From positions 1 through 43,393 of IMG/VR virus record IMGVR_UViG_3300012918_000001: a stretch of DNA of 43,393 nt; one strand, given 5' to 3'. A program made the position numbers and the translations under genes. The notes below the pieces were generated by a model, which saw only the letters and a program-made list of their open reading frames with translations, did not search any database and was not told the DNA's origin. Shown piece after piece: positions 1 to 43,393 of this stretch (position 1 is the first letter of the stretch; every line of letters starts with the position of its first letter). This DNA comes from a virus.

Positions 1-123
1 CCAGCGCCGGCCGCTCCTTGTGGCACACCATTGGCGAGGATGTACAGCTCGAAGGTGCGAAGCGCGAGCAGCACGTCCTCTTTGGTCGTGCCCTTGCCGG
101 TGTCGATGCGAAGTTCGATGTCG
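1..123. repeat. Terminal direct repeat, left copy
   Basis: These 123 bases recur exactly at 43271-43393. A coding frame runs through the joined ends without interruption, so the repeat most likely marks overlap of a circular or circularly permuted assembly rather than a biological terminal repeat. The length is in the range of assembler k-mers. A true short terminal repeat cannot be excluded from sequence alone. Confidence 0.95.
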
Positions 124-185
124 GTAGCCTGCGTCGAAGTGCCGTAGTCGATCGCATCCGGGAAGGCAAGCTCGCCGCGGTTCAT
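1..185 (-). CDS. Small virion-operon protein, 5' part; gene crosses the window junction
   Basis: On the circular map this gene runs from 185 to 1 and then 43270 to 43255, giving 66 residues that begin MNRGELAF and end GAGMPPL. ATG at 185 overlaps the stop of a 12-codon mini-ORF (ATGA). The frame stays open upstream through codons GTC ATC GCT TCT AAC TTT ATC GGA, and a good AGGAG lies six bases before the ATC at 206-204, so a rare non-AUG start is possible. It lies between minor head genes and the tailspike module. Function not recognised; a short head-tail or decoration accessory protein is an inference. Confidence 0.7.
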   Translation of the reverse strand, partial: MNRGELAFPDAIDYGTSTQATDIELRIDTGKGTTKEDVLLALRTFELYILANGVPQGAAGA

Positions 186-220
186 TCCGATAAAGTTAGA
201 AGCGATGACACTCTCCTCAT
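182..220 (-). other. 12-codon mini-ORF coupling two late genes
   Basis: ATG at 220 overlaps the stop of the 62-residue gene (ATGA). The 12-codon frame (MRRVSSLLTLSE) ends in a TGA that overlaps the ATG at 185 of the next gene. It may only pass ribosomes from one gene to the next. Alternatively it is an artefact of a non-AUG start of the downstream gene. Confidence 0.3.
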
Positions 221-405
221 TTCAGCGTGGTCGGAAGCTGACCGAGGGCGTGCTGCACAGCCACCAGGATATCGCCCTTGCTCGTGACCGTGCTCAGGTT
301 CACGGCGAGGGCGACATCGTAGCTCCCGCTAGTGCCCTGGCTCACGTTCTTCCCACCGTGCAGAAACTTGTTGCCCAGGTTGACGTAGATCGTCTCGATC
401 GCCAC
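217..405 (-). CDS. Hypothetical late protein, 62 aa
   Basis: A GTG start at 405 lies two bases after the TAG of the 217-residue gene. The product begins MAIETIYVNLGNKFLHGG and is a short soluble protein with no membrane segment or motif I recognise. Its place between the capsid-associated protein and the tail genes suggests a small structural or assembly role. The longer open frame extending to 549 overlaps the upstream gene and was not used. Confidence 0.65.
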   Translation of the reverse strand: MAIETIYVNLGNKFLHGGKNVSQGTSGSYDVALAVNLSTVTSKGDILVAVQHALGQLPTTLK

Positions 406-407
406 GG

Positions 408-1061
408 CTAGACGATGTAGTCCACTTCGACGCCGATCACTCCGGCCGCAGCAGTAGCGACAGCAGCGGCGACCACGACGAAGATGTCGAACTTGCCGCC
501 TGGGTCTTGCGCTTGGCCAGTCGCGGTGACAAACCCGAGGTAGTTCCACAGGTCATCGTCGCGTTGCGCAGGAAAGAAACCTTGCGCGGCGGTCACGTTC
601 TTGAAGGTGATCTCGGTGTTCTGCGTCGCGCCGAGGTTGGATCCGGCGACGTTGCCGAAGAGCTTATTGCCCGTGCCGGCATTGGCGTAGGAGCCGCTGT
701 AGCCAGTAGCCGTCACGAAGGCGAGGCTTGTGCCATCGTGTTTGTTCGATGGAATGGTGCCCTGCAGAGAACTCGGCGTGCCATCGTTCAGGGCATCGGA
801 GAACGCGACGTTGAAATCAAATGTGGCAGTTGCCGTCGCGTTCGTGTCGATGCCGCTCAGGTACGCGTAGACGTGCTTTACCTTGGCGTTGGTCGGGAAG
901 CGCGCGAGGCGATAGGTTGACCATTGCGCTGTAGCGGAGGTCGGATTGACCGAATCGCTGAGGCAGCGCCATTCGCCCGGCCCGCCCTCGCCCACCGTGG
1001 GCATGATGACCGGGGAGGCGTCGAGGTTGGTGATCGGGTTTGATTTGAGGTCTTGTGCCAT
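408..1061 (-). CDS. Putative minor head/decoration protein, 217 aa
   Basis: It starts 12 bases after the major capsid stop, with GGAG upstream of ATG 1061. The protein is rich in small and polar residues (Ala, Thr, Gly, Asn), without signal peptide, and has a hydrophobic Ala/Val stretch near residues 196-211. A gene directly downstream of the major capsid often encodes a head decoration, stabilising or fibre protein. That role is inferred from position; I do not recognise the family. Confidence 0.7.
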   Translation of the reverse strand: MAQDLKSNPITNLDASPVIMPTVGEGGPGEWRCLSDSVNPTSATAQWSTYRLARFPTNAKVKHVYAYLSGIDTNATATATFDFNVAFSDALNDGTPSSLQGTIPSNKHDGTSLAFVTATGYSGSYANAGTGNKLFGNVAGSNLGATQNTEITFKNVTAAQGFFPAQRDDDLWNYLGFVTATGQAQDPGGKFDIFVVVAAAVATAAAGVIGVEVDYIV

Positions 1062-1073
1062 TGTCGTCTCCGG

Positions 1074-2006
1074 TCAGGGTGTAATGTCGGCCCCAGAGGT
1101 GTCAGCGCAGAGAATCTGCAACACCTTGCCTGGTTGCAGCCGCGTCGAGCCGAACATGACCGAGGTGAACAGATCCCACGGTTCCGAGGACAGGTCATTC
1201 CTGATGGATACCCGGTTCGTGATGTCCTTCCACATCCCGAGGTACATCCCCGATTTCACGAAGGTCAGCACTCCGCGGGTGGTTCCCACGGTTGTCTGCG
1301 GCAGGCGTTCCGACACTTCCACATCAAAGCCCAGAAAGCGCTTGACCTGGCCATCAACCAGCACCGGCCGATCATTAAATTCCGTGCTCACGACTTGCAC
1401 CTGGTTCAGCAAATCTGCTTCTTGCTGCGAGCCGATAACCACGCAAAGCGGGTCCATCTCCAAATCATTGTGGTAATGCCTGAAGATGCGCTTCGCCTCG
1501 ATCAGCTTCGCCACTGTCAATCCGTTGGCGGCCGAGGATCCGAAACTCGCGCTAATCTGGAAGCTCGTGGTGCTGAAGGTCTCGGAAGTGAGTGCGCTCG
1601 CGTCCTGGCCGAGCTGCGCCGTGCCTGTGGCGTTCGTGATGATCGAATCGTCCCAACCGCGGCCTACCGCATGGGCCGCGTTCTCGGTGTACTGCGATTT
1701 CGGATCGACGATGGTCTGCAACTCGTCGAACGAGTCGATCAACTGGTCGATCTCGCCCTCCTGCGGGAACACCCAGCGGCGCACGAACTGCGCGTCGGTG
1801 CGGTTCTTCGGCGTGTAGCGGCCCGAGGGTTGCTTCAGGCTGATGGCGCCGACTTGGTTGATCGGCGAAGCCATCTTGCCGACGTGGAAGCCTTCGCGGA
1901 CTTTTCCGCGGAGCTTCGAGCCAGTTTGCTGAAGCAGGAGCTCCAGATTCGTGCTGAACTGCGTCGTGTAGAGCGGAATCAGCCCAGGATCAGTTGACGC
2001 GGCCAT
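1074..2006 (-). CDS. Major capsid protein
   Basis: The 310-residue protein is preceded by AGAGAGG and ATG at 2006. It resembles the capsid proteins of BPP-1/BcepC6B-like podoviruses: N-terminus with LIPLYTTQFSTNLELLLQQ, then a mixed alpha/beta body with segments such as RRWVFPQEGEIDQLIDSFD and a beta-rich C-terminus. The fold is expected to be HK97-like, forming the icosahedral shell. It follows scaffold and portal in the usual head-gene order and has its own promoter (2177-2205). The TGA stop here shows that TGA is a normal stop codon in this phage. Confidence 0.85.
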   Translation of the reverse strand: MAASTDPGLIPLYTTQFSTNLELLLQQTGSKLRGKVREGFHVGKMASPINQVGAISLKQPSGRYTPKNRTDAQFVRRWVFPQEGEIDQLIDSFDELQTIVDPKSQYTENAAHAVGRGWDDSIITNATGTAQLGQDASALTSETFSTTSFQISASFGSSAANGLTVAKLIEAKRIFRHYHNDLEMDPLCVVIGSQQEADLLNQVQVVSTEFNDRPVLVDGQVKRFLGFDVEVSERLPQTTVGTTRGVLTFVKSGMYLGMWKDITNRVSIRNDLSSEPWDLFTSVMFGSTRLQPGKVLQILCADTSGADITP

Positions 2007-2062
2007 AGCAGCCTCTCTAAAAAGCTATTCGAGGTGATGGCCGTATCCGTCGCCGGGGGCAG

Positions 2063-2094
2063 GCGTCTCGCTACTTCGGCGTGTCCTACTTCGG
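2063..2094. repeat. Imperfect tandem repeat in the capsid leader
   Basis: Two adjacent copies share the core CTACTTCGG within GCGTCTCGCTACTTCGG (2063-2079) and GCGTGTCCTACTTCGG (2079-2094). They lie in the 200-base non-coding leader between 2207 and the capsid start. A role in RNA folding or processing is possible but unproven. Confidence 0.5.
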
Positions 2095-2176
2095 GCCGGC
2101 GTGCCCTTGCGGAGCCGGTGGTTCCTTTTTCGGGGCCAGTGAGACGGGGCGGTGAATCGCCCTAGTTCAAGCGCGG

Positions 2177-2205
2177 ACTATGGGTGCGATTTCAGAAAAT
2201 GTCAA
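2177..2205 (-). promoter_or_regulatory. Sigma-70-like promoter for the major capsid gene
   Basis: On the minus strand there is a perfect TTGACA (2205-2200), a 17-base spacer and CATAGT (2182-2177, 4 of 6 to TATAAT). Transcription would start near 2170, giving a leader of about 165 bases. A dedicated promoter would explain how capsid is made in excess of its co-linear neighbours. Confidence 0.6.
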
Positions 2206-2206
2206 A

Positions 2207-2410
2207 TTAGAAATCTTCTGGCCTCAGAATCTTCTCGCCGAAGCGGCGGCTGAACACGCCTATGGCATAACCGTCCAGACACTTCGCGATTGAGACGCAA
2301 GCCTTCGGCATCCGCACGTGAACGATGCGTCCGGTGTCCAGATTTGCCGTGAGCGTGCATTGGCTATTGCAGCGCGTGCAAAACACTGTTTTGTCGCGCA
2401 TTTTCGCCAT
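2207..2410 (-). CDS. Small cysteine-containing hypothetical protein, 67 aa
   Basis: ATG at 2410 follows the upstream TAG by three bases. Residues FCTRCNSQCTLTANL contain a CxxC pair, with another cysteine in the KACVSIAKC region, so metal binding is possible. It lies in the head-gene block upstream of the capsid promoter. No known family recognised. Confidence 0.55.
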   Translation of the reverse strand: MAKMRDKTVFCTRCNSQCTLTANLDTGRIVHVRMPKACVSIAKCLDGYAIGVFSRRFGEKILRPEDF

Positions 2411-2413
2411 ATT

Positions 2414-2687
2414 CTAGGCTTCGGATTTAGCGCGGTAATCACGAAAGCACCACTTACGCAATTCCTCGAACAACGCCTCGCGGTCGGCGTCGGACAGTTT
2501 GCAGTGGTCGGAGAGGCGCCGCAGACTGTCGCGCACGCTTTCTACCGTGCCGATCGTCTCCGGGGCTCCCCATACACCGTAGCGGCGCACTGGCGTAACT
2601 ACGCGGCCATCGAGCAGGATCTCGCAGGTCTTGCCCAGCGCCGGGCCGTTCTTAGGCTGCTTTGCGAGCATCGCCATCACGATGAGG
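2414..2687 (-). CDS. Hypothetical late protein, about 90 aa
   Basis: The frame is open from 2779 (TTG), but I favour ATG at 2687 or 2681 (MAMLAKQPKNGP). The body includes CEILLDGRVVTPVRRYGVWG and a helical C-terminus LSDADREALFEELRKWCF. No Shine-Dalgarno sequence clearly decides the start. The function is unknown. Confidence 0.5.
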
Positions 2688-2779
2688 CCCGTGGTTGTTG
2701 CCAACGAAGCACGCGTCACGCGCCACTGCCAACTTCTACTCGCGTCAAATACATCCTGAACAGAGCTGAACTGCGGCAA

Positions 2780-2929
2780 TTATTTTTTCGCCTTGACGTG
2801 CCGCGCTAGCTTGCCGATTTTGCGACCGCGATCTGCCGCTTGATATTCCGACGCGACTGAAACGGGTGCCGGTTCCTTGCCATGCGCTTTGAGCTTACGA
2901 CGACCAGCGGCAGTCTTGGACATCGCCAT
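2780..2929 (-). CDS. Small basic protein, 47-49 aa
   Basis: Starts at ATG 2929 or 2923 give a very basic peptide (MSKTAAGRRKLKAHGKEP ... KIGKLARHVKAKK). The charge suggests nucleic acid or capsid-interior binding. It lies between the small coiled-coil protein and the 90-residue protein. The longer frame to 3013 overlaps the neighbouring gene and was not used. Confidence 0.5.
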   Translation of the reverse strand: MAMSKTAAGRRKLKAHGKEPAPVSVASEYQAADRGRKIGKLARHVKAKK

Positions 2930-2954
2930 AAAGCCGGCCTGCGCTCTTGATACG

Positions 2955-3101
2955 CTAGGCACTGCGCGCTTCCAATGCCGCGAGGATCGCGTAAATGTCG
3001 CTGATGGCACCATGCAGCGTTTGCTCCAGGGTCTTGCCGCCGGCCTCGTGCTCGTCGAGCTTCGCTTTCAACGCTTGTAGTCTCGCGCTTATTTCGTCCA
3101 T
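2955..3101 (-). CDS. Small coiled-coil protein after scaffold, 48 aa
   Basis: AGGGGA lies just before ATG 3101. The product begins MDEISARLQALKAKLDEHE, is wholly helical in appearance with heptad leucines, and ends in a TAG at 2957-2955. It starts 10 bases after the scaffold stop, so it is probably co-translated. An assembly-helper role is an inference. Confidence 0.6.
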   Translation of the reverse strand: MDEISARLQALKAKLDEHEAGGKTLEQTLHGAISDIYAILAALEARSA

Positions 3102-3111
3102 GATTTTTCCC

Positions 3112-3984
3112 CTAGGCTGCTTGTTGGCTCACGCCGGAAATGATGATTTCAAGGGCCTGCATCTCGCGGAACTTTGCCTTATCGCCGGCGAGGTAGGACT
3201 TGCGCCATTCGGCGTTTGTCATCAGGTCTTGCTTCTTGGCGATTGCTTCCTCGCGCGTCATCACGCCGCCTGACGGCCGTCCGGTGCTGGAGACGAATTT
3301 ATCTTCGCCGATCTTCGAGCCGATCATGCGAAACATCTCCATCACCTTGTCATACCCGATCACGCCCTCTAGCGCGGAGACCGTTTCCGGCGGCACTCCG
3401 AGCGCCGCGGCTGCGCGCTGCGCGATGAAAAGATTCGCCGCCTCATTCGGCCCCCAGTTCTTCTTCAGCGCTGCTTTCTGCTCCGTGAGCTTGGCGGTGC
3501 GCTCGGCAATCTCGGCGGTGTCGGCGGAATCCATGTACTTCGTCACTTCGCGCACCAGTGCGCTCGCTGTATCCTTGGGCAGATGCAGCCTGAAGGCGGC
3601 GGCGCGCATCGACTCAGCGAACGTATCGTCGATCGCCGTTCCATCGGTGAACTTGATGTCTGAGAAATCGTATTGCTTTGCATCGGCCGGTTTGCCCAGG
3701 CGTTGCCACACGGCGTTCCAGCCGGCTTCGTCGGCGGCATCCTTGGGAACGCGAAGCAGTTGCGCGGCCGGGGCACCGACGAACTTCTCGGCTTCTTTCC
3801 AGGCACGCGTTGCCTCGACAGCCACTTCGGCGGGCTGCTTCGTGTCCCAGCCCTTTGCTTTCCAGTGACCGACCACCGTTTCGTCGACGCCGGCGACGCC
3901 CTGATACCATGGCGCTTGCTGTTGTTGTTGGCCTTGTTGCTGCTGGCCTTGCTGTTGTCCCTGTTGCTGTTGGTCAGGCGGCAT
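3112..3984 (-). CDS. Scaffold / capsid assembly protein
   Basis: AAGGAG ends six bases before ATG 3984 and favours this start over 3990 or the longer frame to 4026. The 290-residue product begins with a glutamine/glycine-rich low-complexity tail (about residues 3-25), followed by a charged, mostly helical body with segments such as AERTAKLTEQKAALKKNWG. Composition, length and position directly before the capsid fit a scaffold that guides prohead assembly and is then lost. The CAA/CAG-rich tract encoding the tail (3903-3975) is prone to length change. Confidence 0.75.
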   Translation of the reverse strand: MPPDQQQQGQQQGQQQQGQQQQQAPWYQGVAGVDETVVGHWKAKGWDTKQPAEVAVEATRAWKEAEKFVGAPAAQLLRVPKDAADEAGWNAVWQRLGKPADAKQYDFSDIKFTDGTAIDDTFAESMRAAAFRLHLPKDTASALVREVTKYMDSADTAEIAERTAKLTEQKAALKKNWGPNEAANLFIAQRAAAALGVPPETVSALEGVIGYDKVMEMFRMIGSKIGEDKFVSSTGRPSGGVMTREEAIAKKQDLMTNAEWRKSYLAGDKAKFREMQALEIIISGVSQQAA

Positions 3985-4276
3985 CGTCATCTCCTTCGGG
4001 TTTGATCTGGATATTCCTGCCGGCATGCAGCGCGTAGAGCTGCTCGCTCGTCAGGTGCAGATGATCGGTCAAACGTAGGAACACTTCTCGGCGGCCTTCG
4101 AGAATCAACGTGCGGTCATGGTCGCCTGGAACCACGCACGTCTCAATCCCGCGGCAAAATTTTACGAGATCAGCGAGCACTTCGTTGCCGGCTGGTGAGC
4201 CGAAAGCGAGCTGGTAAGCGCGGCGCCGATGGCGCAGAAAGTCGAAAGCGCTGATTACGTTGTCGCGCACACTCAC
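3974..4276 (-). CDS. Bbp19-like phage protein, 100 aa
   Basis: GTG at 4276 follows GGAGGG and the stop of the endonuclease remnant. The pattern AFDFLRHRRRAYQLAFGSPAGNEVLADLVKFC followed by LEGRREVFLRLTDHL matches what I recall of the Bbp19 family, small proteins encoded between portal and scaffold in BPP-1-like phages. The biochemical role is not known to me. Its end overlaps the scaffold start. Confidence 0.65.
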   Translation of the reverse strand: MSVRDNVISAFDFLRHRRRAYQLAFGSPAGNEVLADLVKFCRGIETCVVPGDHDRTLILEGRREVFLRLTDHLHLTSEQLYALHAGRNIQIKPEGDDDAA

Positions 4277-4277
4277 G

Positions 4278-4721
4278 TTACCCTCCCTGCACTTGCTGCG
4301 CGCATTCTTCCACATATCGCGCCAAGGTCCGCATCAATTCCGGGCTGTCCTTGAGCAAACCAATGGCGGTATTGCACTGACTGCACAATAATCCGCGAAT
4401 CAGTCCTGTTTTGTGGTCATGGTCTACTGCAAGTTTTTTATGCTCGCCGCAGACCAAACAACGTCAACATTGCCGATCATACATTTCCTTGAAACCCACA
4501 GGAGATAAATCATAGACGCGCGCGCGCCTAAGAAGGGAATAATGCTCTGGATTGTCCTTCCTATGCTGCCTCCTGCGAGCATTGATCTCTTCGCGATGGG
4601 CGTGATGGTACTCCCGCGCCCGCTGCAGATGTCTTCCATAATCACGCTCACGTGCGCGCTTATTTGACGCAAGAATCTTCTCACGATTTTTAGCGTAATA
4701 TGCTTTTGTATAAGCACCCAC
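4278..4721 (-). pseudogene. Endonuclease VII-like HNH gene interrupted by an in-frame TGA
   Basis: GTG 4721 opens an 85-codon frame rich in Arg and Tyr (helical N-terminal region) that stops at TGA 4466-4464, right after MYDRQC. The same frame continues for 61 codons to TAA 4280-4278 with RCLVCGEHKKLAVDHDHKTG and RGLLCSQCN, the zinc CxxC pairs and the DHDH active-site motif of recombination endonuclease VII (HNH/treble-clef family). The stop lies exactly where Trp or Gly would be expected before the first CxxC. The N-terminal fragment alone lacks the active site. It is therefore a recent nonsense mutation, a sequencing error or a readthrough gene. It sits between portal and Bbp19-like genes, a typical site for a mobile HNH gene. 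Confidence 0.8.
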
Positions 4722-4723
4722 GA

Positions 4724-6499
4724 TTACGCGCCCTGCACCTGCTGAGCTAGCGGGGGTCCACCTTGCGCCGGAGCCTGCGCCGGCGAGGTCATGCCAGCCT
4801 TGAATTGCACTGCTGCGGCTTTTGCAAGAGCCGCTTGTGCTGGTGCGGCCTGGATCTGCTGTTGCTTTTGCAACGCTTCGGCGCGGCGCTGGCGCTTCGC
4901 CTTGATCTGCTCATCGCTTGCCGTCCACGAGGGCGGCGAGCCGCTGATGTCGGCGATCTCCGGCATTGCTACATCAAGATCCGCCCAATCCAAGTGGCTT
5001 GGATCCTGTGTGATGTTGATAAGCTCCTTGGAGAATTCCACAGCGCGCATGAAGCCGGAAGCGTTTTGCGAGCGCGCCGCTTTGGAGAGCGGCGACGTAT
5101 AGACAATGCTGTAGGCGCCATTTGCTTCTCGCAGGCGTGGGGGCATCGGATAATTCCTAAACGCGCCGATCGCCATTGCTACGTCTAGTTCACGATCGAT
5201 CATGTGCCCCAGGTCTTCTTCCTGATTACCTACGGTCGGAGCAAGCAAGATACCTTTCTGGTTCGTGATCTCGATAACCTGTGTCGCGGTCATCTGTGGC
5301 AGGTCTTTCAAGTTCAAGGCGAGTTGGAACAGGTTGACGAGGAAAGCGTCCTCGATCAGCGCCTTTTCCTCGGCCATCATCTCCTTCGAGATCTGAATGT
5401 TGCCAGTCGGTAGTACCTTGACCAGTTCCTTACCATCCGCAGTCACTCCGCCTTTATTCATCGCGCCGGGGCGAAGCGACATATCGACCACGCCATCGTC
5501 GGCGGTGAGAAGCACCGGGTCGGCCGCGCGGTGGCCCTGCTTGAGAAACGTGCGCTTCTCGGCGTTCAGCGTCTTCAACGCTGGTAGCACCATCATCGCC
5601 GGTGAGCGGCCGTAATCCTCCCCCGGCGCCGTGGCGTAGGTGGAAATGGCCGCCGGAAATTTACGGTATCCACCTTCGGAAAGCAGACACTTGCCGGGGA
5701 TCGATAGGTAGTAACTAGCCCACGGTTTGCCGCGCTCATCAAGCCTCTCAGGATCGTAATCCGAGCCTGACCGCGGGTAGACGCGGTGCAGAAAATCGTA
5801 TGGCTGCTCGCTTCCTTTCTCAAGTGCTGGCCGAAGCACTTCAGGAAATCGCGCGGGACCGAATTTCTGATACGCCTGCCGTGCGCTCAGCCGGAACCAT
5901 CGACAAAAGCCATCGACAATTCCCTGGTGATTTTTGCTGATAAAAAGCTCGCCGAGCGGAATGGACTTGTAGCGGATGCCGGCCTGATAGGGATGTTCGC
6001 TCGTGTCGAATTCGTCGATGAACATGCCCTTGGTCCCGAAGGCGCCAAGCTGCGTGTAGCAATCCGAAATCTGGCCAGCGAAGCCAGAATACTGCGCGTA
6101 GCGCAGCGCGAACAGGATCTTTGTTGCCTGTTCGAACCACAGGCGCGTTGCGCGATCCTTCATCACGTAATCGTCATTCGCGCGTAGGCCATGCCAGATC
6201 ATGTTCTTGGGCGTCAGGAGTGAATTGCAGATGGAGGAAAATTTCGAGAGCGCCATCATGCCGGTGGCGTCGATCTGCCGGTCAGTCTTTTTGGTCCCAG
6301 GCCAGTTGAAATTGCCGTACTCGAAAGTATTGCGCGATTGGGGAAGGATCAGCTCCGCGATCTCCTCCCAATGCGCCGCGAAGGTGTGCCTGTAGGTCTG
6401 CAGTTGCGCGAATTCGCGCAGGCTTTCGGCGACGATCTCCTCCTCGCGCGGGCTGGGTTGTCGAGCCAAGCCTGCTGGAGGAAGCTTATAATCAGCCAT
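4724..6499 (-). CDS. Portal (head-to-tail connector) protein
   Basis: The 591-residue protein matches the T7-like connector family (Head-tail_con): an N-terminal region with WEEIAELILPQ and FSSICNSLLTPKNMIWHGL, then DCYTQLGAFGTKGMFIDEF, and a long helical glutamine/alanine-rich C-terminus from about residue 530. It forms the dodecameric ring through which DNA enters and leaves and to which the tail attaches. Order terminase, portal, scaffold, capsid is as expected. Its 5' end overlaps the 66-residue gene by eight bases. Confidence 0.9.
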   Translation of the reverse strand: MADYKLPPAGLARQPSPREEEIVAESLREFAQLQTYRHTFAAHWEEIAELILPQSRNTFEYGNFNWPGTKKTDRQIDATGMMALSKFSSICNSLLTPKNMIWHGLRANDDYVMKDRATRLWFEQATKILFALRYAQYSGFAGQISDCYTQLGAFGTKGMFIDEFDTSEHPYQAGIRYKSIPLGELFISKNHQGIVDGFCRWFRLSARQAYQKFGPARFPEVLRPALEKGSEQPYDFLHRVYPRSGSDYDPERLDERGKPWASYYLSIPGKCLLSEGGYRKFPAAISTYATAPGEDYGRSPAMMVLPALKTLNAEKRTFLKQGHRAADPVLLTADDGVVDMSLRPGAMNKGGVTADGKELVKVLPTGNIQISKEMMAEEKALIEDAFLVNLFQLALNLKDLPQMTATQVIEITNQKGILLAPTVGNQEEDLGHMIDRELDVAMAIGAFRNYPMPPRLREANGAYSIVYTSPLSKAARSQNASGFMRAVEFSKELINITQDPSHLDWADLDVAMPEIADISGSPPSWTASDEQIKAKRQRRAEALQKQQQIQAAPAQAALAKAAAVQFKAGMTSPAQAPAQGGPPLAQQVQGA

Positions 6500-6692
6500 G
6501 AACTTCGACTGTTTCGTTTGACGTTATCGCAATAACGTCCTGCAGCAGCGAGAGGAATTCTTCTTCACTGACAAAAAAGATGGTTCCCTCTTTGGCACCG
6601 CCCGTTTCGCAAATGCGCTCAAGGGCTCTTCGCGCTGCACTTTCGCGTCTCACTAACAACGTCGGGAATTGTTTGAAAGAAATCGTCGCCAC
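6492..6692 (-). CDS. Hypothetical late protein, 66 aa
   Basis: GTG 6692 directly abuts the TGA of the lipoprotein gene, and the end overlaps the portal start. The product begins MATISFKQFPTLLVRRESAA and has a basic helical N-terminal half and an acidic C-terminal half. No motif recognised. Tight packing implies co-translation with portal. Confidence 0.55.
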   Translation of the reverse strand: MATISFKQFPTLLVRRESAARRALERICETGGAKEGTIFFVSEEEFLSLLQDVIAITSNETVEVHG

Positions 6693-6857
6693 TCAGAACG
6701 GCCGGATGTTCGAGACACCGATGGGATCGATCGAAGGTGCCTTGGGCGCGCGCTTGGAGACTGCTTGCCCGGAGCCGCCGAGCGCATCTGCCCAGTCGTG
6801 CGCGCTCATGGAAGCGCAGCCGCCAAGGAGCAGACAAAGCGCAAGAACGAGTTTCAT
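6693..6857 (-). CDS. Small lipoprotein, 54 aa
   Basis: ATG 6857 overlaps the stop of the upstream gene. The product has a lipoprotein signal: MKLVLALCLLLGGC, with lipobox LGGC at residues 11-14, followed by a short polar mature part of about 40 residues. It should be lipidated and anchored in a membrane. A lipoprotein inside the packaging/portal block is unexpected for a virion part; a superinfection-exclusion or envelope-modifying role is a guess. Confidence 0.65.
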   Translation of the reverse strand: MKLVLALCLLLGGCASMSAHDWADALGGSGQAVSKRAPKAPSIDPIGVSNIRPF

Positions 6858-7060
6858 ATAGAGAATCCTCCAGTTCCCGCATAGAGCGTATTGGTCGCAG
6901 GTCCGAGCGGAGAGGTGCCGCGCTGCATGGCCTGAGCTTGGCGGAGCAGCTTCTTTTTGCGCTCCTCCTCCTCGTCGGCGAGTTGCTGGCGAAGATCAGC
7001 TCCCAGGCCAAGATCCACGGCGGCGGACGAGAGCAGTGCGGTATTTTTAGCCGAGCGCAT
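6854..7060 (-). CDS. Hypothetical coiled-coil protein, 68 aa
   Basis: ATG 7060 begins a product with a strongly helical charged segment (LRQQLADEEEERKKKLLRQAQAM, quoted here in part as LADEEEERKKKLLRQ) and a glycine-rich C-terminus (GPATNTLYAGTGGFSI). It lies 30 bases after the terminase stop and overlaps the lipoprotein start by four bases. Proteins of this kind accompany portal genes in related phages. Function not known. Confidence 0.6.
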   Translation of the reverse strand: MRSAKNTALLSSAAVDLGLGADLRQQLADEEEERKKKLLRQAQAMQRGTSPLGPATNTLYAGTGGFSI

Positions 7061-7090
7061 AAAAGCGCCTCCCTTCAGGAGCCTAGCATC

Positions 7091-8530
7091 CTACTCCAAA
7101 CCGAAATATTCCTCATCTACGCCGGCAGCAATCGTGGGCTGTCGGCGCGAACCGGCGGGCTGTGGCATCGGGGCCATCAAGATCTTTGCCTCGCCGGCGC
7201 CGAGCATCATGTACTCGCCCGCCTCGACGACGTGCGAGTACATGTTCTTGTCGCGCTTGGCGCTCGTGATGCCTTCGAGCACGCCGCGAAGCTTGCGGTA
7301 CTTGAACCCGCCGGCCAAGCCCACGCGCGCGATCTTGCATTGTGGGTGGATCAGAAATCCAGGCTCCCCGTCGATCATCATGCGCATGTACTTCGCTGGC
7401 ACTTCGCGGCGCACGGTCGGGTCGTTGGTCGGTGCCGGCGCCGCCTTGATGCCGTGGGCGGCGAGGATGCGGAACACATCGCGCTCCTCGGTGTCGGCTG
7501 ACTGCATCACATCGCCGCTCGGATCCCCGGTGATACTCGCGATCGGTACGCCGGGATAGTGCGTGCGAAGGTGAATCCCCAGAAGCTCGGCAAAGCGCAC
7601 GATCCCGAAGGCATCGGTCACGACTTCCGAGTGCCAGCGCCAGGCGCCGTTGGGTTGCCGCCAGCCGATCATCGCCGCTGGCGTATTGCCGAAGTCAAGG
7701 CCGGCCCTAAGCTGTAGCGCTCCACGTGGAATATCAAAGGCTTTGCAGTGGGAACTATCGGAATACTCAGGGTAAACCGGCTTCCCGTCCAGCGCAAAGC
7801 CGTAGTTCGCCGCGAGGAATACGTTGATCCAGTCCTCGCTTGCCCCATGCGTCTTGTCCAAGTAATAGCCCGGCGGCAGGTTCGCGAGGTTCTCCGCGGC
7901 CGGATTCTCAACCCAGTGCCCGTCGACCTTCACCAGCCCTCCAGGCTGCTTGAAAAACGCCCAGCCCTCGGGGTGCTTATTTTCGGCAAACTCGTATAGC
8001 CAGTGCCCGGAGTAGGGCATGTTCGTGTCGCCGAACATTCCGTGCCAGGTCGGGCCGCCATCGTCCATGCGCGGGTAGCGGCCGCAGCGCCCGTAAATCA
8101 TCGTGATCAGCCCGAAGGGAATGTCCTTGCACTCGTTTAGCCACGCCCAAGTCAGTGGCATGCCGCGGACCTTGTTCACGCCGTCTGGATCATCCAGCCC
8201 GAGGAAATAGACATCGGCCTCGACGCGCGTGCCGTCCTCGAGTTTGAACCTCAGAGCATGATTCGCGGGGCTCGCCCAGTTGAACTCCCCGAGCGAGTGC
8301 TCGAAGCGGCCCTCGGTTAGCTCCAACCAGTCCCGCAGCGCGCTCGCCTCAAGATCCGTGAAATTCGTGCGTGTCACCAAGCCCGTCGACCGGCGCACGC
8401 CTTGGCCATCCGGTGCCTGCTCGACGATCAGCTTCAGCGCCTTCATCGCGCAGGTGAAGGTTTTACCGCTTCCCAGCGGCCCTTCGATGAACTGTCTTCG
8501 TTCTCGACTTCTAAAAAACGCTTCCAGCAC
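7091..8530 (-). CDS. terL: Terminase large subunit
   Basis: Walker A is at residues 16-24 (IEGPLGSGKTF) and the Walker B-like LNE at about 131-133 (WAWLNEC). The C-terminal nuclease half contains LRAGLDFGN, SITGDPSGD and a late conserved segment near SHVVEAGEYMMLG. The protein cuts concatemers and drives DNA through the portal using ATP. The GTG at 8530 leaves only 15 residues before Walker A, but the frame is open upstream to CTG at 8575, which overlaps the terS stop (CTGA). A CTG start adding 15 residues (LSVRRLEAAFATTGP) is likely. Confidence 0.88.
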   Translation of the reverse strand: MLEAFFRSRERRQFIEGPLGSGKTFTCAMKALKLIVEQAPDGQGVRRSTGLVTRTNFTDLEASALRDWLELTEGRFEHSLGEFNWASPANHALRFKLEDGTRVEADVYFLGLDDPDGVNKVRGMPLTWAWLNECKDIPFGLITMIYGRCGRYPRMDDGGPTWHGMFGDTNMPYSGHWLYEFAENKHPEGWAFFKQPGGLVKVDGHWVENPAAENLANLPPGYYLDKTHGASEDWINVFLAANYGFALDGKPVYPEYSDSSHCKAFDIPRGALQLRAGLDFGNTPAAMIGWRQPNGAWRWHSEVVTDAFGIVRFAELLGIHLRTHYPGVPIASITGDPSGDVMQSADTEERDVFRILAAHGIKAAPAPTNDPTVRREVPAKYMRMMIDGEPGFLIHPQCKIARVGLAGGFKYRKLRGVLEGITSAKRDKNMYSHVVEAGEYMMLGAGEAKILMAPMPQPAGSRRQPTIAAGVDEEYFGLE

Positions 8531-8571
8531 CGGCCCGGTCGTCGCAAACGCCGCCTCCAGGCGCCGAACGC

Positions 8572-9060
8572 TCAGATGTCCTCCACCACGCTCGGCACCG
8601 TGACACCGCCTAGCAGCCCTTGCGAATCTTCAAGCACTCGCCCGGCCGCCGGCACGTACGTAGTCGGCGCCGCTCCAAACGTCAGCCGCACCACAGTCTC
8701 CCCACTGTGCCTGACCTGCACGCTCTCCCCGTACCTCGCCCTGTCCCACTTCCCAGCAATCTTCAGCGCCACGTCCGCCCGCAGCTTCCTCACCGCCACA
8801 TCCTCCGGCCCGGCCGCCCGTGCCTCCTCCAGCGCCTCTATCGCCAATTCCGCCGCCCTCACCTTCAGCGCAGCATCGTACAAATCCCCGTGCTCAGTCG
8901 TGAACCACTCGACAAACTTTCCCTTCGCCACATGCCACTCGGTCGCCAACCCCTTCAGCGTCTCTCCCTCGCACAATCGAGAAAAAATTTCAAGCGGCGC
9001 TCCCTCGTCCGCCTTCAACGCCTCCAGATTCGCCAGCGGCCCAGGATTACTCATCCCCAC
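8572..9060 (-). CDS. terS: Terminase small subunit
   Basis: The 162-residue protein has an N-terminal helix-turn-helix-like part (IFSRLCEGETLKGLATEWHVAKGKF in outline), then a helical oligomerisation part (RAAELAIEALEEARA ... KIAGKWDRARYGE). It recognises the packaging site and regulates TerL. It starts at GTG 9060 or ATG 9054. It is the first gene of the leftward late operon and sits immediately behind a terminator hairpin. Confidence 0.75.
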   Translation of the reverse strand: MGMSNPGPLANLEALKADEGAPLEIFSRLCEGETLKGLATEWHVAKGKFVEWFTTEHGDLYDAALKVRAAELAIEALEEARAAGPEDVAVRKLRADVALKIAGKWDRARYGESVQVRHSGETVVRLTFGAAPTTYVPAAGRVLEDSQGLLGGVTVPSVVEDI

Positions 9061-9068
9061 AGCCTACC

Positions 9069-9094
9069 AAAAAAATCCCGGCACGCGGCCGGGA
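9069..9094 (-). terminator. Rho-independent terminator just upstream of terS
   Basis: On the minus strand a 7-bp perfect stem GCCCGG-type (TCCCGGC paired with GCCGGGA, five-base loop) is followed at once by seven U. The U tract ends nine bases before the terS start. Transcripts entering from the right would stop here unless antiterminated. Confidence 0.75.
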
Positions 9095-9394
9095 CTGAAG
9101 CTGGCACCCATTCCGCAAGGAGGAGGAAGGGAAAAAGGCGGGCACCAGAATCAAAATTGTAGCCCTTCCAAAAATCGTGTGCAGAACCTCCACGCGGTCG
9201 CGTTTCGCGCGCGATCTGGCCCCTGGCCACCGTCCACCCAGGTCTATTTCAGCCCGTCTCCCGCCTGGCCAAGCTCTCGAAAGTGTAAGCTTCTAGTCAG
9301 ATAAGGCATCAAGTCTCGCTGGCGCAAGCTCGAAATCGCCTTCAATGCAGCGCAGCATGGCATGAAACAGCGCGCAAGCCTTTGATGAATAGCC

Positions 9395-9423
9395 ACTATA
9401 TGCAGTGTATATCAGAGTACTAA
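9395..9423 (-). promoter_or_regulatory. Candidate leftward promoter for the late operon
   Basis: On the minus strand TTAGTA (9423-9418) is followed 17 bases later by TATAGT (9400-9395, 5 of 6 to TATAAT). It would give a leader of about 330 bases that meets the terminator at 9069-9094. The -35 is weak (3 of 6), so an activator may be needed. Confidence 0.35.
9399..9411. promoter_or_regulatory. Imperfect palindrome, candidate operator
   Basis: TATGCA G TGTATA is symmetrical at 5 of 6 arm positions, and an overlapping CACT-N6-AGTG lies at 9394-9407. It covers the spacer of the leftward promoter candidate, so a bound protein would block it. Confidence 0.35.
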
Positions 9424-9452
9424 GCATGAGCTGAGCTTATCCCTGAGCCGGA

Positions 9453-9669
9453 GTAGGTGGAGTACAGCGGAGTCGCCGGCCCCTTTCATATCAAATAGAT
9501 CTCCACCTGCACCGCCTGCACTGCCTCCTCCTTATGACTCCCCCTTTTGCCTACGCGAGTAGTTGTCCGACAAGTCTTACAGTAATAGGTGGAGTAGGTG
9601 GAGCAGGTGGGTACAGCGTTGACTACGCAAGAGTTAAAAGCTCTGCTTGACTCCGCCTGCTCTGCCTGT
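9453..9669. repeat. Iteron-like array of 9-bp repeats in alternating orientation; candidate origin
   Basis: Units related to GTAGGTGGA occur as direct copies at 9453-9461, 9585-9593, 9594-9602 and 9603-9611, and as inverted copies at 9502-9510, 9511-9519, 9520-9528, 9652-9660 and 9661-9669. A diverged direct copy with ACAGCGGA follows at 9462-9471, and TACAGCG recurs after the third cluster. The four clusters alternate in strand. The region is the only large non-coding gap and lies between the divergent late and early operons. Replication-initiator or regulator binding is inferred. Confidence 0.6.
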
Positions 9670-9694
9670 GGCAGTTACATACATCATTTAATCG

Positions 9695-9723
9695 TTGACA
9701 TGCTGCTATGAATACTGTATATC
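9695..9723 (+). promoter_or_regulatory. Early rightward promoter
   Basis: A perfect TTGACA (9695-9700), 17-base spacer and TATATC (9718-9723) lie about 45 bases before the first early gene. A perfect odd palindrome ATAC-T-GTAT (9712-9720) overlaps the -10 and is a candidate operator. The leader contains a short hairpin (CGGCC 9732-9736 with GGCCG 9746-9750). Confidence 0.6.
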
Positions 9724-9770
9724 GTTAATCACGGCCTCGGCAAATGGCCGCAACCTGATAGGAGTTTACG

Positions 9771-10010
9771 ATGCAAACAAAGAATGATGCCTGGCTGAAC
9801 TGCCAGGAACCGACGGACCACGAAAAGGCGGAATGGTCTCGGGTAGCGCAAGCCTGCTACGCCAGCGGTAATAACGCGCTCGGGCATCGTTTCAGCGCTT
9901 ACGCATCGCTCGAGCACGGCGCGCGCATGCCGGCGGATCTGTTCGATAACCTGCAGAGCATTTATCGCACGTGGCTTGTGTTCGGGCGCCTGCCGGAGGT
10001 GCAATCATGA
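9771..10010 (+). CDS. Early hypothetical protein, 79 aa
   Basis: AGGAG at 9760-9764 precedes ATG 9771. The product (MQTKNDAWLNCQEPTDHEKAEW at its start, quoted in part) is helical and soluble. It is the first gene of the early operon and ends in an ATGA overlap with the next gene. No family recognised. Confidence 0.65.
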   Translation: MQTKNDAWLNCQEPTDHEKAEWSRVAQACYASGNNALGHRFSAYASLEHGARMPADLFDNLQSIYRTWLVFGRLPEVQS

Positions 10011-10192
10011 CCGCGAAGCGCAGTTACTACGCTGGCAAGCGTTGGGGAGTGCGCACAGTGCATGCAAAGCACGGGCCGCTGTTCGAGGTTTACGAGCCGT
10101 TCGCGCCTGCTGGCGAGGATCACCGCGTCATCTGCGCGACGTTTGAGCGTGCCCGCGAACTCGCGGACTTCTATAACTCAGATGACCAGTAG
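10007..10192 (+). CDS. Early hypothetical protein, 61 aa
   Basis: ATG 10007 overlaps the preceding stop by ATGA, which decides the start over the longer frame from 9971. The product begins MTAKRSYYAGKRWGVRTVH and ends in a helix (FERARELADFYNSDDQ). It looks like a small alpha/beta protein with a strand-strand-helix pattern. Function unknown. Confidence 0.65.
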   Translation: MTAKRSYYAGKRWGVRTVHAKHGPLFEVYEPFAPAGEDHRVICATFERARELADFYNSDDQ

Positions 10193-10206
10193 CGAGGAGC
10201 TAGACC

Positions 10207-10395
10207 ATGACCGTAACGCTCACGATTTCGACAGACAATGCTGCATTCGAGAACCAAGCCGGCAACGAAGTAGCGCGCATTCTGCACGTTGTCGCCACCA
10301 AGTTGCACGCCTGGGAAGGCGCAAATGAATTTACTATTGGCCTGCACGATATCAACGGCAACAAGGTTGGCAAAGTGGAGGCGCGCCATGAATAA
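10207..10395 (+). CDS. Early hypothetical protein, 62 aa
   Basis: GAGGAG lies eight bases upstream of ATG 10207. The protein has alternating strands and one helix (NEVARILHVVATKLHAW). It is co-transcribed, and its end overlaps the next start by eight bases. Not recognised. Confidence 0.6.
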   Translation: MTVTLTISTDNAAFENQAGNEVARILHVVATKLHAWEGANEFTIGLHDINGNKVGKVEARHE

Positions 10396-10579
10396 ACGCG
10401 AGACAGCTCTACGGCTCGCGAAGATCGCCGGGTATCACGGCGACTCGAAGACCTTTACGCGCCTGATTATCGAATGTCGCGTCAATCGGCAAGCCATGAA
10501 TTCAGCCTGGTATGCCGGCGAGCGCGCCTTAGAAGCTGGCGTTAAATGCCATTGTCTCGATTGCAAGGAGGCATCGTGA
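10388..10579 (+). CDS. Early hypothetical protein, 63 aa
   Basis: GGAGGC precedes ATG 10388. The product is helical (MNKRETALRLAKIAGYHGDSKTF in outline) and carries a C-terminal CHCLDC, a possible metal site. It resembles small helical phage proteins of unknown function. It is translationally coupled to the next gene by GTGA. Confidence 0.6.
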   Translation: MNKRETALRLAKIAGYHGDSKTFTRLIIECRVNRQAMNSAWYAGERALEAGVKCHCLDCKEAS

Positions 10580-10911
10580 AATATCCAATCAGCGAAGAAC
10601 TCGCAGCAAAGTTGGAAGCTTTCCGCGCGGCACTCGAAGCAGCCACGGCGCGACGCTTGTCCTCTGACGGTTACTCGCTGGAAGTGCACGCCGGAAACTG
10701 GGAATGCACTGTCAAAGTTGGCCGCAAGTATGCCAATGTGGACCGCGGCCGCTCAGGTTGCTACATGGTGGACCTCGCCACGCAAGAGATTTTCTCGATC
10801 AAGGGTTATGGCGTAATCCACCGCGGGCACCGCTTCGGCACGCTCGACACGATCAACGAATGGGACTGGTCGGACTATCGGGCAGTCAAGTTAGCGCCGA
10901 GGGCCGCATGA
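10576..10911 (+). CDS. Early hypothetical protein, 111 aa
   Basis: AAGGAGG lies five bases before GTG 10576, which overlaps the previous stop and is preferred to the ATG at 10546. The N-terminus is helical (KYPISEELAAKLEAFRAALE). The rest is beta-rich, with YMVDLATQEIFSIKGYGVIH and GTLDTINEWDW. This resembles a common phage hypothetical family but I cannot give it a function. It ends in an ATGA overlap. Confidence 0.65.
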   Translation: MKYPISEELAAKLEAFRAALEAATARRLSSDGYSLEVHAGNWECTVKVGRKYANVDRGRSGCYMVDLATQEIFSIKGYGVIHRGHRFGTLDTINEWDWSDYRAVKLAPRAA

Positions 10912-11456
10912 GCGACAACGACATGCTGCGGCTCATGGCCGATCACTCGGGCCATCTCGAGCGCGGAGGCTTGGCAATGCGCGAGGCATCCGACTACTGC
11001 ACAGGCGGCGATGTCATCGGCCGCACGGTCTGGAGCGGTCAGCCGGAATGGGCGCAAGGGCTGGGCCTTAACCGGGCCCAGCTCAAGCGCGCAGTCGAGC
11101 GCCATCTTGCCGGCAAGCGCCTTGGAATCCTGCAGCGCACAGCGGTAGAAGCGATGCAGGCCGAGCTAATCGACATGAAACTGGAAGGAAACGGCCCGGC
11201 CTTCGCCGGGCTTTCCCGCCCTACTCAGCTCGGCAAAGCTGAGCAGCACTTCCTGGCGCGTGATAGGCCGCGCCAAGCGAAGAAGGGGCAGACAATGACT
11301 GAAGAAAAGCCGAAGCGCAAGCGCGGGCGCCCGCCTGTGGCTGGCGAGGGCGTCAAGCGCATCATGGTATCGCTGGACCGCGCGAGCATGGAGCGGGCTA
11401 GGGCGCTAGGCGGCACAATTTCGGCTGGCATCAGAAAGGCTCTGAAAGCGGCTTAA
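10908..11456 (+). CDS. Early protein with C-terminal ribbon-helix-helix domain, 182 aa
   Basis: ATG 10908 overlaps the previous stop. Residues 1-90 are helical (MSDNDMLRLMADHSGHLERG; later LGLNRAQLKRAVERHLAGK). Residues 95-128 are odd: they are translated from a perfect terminator-like hairpin (11194-11211) and a low-complexity linker. The last 53 residues form a complete RHH protein with its own start at 11295. The long form could be genuine or a fortuitous fusion of two cistrons. Its 3' end overlaps the convergent VapE gene by 26 bases. Confidence 0.55.
   Translation: MSDNDMLRLMADHSGHLERGGLAMREASDYCTGGDVIGRTVWSGQPEWAQGLGLNRAQLKRAVERHLAGKRLGILQRTAVEAMQAELIDMKLEGNGPAFAGLSRPTQLGKAEQHFLARDRPRQAKKGQTMTEEKPKRKRGRPPVAGEGVKRIMVSLDRASMERARALGGTISAGIRKALKAA
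11194..11211 (+). terminator. Terminator-like hairpin inside the coding frame
   Basis: A perfect 7-bp GC stem (GCCCGGC / GCCGGGC) with a CTTC loop is followed by TTTCCC. The U tract is short, so it is a weak intrinsic terminator or an attenuator. It lies 84 bases before the internal RHH start. Confidence 0.45.
11295..11456 (+). CDS. Ribbon-helix-helix DNA-binding protein, 53 aa (internal start)
   Basis: AGAAGGGG lies about seven bases before ATG 11295, in the same frame as the longer gene. The product has a basic KPKRKRGRPP tail, a beta strand (KRIMVSLD) and two helices (RASMERARALGG, SAGIRKALKAA), the Arc/CopG-like layout. It is the same length and plan as the protein at 17394-17555. It probably acts as a dimeric repressor or nucleoid-type DNA binder. 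Confidence 0.55.
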   Translation: MTEEKPKRKRGRPPVAGEGVKRIMVSLDRASMERARALGGTISAGIRKALKAA

Positions 11457-13113
11457 CGTAAATGCGGATGCGCTCGCCTGCGACCTTGCGCTGGATTCGC
11501 TTCCAGCCTAGGATTCGCAGGCAGCCGCCGATTCTCATTTCCGTTACCTTGTCGCGGCGCTCAAGCGGAATGTTTAATTTCTGCGCGACCTGAGCAGTCG
11601 TAGTCTCTAATTCGCCTTTCACCGCTTCGGCAACAGCAGCATGCCATGGGTCTTCTTGGTAGCGGTCCCGCTGCTCAAGCTTTGTTGCTTCCTCCGGCAT
11701 CAACCAGTGCGGCTCGTGCGCCTTGTAGCGCGCTACGGCCTCAGCGAAGCACTGCTCTCTGCTCGCGCGGATCAGCTCAAGCTGTATCGAGCGCTTGCAG
11801 TCGATCGGCCAGAATCGCCGCGCGCCTGTCTCGTCCCGGTTCCAGTCGTCTCGGTTCGTCGTCCCCACGAATATGCACTGCCGCAAATGATCCTGCGCGT
11901 GATGCCCGTAACTGGGCCGGTAGCGGTCTGACGGGCAGGACACCGTTTGCTTAACCCGGTTCACTTCGGTGCGGTTAAACGAGTCCATCTCGCTGATTTC
12001 GATCAGGAGCTTGCCCTGCAGGATCTCTGCAAAGCCCTTGGGATTGGTCGCACTCTCGTGCTGCTCGGCGAACCAGTCACCGCCAATGATCTGCAGCGCC
12101 GTTGACTTGCCCAAGCCCTGCGAACCTTCTAGGACCACCATGTTATCGACCTTGCAACCGGGCTCGTAGACGCGCGCCACCATCGAAAGCCAGAAGTTGC
12201 GGCTCGCCGCCCGCGTGTAATCGTCCTCTGCGGCGCCTAGGCAGGCCGTGAAGAAGGCGTCAATCCTTGCCTTGCCGTCATGCTCCAGCGCGTCCAGCCA
12301 ATCGCGCACGCAGTTCCTAGGCTTGCGATGCGCGATCGCAATGACCGCCCGCGATACGATATCGCTGCCCATCCTCTGCAAGCCGATATCGCGTTGCATG
12401 TAGAGCGCGAGATGTAGATCGTCAGCGTCGCCCCATTCCCGCGGCGGATCTGACGTCATCAGCCGCTGCAAGAATTCGTCGAACCACACGAGGCCCGCAA
12501 GCCCCTCGTCACGCTCCAGGATCGTCACAGCGTTTGCTAGGCTAAGCACCGGCACTAGGTTATTGCTCAGCGCTAAATTCCAGCCTTCCCATATCGGCAG
12601 CTTCGGATTTGCCTTACGTCTTTCCTGTGCGAGCACCTGACTGTAGGCCCATATCTCGGCCAAGGTCTTGCGCTTGGGTTTCTGCGGATTGAATAGCTTT
12701 ACGTTCGCGCGCAGCCATTCGAGGATTCGCTCGCCGTCCCAGCCCTCGTCGATCGCATTATCGAGGCCCCAGCCCGACGGTCGGCTAGGTTCCGGCGCGA
12801 CTGTCTTGACGGGTTGCGCGCCGGCCTGCGCGAGCCGCTTCGCAACGACCGCGAGCTCCAGCTCGCATACCGCGCCAGCCCGCCCGACGATTACGCAGGA
12901 GCGCCCGCGTAACCCCGAATAGTCGGCGCCATTCTTGCTGATCCACTCGTAGCCTGGCACGAGCCCGGCGCAGGCTTCGGCAAGCTCCTTCTCATCGACA
13001 AGGATGATCTGCGGTTGTTTGGGCGCTAAGGGTTTTTCTTCATCGCTTGCCAACATGCCTCCCGAGAAAAGGCCCCTTGAATTCTGTGGGCTGCCGCGTT
13101 CTCGGCGCAGCAC
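11431..13113 (-). CDS. VapE-like (VirE family) replicative helicase/primase-type ATPase
   Basis: The 560-residue protein has a Walker A at about 329-338 (EGSQGLGKST), EISEMDSFNRTEVNRVKQTVS and FVGTTNRDDWNRDETGARRFWPI in sequence, hallmarks of the virulence-associated E / D5-like SF3 helicase family. The N-terminal part (about 65-105) looks like a Toprim domain in which the usual acidic PDxD site reads VGRAGA, so primase activity is doubtful. It likely opens the phage origin. Start is uncertain: GTG 13113, or ATG 13056, where GGGAGG is only one base away. It is last in a minus-strand block. Confidence 0.8.
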   Translation of the reverse strand: MLRRERGSPQNSRGLFSGGMLASDEEKPLAPKQPQIILVDEKELAEACAGLVPGYEWISKNGADYSGLRGRSCVIVGRAGAVCELELAVVAKRLAQAGAQPVKTVAPEPSRPSGWGLDNAIDEGWDGERILEWLRANVKLFNPQKPKRKTLAEIWAYSQVLAQERRKANPKLPIWEGWNLALSNNLVPVLSLANAVTILERDEGLAGLVWFDEFLQRLMTSDPPREWGDADDLHLALYMQRDIGLQRMGSDIVSRAVIAIAHRKPRNCVRDWLDALEHDGKARIDAFFTACLGAAEDDYTRAASRNFWLSMVARVYEPGCKVDNMVVLEGSQGLGKSTALQIIGGDWFAEQHESATNPKGFAEILQGKLLIEISEMDSFNRTEVNRVKQTVSCPSDRYRPSYGHHAQDHLRQCIFVGTTNRDDWNRDETGARRFWPIDCKRSIQLELIRASREQCFAEAVARYKAHEPHWLMPEEATKLEQRDRYQEDPWHAAVAEAVKGELETTTAQVAQKLNIPLERRDKVTEMRIGGCLRILGWKRIQRKVAGERIRIYVKPLSEPF

Positions 13114-13147
13114 TTGCGCGGCTCGCCGCCGACCCGACGCAAGTATC

Positions 13148-13360
13148 TCAGCCTTTTGTCGTAGCGTCCAGAGCTCGCTCGAACTGCTCCGTTTTCAGCG
13201 CATGCTCAAGCTCAAAAATCCGCTCGTGCAGCGCCTTGATCTCCCGCAGCCGCGCCCTGCGCTCGTCGTAATAAGCCCTCTCCCAGCTCTCGCCCCAAGC
13301 GAGCGCCTTGTTCGTGGCTCGTATGCGCCGCGGCGGCGTAAGCGCATCGTCAAAGCTCAC
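13148..13360 (-). CDS. Small coiled-coil protein, 70 aa
   Basis: GTG 13360 overlaps the previous stop (GTGA). Residues 25-65 form a long charged helix (YYDERRARLREIKALHERIF) with a heptad pattern. It lies between the VRR-NUC nuclease and VapE genes, so a replication or repair accessory role is plausible. No family known to me. Confidence 0.6.
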   Translation of the reverse strand: MSFDDALTPPRRIRATNKALAWGESWERAYYDERRARLREIKALHERIFELEHALKTEQFERALDATTKG

Positions 13361-13521
13361 TGCGGCGCCCTGAAGCGCTTACCCCACCAGTGCGCTGGCC
13401 AGCGCGCCCGCGCAAGCCCGCGGTTCTCACGCGCTGCCGGCGTCTCCCGCAAATGCGTGTGGATGCGCTCCGGCGGCGTCGCGCTGTAGAGCCTATAAGC
13501 CGCGCGCTGTGCCGGCGTCAC
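13357..13521 (-). CDS. Small basic protein, 54 aa
   Basis: GTG 13521 overlaps the VRR-NUC stop, and the end overlaps the next GTG: a chain of coupled genes. The product begins MTPAQRAAYRLYSATPPERI and is rich in Arg and Trp. Small proteins like this often accompany VRR-NUC genes in phages. The function is unknown. Confidence 0.55.
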   Translation of the reverse strand: MTPAQRAAYRLYSATPPERIHTHLRETPAARENRGLARARWPAHWWGKRFRAPQ

Positions 13522-14030
13522 GGCGCCCGCTCGTCGCGCAGGTAATCCTCGATTGCCTTGATTGCGCTGACTGCATCCCAGTGAACACTCGCTTTGTAGC
13601 CGACCGATTCGAGATACGCGATGAAGGCAAATTGTTGGTCCGTCGGTTTGTTGTAGCCCACCTTGAGCTCGATCCACAGCCCAGAGTAAGCCCCCACTGG
13701 CTTGGCAAGTAGCAGATCCAGCGCTCCGCGGCGCACACCCTCGGCCTTGAGCCGTGAGCCGGTGATTGCATCGCGGGCGCCGCCGTTCGGTATGGCGAGC
13801 AGCGCGAATTCAGGGAGCGCGTACAGATTGTGAGTGTGCGCCCACCAACCGATGATCGATGCCTGGAGCTGATGCTCGCTCGCCGCCGGCACCCTCGACG
13901 TGCGTGCGCGCTTCGGCGCGATTACGTTTTGAAACTGGGGCTCGACTCCGGCCTGGGCAGCATAGAACCTGTCGGCTGCGTTAGCTTGTTCGAGTTGTTC
14001 ACGCCGGCTTAGAATCCTTCGGACCTTCAT
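13518..14030 (-). CDS. VRR-NUC domain nuclease
   Basis: AGGAGGT lies seven bases before ATG 14030, which is preferred over the longer frame to 14111. In the 170-residue protein the segments LLAIPNGGARD, LKAEGVRRGALDLLLAKP and LWIELKVG match the VRR-NUC (PD-(D/E)xK) fold: D in GALDLL, and E and K in IELK, are the catalytic set. Family members cut branched or modified DNA, so replication/recombination intermediates are likely substrates. It heads the minus-strand block leading to VapE. Confidence 0.85.
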   Translation of the reverse strand: MKVRRILSRREQLEQANAADRFYAAQAGVEPQFQNVIAPKRARTSRVPAASEHQLQASIIGWWAHTHNLYALPEFALLAIPNGGARDAITGSRLKAEGVRRGALDLLLAKPVGAYSGLWIELKVGYNKPTDQQFAFIAYLESVGYKASVHWDAVSAIKAIEDYLRDERAP

Positions 14031-14078
14031 CGCTGCACCTCCTAAGCTGCAAGCTTGTTTGACAATACTGGCAGAAAT

Positions 14079-14111
14079 GTGGTGAACTTGCAAATATGCC
14101 ACGTTCACCAC
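14079..14111. promoter_or_regulatory. Perfect inverted repeat flanking the start of the LexA-like gene
   Basis: GTGGTGAAC (14079-14087) and GTTCACCAC (14103-14111) are perfect complements with 15 bases between them. The gene's ATG (14096) lies in that gap. The arms contain GAAC and GTTC, the half-sites of Gram-positive LexA boxes, but the spacing is wider. An autoregulatory operator or a translation-blocking hairpin is the natural reading. Confidence 0.6.
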
Positions 14112-14311
14112 TCACGAAAGCTCAACGTCGCGTGTTCGACTTCATCGTCTATTACAAGAACTCCAATGGTCGCCCACCAACGCGCCGCGAGATATCTGAT
14201 CATTTTGGCTGGACTGCGCATAACGCCGCCTCACAGCACTTGCTACTGATCGAGCGCAAAGGTTATCTGCGCTTGGTCGATAACACCGCGCGCGGAATCG
14301 AGATCCTGTGA
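14096..14311 (+). CDS. LexA-type winged-helix DNA-binding protein without peptidase domain
   Basis: All 71 residues align in pattern with the LexA N-terminal domain: LTKAQRRVFDFI, NGRPPTRREISDHFG (recognition helix region), NAASQHLLLIERKGYLRL and ARGIEIL. The usual LexA protease domain of about 120 residues is absent, so it cannot self-cleave after DNA damage. There is no clear Shine-Dalgarno sequence. It is divergent from the VRR-NUC gene, and likely represses one or both. Confidence 0.8.
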   Translation: MPRSPLTKAQRRVFDFIVYYKNSNGRPPTRREISDHFGWTAHNAASQHLLLIERKGYLRLVDNTARGIEIL

Positions 14312-14424
14312 GAATCCTGCGTATCAGGGCGAGCGAACAGTACGCCATCTTCATCTTTCGATTCCGTCCACGGCTCATCGTGGACGATATCGACCCGTAC
14401 CTGACCTGCGTGTGGTTCGCGTGA
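14308..14424 (+). CDS. Very small hypothetical protein, 38 aa
   Basis: GTG 14308 overlaps the LexA-like stop (GTGA), and its own TGA overlaps the next GTG. The peptide is MRILRIRASEQYAIFIFRF at its start. Coupling on both sides is the main support. Function unknown. Confidence 0.5.
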   Translation: MRILRIRASEQYAIFIFRFRPRLIVDDIDPYLTCVWFA

Positions 14425-14639
14425 AAATCGACGGCAACTATATCGTGATGGACAATGGCACGCGCTTTTACGCATTCTCCGGCTGCCTCGGCTTGGATCA
14501 TGATCCTCTGCGGATCACTTACGGCTACGATGGATGGGTTGGAGAGTTTGACCTAGATCAAATGCGCGCCGAACATAAACGCGAGATCGCAGACTTTATG
14601 ATCACGCTATGGACGACATTCCGCGAGGAGCAAAAATGA
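14421..14639 (+). CDS. Hypothetical protein, 72 aa
   Basis: GTG 14421 in a GTGA overlap sets the start. The N-terminal half is beta-rich (KIDGNYIVMDNGTRFYAF), and the C-terminal half is a helix (DQMRAEHKREIADFMITLW). It ends in an ATGA overlap. Not recognised. Confidence 0.6.
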   Translation: MKIDGNYIVMDNGTRFYAFSGCLGLDHDPLRITYGYDGWVGEFDLDQMRAEHKREIADFMITLWTTFREEQK

Positions 14640-14857
14640 ACGAAGACGACAGCTTTCGCATGCTCGATGACAAGGACGTGTTCTACGTCTGCATGCTGCT
14701 GTTCATGTTCGCGCTCGTCTTCGGCGGCTGCTCGCAGGAGCCGGAGGAAGAATTCCGCTCCGCATATCTGCGCCCTTGTGATGCGACCGTGAGCGACCGC
14801 CTGCATTACGCCGATGCCAAGAGCGAGAGATGCTACTTCTTTAAGAGCGCGCGATGA
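14636..14857 (+). CDS. Small membrane protein or lipoprotein, 73 aa
   Basis: GCGAGGAG precedes ATG 14636. Residues about 16-34 are strongly hydrophobic (VFYVCMLLFMFALVFGGC) and end in a lipobox-like FGGC; the rest is polar with three more cysteines. It is either a lipoprotein or a single-pass membrane protein with its C-terminus in the periplasm. Possible exclusion protein, by analogy only. Confidence 0.55.
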   Translation: MNEDDSFRMLDDKDVFYVCMLLFMFALVFGGCSQEPEEEFRSAYLRPCDATVSDRLHYADAKSERCYFFKSAR

Positions 14858-15054
14858 ACTTTATAGAGCATAGGCTTATTCGCGGCTTCAGCAGCACCTT
14901 CGCGATCGACTATCTCAGAGTCAACGAATGGCGTTGGACTGGCCGCGGCATTAACCAACTCGTCATTCCAGAAGACGGCAAGATCCTGATTGAAATTACC
15001 GGCACCGGCAAACTGAGAGTGTTTAGGTCGTCTTCCGACAAGGGGAAACAGTGA
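14854..15054 (+). CDS. Hypothetical protein, 66 aa
   Basis: ATGA overlap with the preceding gene. The product is beta-rich and soluble (INQLVIPEDGKILIEITGTG). It ends in a GTGA overlap with the zinc-ribbon gene. No family recognised. Confidence 0.55.
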   Translation: MNFIEHRLIRGFSSTFAIDYLRVNEWRWTGRGINQLVIPEDGKILIEITGTGKLRVFRSSSDKGKQ

Positions 15055-15227
15055 TTTTCGCCAAGCTGATTTGCAAGCTGCTAGGCCATAGGCGAGGCAA
15101 GCGCGTCGTTGCTGCGACCGACAGCGTGCGGATCATCCTACGCTGCCCTCGCTGCGGCGCCCAATGGACTCGAAAGGTGAAAACACGTGAACGATCACTT
15201 GCACCCGCTGTTCAGAAAGTTGCTTGA
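15051..15227 (+). CDS. Small zinc-ribbon protein, 58 aa
   Basis: GTG 15051 overlaps the previous stop. The pattern CKLLGHR followed by CPRCGAQW fits small phage zinc-ribbon proteins (DUF1660-like, C-x-LGH then CxxC). Two further members are at 18033-18218 and 19495-19656. Its 3' end overlaps the next gene by 41 bases in another frame. Confidence 0.55.
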   Translation: MIFAKLICKLLGHRRGKRVVAATDSVRIILRCPRCGAQWTRKVKTRERSLAPAVQKVA

Positions 15228-15396
15228 GCCGCTCATGGGCAAAGTCATCATCTCGGCAAAGCCCTATGGTCCCGGCAATCCAGACTATGAGTACGACAAG
15301 TGGCAGCAGGAACAGGTTGACGACGAAGCAGAAGCACAACGGATAGCTAACCTCAAAGGAGAATTGCATGTCCGGGTTCCGAAAAGCAAAAGCTGA
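15187..15396 (+). CDS. Hypothetical protein, 69 aa
   Basis: AAAGGTGA precedes GTG 15187. The product begins MNDHLHPLFRKLLEPLMGK and has a charged helical C-terminal half. It overlaps the next gene (ATPase) by 29 bases in a different frame. Not recognised. Confidence 0.55.
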   Translation: MNDHLHPLFRKLLEPLMGKVIISAKPYGPGNPDYEYDKWQQEQVDDEAEAQRIANLKGELHVRVPKSKS

Positions 15397-16363
15397 ACAG
15401 GCGGCCTTAAAGATGGGATTGTACGGCCCGCCAGGATCAGGCAAGACGATGACGGCGCTGCTGCTGGCCGAAGGATTGGGCAAGCTCACCAAGAAGCGCG
15501 TCGCCTACGTGGACACGGAGCGCGGCACGGATTTCTACTGCCAAGCAGTCCCAACTCGAGGAGTACACCCAGAAGCCTTCGACTTCGACGCGATCTACAC
15601 CCGCGCGATTAGCGAAGTCCTCGGCGCGATCCGCGGCGTCGATACGAACACGCACGGCGTGCTCGTGCTCGACAGCGTGACGCACTTGTGGGAAGCCGCG
15701 ATGGCCGCTTATGGCGGCAAGCTCACCAAGATCGGCACGATCCCGATGCACGCCTGGGGCAAGATCAAGAAGCCCTACAAGGATCTAATGGCTTTCATGC
15801 TGTCCTCTCCGCTGCACGTCATCATCTGCGGCCGGCAAAAGACCGTCTATGAGGAGGATGAGGAAACCGAGGAGATCCAGGCTGTCGGCGTAACGATGCG
15901 TGCCGAAGGAGAGACACCCTATGAACCGCATATTCTCCTTCGGATGGAGTCGATCAAGCCGAAGAAAACGAACGAAGTGGCCTCGATCGTTGCCTATGCG
16001 GAGAAGGACCGCACTGGCGTTCTCTCTGGTCGGTCCTTTGTTAATCCCACTTTCGACACCCTTTGCAAGCCCCTCTTGGGGCTTCTCGGTGAAACGCAAG
16101 CCCACATGGCGACCGGCGATGAATCCGCCGCAGTGGATGCCGAGGTTCTCGGCCAGCAGGAGCGGGAGCGGGAAGCGAAGTCGAAAGAGCACTTGCGCCA
16201 GTTCTCGGCTCGTATTGACCTTGCTGCGGACGCCAAAGGGCTGAAGGAAATCGGCAAGGAAATCACGAAAGAGAAAAAGGCCGAAATGTTGCCAGCAGAT
16301 GTCGCTGCGCTGCGTGAGCACTACCAAACGCGGGAAGCAAGCCTCGCAGGGGTGACGATATGA
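15368..16363 (+). CDS. RecA-like AAA ATPase, Sak4-type recombination protein
   Basis: AAAGGAG precedes ATG 15368. Walker A is at residues 17-27 (GLYGPPGSGKT), Walker B at about 98-103 (VLVLDS), and VIICGRQK follows, the pattern of phage ATP-binding proteins of the Sak4 group. These RecA-core proteins promote single-strand annealing and recombination. Residues 255-331 form a charged helical tail. ATGA coupling to the integrase is unusual and may link recombination and integration in expression. Confidence 0.75.
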   Translation: MSGFRKAKAEQAALKMGLYGPPGSGKTMTALLLAEGLGKLTKKRVAYVDTERGTDFYCQAVPTRGVHPEAFDFDAIYTRAISEVLGAIRGVDTNTHGVLVLDSVTHLWEAAMAAYGGKLTKIGTIPMHAWGKIKKPYKDLMAFMLSSPLHVIICGRQKTVYEEDEETEEIQAVGVTMRAEGETPYEPHILLRMESIKPKKTNEVASIVAYAEKDRTGVLSGRSFVNPTFDTLCKPLLGLLGETQAHMATGDESAAVDAEVLGQQEREREAKSKEHLRQFSARIDLAADAKGLKEIGKEITKEKKAEMLPADVAALREHYQTREASLAGVTI

Positions 16364-17292
16364 TCGCGCTCCTCGAGCCGATGATGTCAGACTTCAAAGA
16401 AGGGACCGTTGGCTGGATGATCCAGCGGAAGCTGGATGAGTCAGAACAGCCAGGTTCGAGACAGCCAGGACTCTCACAGGGGTACACTTATCGTGCGCTC
16501 CAGAAGGCACCGATCGCCGCGAAGCTGAATAGCGCCCTCAAGCCGCTGGACTTCATCGAGCACTGCAAGGCGAGGCGCGCAACCGGAGCGCTACCGCAAA
16601 CGATCAAGCAGGACATGATCTATCTTAGCGGCGTGCTGAAGTATGCCGTCGAGGTTTGGGAGATGCCGGACGCCGGCCTACTCGCATACAAAAAGGCGAA
16701 GCCACAGCTCGTGAAGCAGCAACTCATCGCCAAGGCACCATCGCGGGATCGCCGGCCGACTCAGGATGAACTTGACCGACTGCTGGCCTATTTTGACGAA
16801 CAGGCGAAGAATCCGCGCACCAAGATTCCGATGCGCGTGATCGTGGAATTCTCTCTCCTCTCAGCCAGGCGCATCAGTGAGACATGCCGCATCCGGTGGG
16901 ATGATATCGATGTGGAGAAGCGGACCTGTCTCGTGCGCGACCTGAAAAGCCCGAGCGGCAAGGGCGTGAACGATTCCTTTCCCCTCCTCGGCAAAGCCTG
17001 GGACATCGTGCAGGCACAGCCGCGCATCAGCGACAGGATCTTCCCGTACCGCTGGAAGTCAGCCAGCATCTCCTACACGCTGGCGAAGAATCGGCTCGGC
17101 ATCAAGGGGCTGCACCTTCACGACAACCGGCGCGAGTGCATCAGCCGCATGTTCGAGCAGGGCTTCAACGTGCCGGAGGTGGCGAAGCTCTCGCTGCATC
17201 GCAATCCGACGCTGCTGCTCAAGACATACACGGCACTGCGAGCTGAAGATTTGCATCTCGGGCCAGCAGCGAAACGAGCACACTCGGTATGA
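16360..17292 (+). CDS. int: Tyrosine recombinase (integrase)
   Basis: The 310-residue protein has an N-terminal SAM-like helical core-binding region (about 55-125) and a catalytic domain with R171 (ARRISE), K196 (LKSPSGK), H254-x-x-R257 (LHDNRR), H280 and the nucleophile Y290 (LLLKTY). All expected catalytic residues are present, so it should be active. It supports a temperate life style. No adjacent tRNA-like attP was identified. It is translationally coupled to the ATPase upstream. Confidence 0.9.
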   Translation: MIALLEPMMSDFKEGTVGWMIQRKLDESEQPGSRQPGLSQGYTYRALQKAPIAAKLNSALKPLDFIEHCKARRATGALPQTIKQDMIYLSGVLKYAVEVWEMPDAGLLAYKKAKPQLVKQQLIAKAPSRDRRPTQDELDRLLAYFDEQAKNPRTKIPMRVIVEFSLLSARRISETCRIRWDDIDVEKRTCLVRDLKSPSGKGVNDSFPLLGKAWDIVQAQPRISDRIFPYRWKSASISYTLAKNRLGIKGLHLHDNRRECISRMFEQGFNVPEVAKLSLHRNPTLLLKTYTALRAEDLHLGPAAKRAHSV

Positions 17293-17310
17293 TCGCCAAG
17301 AGGAGAAAGA

Positions 17311-17580
17311 ATGTATTGCCCGCATGGCTACGATGAATGCTGGCAGGGCTGCATCTATCCTGGGCGTTGTGGCAGGTTTTGCATTGGCAACGCTTACACC
17401 TTGTCAGCAAGCGCCTTGAGCCACGCTGAGACGCCCTGCTTCCCGGCCTTCCTCCAGTACCCAGCCTTTTCCTGCGATGTACAGCGAAACTCTACGCGAG
17501 CCGTAGAGGGGTTTTTGATAGGGGGCCTGCCTCGCGGTCGCTTGGGCTTGTCCATGTGTCATTATAGTCCGTACAGATAG
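17311..17580 (+). CDS. Cysteine-rich hypothetical protein, up to 89 aa
   Basis: AGAGGAG lies close to ATG 17311. The first 30 residues (MYCPHGYDECWQGCIYPGRC) are cysteine-rich and look real, like a small zinc-binding protein. The remaining two thirds overlap the antisense RHH gene and look like shadow sequence, so this gene may be degraded at its 3' end or may be fortuitous. Confidence 0.35.
   Translation: MYCPHGYDECWQGCIYPGRCGRFCIGNAYTLSASALSHAETPCFPAFLQYPAFSCDVQRNSTRAVEGFLIGGLPRGRLGLSMCHYSPYR
17394..17555 (-). CDS. Ribbon-helix-helix repressor candidate, 53 aa, leaderless
   Basis: The product has a basic KPKRPRGRPP tail, a beta strand (TARVEFRCT) and two helices (SQEKAGYWRKAGKQG, SAWLKALADKV), the Arc/MetJ-type layout. 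The same plan and length occur at 11295-11456. A TATAAT box ends six bases before the ATG, so transcription should begin at or next to the A of ATG 17555 and no Shine-Dalgarno sequence exists. Next to the integrase and divergent from the accessory operon, it is the best candidate lysogeny repressor. Confidence 0.7.
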   Translation of the reverse strand: MDKPKRPRGRPPIKNPSTARVEFRCTSQEKAGYWRKAGKQGVSAWLKALADKV

Positions 17581-17590
17581 TCATTGACAA
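17561..17590 (-). promoter_or_regulatory. Strong promoter of the RHH gene
   Basis: On the minus strand TTGTCA (17590-17585, 5 of 6) is followed after 18 bases by a perfect TATAAT (17566-17561). The predicted start of transcription is 17553-17556, on the initiation codon. Confidence 0.7.
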
Positions 17591-17614
17591 GACCTTGTAT
17601 TTACTTTACTGTAC
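17571..17614. promoter_or_regulatory. Operator region between divergent promoters
   Basis: ACAAG-AC-CTTGT (17587-17598) is palindromic and touches both -35 boxes. GTACAG (17571-17576) and CTGTAC (17609-17614) form an outer inverted pair centred at 17592.5, the same centre as the inner palindrome. GTACGTAC (17611-17618) is a third palindrome next to the rightward start. RHH proteins bind paired short palindromes. Confidence 0.5.
17584..17612 (+). promoter_or_regulatory. Rightward promoter of the accessory operon
   Basis: A perfect TTGACA (17584-17589), 17-base spacer and TACTGT (17607-17612, 3 of 6) place the start of transcription near 17619, the A of the next gene's ATG. Its -35 overlaps the -35 of the leftward promoter almost completely, so the two exclude one another. 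Confidence 0.45.
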
Positions 17615-17618
17615 GTAC

Positions 17619-17870
17619 ATGAACGCTCAACTACACCGCTGCTACAAGTGCAAGAAAGTAGTCCGCACAGAAGGTTTCGAGACTGTGTACTGCTGCGATA
17701 CGCTCACTCCTTGGAATTGGATTGAGGGGCGAGCGAACGGAACAAAATGCGATATTCGCTGCACCAGCGCAATGGGCCATAAGTGCAATTGCCAGTGCGG
17801 CGGCAAGAATCATGGCGCGGACTGGAGCCAACTTGGTGCATCACTCAATGAAGTCCTCAAAGCTGCGTAA
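17619..17870 (+). CDS. Cysteine-rich zinc-binding-like protein, 83 aa
   Basis: ATG 17619 has no Shine-Dalgarno sequence and may be leaderless. The protein has CYKCKK near the N-terminus and CTSAMGHKCNCQCGGKNHG at about residues 49-67, a cluster recurrent in small phage proteins that probably binds metal. It is the first gene of the accessory operon. The role is unknown. Confidence 0.6.
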   Translation: MNAQLHRCYKCKKVVRTEGFETVYCCDTLTPWNWIEGRANGTKCDIRCTSAMGHKCNCQCGGKNHGADWSQLGASLNEVLKAA

Positions 17871-18036
17871 CTACTCGGCCATCGTAGGCGAGGCCAACAA
17901 GATGCTCGAACGCGATGGCAAGCCTTTCCGTTTTGGTGCCGATGGGATAGCGATCTGCAAAGAATGTGGACTGACTTGGTATCCAAATGAGCGTTACTAC
18001 CCAGCCTGCGAACACAACAAGGAATGGCAATCGTGA
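17848..18036 (+). CDS. Small zinc-ribbon-like protein, 62 aa
   Basis: ATG 17848 overlaps the upstream gene by 23 bases in another frame. The N-terminus is basic (MKSSKLRNYSAIVGEANKML); ICKECGLTWYP and YYPACEH supply three cysteines and a histidine. A small nucleic-acid- or protein-binding zinc module is likely. Function unknown. Confidence 0.55.
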   Translation: MKSSKLRNYSAIVGEANKMLERDGKPFRFGADGIAICKECGLTWYPNERYYPACEHNKEWQS

Positions 18037-18218
18037 AAGCACTTCTCTGCTGGCTTGGATTACATGATTGGCGGCAGACGCGCCCATTGAGTGTGCATGA
18101 TGCCTTCCCGCCGTGGTTCATCCCGTACGAGAATCCGCAGCGGACTTGCGAACGGTGCGGGAAACACCAGCGCTGGCTTCCTGGTTATGGCGGTTCCGAA
18201 TTCGGATGCTGGCAATGA
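18033..18218 (+). CDS. Zinc-ribbon protein, 61 aa
   Basis: AAGGA lies nine bases before GTG 18033, which overlaps the previous stop and is preferred to ATG 18024. LLCWLGLHDW and RTCERCGKHQRW match the C-x-LGxH ... CxxCG plan of the proteins at 15051 and 19495. It belongs to a small family expanded in this genome. Confidence 0.55.
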   Translation: MKALLCWLGLHDWRQTRPLSVHDAFPPWFIPYENPQRTCERCGKHQRWLPGYGGSEFGCWQ

Positions 18219-18240
18219 GTAGTTCTTCTCAGAGTAGAAA

Positions 18241-18561
18241 ATGAGCCAAACGAACTTGCTGCAAGAAACGCTGGAAACGCTTAAGGCTGCCGGTAAAACG
18301 GTCAGCGATGTTGCATGGGTGAGATTCGGCAAAGACACTGAGTTTCAGTGCTCGTGGGCGGATTTCGCTGCTGCGGCAGATTTCACCTATGACAATGGTT
18401 ACGGCGGTGCGGAGATTGATCGCAGCTTGAAAATCGTTGGCGCAGATTGGTGGCTTGAGCGTGGCGAATACGATGGCTCCGAATGGTGGGAATTCAAAAC
18501 TCTGCCGACGAAGCCGGAATTACCGCGCGTCCCGGTCGCGGCTGATTTGAAGGATGATTAG
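18241..18561 (+). CDS. Hypothetical protein, 106 aa
   Basis: AGAGTAGAAA precedes ATG 18241. The protein contains IVGADWWLERGEYDGSEWWEF at about residues 63-83, a motif I associate with a widespread but uncharacterised phage family. It is soluble, with a helical N-terminus. Moderately sure it is real; function unknown. Confidence 0.65.
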   Translation: MSQTNLLQETLETLKAAGKTVSDVAWVRFGKDTEFQCSWADFAAAADFTYDNGYGGAEIDRSLKIVGADWWLERGEYDGSEWWEFKTLPTKPELPRVPVAADLKDD

Positions 18562-18581
18562 TTTTCTCTAGAAAGGAAAAC

Positions 18582-18770
18582 GTGAGTAACAAATTCCCGA
18601 AGATCATTCACGTCACCGAGGAACGGCCGGATAACGGAGCGCCTTGGCTCGAAGTCCACAAGGGCGGCGTGGCGTACATCGACGAGCCGCAAGATGTTGC
18701 CGTGTACCAGCTCGTCAAGGTCGGACGCCTGCTGATCGACAAGCGCCTCGTGCAGAAGAAATCTCACTAA
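18582..18770 (+). CDS. Hypothetical protein, 62 aa
   Basis: GAAAGGAAAA precedes GTG 18582. The product is beta-rich (PKIIHVTEERPDNGAPWLEV) with a basic C-terminus (DKRLVQKKSH). No family recognised. It is spaced like its neighbours in the operon. Confidence 0.6.
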   Translation: MSNKFPKIIHVTEERPDNGAPWLEVHKGGVAYIDEPQDVAVYQLVKVGRLLIDKRLVQKKSH

Positions 18771-18782
18771 AGGAAAACAGCT

Positions 18783-19163
18783 ATGAACGATGCGGTCCTA
18801 CAGATCAACGCCAGTCTCGGGCAACGCGCCTCTAAGGAAGCGATCGGCTTGGAGAACAAGGTGAAGGCATCCATGCGCGCGGTAATTCGAGAGAACTGGA
18901 TGGCGACCCGCGATGAGGAATTATTCCGCGCAAGCGTTGGCGGAGCGCTTTTGGACGTTGGCCTTGACAGCGATGACGGCACGCGTTTGCAACGAAGCAT
19001 CGACGTTCTCAAAAAGTTTAGTGCTGTGCTCACTGCCGCACAAGCTGGCCTTTCGATTGATCCGGATTCATGGATTCCGAACGAGGACGACGAAGCGCCT
19101 TTGCCGCTCATGGGCTGGTGGCATGCGATCAAAGCAGAATCCGAGAATAAGTCGAGTAGGTAA
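18783..19163 (+). CDS. Hypothetical helical protein, 126 aa
   Basis: AAAGGAAAA precedes ATG 18783. The protein is largely helical (NKVKASMRAVIRENWMATRD) with an acidic C-terminal half that ends in MGWWHAIKAESE. No enzyme motif is visible. A typical accessory phage gene of unknown function. Confidence 0.6.
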   Translation: MNDAVLQINASLGQRASKEAIGLENKVKASMRAVIRENWMATRDEELFRASVGGALLDVGLDSDDGTRLQRSIDVLKKFSAVLTAAQAGLSIDPDSWIPNEDDEAPLPLMGWWHAIKAESENKSSR

Positions 19164-19174
19164 CGAGTCTAAGC

Positions 19175-19498
19175 GTGAACAAAATCTTTTCTGAATACTC
19201 GACCAGCACCGCGTTCCTGATTCAGTTATCTAAGCGCCAAGTGTGGGGCCTGCTTGCATTACAAACTGGCGGCAAGCGTGATCTGTGGCTAGAGTCAGGT
19301 CAGTTCATCGCACTCGGTAGGACGTTGGCAGCGCGCGGTTTGGTCGAGCACAAGGACGAGAAACCATACTGGCGGCTGACCAAGGCTGGCGAGTTAATGT
19401 GCCTGCTGCTGCGCGAAGCTGGCCTAGACGAGAAGAACACCAAGACAGTCTCGGTCATAAAAGGGCTGATGCAATGGGCCGGAAGGAAAGCAGCATGA
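19175..19498 (+). CDS. Winged-helix-like hypothetical protein, 107 aa
   Basis: GTG 19175 gives a protein whose middle part (SKRQVWGLLALQTGG ... TLAARGLVEHKDEKPYWRLTKAGELMC, in outline) has the helix-helix-wing pattern of small MarR/PadR-like proteins: LxxRGLV followed by a hairpin and LTxAG. DNA binding is a reasonable inference. It is coupled to the next gene by ATGA. Confidence 0.6.
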   Translation: MNKIFSEYSTSTAFLIQLSKRQVWGLLALQTGGKRDLWLESGQFIALGRTLAARGLVEHKDEKPYWRLTKAGELMCLLLREAGLDEKNTKTVSVIKGLMQWAGRKAA

Positions 19499-19656
19499 GT
19501 GTTGCCTTCGGCAGTGCTTATTCTCGGTTCCTGTGCTGGCTTGGATTGCACAAGATCGTCTATACGAAGACGCTTCTCACAATGAAGCGATGCGAGTGCG
19601 CTAATTGTGGCCGCAAGTTCGTAGACACCTTTTACGGGCTGTTTGACGTTGACTGA
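19495..19656 (+). CDS. Zinc-ribbon protein, 53 aa
   Basis: ATGA overlap sets the start. FLCWLGLHK and CECANCGRKF give the same plan as the proteins at 15051 and 18033, with closest likeness to the latter (CWLGLH shared). The end overlaps the methylase start. Metal binding inferred. Confidence 0.6.
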   Translation: MSVAFGSAYSRFLCWLGLHKIVYTKTLLTMKRCECANCGRKFVDTFYGLFDVD

Positions 19657-20104
19657 ACGCTGGCAAACACCGCCGCAAATCTTCGACCCGCTCATGGCCG
19701 AGTTCACTTTCGATTTAGACGCTGCCGCGGATTACTCTACGGCGCGCACACCCAGGTTCCTGAGCGATGCCCTGGCTGTGGACGAATGGCCCGGTGAACG
19801 CATTTGGCTGAATCCCCCATACGGCCGCAAGCTAGCGCCATTCGTGCGTAAGGCCGCGCAGGAGGCTGCGAAGGGAAAGCTGGTGGTAGCCCTCATCCCC
19901 TTCCGCTGCCGTGGCTCCTGGTGGCACGAGGCCGTTGTAGGACACGCTGCCGAGGTCCGGTGTATCCGCAAGCGGCCGAAGTTTCTGAGAGCTGACGGAA
20001 CGCGGCCGAAGCTAACCGGGACGTGCGACTCCTGCATCGTGATCTGGCACGGTCGGCCGGCGCACACGCGGCTCACGTCGTTCTTTCCGAAAGAAGCAAT
20101 GTGA
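19649..20104 (+). CDS. Dam-like N6-adenine DNA methyltransferase
   Basis: The product begins TERWQTPPQIFDPLMAEFTF (in part) and has FDLDAAAD, then IWLNPPYGR at about residues 53-61: the NPPY catalytic motif of the phage Dam family. The protein ends in SCIVIWHGRP-type strands typical of the fold. It probably methylates phage DNA against host restriction. Start is TTG 19649 or 19643; no ATG fits. Size (about 151 aa) is normal for the phage form. Confidence 0.8.
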   Translation: MTERWQTPPQIFDPLMAEFTFDLDAAADYSTARTPRFLSDALAVDEWPGERIWLNPPYGRKLAPFVRKAAQEAAKGKLVVALIPFRCRGSWWHEAVVGHAAEVRCIRKRPKFLRADGTRPKLTGTCDSCIVIWHGRPAHTRLTSFFPKEAM

Positions 20105-20439
20105 CTGAACGGTCTTATTCTCGAATCGTGCAAATCTACCGCGAGTTGCCGGAGCTTGTATGCAAGGGGCTGTGCTCTGCGACGTGCGGCCCTATCGTGA
20201 TGAGCAAGGCAGAGTCCGAGCACATCACCGCAAAGTATGGTTCAGCGCCAACGTGGGACGATTCGCTCACTTGCTCTAAGCTAGTAGATGGACGCTGCTC
20301 GATCTATGAGGACCGTCCGCTCATTTGCAGGCTGTGGGGCACGGTCGGCGGCATGCCGTGTCACTGGGAATGCGTGCCGAAAGGCGGGCGCATCAGCGAC
20401 AGGAAATCGCACAAGCTACTCCGCCGCGCTGGACTATGA
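20101..20439 (+). CDS. YkgJ-like CxC cluster protein, 112 aa
   Basis: GTG 20101 overlaps the methylase stop. Cysteines in LCSATCGP, LTCSKLVDGRCSIYEDRPLICRLWG (in outline) match the zinc/iron-chelating YkgJ family (CxC cluster) in order and spacing. Members are of unclear function, some thought to bind Fe or Zn. Phage copies are small, as here. Confidence 0.7.
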   Translation: MTERSYSRIVQIYRELPELVCKGLCSATCGPIVMSKAESEHITAKYGSAPTWDDSLTCSKLVDGRCSIYEDRPLICRLWGTVGGMPCHWECVPKGGRISDRKSHKLLRRAGL

Positions 20440-20463
20440 GACTTCACAGCTACCGGAGATAAC

Positions 20464-20625
20464 GTGAAACGCAGCGTGAACTTCAACGGTAATCGGCGCA
20501 CTCAAGCTCGGAAAGCTGCGCGTCCTGAGAACCTAGTGGCGACGATGAACTTTCTAGGCATGACTAAAGACGAACAACGCGCCTTTCTTCAACGGGCGAG
20601 CGAGGCACTGGCGAAGGCCAAATGA
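20464..20625 (+). CDS. Small basic helical protein, 53 aa
   Basis: GGAGATA precedes GTG 20464. The product begins MKRSVNFNGNRRTQARKAAR and ends in a helix (TKDEQRAFLQRASEALAKAK). It is coupled to the next gene by ATGA. Nucleic acid binding is possible from its charge. Not recognised. Confidence 0.55.
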   Translation: MKRSVNFNGNRRTQARKAARPENLVATMNFLGMTKDEQRAFLQRASEALAKAK

Positions 20626-21215
20626 AGACCGATACCCCATGGGAGACAGTCTTAAAATTAGCGCGTGAAATAGTGGCGCGTGATGACCGAAACAATCAGG
20701 GTAGTCGCATCCTGCGCCTAGGGCTAACGGACGAATACCAAGTCGCCAAGGCGTTACTGTCAGCACAGGAACTTTTGGATCGTGAAGGCATCGACCATGA
20801 CGGCACGCGCAAGGCTGACGCCGAGCTAGACCGCATTCTTTCAATGAGCGACGAGGAAGTGCGCCAGTCACTCCTGAAAGAAGGCATCGACCCTGAGCTT
20901 GCGGCCTACAATTCTAAATATGCGATAGCGCAGGTTGTAAAACTGGTTGACCTACGCCGCGAGAACGAAAGACTGAAAGTTCTCCTCTCGGAGAGAGTGG
21001 AAAATCCGTGGCGCTTAATCAGCACGCGGCCTAAAGTTGAGGAGCGCACAGAGATTCTTGTCCGCTTCGCATGGCACGGTCGAGACGGGAAGAATTATGC
21101 AGAACATGCTGTCGCGCTCCTGTGGCCGGATGGCGTTATTTCCGACACCAGCGAGGAACCCATAGCGCCGGGTGAACGCGAGACGATTACGCACTGGATG
21201 CCGATACCAACATGA
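20622..21215 (+). CDS. DUF551-like C-terminal domain protein, 197 aa
   Basis: ATG 20622 overlaps the previous stop. Residues 1-125 are helical and end in a coiled coil (LRRENERLKVLLSERV). The C-terminal 70 residues (NPWRLISTRPKVEERTEILV ... ITHWMPIPT) fit the DUF551 pattern that ends in THWMP. This domain is common in phages and has no known role. Confidence 0.65.
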   Translation: MKTDTPWETVLKLAREIVARDDRNNQGSRILRLGLTDEYQVAKALLSAQELLDREGIDHDGTRKADAELDRILSMSDEEVRQSLLKEGIDPELAAYNSKYAIAQVVKLVDLRRENERLKVLLSERVENPWRLISTRPKVEERTEILVRFAWHGRDGKNYAEHAVALLWPDGVISDTSEEPIAPGERETITHWMPIPT

Positions 21216-21250
21216 GCGAGAACAAGACCTCCGATATAGAGGAGAAGTAG
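21212..21250 (+). other. 12-codon mini-ORF between coupled genes
   Basis: ATG 21212 overlaps the preceding stop (ATGA), and its TAG overlaps the next GTG (TAGTG). MSENKTSDIEEK could be a real micropeptide but may only keep ribosomes moving. It contains the Shine-Dalgarno sequence (AGGAG) of the next gene. Confidence 0.3.
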
Positions 21251-21573
21251 TGCCTGCGATGAGCCTATTCAATGAGACAGTCCAGAAAGTTTCCAAGTTG
21301 GAAGCCGAATTGGATATAGCTCATCAGCGCATCCGTTCGCTTGAAATCGCGCTTAAAGCCGCGCGAGCGGACAAGATTAATATGTGGCGTGGCAGATGGT
21401 CTAAGCCGTCGCAGGAATTGCACCTCGCGCACAACGATTTGAACGCTCTGTCCGAAAAGGACGTTGAAGAACTATTCCGCCAGCATCGGACGGAACAGAC
21501 CCCACATAGAAAATGGTGGCAGTTTTGGAAAATGAAACGGGCGGCGCTTATGGCGAGCGGCCATGCGAAGTGA
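21250..21573 (+). CDS. Coiled-coil hypothetical protein, 107 aa
   Basis: AGGAG at 21240-21244 sits five bases before GTG 21250. Residues 5-45 form a coiled coil (NETVQKVSKLEAELDIAHQR). The C-terminus has a Trp-rich basic patch (HRKWWQFWKMKRAALM) that may contact membrane or nucleic acid. No family recognised. Confidence 0.6.
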   Translation: MPAMSLFNETVQKVSKLEAELDIAHQRIRSLEIALKAARADKINMWRGRWSKPSQELHLAHNDLNALSEKDVEELFRQHRTEQTPHRKWWQFWKMKRAALMASGHAK

Positions 21574-21580
21574 AGCGCGT

Positions 21581-21677
21581 GATGGGTGGGTTGGGTCGCA
21601 GGGCGACTACGCGCCTAGGCTGCGATACGCGTGGATCAACTTAGCTGACGGGGGTGCAAATCCTACCGCCGCCCATC
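21581..21677 (+). ncRNA. Candidate structured RNA or degenerate tRNA-like element
   Basis: This non-coding stretch closes with a 9-bp stem, GATGGGTGG (21581-21589) with CCGCCCATC (21669-21677). It encloses GTCGC-AGG-GCGAC (21595-21607) and a hairpin at 21610-21624 with loop CTAG. Near its 3' end TGCAAATCC resembles a tRNA T-loop (TTCRAxxCC) with one change. The anticodon stem does not form properly, so it is not a normal tRNA. A tRNA relic, an attachment-site fragment or a novel RNA are all possible. Confidence 0.35.
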
Positions 21678-21702
21678 CTTTCCAGTGTGGAGATCAGGAG
21701 AA

Positions 21703-21990
21703 ATGATTAACAACATCGTCGAGCTTCTACGCGAAGGAATCTGCGGCGATCCCTGCCGAGTTAGGGATAGCGCCTCCGGTTGTTGGTGCGCCGAAGCCGC
21801 TGACGAGATTCAGCGTCTACGCCACGATGTTTCCAAGGCGATGATGAACCATAACGCTGACGTAAACGCGTTACTGTCGCAATCAGAAGCCCTCGCTCTG
21901 CTGCGCGAGCTGAACGATGCGCTTAAGATCCCAGGGTGGCTACAGCCGCGCGTGGATGCGGTGCTGGATCGAGCGGAGGAGAAGTCGTGA
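21703..21990 (+). CDS. Hypothetical protein, 95 aa
   Basis: AGGAGAA precedes ATG 21703. The N-terminal half contains MINNIVELLREGICGDPCRV and GCWCAEAADEIQRLR, a cysteine-bearing helical motif found in many small phage proteins. The rest is helical. Function unknown; GTGA coupling to the next gene. Confidence 0.65.
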   Translation: MINNIVELLREGICGDPCRVRDSASGCWCAEAADEIQRLRHDVSKAMMNHNADVNALLSQSEALALLRELNDALKIPGWLQPRVDAVLDRAEEKS

Positions 21991-22451
21991 ACAGTATGCC
22001 GACAGAAGATGTGATTATGGCAATGGGATTCTGCCTCATGCGAAAGCCGAATAAGATTACGCGGGAGGAAATAATCACAGCTTGGCGCATAGCACAACCC
22101 AAAGTAGATGCGCCGAAACTCTATGCCCAATGCAATAGGCACGCTGGTACGCCATGGCCTCAGAGTAGGATAACGGTCACCCTCACTGCAGCGAGCGTGC
22201 ATCAAACTGTGTGCCCGAATTGCGAGCAAGATAAGCCCCAACCAGGAGAAACCATGAGCGACGCCAAAGACTCAGCTACCTTGTCAATATCCGGGGCGGT
22301 CGTCTTGGATCTGAAAAAATACCTGCTGGCGCATGAGGACGACATCTACTACGGCATCAACGACTTCGGCAACTTGGCACATGTCTTCCACGTCATAATG
22401 GAGCGCCAAGCTATGCAGATGCGCTCCTTCGCCGCAGAGAGGAAAGAGTGA
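21987..22451 (+). CDS. Two-part hypothetical protein, 154 aa, with internal start
   Basis: GTG 21987 overlaps the previous stop. Residues 1-89 hold a helical segment (ITREEIITAWRIAQPK) and cysteines at LYAQCNRHAG and VCPNCEQ that could form a zinc site. From residue 90 a second unit begins at an ATG with a strong Shine-Dalgarno sequence. It could produce both a long and a short protein. No family recognised for either part. Confidence 0.55.
   Translation: MNSMPTEDVIMAMGFCLMRKPNKITREEIITAWRIAQPKVDAPKLYAQCNRHAGTPWPQSRITVTLTAASVHQTVCPNCEQDKPQPGETMSDAKDSATLSISGAVVLDLKKYLLAHEDDIYYGINDFGNLAHVFHVIMERQAMQMRSFAAERKE
22254..22451 (+). CDS. Internal in-frame product, 65 aa
   Basis: AGGAG lies seven bases before ATG 22254. 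The 65-residue product (MSDAKDSATLSISGAVVLDL at its start) is an alpha/beta unit with LLAHEDDIYYGINDFGNLAH. The strong ribosome site inside the larger frame suggests it is made independently. Confidence 0.5.
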   Translation: MSDAKDSATLSISGAVVLDLKKYLLAHEDDIYYGINDFGNLAHVFHVIMERQAMQMRSFAAERKE

Positions 22452-22624
22452 AGCTGAAAAAGAAAGATCCTCCGCTCGTGCGCCGTTTCCACTGCGAGTC
22501 CTGCGCTGACGGCAGCTATAGGGTCCGCGCGTCCTATCGTGGACGCCAGCGGCCAGGAGTACTCACGCGCCTGTCCTTCGCTATGCAGATCGAGAAGCAG
22601 TTGAACAAGGCGCTACGAAAATGA
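22448..22624 (+). CDS. Small basic hypothetical protein, 58 aa
   Basis: GTG 22448 overlaps the previous stop. The product is basic (KLKKKDPPLVRRFHCESCAD) with one CxxC and a helical end (FAMQIEKQLNKALRK). Metal or nucleic acid binding is possible. Not recognised. Confidence 0.5.
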   Translation: MKLKKKDPPLVRRFHCESCADGSYRVRASYRGRQRPGVLTRLSFAMQIEKQLNKALRK

Positions 22625-22647
22625 ATGCCTCTCTGGAGGGGTCTTAA
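22621..22647 (+). other. 8-codon mini-ORF between coupled genes
   Basis: ATG 22621 overlaps the upstream stop. The frame MNASLEGS ends at TAA one base before the next GTG (22649), and it contains that gene's GGAGGGG. It is the third such mini-ORF in the genome. Confidence 0.25.
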
Positions 22648-22648
22648 A

Positions 22649-22942
22649 GTGAAGAAACGCGGGGCTCTCGGAACGCAAATTCATGGGGCTTACAAAGCTT
22701 TGCCGTTGGGTAGCAGGCTACTCGCTCGCATGGCGGCGAAACTGCCGCCTGAAACAAAGGTAAAAATAATCAAGAAACCTGACGGAAGAACCGCAAGAGC
22801 GAGGCTCACAGATGAACAAGTCCGTGAAATGCGCAACCTATCTGCGGTTCACTCAATGAAAACACTCTCGCAAATGTTTGGCGTGCCATACGAATACGTT
22901 CGCACAATCATCATTGGCGAAACGAGGAGACATGTTATCTAG
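22649..22942 (+). CDS. Helix-turn-helix protein, 97 aa
   Basis: GGAGGGG is seven bases before GTG 22649. Residues 58-97 (LTDEQVREMRNLSAVHSM, LSQMFGVPYEYVRTIIIGET) fit the resolvase-like HTH found at the C-termini of phage HNH proteins and in small regulators. The N-terminal 55 residues are basic. It may be a remnant of a homing-type protein or a small DNA-binding protein. Confidence 0.6.
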   Translation: MKKRGALGTQIHGAYKALPLGSRLLARMAAKLPPETKVKIIKKPDGRTARARLTDEQVREMRNLSAVHSMKTLSQMFGVPYEYVRTIIIGETRRHVI

Positions 22943-22959
22943 TTCCCTGAAGGAGGGAA

Positions 22960-23178
22960 ATGATGACCGACGAGATCGATAAAAGGTGCCTTATTGTCCG
23001 AGCGCCTTGCTGCGGCAGAGTCGTCATCGCCACTTCGCTTCGTCCGAATGTCTATGACCGCCAGACGAAGATGGAGGTTGCGACGTTAGCCGGCAAGGGT
23101 TACACCGTGGAGACACGTCCGGTCGAAGAAGTGCGCCAGATGCCATTTGGCTGTCACTGCAAGAAGGAGGCAGCGTGA
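22960..23178 (+). CDS. Small cysteine-containing protein, 72 aa
   Basis: AAGGAGGG precedes ATG 22960. APCCGRVV near the N-terminus and FGCHCKKEAA at the C-terminus provide two cysteine pairs that could hold one zinc; the middle is alpha/beta. Not recognised. Confidence 0.6.
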   Translation: MMTDEIDKRCLIVRAPCCGRVVIATSLRPNVYDRQTKMEVATLAGKGYTVETRPVEEVRQMPFGCHCKKEAA

Positions 23179-23205
23179 TTAGACCGGCCTCAAAGAGGAG
23201 AAGTT

Positions 23206-23403
23206 GTGCGTGAATGGTTGGTCATTGAAAGCAGCATGAAGAATGGCGTGTTCGCGCCCGACGAGGCACGCATGCCGAAGGGCTATATTCCGCGCGATGT
23301 AGCCGAAGGGCTGCTCGGTCGCAGTCTCGACGGTACTCAGTGGTTTACGCGCGAAGAAGGCCAGCTAATGCGGGCGCATCCAGAATGGCGGAGGATCTTG
23401 TAA
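23206..23403 (+). CDS. Hypothetical protein, 65 aa
   Basis: GAGGAGAA precedes GTG 23206. The product begins MREWLVIESSMKNGVFAPDE and ends MRAHPEWRRIL. It abuts the next gene directly (TAA then ATG). No family recognised. Confidence 0.55.
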   Translation: MREWLVIESSMKNGVFAPDEARMPKGYIPRDVAEGLLGRSLDGTQWFTREEGQLMRAHPEWRRIL

Positions 23404-23679
23404 ATGCCGCACGGCGCACTGATTGAAGCTCGGCTGATGGCCGACGAGATCGAGGCTCAGATCGAGGAAGCCGCGAACATGGGCGAGCCGCCGTCCTTCG
23501 CTCTAGCGCGACATCAAGCTGACTGGCTGTTAGCGTTCCTGCGGAAGCCAATAGGCGAGACAGTCTCTTGCAATCACGTTCGACAAACCGACTTTCAAGT
23601 TGTCCGCTTGTACATGTGCCATGCCTGCATCGAGCAGATTAAGGCATCGCACATCGAAGCGCAGAAGCAGACCCCTTAA
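23404..23679 (+). CDS. Hypothetical protein, 91 aa
   Basis: ATG 23404 follows the previous TAA immediately. Residues 1-45 are helical (LIEARLMADEIEAQIEEAAN). The C-terminal half has CNHVRQT and YMCHACIEQI, a likely metal site. Function unknown. Confidence 0.55.
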   Translation: MPHGALIEARLMADEIEAQIEEAANMGEPPSFALARHQADWLLAFLRKPIGETVSCNHVRQTDFQVVRLYMCHACIEQIKASHIEAQKQTP

Positions 23680-23693
23680 TAGGGACACCAAGA

Positions 23694-24002
23694 GTGGAAT
23701 TCACCCCTGAACATCGCGCCAAGGCCAAGGCAGCCCGGGAAGCCGCCATTGCCGCATCGCAGCATTACAAGCGGAACTGGCTTGATTCCGACCTGTGGGA
23801 AAGCCTCGCTAAAGCGAAGGGAGTCCGCCTCCCCGTATGGAGCAAGGCACCGACCCCCTCAAACCTGTCCAAGTGGCATAAACGCCTTGATACGGAGCCT
23901 TTCAAGTCCGTTTACGGCTGTCTGCCACGTCGCCTGATCCAGCTAAATCCGCACACTCCGCTCCGGGCCTTTGTAGGCCACATGCTCGAACGGACCGCCT
24001 AG
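23694..24002 (+). CDS. Hypothetical protein, 102 aa, end of the early operon
   Basis: GTG 23694 starts a basic protein (MEFTPEHRAKAKAAREAAIA) with a central WLDSDLWESLAKAKGVRLP, reminiscent of small DNA-binding accessory proteins, though I cannot assign a family. Its TAG overlaps the stop of the convergent Rz gene, and no terminator separates the two operons. Confidence 0.6.
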   Translation: MEFTPEHRAKAKAAREAAIAASQHYKRNWLDSDLWESLAKAKGVRLPVWSKAPTPSNLSKWHKRLDTEPFKSVYGCLPRRLIQLNPHTPLRAFVGHMLERTA

Positions 24003-24538
24003 CAGGCTTTGGTGTCCTTGCAGTACCGCTCCCGCACGTCGCTATAGAAGGCTTGGCAGGCCAGTAGCTGCGTCAGGTTAGAGCTGAACCGCTTGTGATT
24101 CTCGTCGAAGGTCACGGCGAGGGCTTCACAGGTGGAACCGGAAGCCAAGGCTGGGGCGGCTGGCCGATCGCCGGCGGCATCATTGGGAGCGGGGGCGCCT
24201 GTATCGTCGTTGAGCACGAACAAAGTGTCAGCGTCGATACGGCAATCAGCCAGTGCGCTATGTGATTTTCGCAATGCGGCCTCAAGGGCTTTAGCACGCT
24301 CATCGCCTTTCTCCTTTTCAACCCGCAACTGCGCAATCGTATTCGATTCAGCCTGGGTAGCGCCTCCCTGCAGCGCTTCTCCGGTCTTTGCGGCCGCGCG
24401 CTCGGCTGCGAGCTCTACTTTGAGTTTCGCGCGTTCGTCGAATACGCCTTTGACATACCAGCCGCCAGATACGAGACCAGCGAGGCCGATGATGATCCAG
24501 AACGTCTTTGACTTGAGTAAGTCGAGGAGCCACGGCAT
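23999..24538 (-). CDS. Rz: Inner-membrane spanin (Rz-like), 179 aa
   Basis: One membrane segment (about residues 13-35, FWIIIGLAGLVSGGWYVKGVF) is followed by a long periplasmic coiled coil (KVELAAERAAAKTGEALQ ... DERAKALEAALRKSHSAL) and a cysteine-containing C-terminal part. This is the i-spanin plan. With the embedded Rz1 it spans the periplasm and fuses inner and outer membranes at the last step of lysis. It directly follows the endolysin gene. Confidence 0.8.
   Translation of the reverse strand: MPWLLDLLKSKTFWIIIGLAGLVSGGWYVKGVFDERAKLKVELAAERAAAKTGEALQGGATQAESNTIAQLRVEKEKGDERAKALEAALRKSHSALADCRIDADTLFVLNDDTGAPAPNDAAGDRPAAPALASGSTCEALAVTFDENHKRFSSNLTQLLACQAFYSDVRERYCKDTKAC
24112..24303 (-). 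CDS. Rz1: Outer-membrane spanin (Rz1-like), embedded in Rz
   Basis: Out of frame inside Rz, ATG 24303 has AAGGAG eight bases upstream. The 63-residue product has a signal (IAHWLIAVSTLTLCSC, lipobox LCSC) and a proline-rich mature part (PPLPMMPPAIGQPPQPW). This is the classic lambda-type Rz1 lipoprotein arrangement. Not visible from Rz annotation alone. Confidence 0.8.
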   Translation of the reverse strand: MSVLKPLRPHCENHIAHWLIAVSTLTLCSCSTTIQAPPLPMMPPAIGQPPQPWLPVPPVKPSP

Positions 24539-25056
24539 TATGCGACCGCCGTATAGCTAGGCGTGCCGTTGGTGAAGATCGCGGTCAACACTTCGCCGCG
24601 GAGTTGCGGATCGAAGGAGCAATGGCACCAGCCGCCGCCATTTGGCCCGACGCCTTCTTCTATCAGCTCGTCAAATTTGATGCCAGAGGCCCTGACGATC
24701 TTCACGATCTCGGCAGGCGTGCCAAACGCCGGGCAGATGAAATCCGTCGCATAGCCTTTCGGGTGTGCCTTGCGAGCGAAGTATTCAGGCCATGCGATCA
24801 CAGGATCTTTGTCATGGCGAGCGCACCAAGCCAAGAAGTCCTTGGCGCACAGCACCTTCTCCAGCGCCTCGCAGCGGTAGCCCGAATGCACGATGAGCGC
24901 ATGGCCGGTGACCTTACGGATCTGCTCCAAGCCCTGCGCGTTCACGACGAGATGCGGCGTGATCTCCGGCGGCGGCGTGTTGTCGATGCCTAAGCGCACC
25001 GCGGTATCACTGGCGGTCAGCTCCTCGTAGCTGAAGTGCTCGGTCAACTGGGTCAT
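24538..25056 (-). CDS. Endolysin: M15-family peptidase
   Basis: The 172-residue protein begins MTQLTEHFSYEELTASDTA and has NTPPP, IVHSGYRCEAL, HPKGYATDF (H98 and D105) and WCHCSF (H145). These are the zinc ligands of the peptidase M15 (VanY/D-Ala-D-Ala carboxypeptidase-like) fold. It cleaves peptidoglycan stem peptides. It has no signal peptide, so a holin is needed. The first zinc motif reads KAHPKG rather than the usual SxHxxG, and an insert of about 25 residues precedes it. Confidence 0.85.
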   Translation of the reverse strand: MTQLTEHFSYEELTASDTAVRLGIDNTPPPEITPHLVVNAQGLEQIRKVTGHALIVHSGYRCEALEKVLCAKDFLAWCARHDKDPVIAWPEYFARKAHPKGYATDFICPAFGTPAEIVKIVRASGIKFDELIEEGVGPNGGGWCHCSFDPQLRGEVLTAIFTNGTPSYTAVA

Positions 25057-25166
25057 TTGCGCTTCTTCTTCAGCGACTTCACCGGAATTCTCGGCAGTGC
25101 ATGGTCAATGTCCAGCGCTCCCTTGAACGCCTTGGCGACCCGCTTGGCTCGAGGCAGCACCCACAT
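25053..25166 (-). CDS. Small basic protein in the lysis cassette, 37 aa
   Basis: ATG 25166 (or TTG 25181, coupled to the upstream stop) gives MWVLPRAKRVAKAFKGALDI ... KKKRK, ending in an ATGA overlap with the endolysin. It has no membrane segment. The tight coupling on one or both sides supports it, but its function is unknown. Confidence 0.45.
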   Translation of the reverse strand: MWVLPRAKRVAKAFKGALDIDHALPRIPVKSLKKKRK

Positions 25167-25177
25167 TCGCCAGCGCC

Positions 25178-25822
25178 TCAAAAGTCCTTCCAGATCGGCA
25201 CCCACTGCCAGCCTGTGAATCCTCCAGCGTAACGCACTCGGATAGAATCGAAATTAAACCAGCCGTGATCAACTACGATTCGCAGATGATGGATGCCGGG
25301 CTGCATACCAATAAGCTCGCTCTTGCCACGCCAGTCATAAGTCTGCCAGCCTCCGGTAAGTGCAGGTCCGAGCGCAATGCTCTTGGTGATTACCGCGCCA
25401 TCCAGCTCGACGTGATAGGCGGCGGCCGCGCAGCAGGCGGTATCGTTGAAGGCGACGAGCAGCTCGACGGTATATCCGCCGACCGAGGCGACCTGGATCG
25501 TGTACTCGACCCACAGGCCAGCGTCGTCGTAGCTGACGTACGTTACCGCTCCGGTCGTGCAGACATTCACGCCATCAGGTCGGTAGGCCCCTGGTGGGCA
25601 AGAGCAAGTCGTAACCGTGCTGCAGGAGTGCGGATCGTGATAGGCGATCCCTTCGCCGCCCTTGTCGAAATTCTCGGCCTCAATAACCGTAACCCCTCCT
25701 GGCGTACCGTTTATGGCGATGGGCGTACCAGTAAAGGGATCAGCAATCGTGCCGGCATGAGCTAGTCCCAGAAATAGCCCAGCGACGATTAGAGCGATGA
25801 CGGTGATGACGAAGACTCTCAT
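25178..25822 (-). CDS. Secreted CBM6 carbohydrate-binding protein, 214 aa
   Basis: A signal peptide (MRVFVITVIALIVAGLFLGLAHA) is followed by one domain with the CBM6 pattern: VIEAENFDKGGEGIAYHD, YRPDGVNV, LWVEYTIQVASVGGYTVEL and HHLRIVVDHGWFNFDSI. This beta-sandwich binds polysaccharide chains. It has no catalytic domain, so it binds rather than cuts. Located between holin-like and endolysin genes, it would be exported to the periplasm or outside when lysis begins. Extra cysteine pairs (CSTVTTCSCPP, DTACC) may form disulfides. A phage gene of this kind is unusual. Confidence 0.8.
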   Translation of the reverse strand: MRVFVITVIALIVAGLFLGLAHAGTIADPFTGTPIAINGTPGGVTVIEAENFDKGGEGIAYHDPHSCSTVTTCSCPPGAYRPDGVNVCTTGAVTYVSYDDAGLWVEYTIQVASVGGYTVELLVAFNDTACCAAAAYHVELDGAVITKSIALGPALTGGWQTYDWRGKSELIGMQPGIHHLRIVVDHGWFNFDSIRVRYAGGFTGWQWVPIWKDF

Positions 25823-26025
25823 GGAAGCGGCGATTGCTTGACGTAGGCGGCGACCCCGATGATCGCATTAATCACCGCAGCGGTCGCCATGACTTTGAAC
25901 AGTAGGTTGGGCTGCGTGAAGTTGAAGTGCTCGGGAGAGATGCCGATAGAGGCGAGACCGGTGGTGAGACCTCCGGCCGCTCCGCTGATCGCCGCTGCAA
26001 CTGCGCCTTTCTGCCATGCGTTCAT
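25819..26025 (-). CDS. Holin-like membrane protein, 68 aa
   Basis: Two hydrophobic segments (about residues 7-27 and 43-62) with a short polar loop and few charges fit a class II holin. It opens the inner membrane for the endolysin. ATGA coupling with the CBM6 gene downstream. Two further membrane proteins nearby could also be the holin or antiholin. Confidence 0.6.
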   Translation of the reverse strand: MNAWQKGAVAAAISGAAGGLTTGLASIGISPEHFNFTQPNLLFKVMATAAVINAIIGVAAYVKQSPLP

Positions 26026-26033
26026 GGTGCCTC

Positions 26034-26354
26034 CTATTTATCCGCCTCGTGCGTACTCTGCGGCGAGAACATTTTGGTGATGATCGGGATTGCCCACAGC
26101 GTGTAAGTAAGGTAATCCTCGGTTTTGACCGTTCGCAGCAGCGTCCACATCACCATGCTGGAACTATGAATCCACCATGTTCCGAGAATGATGACAGCAA
26201 ATTTGTCTACCCGCCCCTGATGTGTCCAAAGTGTCGAAGCGTCGAAATCGACGCTCGGCTTGTACGAGAGCCAGATCACCATGATCGGCACGACAAAGAC
26301 CAGTACGCCGAACACGAGCAGGAAGATGAATTCGTGGAGAGGCGTGCCGTTCAT
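26034..26354 (-). CDS. Multi-pass membrane protein, 106 aa
   Basis: Hydrophobic segments at about 9-31, 51-71 and 81-95 suggest two or three membrane spans (FIFLLVFGVLVFVVPIMVIW is clear). It lies directly before the holin-like gene, in the lysis cassette. It could be a holin, an antiholin or an exclusion protein; sequence does not decide. Confidence 0.55.
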   Translation of the reverse strand: MNGTPLHEFIFLLVFGVLVFVVPIMVIWLSYKPSVDFDASTLWTHQGRVDKFAVIILGTWWIHSSSMVMWTLLRTVKTEDYLTYTLWAIPIITKMFSPQSTHEADK

Positions 26355-26363
26355 TCGCCCTCT

Positions 26364-26738
26364 TTATTTGAGCTTGAAGTACGTGAGGAAGAACGCCGTG
26401 AGGATAACACCCAGTGCCCCACCCAGCGAAAGAAGGAGTTTGGTAAATATTCTCCCAGCATGAACTTCAGCGCGCTCGTCGAATAGCTCCTTAATCCGAG
26501 CATCGCTGAGCTGAATAATAACAGGGCGCCCTTCAAGATCCCTCAATCGTCCGTTAGTGCGCTCAAGGTGCAATTTCTCCAGCTCAAGGAGCCGCTGCGA
26601 TGTCTCTTTGTGCCATTGCTCATATTTTGGCTTGTCAAGCGCCTCATGCTCGGTTAATCGCAATACTGCGACCTCCATTTTGAAGAACTTCTCAAGGAAG
26701 TCGTCGCGCCTCCCATCCTGTTTTCTTCGTTCTTCCAT
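26364..26738 (-). CDS. Coiled-coil protein with C-terminal membrane anchor, 124 aa
   Basis: Residues 1-95 are charged and helical (EALDKPKYEQWHKETSQRLL), and residues about 100-120 form one membrane span (LLLSLGGALGVILTAFFLTYF). This resembles the XhlA/haemolysin type proteins that assist holins. It heads the lysis cassette, after a 102-base gap in which I see no convincing promoter. Confidence 0.55.
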   Translation of the reverse strand: MEERRKQDGRRDDFLEKFFKMEVAVLRLTEHEALDKPKYEQWHKETSQRLLELEKLHLERTNGRLRDLEGRPVIIQLSDARIKELFDERAEVHAGRIFTKLLLSLGGALGVILTAFFLTYFKLK

Positions 26739-26840
26739 TTCATGTGAGCCTCAACAGATAACCCCTGGGATTATGCAGTAGGTTGCGGTTGTCGTTCAGC
26801 AGCGACACATCCAGCTAGTTCCCCTTGTTCAAAGTAACCA

Positions 26841-27041
26841 TTATGCCCAAGCAGACTGCGGGGCAACCGCTCCTATGCCGGAGGGGAGAAAGCCTACGTT
26901 TGTGGCGCCGGTTGGAAGCGCTAGTTGCGTGAGTAGCGCAGGCGTGAGTTGACTGAATGGCACTTCCTCTGCAGGCCCAGGCACCGGCTGGATACGGCCG
27001 ACGACGGTATTCGGATTTAGGAACGTATCCCCGACGCCCAT
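26841..27041 (-). CDS. Short protein sharing the tailspike N-terminal motif, 66 aa
   Basis: The segment VVGRIQPVPGPAEEVPFSQL parallels VVGRLAPNPGPTEQIPFAQL near the N-terminus of the tailspike at 41470-42822. Such N-terminal motifs attach fibres to the tail. This copy has only 66 residues and may be an orphan adaptor or the remnant of a second fibre gene. Confidence 0.6.
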   Translation of the reverse strand: MGVGDTFLNPNTVVGRIQPVPGPAEEVPFSQLTPALLTQLALPTGATNVGFLPSGIGAVAPQSAWA

Positions 27042-27313
27042 TATTTGCTCCCTGGCTTCGTCAGTGCCTCAAGTAGATCAGCGATGTCATGCAAATCCGC
27101 GCGATCGGCATTCTCCATGTTGCGCCTGAATACAATTTCGCGTTTTGTCGGTTGTCGCGGAATTTGGATTGTCCAGCGCCCGATACCACCGGTAGTGCTC
27201 TGGACAGCGACTTCAGGAACCATAAATGCCGTAGCGCCATTCGACTGCCAAGGGTTGAAGTTCTCGGCCCTCGTTGCCGTTGAGTCGAAAGATTGCGAAC
27301 CCCAAGTAATCAT
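27041..27313 (-). CDS. Hypothetical virion-operon protein, 90 aa
   Basis: ATG 27313 overlaps the upstream stop. The N-terminal half is polar and beta-like (SFDSTATRAENFNPWQSNG), and the C-terminal half is a basic helix (PTKREIVFRRNMENADRADL). It ends next to the tailspike-motif gene. Function unknown. Confidence 0.55.
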   Translation of the reverse strand: MITWGSQSFDSTATRAENFNPWQSNGATAFMVPEVAVQSTTGGIGRWTIQIPRQPTKREIVFRRNMENADRADLHDIADLLEALTKPGSK

Positions 27314-27936
27314 GGTTTCGTGATGATCGTAATGGTGCGCGAATCGGCGCCAGTGGCCCGGAATCCCAATGTGATTATGTCGGCGTTAAGGTCATTCGCA
27401 GTCAGATTGACTTCATACAAGCCAAATCCAATCTCCGTTACTGAATTATCAAGTGCGACAAAATTGGAGTCTGTTCCAGCACGGACCCGGAAGCCAAGCA
27501 CACTAAGTCCTAGCGCTCCGCTAACATGATCTGTTGAACTAACCATAAAAAGCTGGAAGTGTGCAAATGCCGTGTTCTTCTGGAGTCCTTGAACGATGAG
27601 ATCGGTCTTCGCCTTGATCTCATCGATCTGCCCTGCTGTCGTCTGAATGTTGACTAGTAAATCGCACCACTCCGAGTCAGGGTCAACGCACTGAAGCACC
27701 ACGTTGTCGCCGTTCATCTCAGCGGCGCTTAAGTCAACCATCACTGCACGTCCAGTAGCCGGGTTGGCAGAAGGCAGAGTAGCGAGATTGGCAAATGCAG
27801 CACCATCCGTACTTACCTTGAAGTCACCAGCAGCAACCGTCGGATTCGCTTTGAGCAACTTGGTGTTGCTTTGATCCACGAGCCCGACGTAGAGTTTATA
27901 AGCGGCATTCTTCTTCGGTGTGACATAGCTGGGCAT
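27310..27936 (-). CDS. Putative tail-associated protein with two related domains, 208 aa
   Basis: Residues about 32-85 (AAGDFKVSTDGAAFANLATL ... LSAAEMNGDNVVLQ) and 143-205 (LGFRVRAGTDSNFVALDNSV ... LTANDLNADIITLGF) follow the same strand pattern ending in LxAxxxNxDxxxL. This plan is common in phage tail and fibre-associated proteins. A virion surface role is inferred. Confidence 0.6.
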   Translation of the reverse strand: MPSYVTPKKNAAYKLYVGLVDQSNTKLLKANPTVAAGDFKVSTDGAAFANLATLPSANPATGRAVMVDLSAAEMNGDNVVLQCVDPDSEWCDLLVNIQTTAGQIDEIKAKTDLIVQGLQKNTAFAHFQLFMVSSTDHVSGALGLSVLGFRVRAGTDSNFVALDNSVTEIGFGLYEVNLTANDLNADIITLGFRATGADSRTITIITKP

Positions 27937-28509
27937 TTACGGCTTGAGCCCATAAGACGAACGGTGGAAACCGTCGATCATGACGTAAAGCGGCACGATG
28001 TCGGCCGGCGTTGCTGGTGGAATGACCAATACGGTATAGACGCTGAGATCGTACGGAGCGCTCTGGAGTCCCCTGCCAGAGTATCTCTCAGAAGGCATCC
28101 ACTCGATGCGCTGTGGATCATATAGGGCGGCAAACTGCGGCTGTTGGAAGTCCCCAATGCGCCGCAGTTCGAGGTAACTCGGCTGCCTGCCGCTCGGTAT
28201 CCATTCGAGATTCTGTGGGTCGAATGTCGGTGCTGTGACAAGCTGGACGAGAACGCTGTAGTCGAGAGCAGCACGACGTAACGATTGACCGATATACCGA
28301 TCACTAGGCACCCACTGCAAGCGCTCAGGGCTGTAAAGCGCATCGAACGCGGGCTGGGTGAAATCGCCGAGTCGATTGGGTGGTAACGCTCTCGTGGGTT
28401 GCCATTGACCGCTCGGCAACCATGCCAGGCGTGAAGCGACTGGCTCGCTCCATACCGGGCCAGTGACCGGCTGATATTGATATTGAGTTCTCTCTGCCAC
28501 ACTTACCAA
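27937..28509 (-). CDS. Protein of two long W-x-PS repeats, 190 aa
   Basis: Two repeats of about 70 residues cover residues 28-86 and 101-157. Each runs LxWxPSGxxP ... GDFxQPxFxALYxPxRxxWxPSxRYxGxxLxxAxxDxSV. No known domain name comes to mind. The regular aromatic/proline pattern suggests an elongated structural or binding protein in the tail module. Confidence 0.65.
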   Translation of the reverse strand: MVSVAERTQYQYQPVTGPVWSEPVASRLAWLPSGQWQPTRALPPNRLGDFTQPAFDALYSPERLQWVPSDRYIGQSLRRAALDYSVLVQLVTAPTFDPQNLEWIPSGRQPSYLELRRIGDFQQPQFAALYDPQRIEWMPSERYSGRGLQSAPYDLSVYTVLVIPPATPADIVPLYVMIDGFHRSSYGLKP

Positions 28510-28736
28510 TGTCCTTCATCAACTAACTTCTTGTAGGGCCGGCACTCCCAGCATCCTGCCGCACCACAATGCGGTCCATTGCACTTCATGCAAAAGCCGC
28601 GTGTTCGACCAGAGCCTCTCACGACAACCCAGTGACCACCGCAATGGACACAAGATAGTGTATCATGTTCGATGGTCCCATTTTCGCCAGCGATGACGAC
28701 GTAGCCATGCGGGCGCGTGACACTGTGATCAGGCAT
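28503..28736 (-). CDS. Zinc-finger-like protein, 77 aa
   Basis: LSCVHCGGHWVVVRGSGRTRGFCMKCNG (quoted in outline) and CGAAGCWECRPYKK give at least three CxxC-type pairs, matching a small treble-zinc protein found in structural modules of related phages. It is overlapped in antisense by the homing endonuclease for 72 bases. Virion or assembly role unknown. Confidence 0.65.
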   Translation of the reverse strand: MPDHSVTRPHGYVVIAGENGTIEHDTLSCVHCGGHWVVVRGSGRTRGFCMKCNGPHCGAAGCWECRPYKKLVDEGHW

Positions 28737-29192
28737 ATATCACCAGAATATGCCGCTGGCTTTTTCGACGGAGAAGGTGGCATCGCCATCTCCGGCACTT
28801 GGTCCAAGGACAGCGCGCACCAGCACATACGGTGGACACGGAGGGTCTATATCGGCAACACCGATATTCGGATTCTCAGACTGATCCGAAAATGCTACGG
28901 CGGCAAGTTGCGCCCCTGGCACACGCGAAAAGGCTCCAAGCCATACTTCAGCCTGGACTTTCACAGCAGCGCCTCTACGGACTTTTTGCGCACGATATTT
29001 CCTTATCTGGTCATCAAAAAAGACCGAGCAAAAATCTATCTACGGTTCGCCGCCACGTTACTCGCTTCCGGCACACATCCACTCCCAGCTCCGATTTTGG
29101 CCTTTCGGTTTCGCCTTTACCGCCGCCTGATCGACTTGAATCGGAAAGGCGATGGTTCCGTCATACGCGCTCCAAAACTCACCGAACGTTAG
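28665..29192 (+). CDS. LAGLIDADG homing endonuclease, free-standing, opposite strand
   Basis: The 175-residue protein has YAAGFFDGEGGI at residues 29-40, the dodecapeptide LAGLIDADG motif with the catalytic acid in GEG. It is followed by the expected pattern of strands and helices (VYIGNTDIRILRLIRKCYGG, FLRTIFPYLVIKKDRAKIYL). One motif means it works as a homodimer. It is the only plus-strand gene in the late operon, fills the gap between two virion genes and overlaps one. This fits a mobile gene recently inserted in an intergenic site. Start is ATG 28665 or 28707. Confidence 0.85.
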   Translation: MFDGPIFASDDDVAMRARDTVIRHISPEYAAGFFDGEGGIAISGTWSKDSAHQHIRWTRRVYIGNTDIRILRLIRKCYGGKLRPWHTRKGSKPYFSLDFHSSASTDFLRTIFPYLVIKKDRAKIYLRFAATLLASGTHPLPAPILAFRFRLYRRLIDLNRKGDGSVIRAPKLTER

Positions 29193-29198
29193 GCGACC

Positions 29199-29642
29199 TC
29201 ATTCGTCCCAAGCCATAGTTACATTTATATTCGGCGTACCTCCAGAGGAAACGCTCTGCACTCCAATTCCATTCGCGGTCCCAAGCGGTGACTTGATCTC
29301 CCGCCCTGGGTTAGCAATCCAAGTGTAGGTGGCGCGTTGGTTGAGTGGTATTTCCAACACCGGCGACGCTTCATAAGTTGGCCCAGTCATCGGTCCCTGA
29401 AGCGCCGTGCAAAGCCCTGACGTGCCGCCTGGATCAGCCGGGCGTATCGTTTGAGCCGTACCGCCTGTCGGTGCTGCTGTATGCCGAATCACAATAAATC
29501 TCGTTGCAATATCGGCTGGAGTCGCATCGGAACCGATGATGATTTGATGCAGGCTGGGTCGCACTGTGGCGATCCCTGAAACTACCAAGATGGATAAGGC
29601 TGTGCCTGCCGCCGTTCTGCCTGCTGCGTACATTCCAGACAT
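29199..29642 (-). CDS. Putative virion protein, 147 aa
   Basis: The protein is rich in Thr, Ala, Gly and Pro and lacks charge clusters, with the segment GSDATPADIATRFIVIRHTA typical of small phage capsid-external or tail proteins. A hydrophobic N-terminus (GTALSILVVSGIATV) is present but looks like a strand rather than a signal. Role inferred from position only. Confidence 0.55.
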   Translation of the reverse strand: MSGMYAAGRTAAGTALSILVVSGIATVRPSLHQIIIGSDATPADIATRFIVIRHTAAPTGGTAQTIRPADPGGTSGLCTALQGPMTGPTYEASPVLEIPLNQRATYTWIANPGREIKSPLGTANGIGVQSVSSGGTPNINVTMAWDE

Positions 29643-29654
29643 TGCTGACTCCTT

Positions 29655-29855
29655 TTAAGTTGAGACAATATCCGGTGGCGTCATTCCAGAAGCCACCACT
29701 TGCGGCTGAGAAATAATTGTGTCAGGCCAAGGTCGATTCATCGCGCTCATCATCAATGCAGGATCAACAGCGCCATCCGACTTTATAAGGCGCTTATCAA
29801 CTGCGAACTCGACAGGTCGATTAGGTCCATGCCCACCTACTGGTCCGCCAGCCAT
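29655..29855 (-). CDS. Hypothetical protein, 66 aa
   Basis: The product starts MAGGPVGGHGPNRPVEFAVD and continues with a helical middle part. It lies in the tandem series of small virion-operon genes, one base after the upstream stop. No family recognised. Confidence 0.5.
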   Translation of the reverse strand: MAGGPVGGHGPNRPVEFAVDKRLIKSDGAVDPALMMSAMNRPWPDTIISQPQVVASGMTPPDIVST

Positions 29856-29856
29856 A

Positions 29857-30393
29857 TCAGTTCAACGACTCCCAAATGCTCCACAACGGAATGACCGAGG
29901 GAGCGACAGAGAAAGTGACGCCGATCCACAGAGCCGCCGCGATGGTCGTGTCCACCGCAACGCTTCCCGTGCTCGTGGAAAGCACGGCGGTTTCGCTCGC
30001 TGCGGTGGCGATCGCGCCGCCTGAACTCCATTGGCTCGTGCAGATGACGTTGGAGTTAGTTCCTGCGGCCACACCGATCGAGCGAAAGATCAGATAGCAC
30101 TGAAATACGAAAGGTGCCAAGGTAATGCTCGGCACATAGTTCTGTGCGGCGGAAGCTGTCATGGAAGTGCCACCAATGACCAAGCCGTATCGTGGGGTAA
30201 TGATCAACGTGCCGGCCGTGCCAGTGGTACAAGTCCCGCCGACCGTCAGCTTCAACACTTGCCCGGCCCGTGGAGCCATCGCTGGGATCGGCGTGAAGAT
30301 CGTCGGGACGAGAACAGTCTCAGTGGTCGCCGTGATCGTCGGGAATGCGGCGCTCGATGCATCGAGGATCGTACCTCTAAAGGGCTGAAACAT
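29857..30393 (-). CDS. Putative virion protein, 178 aa
   Basis: A beta-rich protein of Thr/Ala/Gly/Val composition with FTPIPAMAPRAGQVLKLTVG and TPRYGLVIGGTSM. It ends in PLWSIWESLN. This pattern is common in phage structural proteins of unknown location. No enzyme motif. Confidence 0.6.
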   Translation of the reverse strand: MFQPFRGTILDASSAAFPTITATTETVLVPTIFTPIPAMAPRAGQVLKLTVGGTCTTGTAGTLIITPRYGLVIGGTSMTASAAQNYVPSITLAPFVFQCYLIFRSIGVAAGTNSNVICTSQWSSGGAIATAASETAVLSTSTGSVAVDTTIAAALWIGVTFSVAPSVIPLWSIWESLN

Positions 30394-30411
30394 TATTTTC
30401 CTTCACAGAGT

Positions 30412-31059
30412 TCATCTAATCCATCCAATAAAGCGGCCAGCGGAAGATGTGATGTTGGCCGAGCTTATGCCAGACGCCACCTTGAAGGACGCAATGCGAG
30501 CCACGGCCTCTGCTGCGTTCGTCCACGTCCATTGCGGGTTGATAGCCGCTGATGTAGTCTGAATCTTATAAGCGAGTGCAGCTCCGTAATGAGTGCCGCT
30601 GACAGCGGTAACAGCGTTCAGGAGATTAAATCCGTTATCAATCGTCTGTCCAGTAGAATTACCGCCGCTCTCAAGTCCAGATATGAGCAATTCGTTATCC
30701 AGAGTTGGCGTGATGCTCCCGGTACTCAAGGCAGTGATCGACAGTCCAGTACCTCCGTTCTCAACATCAAAGGGAGAGGTTATCGAACCGCTGAAAGCCG
30801 CGCCGCAAACAGCAGCAGTAGTATTGGTAGCAGAGAATGTGTGTCCAGTACCGACGATTGGATTTTGGGCGTAGAAGATTCGACCATAGCCAAAGCCGGG
30901 ACCACCGGCAGTCAAGCCAACCCATGTATTGCTCTTGTTGTCGCTTACTGCTTCGGTATCACCATCTCCGAAAAACAAGATGAGAAGATCGGCACCGGTT
31001 GTGTCCATAGCGCCGGTGGTTGTCACACCTGAAGCATTAGCGATCAAGGAATAGATCAT
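30412..31059 (-). CDS. Putative virion/tail-fibre-associated protein, 215 aa
   Basis: The N-terminal part (SGVTTTGAMDTTGADLLILF ... SDNKSNTWVGLTA, VGTGHTFSATN) matches a jelly-roll-like protein widely seen in phage tail modules, where TTGADLxxxxxxxxxxxxxSDxKxNTW is conserved. It may bind host surface sugars. Function is inferred from that likeness. Confidence 0.6.
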   Translation of the reverse strand: MIYSLIANASGVTTTGAMDTTGADLLILFFGDGDTEAVSDNKSNTWVGLTAGGPGFGYGRIFYAQNPIVGTGHTFSATNTTAAVCGAAFSGSITSPFDVENGGTGLSITALSTGSITPTLDNELLISGLESGGNSTGQTIDNGFNLLNAVTAVSGTHYGAALAYKIQTTSAAINPQWTWTNAAEAVARIASFKVASGISSANITSSAGRFIGWIR

Positions 31060-31442
31060 CAGGATTGCTTCACGGTCACGGTCGTTACCATAAACTCTCG
31101 CGTCGTGATTGAGCCTCTGAGACGAGTATTGGCGTCAACCGCCATAGGAATGGCAATCGCCAACACTGATTCCGTAGCGATGGATTCGAGTGGATCAAGC
31201 AACTTTGAGACCTTCACGACTCCAGCCACCGTACTCGCGCTCCAAGATGACCAACTAATACCAGCATCTCCAGATAGTTCCAGCGTCCAATCTAGCGTTT
31301 GTGTAAGAAGCGACAGCCCGGCTCTCGCTATGGAAACTTGAAGGTTCGTCGCTCCGAGCGATGGAGTCATAGGGCCAAACGACGTAACGCCAAGTGCCAC
31401 GGGGCCTGGCAGCATAATAATCGGTGCGATGGTGAACGCCAT
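31059..31442 (-). CDS. Hypothetical virion protein, 127 aa
   Basis: Beta-sandwich-like composition with IARAGLSLLTQTLDWTLELS and TRLRGSITTREFMVTTVTV. It shares its first base with the neighbour's last codon (overlap at 31059), showing tight coupling. Not recognised. Confidence 0.55.
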   Translation of the reverse strand: MAFTIAPIIMLPGPVALGVTSFGPMTPSLGATNLQVSIARAGLSLLTQTLDWTLELSGDAGISWSSWSASTVAGVVKVSKLLDPLESIATESVLAIAIPMAVDANTRLRGSITTREFMVTTVTVKQS

Positions 31443-31747
31443 CAGCTACCCCCAGTACGGATAATTGAAGTGGTAGGCATCAATTTGTCTCGTTGAATGC
31501 GCACTGTCTGAATGCGCTCGTTGCCGTCGCGCTCAATAACGGTGACATTGAAGCCGCTTCCGGTTACTGCTATAGGTGCTTGATATATACCTCTGTCCGC
31601 GCCACGTTTCAGCTCCGCGAGGATTGCCTTATAAAGCGCTGTCAGCTCACGTAGTTCGTCCTCGATGGCCGCAAGTTTCTCGCGCTCGAAATCCTCCTGA
31701 TCGGCTTCTTCGATCAGTTGCTTGGCGAAGTAGCGCGGATCAGTCAT
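31442..31747 (-). CDS. Coiled-coil virion-operon protein, 101 aa
   Basis: Residues 8-48 are a charged coiled coil (EEADQEDFEREKLAAIEDEL), and the C-terminal half is beta-rich (FNVTVIERDGNERIQTVRIQ). The plan of helical stalk plus small head suggests a tail-attached protein. It overlaps the stop of the large internal virion gene. Confidence 0.55.
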   Translation of the reverse strand: MTDPRYFAKQLIEEADQEDFEREKLAAIEDELRELTALYKAILAELKRGADRGIYQAPIAVTGSGFNVTVIERDGNERIQTVRIQRDKLMPTTSIIRTGGS

Positions 31748-34700
31748 TTACGAAGCTTCTCGATCAAGTTGTCCGCCATCTCCTGTGCGAACGCAGCCCG
31801 GTCCTCTCCCGGCAATGCCGCTGCAGCGCCCGCCTTGCGTGCATCTCTGAGTAACTTACTATAGATGTTCTTCTTCATCAAATCAGCGCCCTCCTTGCCA
31901 TACATAGAATCCAGTTGTTCCCATATTGGCGAACCGACAACCTTCGTAAGAATCTCGTGCGCGAACTGACCTGAAGCACTCGCAAATAGCGTCCGTTGCG
32001 CTGGTGTCAATTCAATCTGACCAGCCTTCTTATCAAGGGGATTTGGTAGTTGAATGTTCTTCGGCGGCTTGGCAACGCCGACACCAAGGCGCGCTGCTTC
32101 AAGTAGCACCTTATCGCTGCTTTCTTGTTGCTTCTTGATCGGCAACACAACGCCGAGGCGTTCCCGGTTCTCCACCGGCTCACCAGTCAGCCCACTTATC
32201 ATCGGTTCCAGTCCTTCACGTACGCCTGGAATCTTGTTGCGAATAGCGTCCATGATGCTGTTGATTTCGCGCACATAGGGATCCATCAACTGCGCGGTCT
32301 GCCCGAACCATCCAGAGGCAGGCATCATGCTCGCCACCAAATTCTGCATAATCTTTGGACCGTAACGATCGGACTCGGCAACGCCGCGGGCGATATCCAC
32401 CATGCCCCGCAGCCATATCTGATTCGTCACCGCTTGCGAGAAGGCGATTGAAATCATCTTCGGAATTCTGTCTTGCTCATCCGGCGTCATGTGTGCCCAA
32501 ATGCTGCTCATGTCCGCAGCAAGGCCAATCAGCGTCCCGATCGGCTGGATGCGTGAATAGTCGTAATAGGTGCCGTTGACGTTCACGCTATACGGCTGAT
32601 GCGTTTCCATCCAGGCGCTGCGCTTCTCAGGCTCAGGCGGGCCATAGCCAGTGATGCGCTCGCCATCAAAAGCGAGTGCCGCAGTCAGGCCCATCAAGGC
32701 GCTACCGACCACAACTTCAGCAATGGCCCTATCTTTAGCGACGCCGCCTTCCTTGTAAGCGGCCTGCCACGCTTCAACGAAAGGCGCAGAGAGCGGAGTC
32801 AATCGAGCCATTTCCTTGAACACATTGCTCGGCGTCTGCATGAACGGGATAAACAGCGGCCCAACTTTTGAGCGCGACACAATGCTTTGCAGATCCTTAC
32901 CCCATCTTCCAAGCGGATTTTGAAACACGCCGCGCTGGACGTAAGCCGCCACTTCATCTCGTTCTGCTTCGGCCAGATCCTGCGCGTGCCGAGCCATGCT
33001 TTCGCGGAATTCACGGCTAAACGGATTCCATCCTTCGTTCGCGGCCTTGCGCGCCGCGAGCGCGTTCACTTCGCGTCGCTCAAGAATCAGGCGCGCTGCG
33101 CCGTCGGCAACCGACAGCCAGGGAAATGAAAGGCTGCGTACCAAGACGCCGAGATCGCCTGGAATAGCCTGACGGTGCTGCTCCATCTTTGTCGCAGGCT
33201 GATCGAGCTTGCGAAGCGCCACCATCGGCTGCTTCCAGTTCTCACCAAGAAATTCAGCGGCGATCTTCAGCCCTTCATAAGCCCCTTGGAGTTCACCAAA
33301 GAGCCTTGCCGGTATCTCGACTGCCCGCCCCTGCCCGCCCGGTCGCAGAACAGCCAGCGCATCGACAACATCGTGGAAGCCGAGGAACGTAGTGTTCCCG
33401 ATGATGTTCGCCATCTGAGAGATCGGCCCGATGATTCCGGCTTTGAATGCTTCGATCACCATCTCCCACTTCGTTGCCTTCGTTGCCTCTTTCGCGAACT
33501 TCGCCATGCCCGCAGGCGTATCGACATCGCCTGCCATGCGCAACAGCATGTCAGGATCTTTGCCATACATATCGACTAGCTCTTTGATCCGCTCGCTTTG
33601 AACGCGCAATTCCTTAAACCGGCTGGCGTACTGCGTTGCGCGAGCGGATTCAGTAAGGCCGCCAGTGAATTCCGCTTGGATCATCGCGGACTTATTCAGC
33701 GCGTCAAGAGCGTCGAGCTTCATCTGGTCGGTCGCGGTTCCTGTGGCCTTCGCTTCGTTGTACTTCTTCACGGTCGCCGCAGCCTCGATCGAGGCTTGCA
33801 TGAGCATGTCGCCGCGGACTTTTAACTGCACCGCATTGGCGGCGCTTCCCGGCTCGTAGCCAGTGACCATCTTCGCGCGCTCACCGCCGGTCATATCGTT
33901 TAAGAGCGCGTCGGCTTTCGCTTCCGTTTCGGCATGACTCTGGAGTTTGCCTTCGGTGCCGTAGACTTCCGTCATCCGCGCGACCAAAGCTCGTATTTCG
34001 TCAGGCCCGGTAACGAACTTCAGATTTAGCGTGTAGGGAATACGCGCCTCTGGAATTGTGGCGAAAGGCTGATCGAGTACCTGTTCGGCTTTAGTCCCAG
34101 GGAAGGCGCTGCGGACGGCTTCGGCAGTTGCCGCTGGCCTGTAGGCGGGCGGGATCTCGTCTGCGGCGCCAGTCTTCAACTCCTCCGCAATCTTCGGATC
34201 GGCCTTCGCATCGGCAACGACTTGCTCCGGCTCAATGCCGGTCTTCGCGTAGATGTTGGCGATACGGCCGGCAACATGGCCTGCGGCTTTCATACCGCCC
34301 ACCACGATCGCGGCGCTCGCAATCTCCCAAGGCTCAGGCAGACGCCCTTCGAGCGCGGCCGGCGCCACGGTCATCGTGCCGACTTCGGCTCCGGTTCGCG
34401 CCAAGGCAGTTCCAGTTGCGCTTAGGAACGGTTCGGCTATTCTCCCAGCGATCAGTCCGGCCCCCATTGTTGCCACGCCAACTGCTGCAGCCTTGGCGGT
34501 CAGTTTCGCAACATCAGGATCACCGAGACCCTTGAGGACGATGCCGGAGCGATCCAGCCAATCACCGCTGCTGTCGGCGTCGCCATTTTGGTAGGCGCGC
34601 ATCAGCGATTCCCTGATAAGCGTCGGCACGGCATTGCCCACGCCTCCCGCAACCATTGGGCCGCCGCGCGTCAGTCCTGCAACGACCCCTCCAGAAACCG

Positions 34701-34974
34701 CCATCAGCGGAAGGTCCGTAATCGCGCTGGAAGCACCCTCCAGCGCTTTCTCGTACCAGGTGGCATGGGTATGATCGAGCACTACGTCAGGGAGTCGCCC
34801 ACGGGTCATCAGGCGCGTTCCTGAGCCTTGTGAGCCGGAAACTATGGCATCCCACACGCCTTCGCCGACTCGCTGCGGTTGTGAGCGCGGTGCCGGCGTA
34901 ACGACCTGATCGGCTTCCCAGGCAGCCTTCGCTGGCGCAGGCGCGACTACGGTATCGTCTTCCCAGCCAGCCAT
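31744..34974 (-). CDS. Large internal virion / DNA ejection protein, 1076 aa
   Basis: By position (third after tail tube B) and size it matches the T7 gp16-like ejection protein. The N-terminus carries two copies of a short motif (GWEDDTVVAPAPA, AWEADQVVTPAP). Glycine/alanine hydrophobic stretches at about 90-120 and 160-185 could insert in membrane, followed by long helices. No lysozyme or transglycosylase motif is evident. It is expected to travel with the DNA and extend the tail through the envelope. Confidence 0.75.
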   Translation of the reverse strand: MAGWEDDTVVAPAPAKAAWEADQVVTPAPRSQPQRVGEGVWDAIVSGSQGSGTRLMTRGRLPDVVLDHTHATWYEKALEGASSAITDLPLMAVSGGVVAGLTRGGPMVAGGVGNAVPTLIRESLMRAYQNGDADSSGDWLDRSGIVLKGLGDPDVAKLTAKAAAVGVATMGAGLIAGRIAEPFLSATGTALARTGAEVGTMTVAPAALEGRLPEPWEIASAAIVVGGMKAAGHVAGRIANIYAKTGIEPEQVVADAKADPKIAEELKTGAADEIPPAYRPAATAEAVRSAFPGTKAEQVLDQPFATIPEARIPYTLNLKFVTGPDEIRALVARMTEVYGTEGKLQSHAETEAKADALLNDMTGGERAKMVTGYEPGSAANAVQLKVRGDMLMQASIEAAATVKKYNEAKATGTATDQMKLDALDALNKSAMIQAEFTGGLTESARATQYASRFKELRVQSERIKELVDMYGKDPDMLLRMAGDVDTPAGMAKFAKEATKATKWEMVIEAFKAGIIGPISQMANIIGNTTFLGFHDVVDALAVLRPGGQGRAVEIPARLFGELQGAYEGLKIAAEFLGENWKQPMVALRKLDQPATKMEQHRQAIPGDLGVLVRSLSFPWLSVADGAARLILERREVNALAARKAANEGWNPFSREFRESMARHAQDLAEAERDEVAAYVQRGVFQNPLGRWGKDLQSIVSRSKVGPLFIPFMQTPSNVFKEMARLTPLSAPFVEAWQAAYKEGGVAKDRAIAEVVVGSALMGLTAALAFDGERITGYGPPEPEKRSAWMETHQPYSVNVNGTYYDYSRIQPIGTLIGLAADMSSIWAHMTPDEQDRIPKMISIAFSQAVTNQIWLRGMVDIARGVAESDRYGPKIMQNLVASMMPASGWFGQTAQLMDPYVREINSIMDAIRNKIPGVREGLEPMISGLTGEPVENRERLGVVLPIKKQQESSDKVLLEAARLGVGVAKPPKNIQLPNPLDKKAGQIELTPAQRTLFASASGQFAHEILTKVVGSPIWEQLDSMYGKEGADLMKKNIYSKLLRDARKAGAAAALPGEDRAAFAQEMADNLIEKLRK

Positions 34975-36611
34975 CAGGTGCCGCCCTTCACCCTGACGGA
35001 GCCATCAGGCGCACGGTAATGTTCACCGGCCTTTACCTGCTCTCGGGTCTTCGTTATGGTGCCGCTCGGCGGGCCGCCGATCTGCCCGCTCACAGTCTGC
35101 CCTTCCTTGCCGCGAATCTTGTCGGCCTGCGCTGCGATCTCGGTCTTCGGTGACGTGAGATAGGAATTGATGATCTCCGGCGCGAACAGGTATTTCGGAT
35201 CGCGCGGGTTGAGCAACGGATTGATGTCATCTTTCGCTCTGCGTGCGGCCTCCAGTTTCTCGTGCGCGTCGTATTCGATTTTGTTCAGCACGGTCACGCC
35301 CCAAGCCGGATCGCTTCTAAAGATCGCCTCTGCAAGAGGGCTAGCCTTGATGCGCGCTTGTGCAGAAAGAACTTGATTATGGAAATTGCGCTCAAGCGGT
35401 TTCTCCATCGCGTTATAGCGCTGTTCGAGTTGCGCTTCTTCGCTCGGATTGAATTCACCTTTGATAAAGCCATCGCGAATGCGATCCAGGGCGCGATAGA
35501 GGTTGTTCGGGTCATCGCGCCCCGTTATAAACAACTGATCGATGGCGGCACGCACATTCTCTGGATGCGGCGTGTTTTCTTTCTTCTCGCGCAACTGCGT
35601 CGTGAGCTGGTGCTGAAAATGGATCAGATTCTCGCGCTGCGCTGGTAGCAGCTTAGGATCGGCAGCGATCCGAGCAGCACTCACGCCTTTGCCGAGAAGG
35701 ATCTGGTTGATGTAGCCGTTCATCGCGTCTTCGGCTGCATCGAGCTTTTGGCGTTTCGCTAGGGCATCAAGATGATCATCGTCTGCGTTCTGCGCTCGCC
35801 GTTGGCGATCGGCGTAGTTGATGATCTGTTCTTTGCCAGCAGCATCGAGATACTTGTCGAACTTGCCCTCGTTCACCGCACTCATGGCGGCCTGCGGATT
35901 GGCGTTCGCCATCCCGTAGCCCGCAGTCTTTGCGAGAGTCGTGAGAATCTTGGGCACCAAATCGGCTTGGACGCGCGCAGCATCGGCAGGGCTGATAGTC
36001 GGACTTGCTTCCAGCATCGCGCCTACATCTGCCTGCACCGACTGCGCGAGATGCGGCAGGGCCGAGGGATCGTTCAGGACGATGTTCGAGTAGTTGCGCT
36101 CCAGATCACCCATGTTTTTATGCACAGCGGCGGCGGCGCGCGTACCCATATCCGCCATCATCTTCGTGGCGAAGTGGGTAGAGAGTTCGTTCGCACGCGA
36201 TTGTGCCCAACGCTGCGCCTCTGGCGATGCACCCTCGAAGCCCTGCTGGAACTTCTCAAGCGACGGTCCAAGGACGTGCTCGCGGAAGCCCTGCATCACG
36301 GAGGTATCGTTAGGATCGGACTTGTTGGCGACCTGTGACCACTGGCTCGTCAGATCGCCGTAGAGCGACGAGTAGAGTGCGGCGCCGTGGCTGATCTGCG
36401 CGAAAGTAGTATGCCGCTCGGCATCGTCCACCATCTTGTCGAGTGCCTGGCCGACCGGCCGCAGCGCTGCGCTGACGCCGCGGCCTAGCGCCTGTCCAGT
36501 TTCACGCGCAAACCTGTTCTCGATATAGCCTTTCTCGCGCGCGACGTTCGCCGCCTGCTCGTTGGGCTGGAGCGTTGTGGTTGGGCCTGGCAATTCGATT
36601 ATGTTGGGCAT
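34974..36611 (-). CDS. Internal virion protein, 545 aa
   Basis: A largely helical protein with LGRGVSAALRPVGQALDKMV near the N-terminus and long charged helices throughout, ending in a basic tail with GEHYRAPDGSVRVKGG. Its order after the gp14-like gene and before the large ejection protein matches T7 gp15-like internal proteins. Sequence alone does not prove the family. Confidence 0.7.
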   Translation of the reverse strand: MPNIIELPGPTTTLQPNEQAANVAREKGYIENRFARETGQALGRGVSAALRPVGQALDKMVDDAERHTTFAQISHGAALYSSLYGDLTSQWSQVANKSDPNDTSVMQGFREHVLGPSLEKFQQGFEGASPEAQRWAQSRANELSTHFATKMMADMGTRAAAAVHKNMGDLERNYSNIVLNDPSALPHLAQSVQADVGAMLEASPTISPADAARVQADLVPKILTTLAKTAGYGMANANPQAAMSAVNEGKFDKYLDAAGKEQIINYADRQRRAQNADDDHLDALAKRQKLDAAEDAMNGYINQILLGKGVSAARIAADPKLLPAQRENLIHFQHQLTTQLREKKENTPHPENVRAAIDQLFITGRDDPNNLYRALDRIRDGFIKGEFNPSEEAQLEQRYNAMEKPLERNFHNQVLSAQARIKASPLAEAIFRSDPAWGVTVLNKIEYDAHEKLEAARRAKDDINPLLNPRDPKYLFAPEIINSYLTSPKTEIAAQADKIRGKEGQTVSGQIGGPPSGTITKTREQVKAGEHYRAPDGSVRVKGGT

Positions 36612-36612
36612 A

Positions 36613-37227
36613 TCACGCGAAGGCCAAGAGGTCGACTATTCCGGCAACAACATCTGCTCCTTCGGAAGCCGCCGCGATATCTCCAACGCCAGTGATACCA
36701 GCATCGAGGACTGCCGCGCCAGTCACATCGGTTCCAGCACCAGCGAATACCCCAGCCTTGTCCGCGGCACTGTACAGCGAGATAGCTCCGCCCGCCGCGT
36801 TCAAGAGGCCACCAACCGTTTGCGCCGTACCGGAGGATCTAGCCGCCTTCGCCATGCCGCTGTAGAGCCCGGCCTGCTCCGCGTATGAATTCTCGGTGAT
36901 GGCGCCCTGCTCCGCGGTGATCGCTTTCGTGAATGCTCCTTGCGTTGCGCTGTCGGCAAGAAGGTCGAGCGCCGAGCCGCTTTCGGCAAATCCTGCGCCG
37001 CCGACCTGGGCGCGCTGCGTGCCGAGAGTCTTGAATATCGTCCGTGTTTCCTGCTCCTGCTTGATTGCGGTCGCCTGCTTTACGATCTCCGCATTCTGGC
37101 GGGCAATGGCGGCAGCTTCATCGTAGGAGCCTGCCGAAGCGGTGGCACCCTTCGCGCCGAACAGATCGGAGACGGCGCCGCCGAAATCGGTAAAGGCTTG
37201 GGCAACGTCTGAGGAGGCGGAGGCCAC
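36613..37227 (-). CDS. Internal virion protein, gp14-like, 204 aa
   Basis: The central helix (AIARQNAEIVKQATAIKQEQ) followed by GTQRAQVGGAGFAESGSALD is the conserved core of gp14-like internal core proteins of podoviruses. The C-terminal third is Ala/Gly-rich and hydrophobic, consistent with membrane pore formation in the outer membrane during ejection. It directly follows tail tube B. Confidence 0.75.
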   Translation of the reverse strand: MASASSDVAQAFTDFGGAVSDLFGAKGATASAGSYDEAAAIARQNAEIVKQATAIKQEQETRTIFKTLGTQRAQVGGAGFAESGSALDLLADSATQGAFTKAITAEQGAITENSYAEQAGLYSGMAKAARSSGTAQTVGGLLNAAGGAISLYSAADKAGVFAGAGTDVTGAAVLDAGITGVGDIAAASEGADVVAGIVDLLAFA

Positions 37228-37228
37228 G

Positions 37229-39901
37229 TCAGCGCTCTACTTGTTCCATGAAGCCAGCGATCGAGCACACCGCCGCCGGATAGGGCCGGCTGATCTGCCA
37301 GGCCATCATCGACTCGAAATTGTAGGAGTCTTCAAGGCTATCCCAGTACACCCCGCTGAACAGTTGGAGCGCAGTGTACGCCTTACCGGAGCCGGTCTTG
37401 AATTGCGCCGCGTGCAGCTTCGCAAAATCAGTGCCAAAGGAAATGCCCTGCGTACCAGAAAGCAGCGCCCCGAACTGGAAAATACGGCTTGGCTTGGCAA
37501 GCCCAGGCCCCGTCGGGCTGCGGCTTTGCTCCTGCGTGTCAGGGCGCACGAGCTGGCCCTGCGAGACATAGCTATAACCCACCATGCAGGGCACCGTGTA
37601 GACCGTGTTTGCCTTCTGGATCTGCGTCGCTAGCGTACCGTAGGCGCTTGTCGAAGTGATCGACGCGAGATAGCTTGAGGTGAGCGAGGCTGGATTGAGC
37701 GGATCTGAGTCTATCGGCACCGTCACCGAACCGTTTGCCACGGTGAAATCGCCAACATCTAGTCCGCCGACCACCACGGCGACGGTCTTCCCGTTGTGCC
37801 GCCACAAGCCGTTCAGCTTGAGGCTGTAGGCGAGCGCCGCATTGTAGGTGATGACTCCGCCACTTGGCACGATCCCGTCATCGACAAAGAAGCCGGACGT
37901 GATCGGCGTATTCACGTCGAACATGCTTTCCATCAGCGTGACATGGCGCACATTCATGGTCTGATCGTTCTCGACCATCGCAAGCGTATCGATCGTGCCA
38001 TCGGTGGACGGTCCTACGCAGATGCTTTCGACCGGATGCCCATTGACGAAATCGTGTCGGTGCCAGCCTACAAACTCCGGACCCTGCGAGGAGAACAGTG
38101 TCGAGCGCTTATAGGTGGCACCGATGAGTGAGCCATTGGCGCAGCGCGCCCAAATGACTGGCAGCAATTCCTGCTGGTAGCGGATCTCAGCTATGCCGGA
38201 GGTGCTCAGATGTTTCGCGGCCCGCGAGAGGTTCGGCGCCGTGTACTTCGCCGAGAATACATCCGAGAAGTATTCGAGGATTCGGCGGCCGAAGCGCTGC
38301 ACGAAGCAGACAGTTAGCTCGGAATGCACCGGCTCGATATTCGCGCAGCCGTAAGTCGTGACGCGGTGCGCCTGGATATTGGTCGCCGTGATGGGGCCGG
38401 TAGTAGGAGCGCTCACCACCCATTCCCCGGCGAGCGTGCCGCAGATGATGCCGGTATTTGACCCGATCATCCAATAGACCGGATTCACGTCGGAGGCATT
38501 GAAAACGTAGGCGATGGCGTTGTTGTCGGCAACCGTCCCATCAGCCGCCGTGGGCGTCATGTCGATCGTGCCGCCGCTGATCTTGTTGACCATGCTGCCA
38601 TCGACGCGGTTTGCAATCGCCCCGGAGAGCCACAGGCGCCCTTCGTAGTAGACCCCGCATGTCGGCCAGCCGCTTGTATCGCTGTAGGCCCCGAGGCGCC
38701 ATGTGACGATTGCGTTCGTATTCTTGAGCGTGGCGCCGTTGATCGTTGCGGTCACTACGGTCGTGCTCGTCCAGGCGGTAATCGTCGCCCAGGACCAGGT
38801 AGCGACTGCCGAGCTGATTGCCCAAAACGATACGAAGCTGTCAGGCTGATTGCCGGTGTTGGCGCCCTGCAGCGAAAGGAAATAGACGCCGTTGTACTTT
38901 ACCGAATCGCCCTTCGCATAGGTCGTGCCGATGGCCCAGGCGGGCGGCTCAGAGCGCAAACGGATCAGGCGCCCAACATCGGTTGTGGCGAATCCAGTGC
39001 CGCCGTTGATCGACGTGATTGTCGAAGCTGTCAGTATGACGGAGCCGCTCGTCCCGCTTGGCGTGATGGTCGAGCCGTCGATCGGCGGATCGAGGTATGG
39101 CCCGTCTACGAAAGTCGCCTTGTTCAGCGCGAAGGTGCCGAAGGCGCTGGCCGTGGGCAATGCCGTGACGTTAAGCGCATAGGGCGCGTAAGACGTGTGC
39201 AGCAGGAAACTCTGCGTCTCGGCTTGCACAGCTCGCAGCGATGACCACGCGCCAGCAGCGTAGACGGTGACTAGCTTCAACAGGCGCGCGATGACAGCGG
39301 TTCCGGCTGGCGCCGCGGCGGCACTCCAGCCGAGCGTGCTGCCGTCGATGGTCGCGCCGGTGATCGAGTCGGCTATCGAGCCATGCGTCGCGTCTACATT
39401 GGTGAACGTGAACACGCGATTGCAAAGGAGCGGCGTCTGGTTCGCCGCGGTGAGCGTGCCGAACAGGAATACCACCTGATCGCCAGTAGACCAGCCATGT
39501 GCGGTGGTGGTTTGCACCACAGCCGGATTCGCGGTAGAGATATTGAGGATCTGCTGATTATCGTTCGTCGTGACGAGCCGAAAGACGGTAGGGAGCGAGT
39601 TCCCGAGTCCGCCAGTCTGGCTCGCCACGCCGAACATGCGAAGAACGCTGTCGGTGAATTCTAGGATGTACGGAGCGCTTTTCTCGAAGTCGAATTCGAT
39701 GACGCGCCCTGGCTTGCCCTGGTAAGTCTCCGCAGCATAGCGCGTGCCAGAGCGCCGAATCCATGCGCCTTCTTCAATCGGAAATCCGTTACGGGACACA
39801 TTCATCGCCGTCCTGTAGGACGGTAAATCTAGGCGTCCTTGAGCGAATGCCGAATACTCGCCTCCAAGAAAACTGGACTGAACAAAAGAACTATGGGGCA
39901 T
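37229..39901 (-). CDS. Tail tubular protein B-like (nozzle), 890 aa
   Basis: The N-terminus SSFLGGEYSAFAQGRLDLPSYR and RSGTRYAAETYQG, then EFTDSVLRMFG, is the signature of podovirus tail nozzle proteins that form the tip of the short tail. At residues 320-363 it carries one carbohydrate-binding-like repeat (WAIGTTYAKGDSVKYNGVYF) very similar to copies in tail tube A. The C-terminal part (about 500-760) has the expected beta-propeller-like strands. Confidence 0.85.
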   Translation of the reverse strand: MPHSSFVQSSFLGGEYSAFAQGRLDLPSYRTAMNVSRNGFPIEEGAWIRRSGTRYAAETYQGKPGRVIEFDFEKSAPYILEFTDSVLRMFGVASQTGGLGNSLPTVFRLVTTNDNQQILNISTANPAVVQTTTAHGWSTGDQVVFLFGTLTAANQTPLLCNRVFTFTNVDATHGSIADSITGATIDGSTLGWSAAAAPAGTAVIARLLKLVTVYAAGAWSSLRAVQAETQSFLLHTSYAPYALNVTALPTASAFGTFALNKATFVDGPYLDPPIDGSTITPSGTSGSVILTASTITSINGGTGFATTDVGRLIRLRSEPPAWAIGTTYAKGDSVKYNGVYFLSLQGANTGNQPDSFVSFWAISSAVATWSWATITAWTSTTVVTATINGATLKNTNAIVTWRLGAYSDTSGWPTCGVYYEGRLWLSGAIANRVDGSMVNKISGGTIDMTPTAADGTVADNNAIAYVFNASDVNPVYWMIGSNTGIICGTLAGEWVVSAPTTGPITATNIQAHRVTTYGCANIEPVHSELTVCFVQRFGRRILEYFSDVFSAKYTAPNLSRAAKHLSTSGIAEIRYQQELLPVIWARCANGSLIGATYKRSTLFSSQGPEFVGWHRHDFVNGHPVESICVGPSTDGTIDTLAMVENDQTMNVRHVTLMESMFDVNTPITSGFFVDDGIVPSGGVITYNAALAYSLKLNGLWRHNGKTVAVVVGGLDVGDFTVANGSVTVPIDSDPLNPASLTSSYLASITSTSAYGTLATQIQKANTVYTVPCMVGYSYVSQGQLVRPDTQEQSRSPTGPGLAKPSRIFQFGALLSGTQGISFGTDFAKLHAAQFKTGSGKAYTALQLFSGVYWDSLEDSYNFESMMAWQISRPYPAAVCSIAGFMEQVER

Positions 39902-39913
39902 TGAAGATGCCCT

Positions 39914-41470
39914 TCAAATGCGGCAAACCAGGTAGTCGTCCTCCTCGGCTTCCACTGGGCCGACCTCGATCCCGTTCACAGTCCTTGCAGAGCCAATCGC
40001 CTGATTGTATGCGAGCAGAATTCCCTGGCGCTTTGCAGTAGATTGCGTAAGGCGCTCGACCACCTCATAGGCGATGCGCGCGGCCAAGCCCTCGCAGAAC
40101 ATGTCATCGAAAGTGCTGACATCGGTGACATCGGCAACGAAGCGAAGCAGGATCGGAAACGTCTCGCGCGTCACAAGGTAGTCGCCCTGCAGCGTCCAGT
40201 CGGAATACATGAGGCCGCTCGGTGCGCCGAGAAAGGATGTCGAGCCGGCCTTCGGATCCTGTGGCGCGCGGCGCAGAAAGCTCGCCGGCAGCCGGTAGAC
40301 ATTGCGCGCGGGACTTTGCACTACCGGGCCGTAGGACAGCGGCGAGGCGAGCTGCAGGCCACCCAAGGCAACGGGAATCTGCAGCCACAGATCGCTCGCG
40401 GTGCCGAATGGGTTAGTCGCGGTCCACGGTGCTAGGACGCCGGTATTCGTCCACAGGCCGATCGTCTTCGTCGGGTCGTTGCCGAGATTGCCGCTGCCAA
40501 TCGACGTGTAGATCGTGCCATCGGAACCGGCGACCTTGTTACCCGCAGCGTAGGTTGTACCTACCAGCCACGGCGCGGGCGAGAGCGACGGATCGTTGTT
40601 CAGGTTGAAGGCGATCAGGCTCGCGTAGTAAGTACCTGCAGCCTGCGCGGACCAGAACGAAGCATTGGGCGGCGTGTTGCCGGTGTTGCTGTTGACTGTG
40701 GAAACATAGTTCACGCCAGCGAGCGTAACGAAGTTCCCGATGCTGTAGGTGGTCGCGGCGTTGTAGTACGGCGGCGCAATCGTGGCCGAGACTGGTGCCC
40801 ACTTCGCAGGCGAGATATCCGGCTGATTGCCGACATTGGCGGCGGCAAACGAGACGTAGGCAATGCCGTTGTAGATGATCGTATTGCCTGCCGCATAGGT
40901 CGTGCCGATCGCCCAAGGCGAGTAGAACAGCACCACCTGATCCATCGCGTACTGCGTAGTCGAGATCCACAGACTCGGCACGCGCGGATCCTGGCTATTC
41001 TTGCTGACCAGCGACAGGTACACAAGCGCGGTGCCATCGCCGGGAGTCTCGTACACCAGCTCGCCGGAGAAGTAAGCGGTCGTCCCGCTCATATCGTAGG
41101 GTTGCACGGTGAGCGGGCCGCAGTATTGCTCCCAGGCGCTCGAATTGCCAGGCGCGTTATTCAGATTATCCGGCGCTCGCCCTTGCCATAGAACGCCTGC
41201 GGCATCCTGTACGATGGCGCCGACTGCGTAAGTCGTGGTACTCGCCCACAGCGTCGGCTTGAGCAGCATCGTGGTCGCATCGATCGGTCGCAGCGCCACG
41301 TTGCGCGTTGCGAAACGCCAAGTGTTGCGGCGCAGCTCGGCGCGGCGCACCTTGTCGTAGGTGAACGAAATTTCCCCAGCAGCAAGTGTGTCTTCCGTGA
41401 AATCCGCGATGCGCGTCACTCCGCAGTGCTGGCACGCGCGATTGCCCACATCAACGGGGGTGGCGAACAT
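39914..41470 (-). CDS. Tail tubular protein A-like (gatekeeper) with CBM5/12-like insertions, 518 aa
   Basis: Residues 1-73 and about 370-518 look like the podovirus gatekeeper that sits under the portal (IADFTEDTLAAGEISFTYDK; RIAYEVVERLTQSTAKRQGI). Between them are about five repeats at 74-113, 131-169 (divergent), 185-225, 235-274 and 300-341. Each follows WxxGTTYxxGNxVxxNGxxYxSxxxxNxGNxPxxxxxW, the chitin/carbohydrate-binding CBM5/12 pattern. A gatekeeper is usually about 200 residues, so more than half of this protein is inserted. The repeats may project from the tail and touch cell-surface glycans. Confidence 0.8.
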   Translation of the reverse strand: MFATPVDVGNRACQHCGVTRIADFTEDTLAAGEISFTYDKVRRAELRRNTWRFATRNVALRPIDATTMLLKPTLWASTTTYAVGAIVQDAAGVLWQGRAPDNLNNAPGNSSAWEQYCGPLTVQPYDMSGTTAYFSGELVYETPGDGTALVYLSLVSKNSQDPRVPSLWISTTQYAMDQVVLFYSPWAIGTTYAAGNTIIYNGIAYVSFAAANVGNQPDISPAKWAPVSATIAPPYYNAATTYSIGNFVTLAGVNYVSTVNSNTGNTPPNASFWSAQAAGTYYASLIAFNLNNDPSLSPAPWLVGTTYAAGNKVAGSDGTIYTSIGSGNLGNDPTKTIGLWTNTGVLAPWTATNPFGTASDLWLQIPVALGGLQLASPLSYGPVVQSPARNVYRLPASFLRRAPQDPKAGSTSFLGAPSGLMYSDWTLQGDYLVTRETFPILLRFVADVTDVSTFDDMFCEGLAARIAYEVVERLTQSTAKRQGILLAYNQAIGSARTVNGIEVGPVEAEEDDYLVCRI

Positions 41471-42822
41471 CAGATGACTTGCCCGCCAGTTGCGGTCGTG
41501 CCAGCGACGTTACCAGGTAATGTCAACCCAGCCAATATCAGCACGCTATTAGATGCAGTGTCATATTCTTTGCCGGTAGACCCAGTACCCGTGAAACTAG
41601 ACCCGGTGAAATCTATTAGTCCTAATTGGTCAACCTGAGCAAATTCAGCGCTCCACGCAAAAGACGCTCCTAGATTTATCACATTATTCTGATTTTCTAT
41701 TTCACCGTGAGTTTCAGCTAACACATGTCGCGCTGACACCGCACTAATATTATAGCCAGAGACAATGGTGATGGTTGCTCCATTTCCAGCAGCATGCAAG
41801 TGAGCGAAAGTACATGCGCCAAAATCAACCTTTCCGATTGTTACTTGCGCTTGGTCAGCAACAATACCCCGACTAATGCCGGTTCCAGAAGCAACGAATT
41901 TCATTCCTTCTATTTTGAAGATCGTGTTCTTAGCGTAGATAGCATCCTTTGTGGCGGCAGCGCTCGTAGTGATGATGACGTTCGCTGGTGTCGTGAGATT
42001 GCCCACAATATCCACGGCACCGACAGTTGAAGGCGTGACAATCTGACCACCGAAACTGCCAGTGAACTGGCCCTTCGCCACAAAGTTGGCATAAGTGCCA
42101 TCGGCGACGTTAATCGTCGCCGTGAACCCGGCAAGATCGTAGGAATCCCTGACTGTGTTCCAGGCATTTTGCAGTGTGAGCCATGCTCCGCCGGCAGTAT
42201 TCGCAAGCCCATTATTGGAATCGCTACCGTCAGTGCGAACGTAGAAATTAGTATTCCCTGTGAGCCTCGTCCGAAGATCGGAAAGAAATGCCAACGTACC
42301 GCTTAGGTCTCGCAACGTGACAGTGCGGGTCGTCCCAGTGCTAAGCAGAGACAGCGCAAACTTTAACTTCTTCGTTATGTCAGTCGCGCCGACGACAAGC
42401 GCTTGGGCATCCGAAAAGGATAATTCACTCAGGAAATGATATTGCACGCCATCGAAGAACCAGATGGCCGGAATACCAGCCCGCAATTCACCGCCAATAA
42501 GGGCCGCACCATTGCAAAACACGCCCTTTGGCGTGCCCTGTGCATCGCGGTCGAACGTGACCGCTCCGGTATTCGTGTTAGCCGGGATGAGGAACACAAC
42601 CTGATTCGCAGCGAGCGCCGGCGCCGTAGCGGTGGTGCCAGTGATCGTGTTCGTGCCGGCGATATTGCTTGCGAGCAGGTAGTTCGAGCCGCCGATGCCA
42701 AGCGCGGCTGAAAGTTGCGCGAACGGAATCTGCTCAGTCGGCCCGGGATTTGGCGCGAGCCGTCCAACAACTACGTTAGGGCCAAGGGTCTGCGGGAAGT
42801 ACGGTACACCAGTTCCGGCCAC
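41470..42822 (-). CDS. Tailspike with right-handed beta-helix, 450 aa
   Basis: The N-terminal 110 residues form an attachment part (VVVGRLAPNPGPTEQIPFAQ and a collar-like domain). From about residue 190 (FYVRTDGSDSNNGLANTAGG, AWLTLQNAWNTV) the protein shows the entry motif and strand ladder of pectate-lyase-like beta-helix spikes (IKxxGMKFVASGTGIS type turns). It should bind, and perhaps cleave, surface polysaccharide. It follows the wrap-around head genes and precedes tail tube A. Confidence 0.75.
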   Translation of the reverse strand: MAGTGVPYFPQTLGPNVVVGRLAPNPGPTEQIPFAQLSAALGIGGSNYLLASNIAGTNTITGTTATAPALAANQVVFLIPANTNTGAVTFDRDAQGTPKGVFCNGAALIGGELRAGIPAIWFFDGVQYHFLSELSFSDAQALVVGATDITKKLKFALSLLSTGTTRTVTLRDLSGTLAFLSDLRTRLTGNTNFYVRTDGSDSNNGLANTAGGAWLTLQNAWNTVRDSYDLAGFTATINVADGTYANFVAKGQFTGSFGGQIVTPSTVGAVDIVGNLTTPANVIITTSAAATKDAIYAKNTIFKIEGMKFVASGTGISRGIVADQAQVTIGKVDFGACTFAHLHAAGNGATITIVSGYNISAVSARHVLAETHGEIENQNNVINLGASFAWSAEFAQVDQLGLIDFTGSSFTGTGSTGKEYDTASNSVLILAGLTLPGNVAGTTATGGQVI

Positions 42823-42861
42823 AGCGGCTCCTCAATGCGCCGCTACGCTGAAGCGGCGGAA

Positions 42862-43242
42862 TCAGTCTACAAAGTTTCTCTGCCCGCCGACAAATCCGTG
42901 CATGACCACAGCGGCATTCGTGCCGCCAGCGCCGCTCGATGGCAGCGTCAGCACGACATCGGTGTTCACGTCCACGCTCGGAAGCGGCGGATCGAATTGC
43001 ACGACAAGCGGTGAAGCGCCCACGAGAACGCCCGCAGGAAAGGTAAACGTCCAGGTAAGAGTGCCGCCAAGCAGGCCCGTGAGCGTGACGGACACTGGCA
43101 GGCCGGCGGTGGCGCCGCTCGCCGTTACCTCGATCCCGGTAACGTAGGTGAGCGTGAGCCCCGTATGCGTGAAGGTTGCTGTGGCGGCTGCTGCTGCTTT
43201 ATTGCCCGAGGCTGCCGAGATGACGCCTGGAAATTGGCGCAT
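42862..43242 (-). CDS. Putative virion protein, 126 aa
   Basis: ATG 43242 starts a Thr/Ala/Val-rich beta protein (TFTHTGLTLTYVTGIEVTAS, TLTWTFTFPAGVLVGASPLV). Such small Ig- or jelly-roll-like proteins are often fibre or head decorations. It lies between the junction-crossing gene and the tailspike. No family assigned. Confidence 0.6.
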   Translation of the reverse strand: MRQFPGVISAASGNKAAAAATATFTHTGLTLTYVTGIEVTASGATAGLPVSVTLTGLLGGTLTWTFTFPAGVLVGASPLVVQFDPPLPSVDVNTDVVLTLPSSGAGGTNAAVVMHGFVGGQRNFVD

Positions 43243-43254
43243 GGACGCGCGCCC

Positions 43255-43393
43255 CTAGAGCGGCGGCATTCCAGCGCCGGCCGCTCCTTGTGGCACACCA
43301 TTGGCGAGGATGTACAGCTCGAAGGTGCGAAGCGCGAGCAGCACGTCCTCTTTGGTCGTGCCCTTGCCGGTGTCGATGCGAAGTTCGATGTCG
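43255..43393 (-). CDS. Junction-crossing small protein, 3' part
   Basis: This is the C-terminal part of the 66-residue gene that starts at 185. Bases 43271-43393 repeat 1-123, and only 43255-43270 is new sequence, coding the last residues and TAG (43257-43255). Its intact frame across the join is the main proof that the ends belong together. Confidence 0.7.
   Translation of the reverse strand, partial: DIELRIDTGKGTTKEDVLLALRTFELYILANGVPQGAAGAGMPPL
43271..43393. repeat. Terminal direct repeat, right copy
   Basis: Exact copy of bases 1-123; see the left copy for interpretation. One of the two should be removed when the circular genome is drawn. Confidence 0.95.

Follow-up and report, generated by a model that had tools for sequence, protein, structure and literature searches.

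A portal-adjacent endonuclease VII-type frame with a single nonsense codon: a probable homing gene in early decay in a BcepC6B/BPP-1-like podovirus

The DHHRN family of homing endonucleases was defined on F-CphI of cyanophage S-PM2, which the accessible portions of the source describe as a C-terminal nuclease of the form CX2C-DHDH-R-CX2C-N with a separate N-terminal part, its free-standing gene lying next to a conserved gene of the phage (PMC6083498). Across the wider endonuclease VII (EndoVII) fold, the same portions report that most members of the endonuclease clade, to which Hpy99I belongs, have a C-terminal motif, whereas most resolvases have an N-terminal one (PMC6083498). In T4-like phages, the seg and mob genes, of HNH or GIY-YIG type, are cassettes between conserved genes and often overlap the upstream gene (PMC2988022, as far as its available text goes). 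In mitochondria, endonuclease ORFs supply a foreign C terminus, the native one remaining behind, and the accessible sections of the source describe fungal mitochondrial mORFs, of LAGLIDADG or GIY-YIG type, by which the C termini of atp6, atp9, cox2 and nad3 are replaced, with Allomyces atp6 as an example (PMC3630166).

Here we analyze a virus record from IMG/VR (IMGVR_UViG_3300012918_000001), whose 43,393 bases, the whole stretch of DNA examined, we call the window, and in which an EndoVII-type frame between the portal gene and a Bbp19-like gene is split by one in-frame TGA. With a probability of roughly 0.7, we read this frame as a free-standing homing gene of the DHHRN/F-CphI kind at the portal 3' end of BcepC6B/BPP-1-like podoviruses, caught in early decay. 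The domain layout, free-standing state and position beside a conserved gene are those of F-CphI; unlike F-CphI as described in the available text, the window's predicted target is portal rather than psbA, no intron is seen, the activity is a prediction, and the gene carries a repeat of the host-gene end as well as a stop codon (PMC6083498). The frame is also a cassette between conserved genes, as are the T4-like seg and mob genes, for which, in contrast, the accessible text describes no copied host-gene tail (PMC2988022).

An exact 123-nt direct repeat at positions 1-123 and 43271-43393 indicates that the record is probably complete, the pattern being one that a closed genome, or a circularly permuted one, would show. 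Pfam and PHROG matches define a right-to-left operon of terminase, portal, EndoVII frame, Bbp19-like gene and, further on, capsid (Table 1). This is the gene order of the podoviruses BcepC6B and BPP-1, and in the BcepC6B annotation the portal is 'similar to Bbp21' and the head protein 'similar to Bbp17'; the portals of the window and BcepC6B are only 30% identical. Elsewhere, the window encodes a tyrosine integrase (Pfam PF00589, 16360-17292, +), so the phage may be temperate. In the tail genes at 39914-41470 and 37229-39901 (-), proteins of another record (L222) align as two overlapping pieces, suggesting an internal duplication.

Table 1. Positions of the features discussed; coordinates refer to the window unless another record is named.
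Feature	Coordinates	Strand	Remarks
Terminase	7091-8530		PHROG terminase; operon runs right-to-left
Portal (head-tail connector)	4724..6499	-	Pfam PF12236, E 1.6e-89; 3' end is the insertion site
EndoVII-type reading frame	4278..4721	-	147 codons plus TAA (codons 4281-4721); GTG start
N-terminal part	4467..4721	-	85 residues, basic; sole product if TGA terminates translation
In-frame TGA	4464..4466	-	codon 86 of 147; two codons ahead of first zinc cysteine
Nuclease part	4281..4463	-	CLVC, DHDH, R, CSQC and N all kept
Hairpin, 13 bp	4420..4456	-	starts 7 nt past TGA; tested as readthrough/Sec signal, unsupported
Direct repeat, copy A	4715..4747	-	portal 3' end and EndoVII gene start
Direct repeat, copy B	4270..4301	-	EndoVII 3' end (AQQVQGG stop) and next gene's start
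Bbp19-like gene	3974..4276	-	Pfam PF25181; adjoins portal in relatives without insert
Capsid gene	1074-2006		in the right-to-left operon
Nuclease genes at portal 3' end, other records	L105:6734-7252; L102:6306-6974; L118:5764-6432		each ends in displaced native portal tail

The EndoVII frame opens 2 nt past the portal stop codon and reads VGAYTK...MYDRQC*RCLVCGEHKKLAVDHDHKTGLIRGLLCSQCN...CAQQVQGG*, with one internal stop. It had been proposed from the letters alone that one frame continues intact on both sides of this TGA, and the comparison agrees. The intact relative L105 aligns through the TGA without a break (146 columns, 48.6% identity, E 1e-39), which argues that the single frame is real on both sides. 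The read-through protein matches Pfam Endonuclease_7 at E 2.9e-20 and the 61 residues after the TGA match it by themselves at E 1.8e-18, whereas the first 85 residues alone have no Pfam or PHROG match. The two CxxC pairs and the DHDH motif expected in the second half are there, joined by the R and N of the family signature. An alternative frame at 4424-4717 (97 aa) has no PHROG match.

At the column aligned with the TGA, all 80 IMG/VR homologues have a sense codon. This is the comparison with related phages for which the original prediction had called; the codon encodes Gly (33), Asn (18), Tyr (16), His (6), Ser (3), Arg (2), Asp (1) or Trp (1); the only stops reported among these homologues are in three copies of one gene (L006-L008), ahead of its own start. 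The residue before the TGA, Cys 85, is itself unusual, as this column is Asp, Asn or Gly in 63 of the 80. A search of IMG/VR for strain variants, using exact flanks with codon 86 left open, returned 0 stretches, and neither a strain-level relative of the window nor an intact copy of the same gene was found there, the nearest portal (L121) being 81% identical. We conclude that the record does contain the nonsense codon, which most likely marks an early step of decay, or else is an error, with no change of the genetic code.

The error account holds that the TGA arose in sequencing or assembly, or is a minority variant picked by the assembler, and that the gene is intact in the population. It would fit the survival of every motif past the TGA and the finding that the large conserved genes compared, aligned in their coding frames, are free of internal stops (portal, 583 columns; terminase, 492; capsid, 310). 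Other stop-bearing matches in the window belong to the complementary strand or to an overlapping frame, or are of low identity; we read these, for example 235-1371 and 2231-2425, as shadow frames. However, the contig shows no sign of being error-rich, and Cys 85 and codon 86 are both atypical, which is more than a single base error would give. We consider such an error unlikely, though a chance worth keeping in mind.

A recoded genome in which TGA is sense was rejected, since TGA is an ordinary stop that ends seven of the nine large genes read in frame; the original prediction had judged whole-genome recoding unlikely on similar grounds. True readthrough, which it had left as an option, fared less well. 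Programmed or opportunistic UGA readthrough, by a Trp tRNA or by selenocysteine insertion, would yield a low level of nuclease and so keep a toxic enzyme scarce. A TGA followed by C is a weak stop context, Trp occupies the column in one of the 80 relatives, the nuclease half is intact, and the hairpin behind the TGA is more stable than dinucleotide shuffles (z -3.3). Nevertheless, 10.5% of sequences recoded according to the phage's codon usage are at least as stable, as are 3.5% of those made by swapping synonymous codons within the gene and 7.2% of the 5,679 in-frame windows taken from this phage (the codon usage and in-frame windows include one gene cut out of frame), so that the coding sequence largely explains the structure. 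There is no Rfam match, ARAGORN found no phage tRNA gene in the window, and the first loop bases of the hairpin are CA; bacterial SECIS elements need a G among the first loop bases. The stop is also unconserved among the 80 homologues. A programmed readthrough or selenocysteine gene is thus unsupported, and we regard readthrough of any kind as very improbable.

The family assignment of the nuclease is clear, with 72.4 bits to the EndoVII fold (PF02945) for the read-through protein and 66.6 bits for the part after the TGA, against a curated cut-off of 23.6. Judged by the residue criteria of PMC6083498, the DHHRN residues are present as the DHDH motif, the R of LIRG and the N of CSQCN, with CLVC and CSQC as zinc pairs. 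The motif is C-terminal (residues 67-138 of 147) and the best solved relative is Hpy99I, both features of the endonuclease clade as set out in the accessible part of that paper (PMC6083498). A normal phage Holliday-junction resolvase that happens to be broken is therefore a doubtful alternative, despite the PHROG and Pfam names and despite podoviral or prophage members of the resolvase clade, some beside portal genes, that the same text reports (PMC6083498). T4 endonuclease VII (gp49; E 1.6e-4 to the window nuclease) shares the catalytic motif and zinc site, but is a resolvase with its motif at the N terminus, unlike the window protein (PMC6083498, available text). In addition, nearly all relatives lack EndoVII at this site, and the window has another resolvase-like gene: the 197-aa protein of 13518-14111 (-), which matches the Holliday junction resolvase family phrog_5702 (3.8e-11), is a candidate second resolvase separate from the EndoVII frame. 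The best reading of the sequence evidence is a mobile homing-type nuclease of the DHHRN type, predicted to cut sequence-specifically.

The distribution of the gene is patchy. Portal loci came mainly from three scans and numbered 82 distinct ones including the window, of which 77 have a Bbp19-like gene behind the portal; one locus was kept among identical portal ends, and L118 was counted with its twin L102. A scan of genome contigs with the portal gave no match, and a second contig scan with alignment A1 found five, at 23-57% identity. EndoVII lies between portal and Bbp19-like gene in three of the 77 loci (the window, L002 and L105). The eight nearest relatives (67-81% portal identity) have no insert, with portal-to-Bbp19 gaps of -21 to +52 nt, and in nine related records searched whole, EndoVII occurs only in that of L105. 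A scan with alignment A2 for further portal-site EndoVII genes gave 72 loci; among those of them that were checked, only L196/L233, L234/L002 and L224/L225, which are second fetches of L105, L002 and L102/L118, adjoin this portal and a Bbp19-like gene. The GC content of the EndoVII gene is also lower (50.6% versus 57.9%; GC3 0.46-0.57 versus 0.64-0.79). The missing gene in relatives could also reflect loss.

Other cargo is found at the same site. L102 and its twin L118 carry a different nuclease-like gene there (PHROG endonuclease VII match, 3e-7; no Pfam match), which to our eye looks HNH-like. Two different nuclease genes, that of L105 and that of L102/L118, thus occupy one position in the portal 3' end. 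In 31 of the 77 loci, portal and Bbp19-like gene stand 120 nt or more apart, mostly with unrelated small genes between them, showing that the gap also accepts other cargo; it is probably a hot spot that collects small accessory genes of diverse, unrelated kinds. EndoVII genes also occur immediately upstream of the portal, in L091 (4568-4960) and, beside a distant portal, in L022 and L025 (both 3016-3411), indicating that the portal surroundings take EndoVII on both sides.

The nuclease and portal trees tell different histories. In an EndoVII tree of 75 rows, the window, L105 (row L221) and L002 (row L082) cluster with an SH-aLRT of 91, a value from a quick method and below the tool's star. In a portal tree of 71 rows, 3 of 74 portals having been left out as too short, the three carriers are scattered among non-carriers on starred branches, and three changes are needed. 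The window falls in a starred set of eight whose other seven members are empty, L105 groups with L099 and L102, and L002 groups with L177. A single-site gene lineage scattered across distant phages is the pattern that homing predicts. Of the features expected of a free-standing homing gene, the locus has empty sites in relatives and an EndoVII tree that departs from the portal tree, both trees being quick ones; an uninterrupted frame it lacks, owing to the TGA, and it is thus at best a broken member.

Traces at the portal end suggest how such a gene may have entered. The EndoVII protein of L105 and the nuclease of L102 end in AQAAQVKAGMVAPGGPGG.QQQPQG, about 26 residues that resemble the portal tails of the empty relatives L088 and L099 more than those of their own portals; the BLOSUM scores for L105 are 110 and 94 against 49. 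The portals of L102 and L105 are 71-93% identical to that of L099 and drop to 57 and 56% over the last 150 nt, while the empty L088 keeps 83% to L099 and L102 and L105 share 75% over the same length. Together, the tail matches and diverged portal ends argue that the old tail was displaced behind the nuclease and that the portal received another. Both loci thus have the native portal end behind the endonuclease and a different end on the portal. This resembles the fungal mORFs, in which an endonuclease gene has likewise entered the 3' portion of a conserved gene, with a foreign end fused to that gene and the native end behind the endonuclease; in the part of the source available, those are LAGLIDADG or GIY-YIG elements of mitochondria, whereas here the nuclease is EndoVII or another type and the recipient a phage portal, and the window, by comparison, retains only a short repeat (PMC3630166).

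In the window, the repeat spans stop and next start, with 27 of 33 columns identical. It ranks first among 210 gene-end pairs (20 versus 12 for the runner-up), and its score is reached by 2 of 20,000 random pairs. Whereas the EndoVII protein ends in AQQVQGG, the window portal ends in AQQVQGA, and a QQVQGA or QQLQGA ending is common to many portal relatives. Over its last 120 nt the window portal is 54-59% identical to six empty relatives, which are 66-78% identical among themselves; one inner block of the window portal is likewise low (58-66%), so that the divergent end is not unique. The possible signs of a tail swap in the window are thus a short, imperfect repeat and a divergent portal end, and the tail match of L002 is a weak hint. 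In a crude scan for flanking repeats at 71 EndoVII loci, the window came first (15; next 13), a value equal to its own random maximum (15). In a literature search confined to open access we recognized no phage endonuclease that had duplicated the tail of its host gene, and the tail-swap signature seems new for phages.

The two halves of the frame bear on how far decay has gone. Identity in the nuclease half is 26/52 between the window and L105, 25/52 between the window and L002, and 35/52 between L105 and L002; in the N-terminal half the corresponding values are 40/85, 32/85 and 39/89. In a leave-one-out profile ranking, with L003 left out of 75, the window's nuclease half scores 88.8 bits (rank 60 of 74, median 96.5), and the intact L105 copy (L221) scores 83.1. 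The nuclease half is thus without clear decay as far as these comparisons go, with a hint of relaxation, possibly from before the TGA, or of earlier branching. That the split is itself adaptive, with the 85-residue part alone as a DNA-binding product, strikes us as extremely improbable: this part is intact, basic and about as conserved with L105 as L105 is with L002, but it has no domain match, the C-terminal part has no start codon that would preserve the first Cys, and the case is single.

The suggestion of a mobile element at the start of decay is borne out: the gene is a patchy insertion of lower GC beside the portal, its downstream motifs are intact and it shows no further damage. Neither the portal-tail repeat nor the site-specific family formed part of that suggestion. 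Broken copies are in themselves nothing unusual, since HNH remnants are common in phages; in Skunavirus, 56 of 268 HNH genes appeared incomplete, according to the portion of that study available (PMC12724721).

Under the homing reading, the basic N-terminal part would bind DNA and the zinc-bearing C-terminal part would act as the nuclease, cutting the 3' end of portal in a co-infecting phage without the gene. Repair off the carrier would then copy the nuclease gene plus a stretch of portal end into the recipient, whose portal would gain a working new tail while the old one ended up behind the nuclease gene. L105 and L102 may preserve the trace of this displacement, and the 33-nt direct repeat may be its counterpart in the window. 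The window copy would have lost the entire nuclease through the nonsense codon ahead of the zinc site, and, with all motifs intact past the TGA, this looks like the first decay step after invasion. Later recombination between the flanking repeats could excise the gene cleanly. We see an even chance that the fuller picture holds, in which podoviruses of this group host homing elements of several nuclease types that invade the portal 3' end with a substitute tail, the window copy having freshly become nuclease-less between excision repeats.

In summary, an apparent recoding oddity becomes a case on which the cycle of invasion, decay and loss of phage homing genes can be tested. Replacement of the host-gene tail offers a possible route by which a nuclease gene may enter an essential structural gene and leave it unbroken. 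If this is true, selfish genes partly shape the tails of phage portal proteins.

Follow-up and report, generated by a model that had tools for sequence, protein, structure and literature searches.

A candidate autoregulated module of divergent, putatively leaderless promoters beside the integrase gene of a temperate phage

Introduction

In phage P22, the mnt and ant promoters lie back-to-back. Small ribbon-helix-helix (RHH) repressor genes of the P22 immI region control neighbouring genes and are separate from the main prophage repressor (PMC2629481; PMC10516654). In the virus SSV1, the 6.3-kDa RHH protein F55 binds repeats at the early promoters and at its own promoter, and keeps the virus dormant (PMC5569661). 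Leaderless regulatory transcripts have been described in the telomere phage PY54, whose cI and cro mRNAs begin on the AUG, a situation that the authors compare with lambda cI (PMC4488713). On plasmid pLS20, the autoregulating repressor Rco is bound across overlapping divergent promoters of unequal strength (PMC4207663).

Here we analyse a viral IMG/VR record of 43,393 bp, referred to at its full length as the window, in which a 53-aa ORF (RHH1) and an accessory operon diverge from a short intergenic gap. At a rough probability of 45%, we read this locus as an autoregulated local repressor module with mutually exclusive, divergent leaderless promoters. A previous, sequence-only reading of the same DNA had proposed a compact lysogeny switch built on an Arc-type protein instead of a CI/Cro pair.

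Results

Genome organization

The gene content of the window is that of a temperate, podovirus-like phage. Its TerL shares 48% identity with that of Burkholderia phage BcepC6B, and it encodes a portal-like head-tail adaptor, an MCP and an internal virion protein, together with a primase/helicase, a VRR nuclease, a Sak4-like annealase and a tyrosine integrase. In a relative with 84% TerL identity (G001), a single run (20225-29931) comprises the MCP gene, the head gene after it and the tail genes; their counterparts in the window are split between the two ends, at 2006-408 on the left and at 41470-31744 on the right. Because the gene order in G001 is one run, positions 1 and 43393 probably join, and the genome would be circular or circularly permuted. 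With the ends joined, a leftward arm bearing the replication and late genes starts at the ATG at 14030 and continues round to about 24,000; the rightward arm occupies 14,096 to 24,002, and the two arms diverge at 14031-14095. RHH1 is located 3.3 kb inside the rightward arm, convergent with the tyrosine integrase gene and about 100 bp from it (Table 1). Between the head genes, a 59-aa ORF on the minus strand (4278-4457) with a VDHDHKTG...C..C motif is probably the source of the Endonuclease_7 match (E 1.9e-17) among the control ORFs.

Table 1. Coordinates of the features at the RHH1 locus, in the accessory operon and at related loci of the window.
Feature	Position	Strand	Details
RHH2, second 53-aa KRGRPP + RHH protein, CcdA-like	11295-11456	+	
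TTGACA-18-TGAACT promoter-like site, perfect -35	14059-14088	+	ATG 14096 8 nt after -10
Inverted repeat GTGGTGAACTTG-9-CACGTTCACCAC, putative operator	14079-14111	.	Over LexA-DBD start codon
LexA DNA-binding-domain-only (LexA-DBD) protein, 71 aa, first rightward-arm gene	14096-14311	+	LexA_DNA_bind E 3.6e-19; phrog_362 repressor 1.8e-15
RHH1, 53-aa basic protein, proposed autoregulator	17394-17555	-	ORF; weak RHH matches; sibling RHH2
Leftward -10 TATAAT	17566-17561	-	18-nt spacer; GACAC, then ATG 17555
Outer palindrome, left arm CGTACAG, putative O_L	17570-17576	.	Abuts leftward -10
Rightward -35 TTGACA, perfect	17584-17589	+	Overlaps leftward -35 by 5 bp
Leftward -35 TTGTCA	17590-17585	-	Overlaps rightward -35 by 5 bp
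Inner palindrome ACAAG-AC-CTTGT	17587-17598	.	On shared -35
Rightward -10-like TACTGT, 3/6	17607-17612	+	17-nt spacer; A of ATG 17619 7 nt beyond
Outer palindrome, right arm CTGTACG, with perfect palindrome TGTACGTACA, putative O_R	17609-17619	.	
First accessory-operon gene, 83-aa Cys-rich protein, without Shine-Dalgarno	17619-17870	+	phrog_6842 E 1.3e-5
Accessory rightward sub-operon, about 20 small genes	17619 to about 24002	+	
phrog_3972 protein	18241-18561	+	In accessory sub-operon
Dam methylase	19643-20104	+	In accessory sub-operon

Overlapping promoters and nested palindromes

The gap between RHH1 and the 83-aa gene measures 63 nt, ranks within the top 0.2% of stretches for AT content and contains direct as well as inverted repeats. 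The leftward TTGTCA-18-TATAAT element proposed in the sequence-only reading is present. With a score of 11/12, it is the sole promoter at this level and the top one of the whole 43-kb contig; chance yields 0.15 such promoters per simulated 43-kb sequence of the same dinucleotide content (P 0.002 for a 63-nt region of equal composition). Its -10 is separated by 5 nt from ATG 17555, the sole possible start of RHH1 because an in-frame TGA lies inside TATAATGA. This gap fits a transcript starting on the ATG, as had been suggested, and it is from the spacing that we infer a leaderless RHH1 mRNA. Both the 5-nt spacing and the single in-frame start argue for a local repressor.

The perfect TTGACA that was said to overlap the leftward -35 was likewise found, with 5 of 6 bp common to both boxes. 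Given this overlap, the two promoters would not be occupied simultaneously. The rightward -10 is poor, TACTGT being the best-placed candidate, which counts against a local repressor. Promoter-like sites, defined by at least 5/6 in the -35 and at least 9/12 overall, number 26 in the contig against 22 in simulation, so the rightward promoter, which scores 9/12, is not beyond chance when taken alone.

An ATG follows the -10 by about 5-8 nt at 3 of these 26 sites, namely those of RHH1 (17555, 6 nt from -10 to start codon), the 83-aa gene (17619, 7 nt) and the LexA-DBD gene (14096, 8 nt), the last of which the sequence-only reading had missed. Simulations give a mean of 1.2 such leaderless-type starts, and at least three in 10% of cases, so that their number is weak evidence; of interest is where they lie, each of the three coinciding with a candidate regulatory start. 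The Shine-Dalgarno sequence is indeed missing at both divergent genes, but about half of the ORFs scored likewise lack a good one, and its absence alone does not set a gene of this phage apart.

Two nested palindromes share the centre 17592.5, and the outer (CGTACAG/CTGTACG) and inner (ACAAG/CTTGT) arms both fit the arrangement described earlier. The putative O_R spans the rightward -10, start point and ATG (right arm at 17609-17615), and the 10-mer at this site occurs once in the contig. Concentric palindromes are also present in 0.3% of simulated regions (P about 0.003, in a post hoc test). The GTAC-type sites have their centres at 17572.5 and 17614.5, 42 bp or 4.0 helical turns apart. This spacing and the concentric layout over both promoters are consistent with binding by a local repressor; no homologous loci were found to show operator conservation, which counts against it. 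The arms CTGTACG/CGTACAG were also considered as a LexA box (CTGT-N8-ACAG), a reading that was rejected by eye on account of the wrong spacing.

RHH1, its coding status and its sibling RHH2

In RHH1, an AT-hook-like N-terminus, KRPRGRPP, precedes a segment that resembles a ribbon-helix-helix; a sensor domain is absent. Its profile matches are to MobC_2 (E 0.055), NikA-like (0.067) and MbpA (0.2), and to phrog_876, annotated as a transcriptional repressor (E 0.083). All are under curated cut-offs and none extends past residue 43, short of helix B. These RHH-like matches come from three libraries, which argues for a local repressor; among spurious contig ORFs of similar size, 0/111 match an RHH family in Pfam. 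The AF2 model, computed with no alignment, has low confidence (pLDDT 63) and a single helix at residues 27-52. The proposed ribbon-helix-helix assignment has the backing of weak, MobC/NikA-type matches and of the sibling RHH2, and is weakened by the E-values and by matches that end before helix B. The Arc-type assignment was not supported: Arc/Mnt is absent among the Pfam matches up to E 10, a PDB sequence search gave no match, and RHH1 has no sequence relation to Mnt or Arc.

Homologues of RHH1 are scarce. Searches of phages and plasmids (tblastn, up to E 10) returned nothing but noise, genome contigs gave no confirmed homologue, and 399 genomes of the order of G015 gave frame-chance matches alone. 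The sole relative in viral contigs is L002 (43% over 35 aa). There, a small protein with the same N-terminal motif, in the form GRPPIKNP (L002:5980-6288), immediately precedes an integrase; the contig is otherwise unrelated. RHH1 is absent from G001. By integrase, L028 alone is related at 65%, and no RHH gene follows its integrase; among 25 loci of Sak4 relatives, the RHH search was negative in those tested. Across the relatives identified by integrase, Sak4, TerL, LexA-DBD and VRR nuclease, no conservation of the rightward arm as a block was seen.

RHH2, which is likewise AT-hook-like, shares 37-39% identity and the KPKR-RGRPP start with RHH1. Its residues 21-52 match the RHH-fold antitoxin CcdA (E 0.0035), and it also matches two small GRP-type proteins, L097 and L099, from genomes of the order of G015. 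RHH1 becomes more believable as a gene because the genome holds this second GRPP+RHH protein of the same length. RHH2 lies at the end of an island (9771-11456) whose rightward orientation is opposed to that of the replication and terminase genes, which read leftward. Ahead of the island lies a 10/12 promoter, TTGACA-17-TATATC (9695-9723, plus strand), and its first ORF (9771) has a Shine-Dalgarno sequence, which suggests a moron expressed from a promoter of its own.

The opposite strand carries an 89-aa ORF with a Cys-rich start (17311-17580, plus strand), located just after the integrase gene and fully overlapping RHH1. It is unlikely, in our estimate, that this ORF is the real gene, the 53-aa ORF is none, and the leftward promoter drives an antisense or non-coding RNA. 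Such an arrangement would agree with the Shine-Dalgarno energy, -9.1 kcal/mol at 17311 versus -3.2 at RHH1, which counts against a repressor gene, with the near lack of RHH1 homologues and with an RHH1 codon score (0.021) only slightly above non-coding frames. This last value does not settle coding, however, and the plus-strand ORF scores worse (-0.148) and has no homologue; RHH1 has its equal-length sibling, and its ATG lies at just the right distance from the best promoter. Taken together, the weak RHH assignment, the poor AF2 model and the indecisive codon usage count against local repression by RHH1. Inside the RHH1 antisense, a terminator-like hairpin, CTCTACG-CGAGC-CGTAGAG-GGGTTTTT (17490-17508, plus strand), could end integrase transcription (fold z just -1.1).

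The accessory operon and the LexA-DBD locus

Downstream of the divergent promoter of RHH1, the gene order places accessory genes alone, which argues for a local repressor, as does the PHROG match of the 83-aa gene. No ORF of the accessory operon matches Ant, BRO or KilA-N. The protein at 18241-18561 also carries an "excisionase" label (phrog_16544), which we distrust, as it apparently stems from a lactococcal phage annotation; its relatives, annotated as "hypothetical protein", are frequent among phages of the 936 group.

The LexA-DBD protein is the sole well-recognised regulator in the contig. The start codon of its gene is overlapped by an inverted repeat of 12 bp with one mismatch, a putative operator of the main switch, and the gene faces the VRR/primase/terminase operon. 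In BcepC6B, it is cI/cro that faces primase/terminase, in the matching position. Within 14031-14111, the VRR nuclease gene opposite has a strong Shine-Dalgarno sequence, and this stretch is likely the real switch.

The proposal that RHH1 forms a compact lysogeny switch was outweighed by this locus at the true divergence of the arms. RHH1 does not stand where lysogenic and lytic transcription diverge; the LexA-DBD gene does. We therefore judge it improbable that RHH1 is the immunity repressor of the main switch in place of CI/Cro. In its favour, no CI or Cro protein was detected in a scan of 84 contig ORFs, an RHH repressor maintains lysogeny elsewhere (SSV1 F55, PMC5569661), and the strongest predicted promoter of the contig drives RHH1. 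Against this, the LexA-DBD gene, with its own inverted repeat, is syntenic with BcepC6B cI/cro; the replication/late operon start at 14030 is 3.5 kb away in the opposite direction, with no copy of the TGTACGTACA palindrome nearby; and RHH1 is missing from the relative with 84% TerL identity. The LexA-DBD protein, acting at 14031-14095, is the likelier agent of the main choice between lysis and lysogeny. Since RHH1 lies inside the rightward arm and faces accessory genes, it could directly control the accessory operon alone.

Discussion

Reading promoter activity, leaderless starts, binding and repression from the observed sequence elements, geometry and gene order, we propose the following mechanism. 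RNA polymerase would use the strong leftward promoter and produce a leaderless mRNA for the 53-aa RHH-like protein. RHH1 may then bind both GTAC palindromes, the one by its own -10 and the one that covers the ATG of the accessory operon together with the rightward -10 and start point, thereby limiting its own synthesis and repressing the weak promoter from which that operon is read. Occupancy of a single promoter at a time would give the leftward promoter, and with it the repressor, the advantage for as long as the repressor is neither lost nor inactivated, and the accessory operon could open once RHH1 falls.

We assign a small chance to a more ambitious version, in which one RHH protein and two exclusive leaderless promoters sharing their -35 would form a bistable switch. 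It would act as a second control of immunity or excision, the main repressor being the peptidase-less LexA domain, expressed without a leader as well. The least likely account holds that RHH1 is a recombination accessory factor (an excisionase or integration host protein) and the 63-bp gap a part of attP, not an operator: the nearby tyrosine integrase, the position of the sole outside relative, L002, also directly beside an integrase, the extreme AT-richness and repeats of the gap, and a weak RHH1 match to phrog_1723 ("recombinase") favour it, but attP has no need of a near-perfect promoter in register with a start codon, and the repeats are symmetric across both promoters.

A local repressor module of this kind, if true, would be about the smallest divergent switch that can be built, with a 53-codon gene, a control region of 63 bp and leaderless messages. 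Promoter exclusion and regulation without leaders could be studied cleanly in it, in a phage that has three candidate regulators (the LexA-DBD protein, RHH1 and RHH2) and lacks a recognisable CI/Cro.

Each part of the module has a precedent and the combination is new; we regard it as plausible. Bacterial GRP...GIR(K)AL small RHH proteins, which are CcdA-like, have the layout of a GRP N-terminus and an RHH segment that is found in RHH2 and, more loosely, in RHH1, although RHH1 has no match to them above the cut-off. F55 belongs to an archaeal virus with TATA/BRE promoters and tandem ATAGATAG repeats, and RHH1, unlike F55, is probably not a master repressor. The leaderless mRNAs of PY54 encode CI/Cro-type repressors, not RHH proteins. 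Rco of pLS20 is an HTH tetramer of a Gram-positive plasmid, with a second operator 75 bp away and experimentally supported looping. P22 immI differs in that no antirepressor is recognised in the operon here and RHH1 is unrelated in sequence to Mnt and Arc. Gene order and promoters are divergent at the present locus too, where the RHH identity is weak and control of the operon is predicted. The RHH1 locus appears closer to accessory modules of the immunity or moron type, as exemplified by P22 mnt/ant, than to a replacement for CI/Cro.
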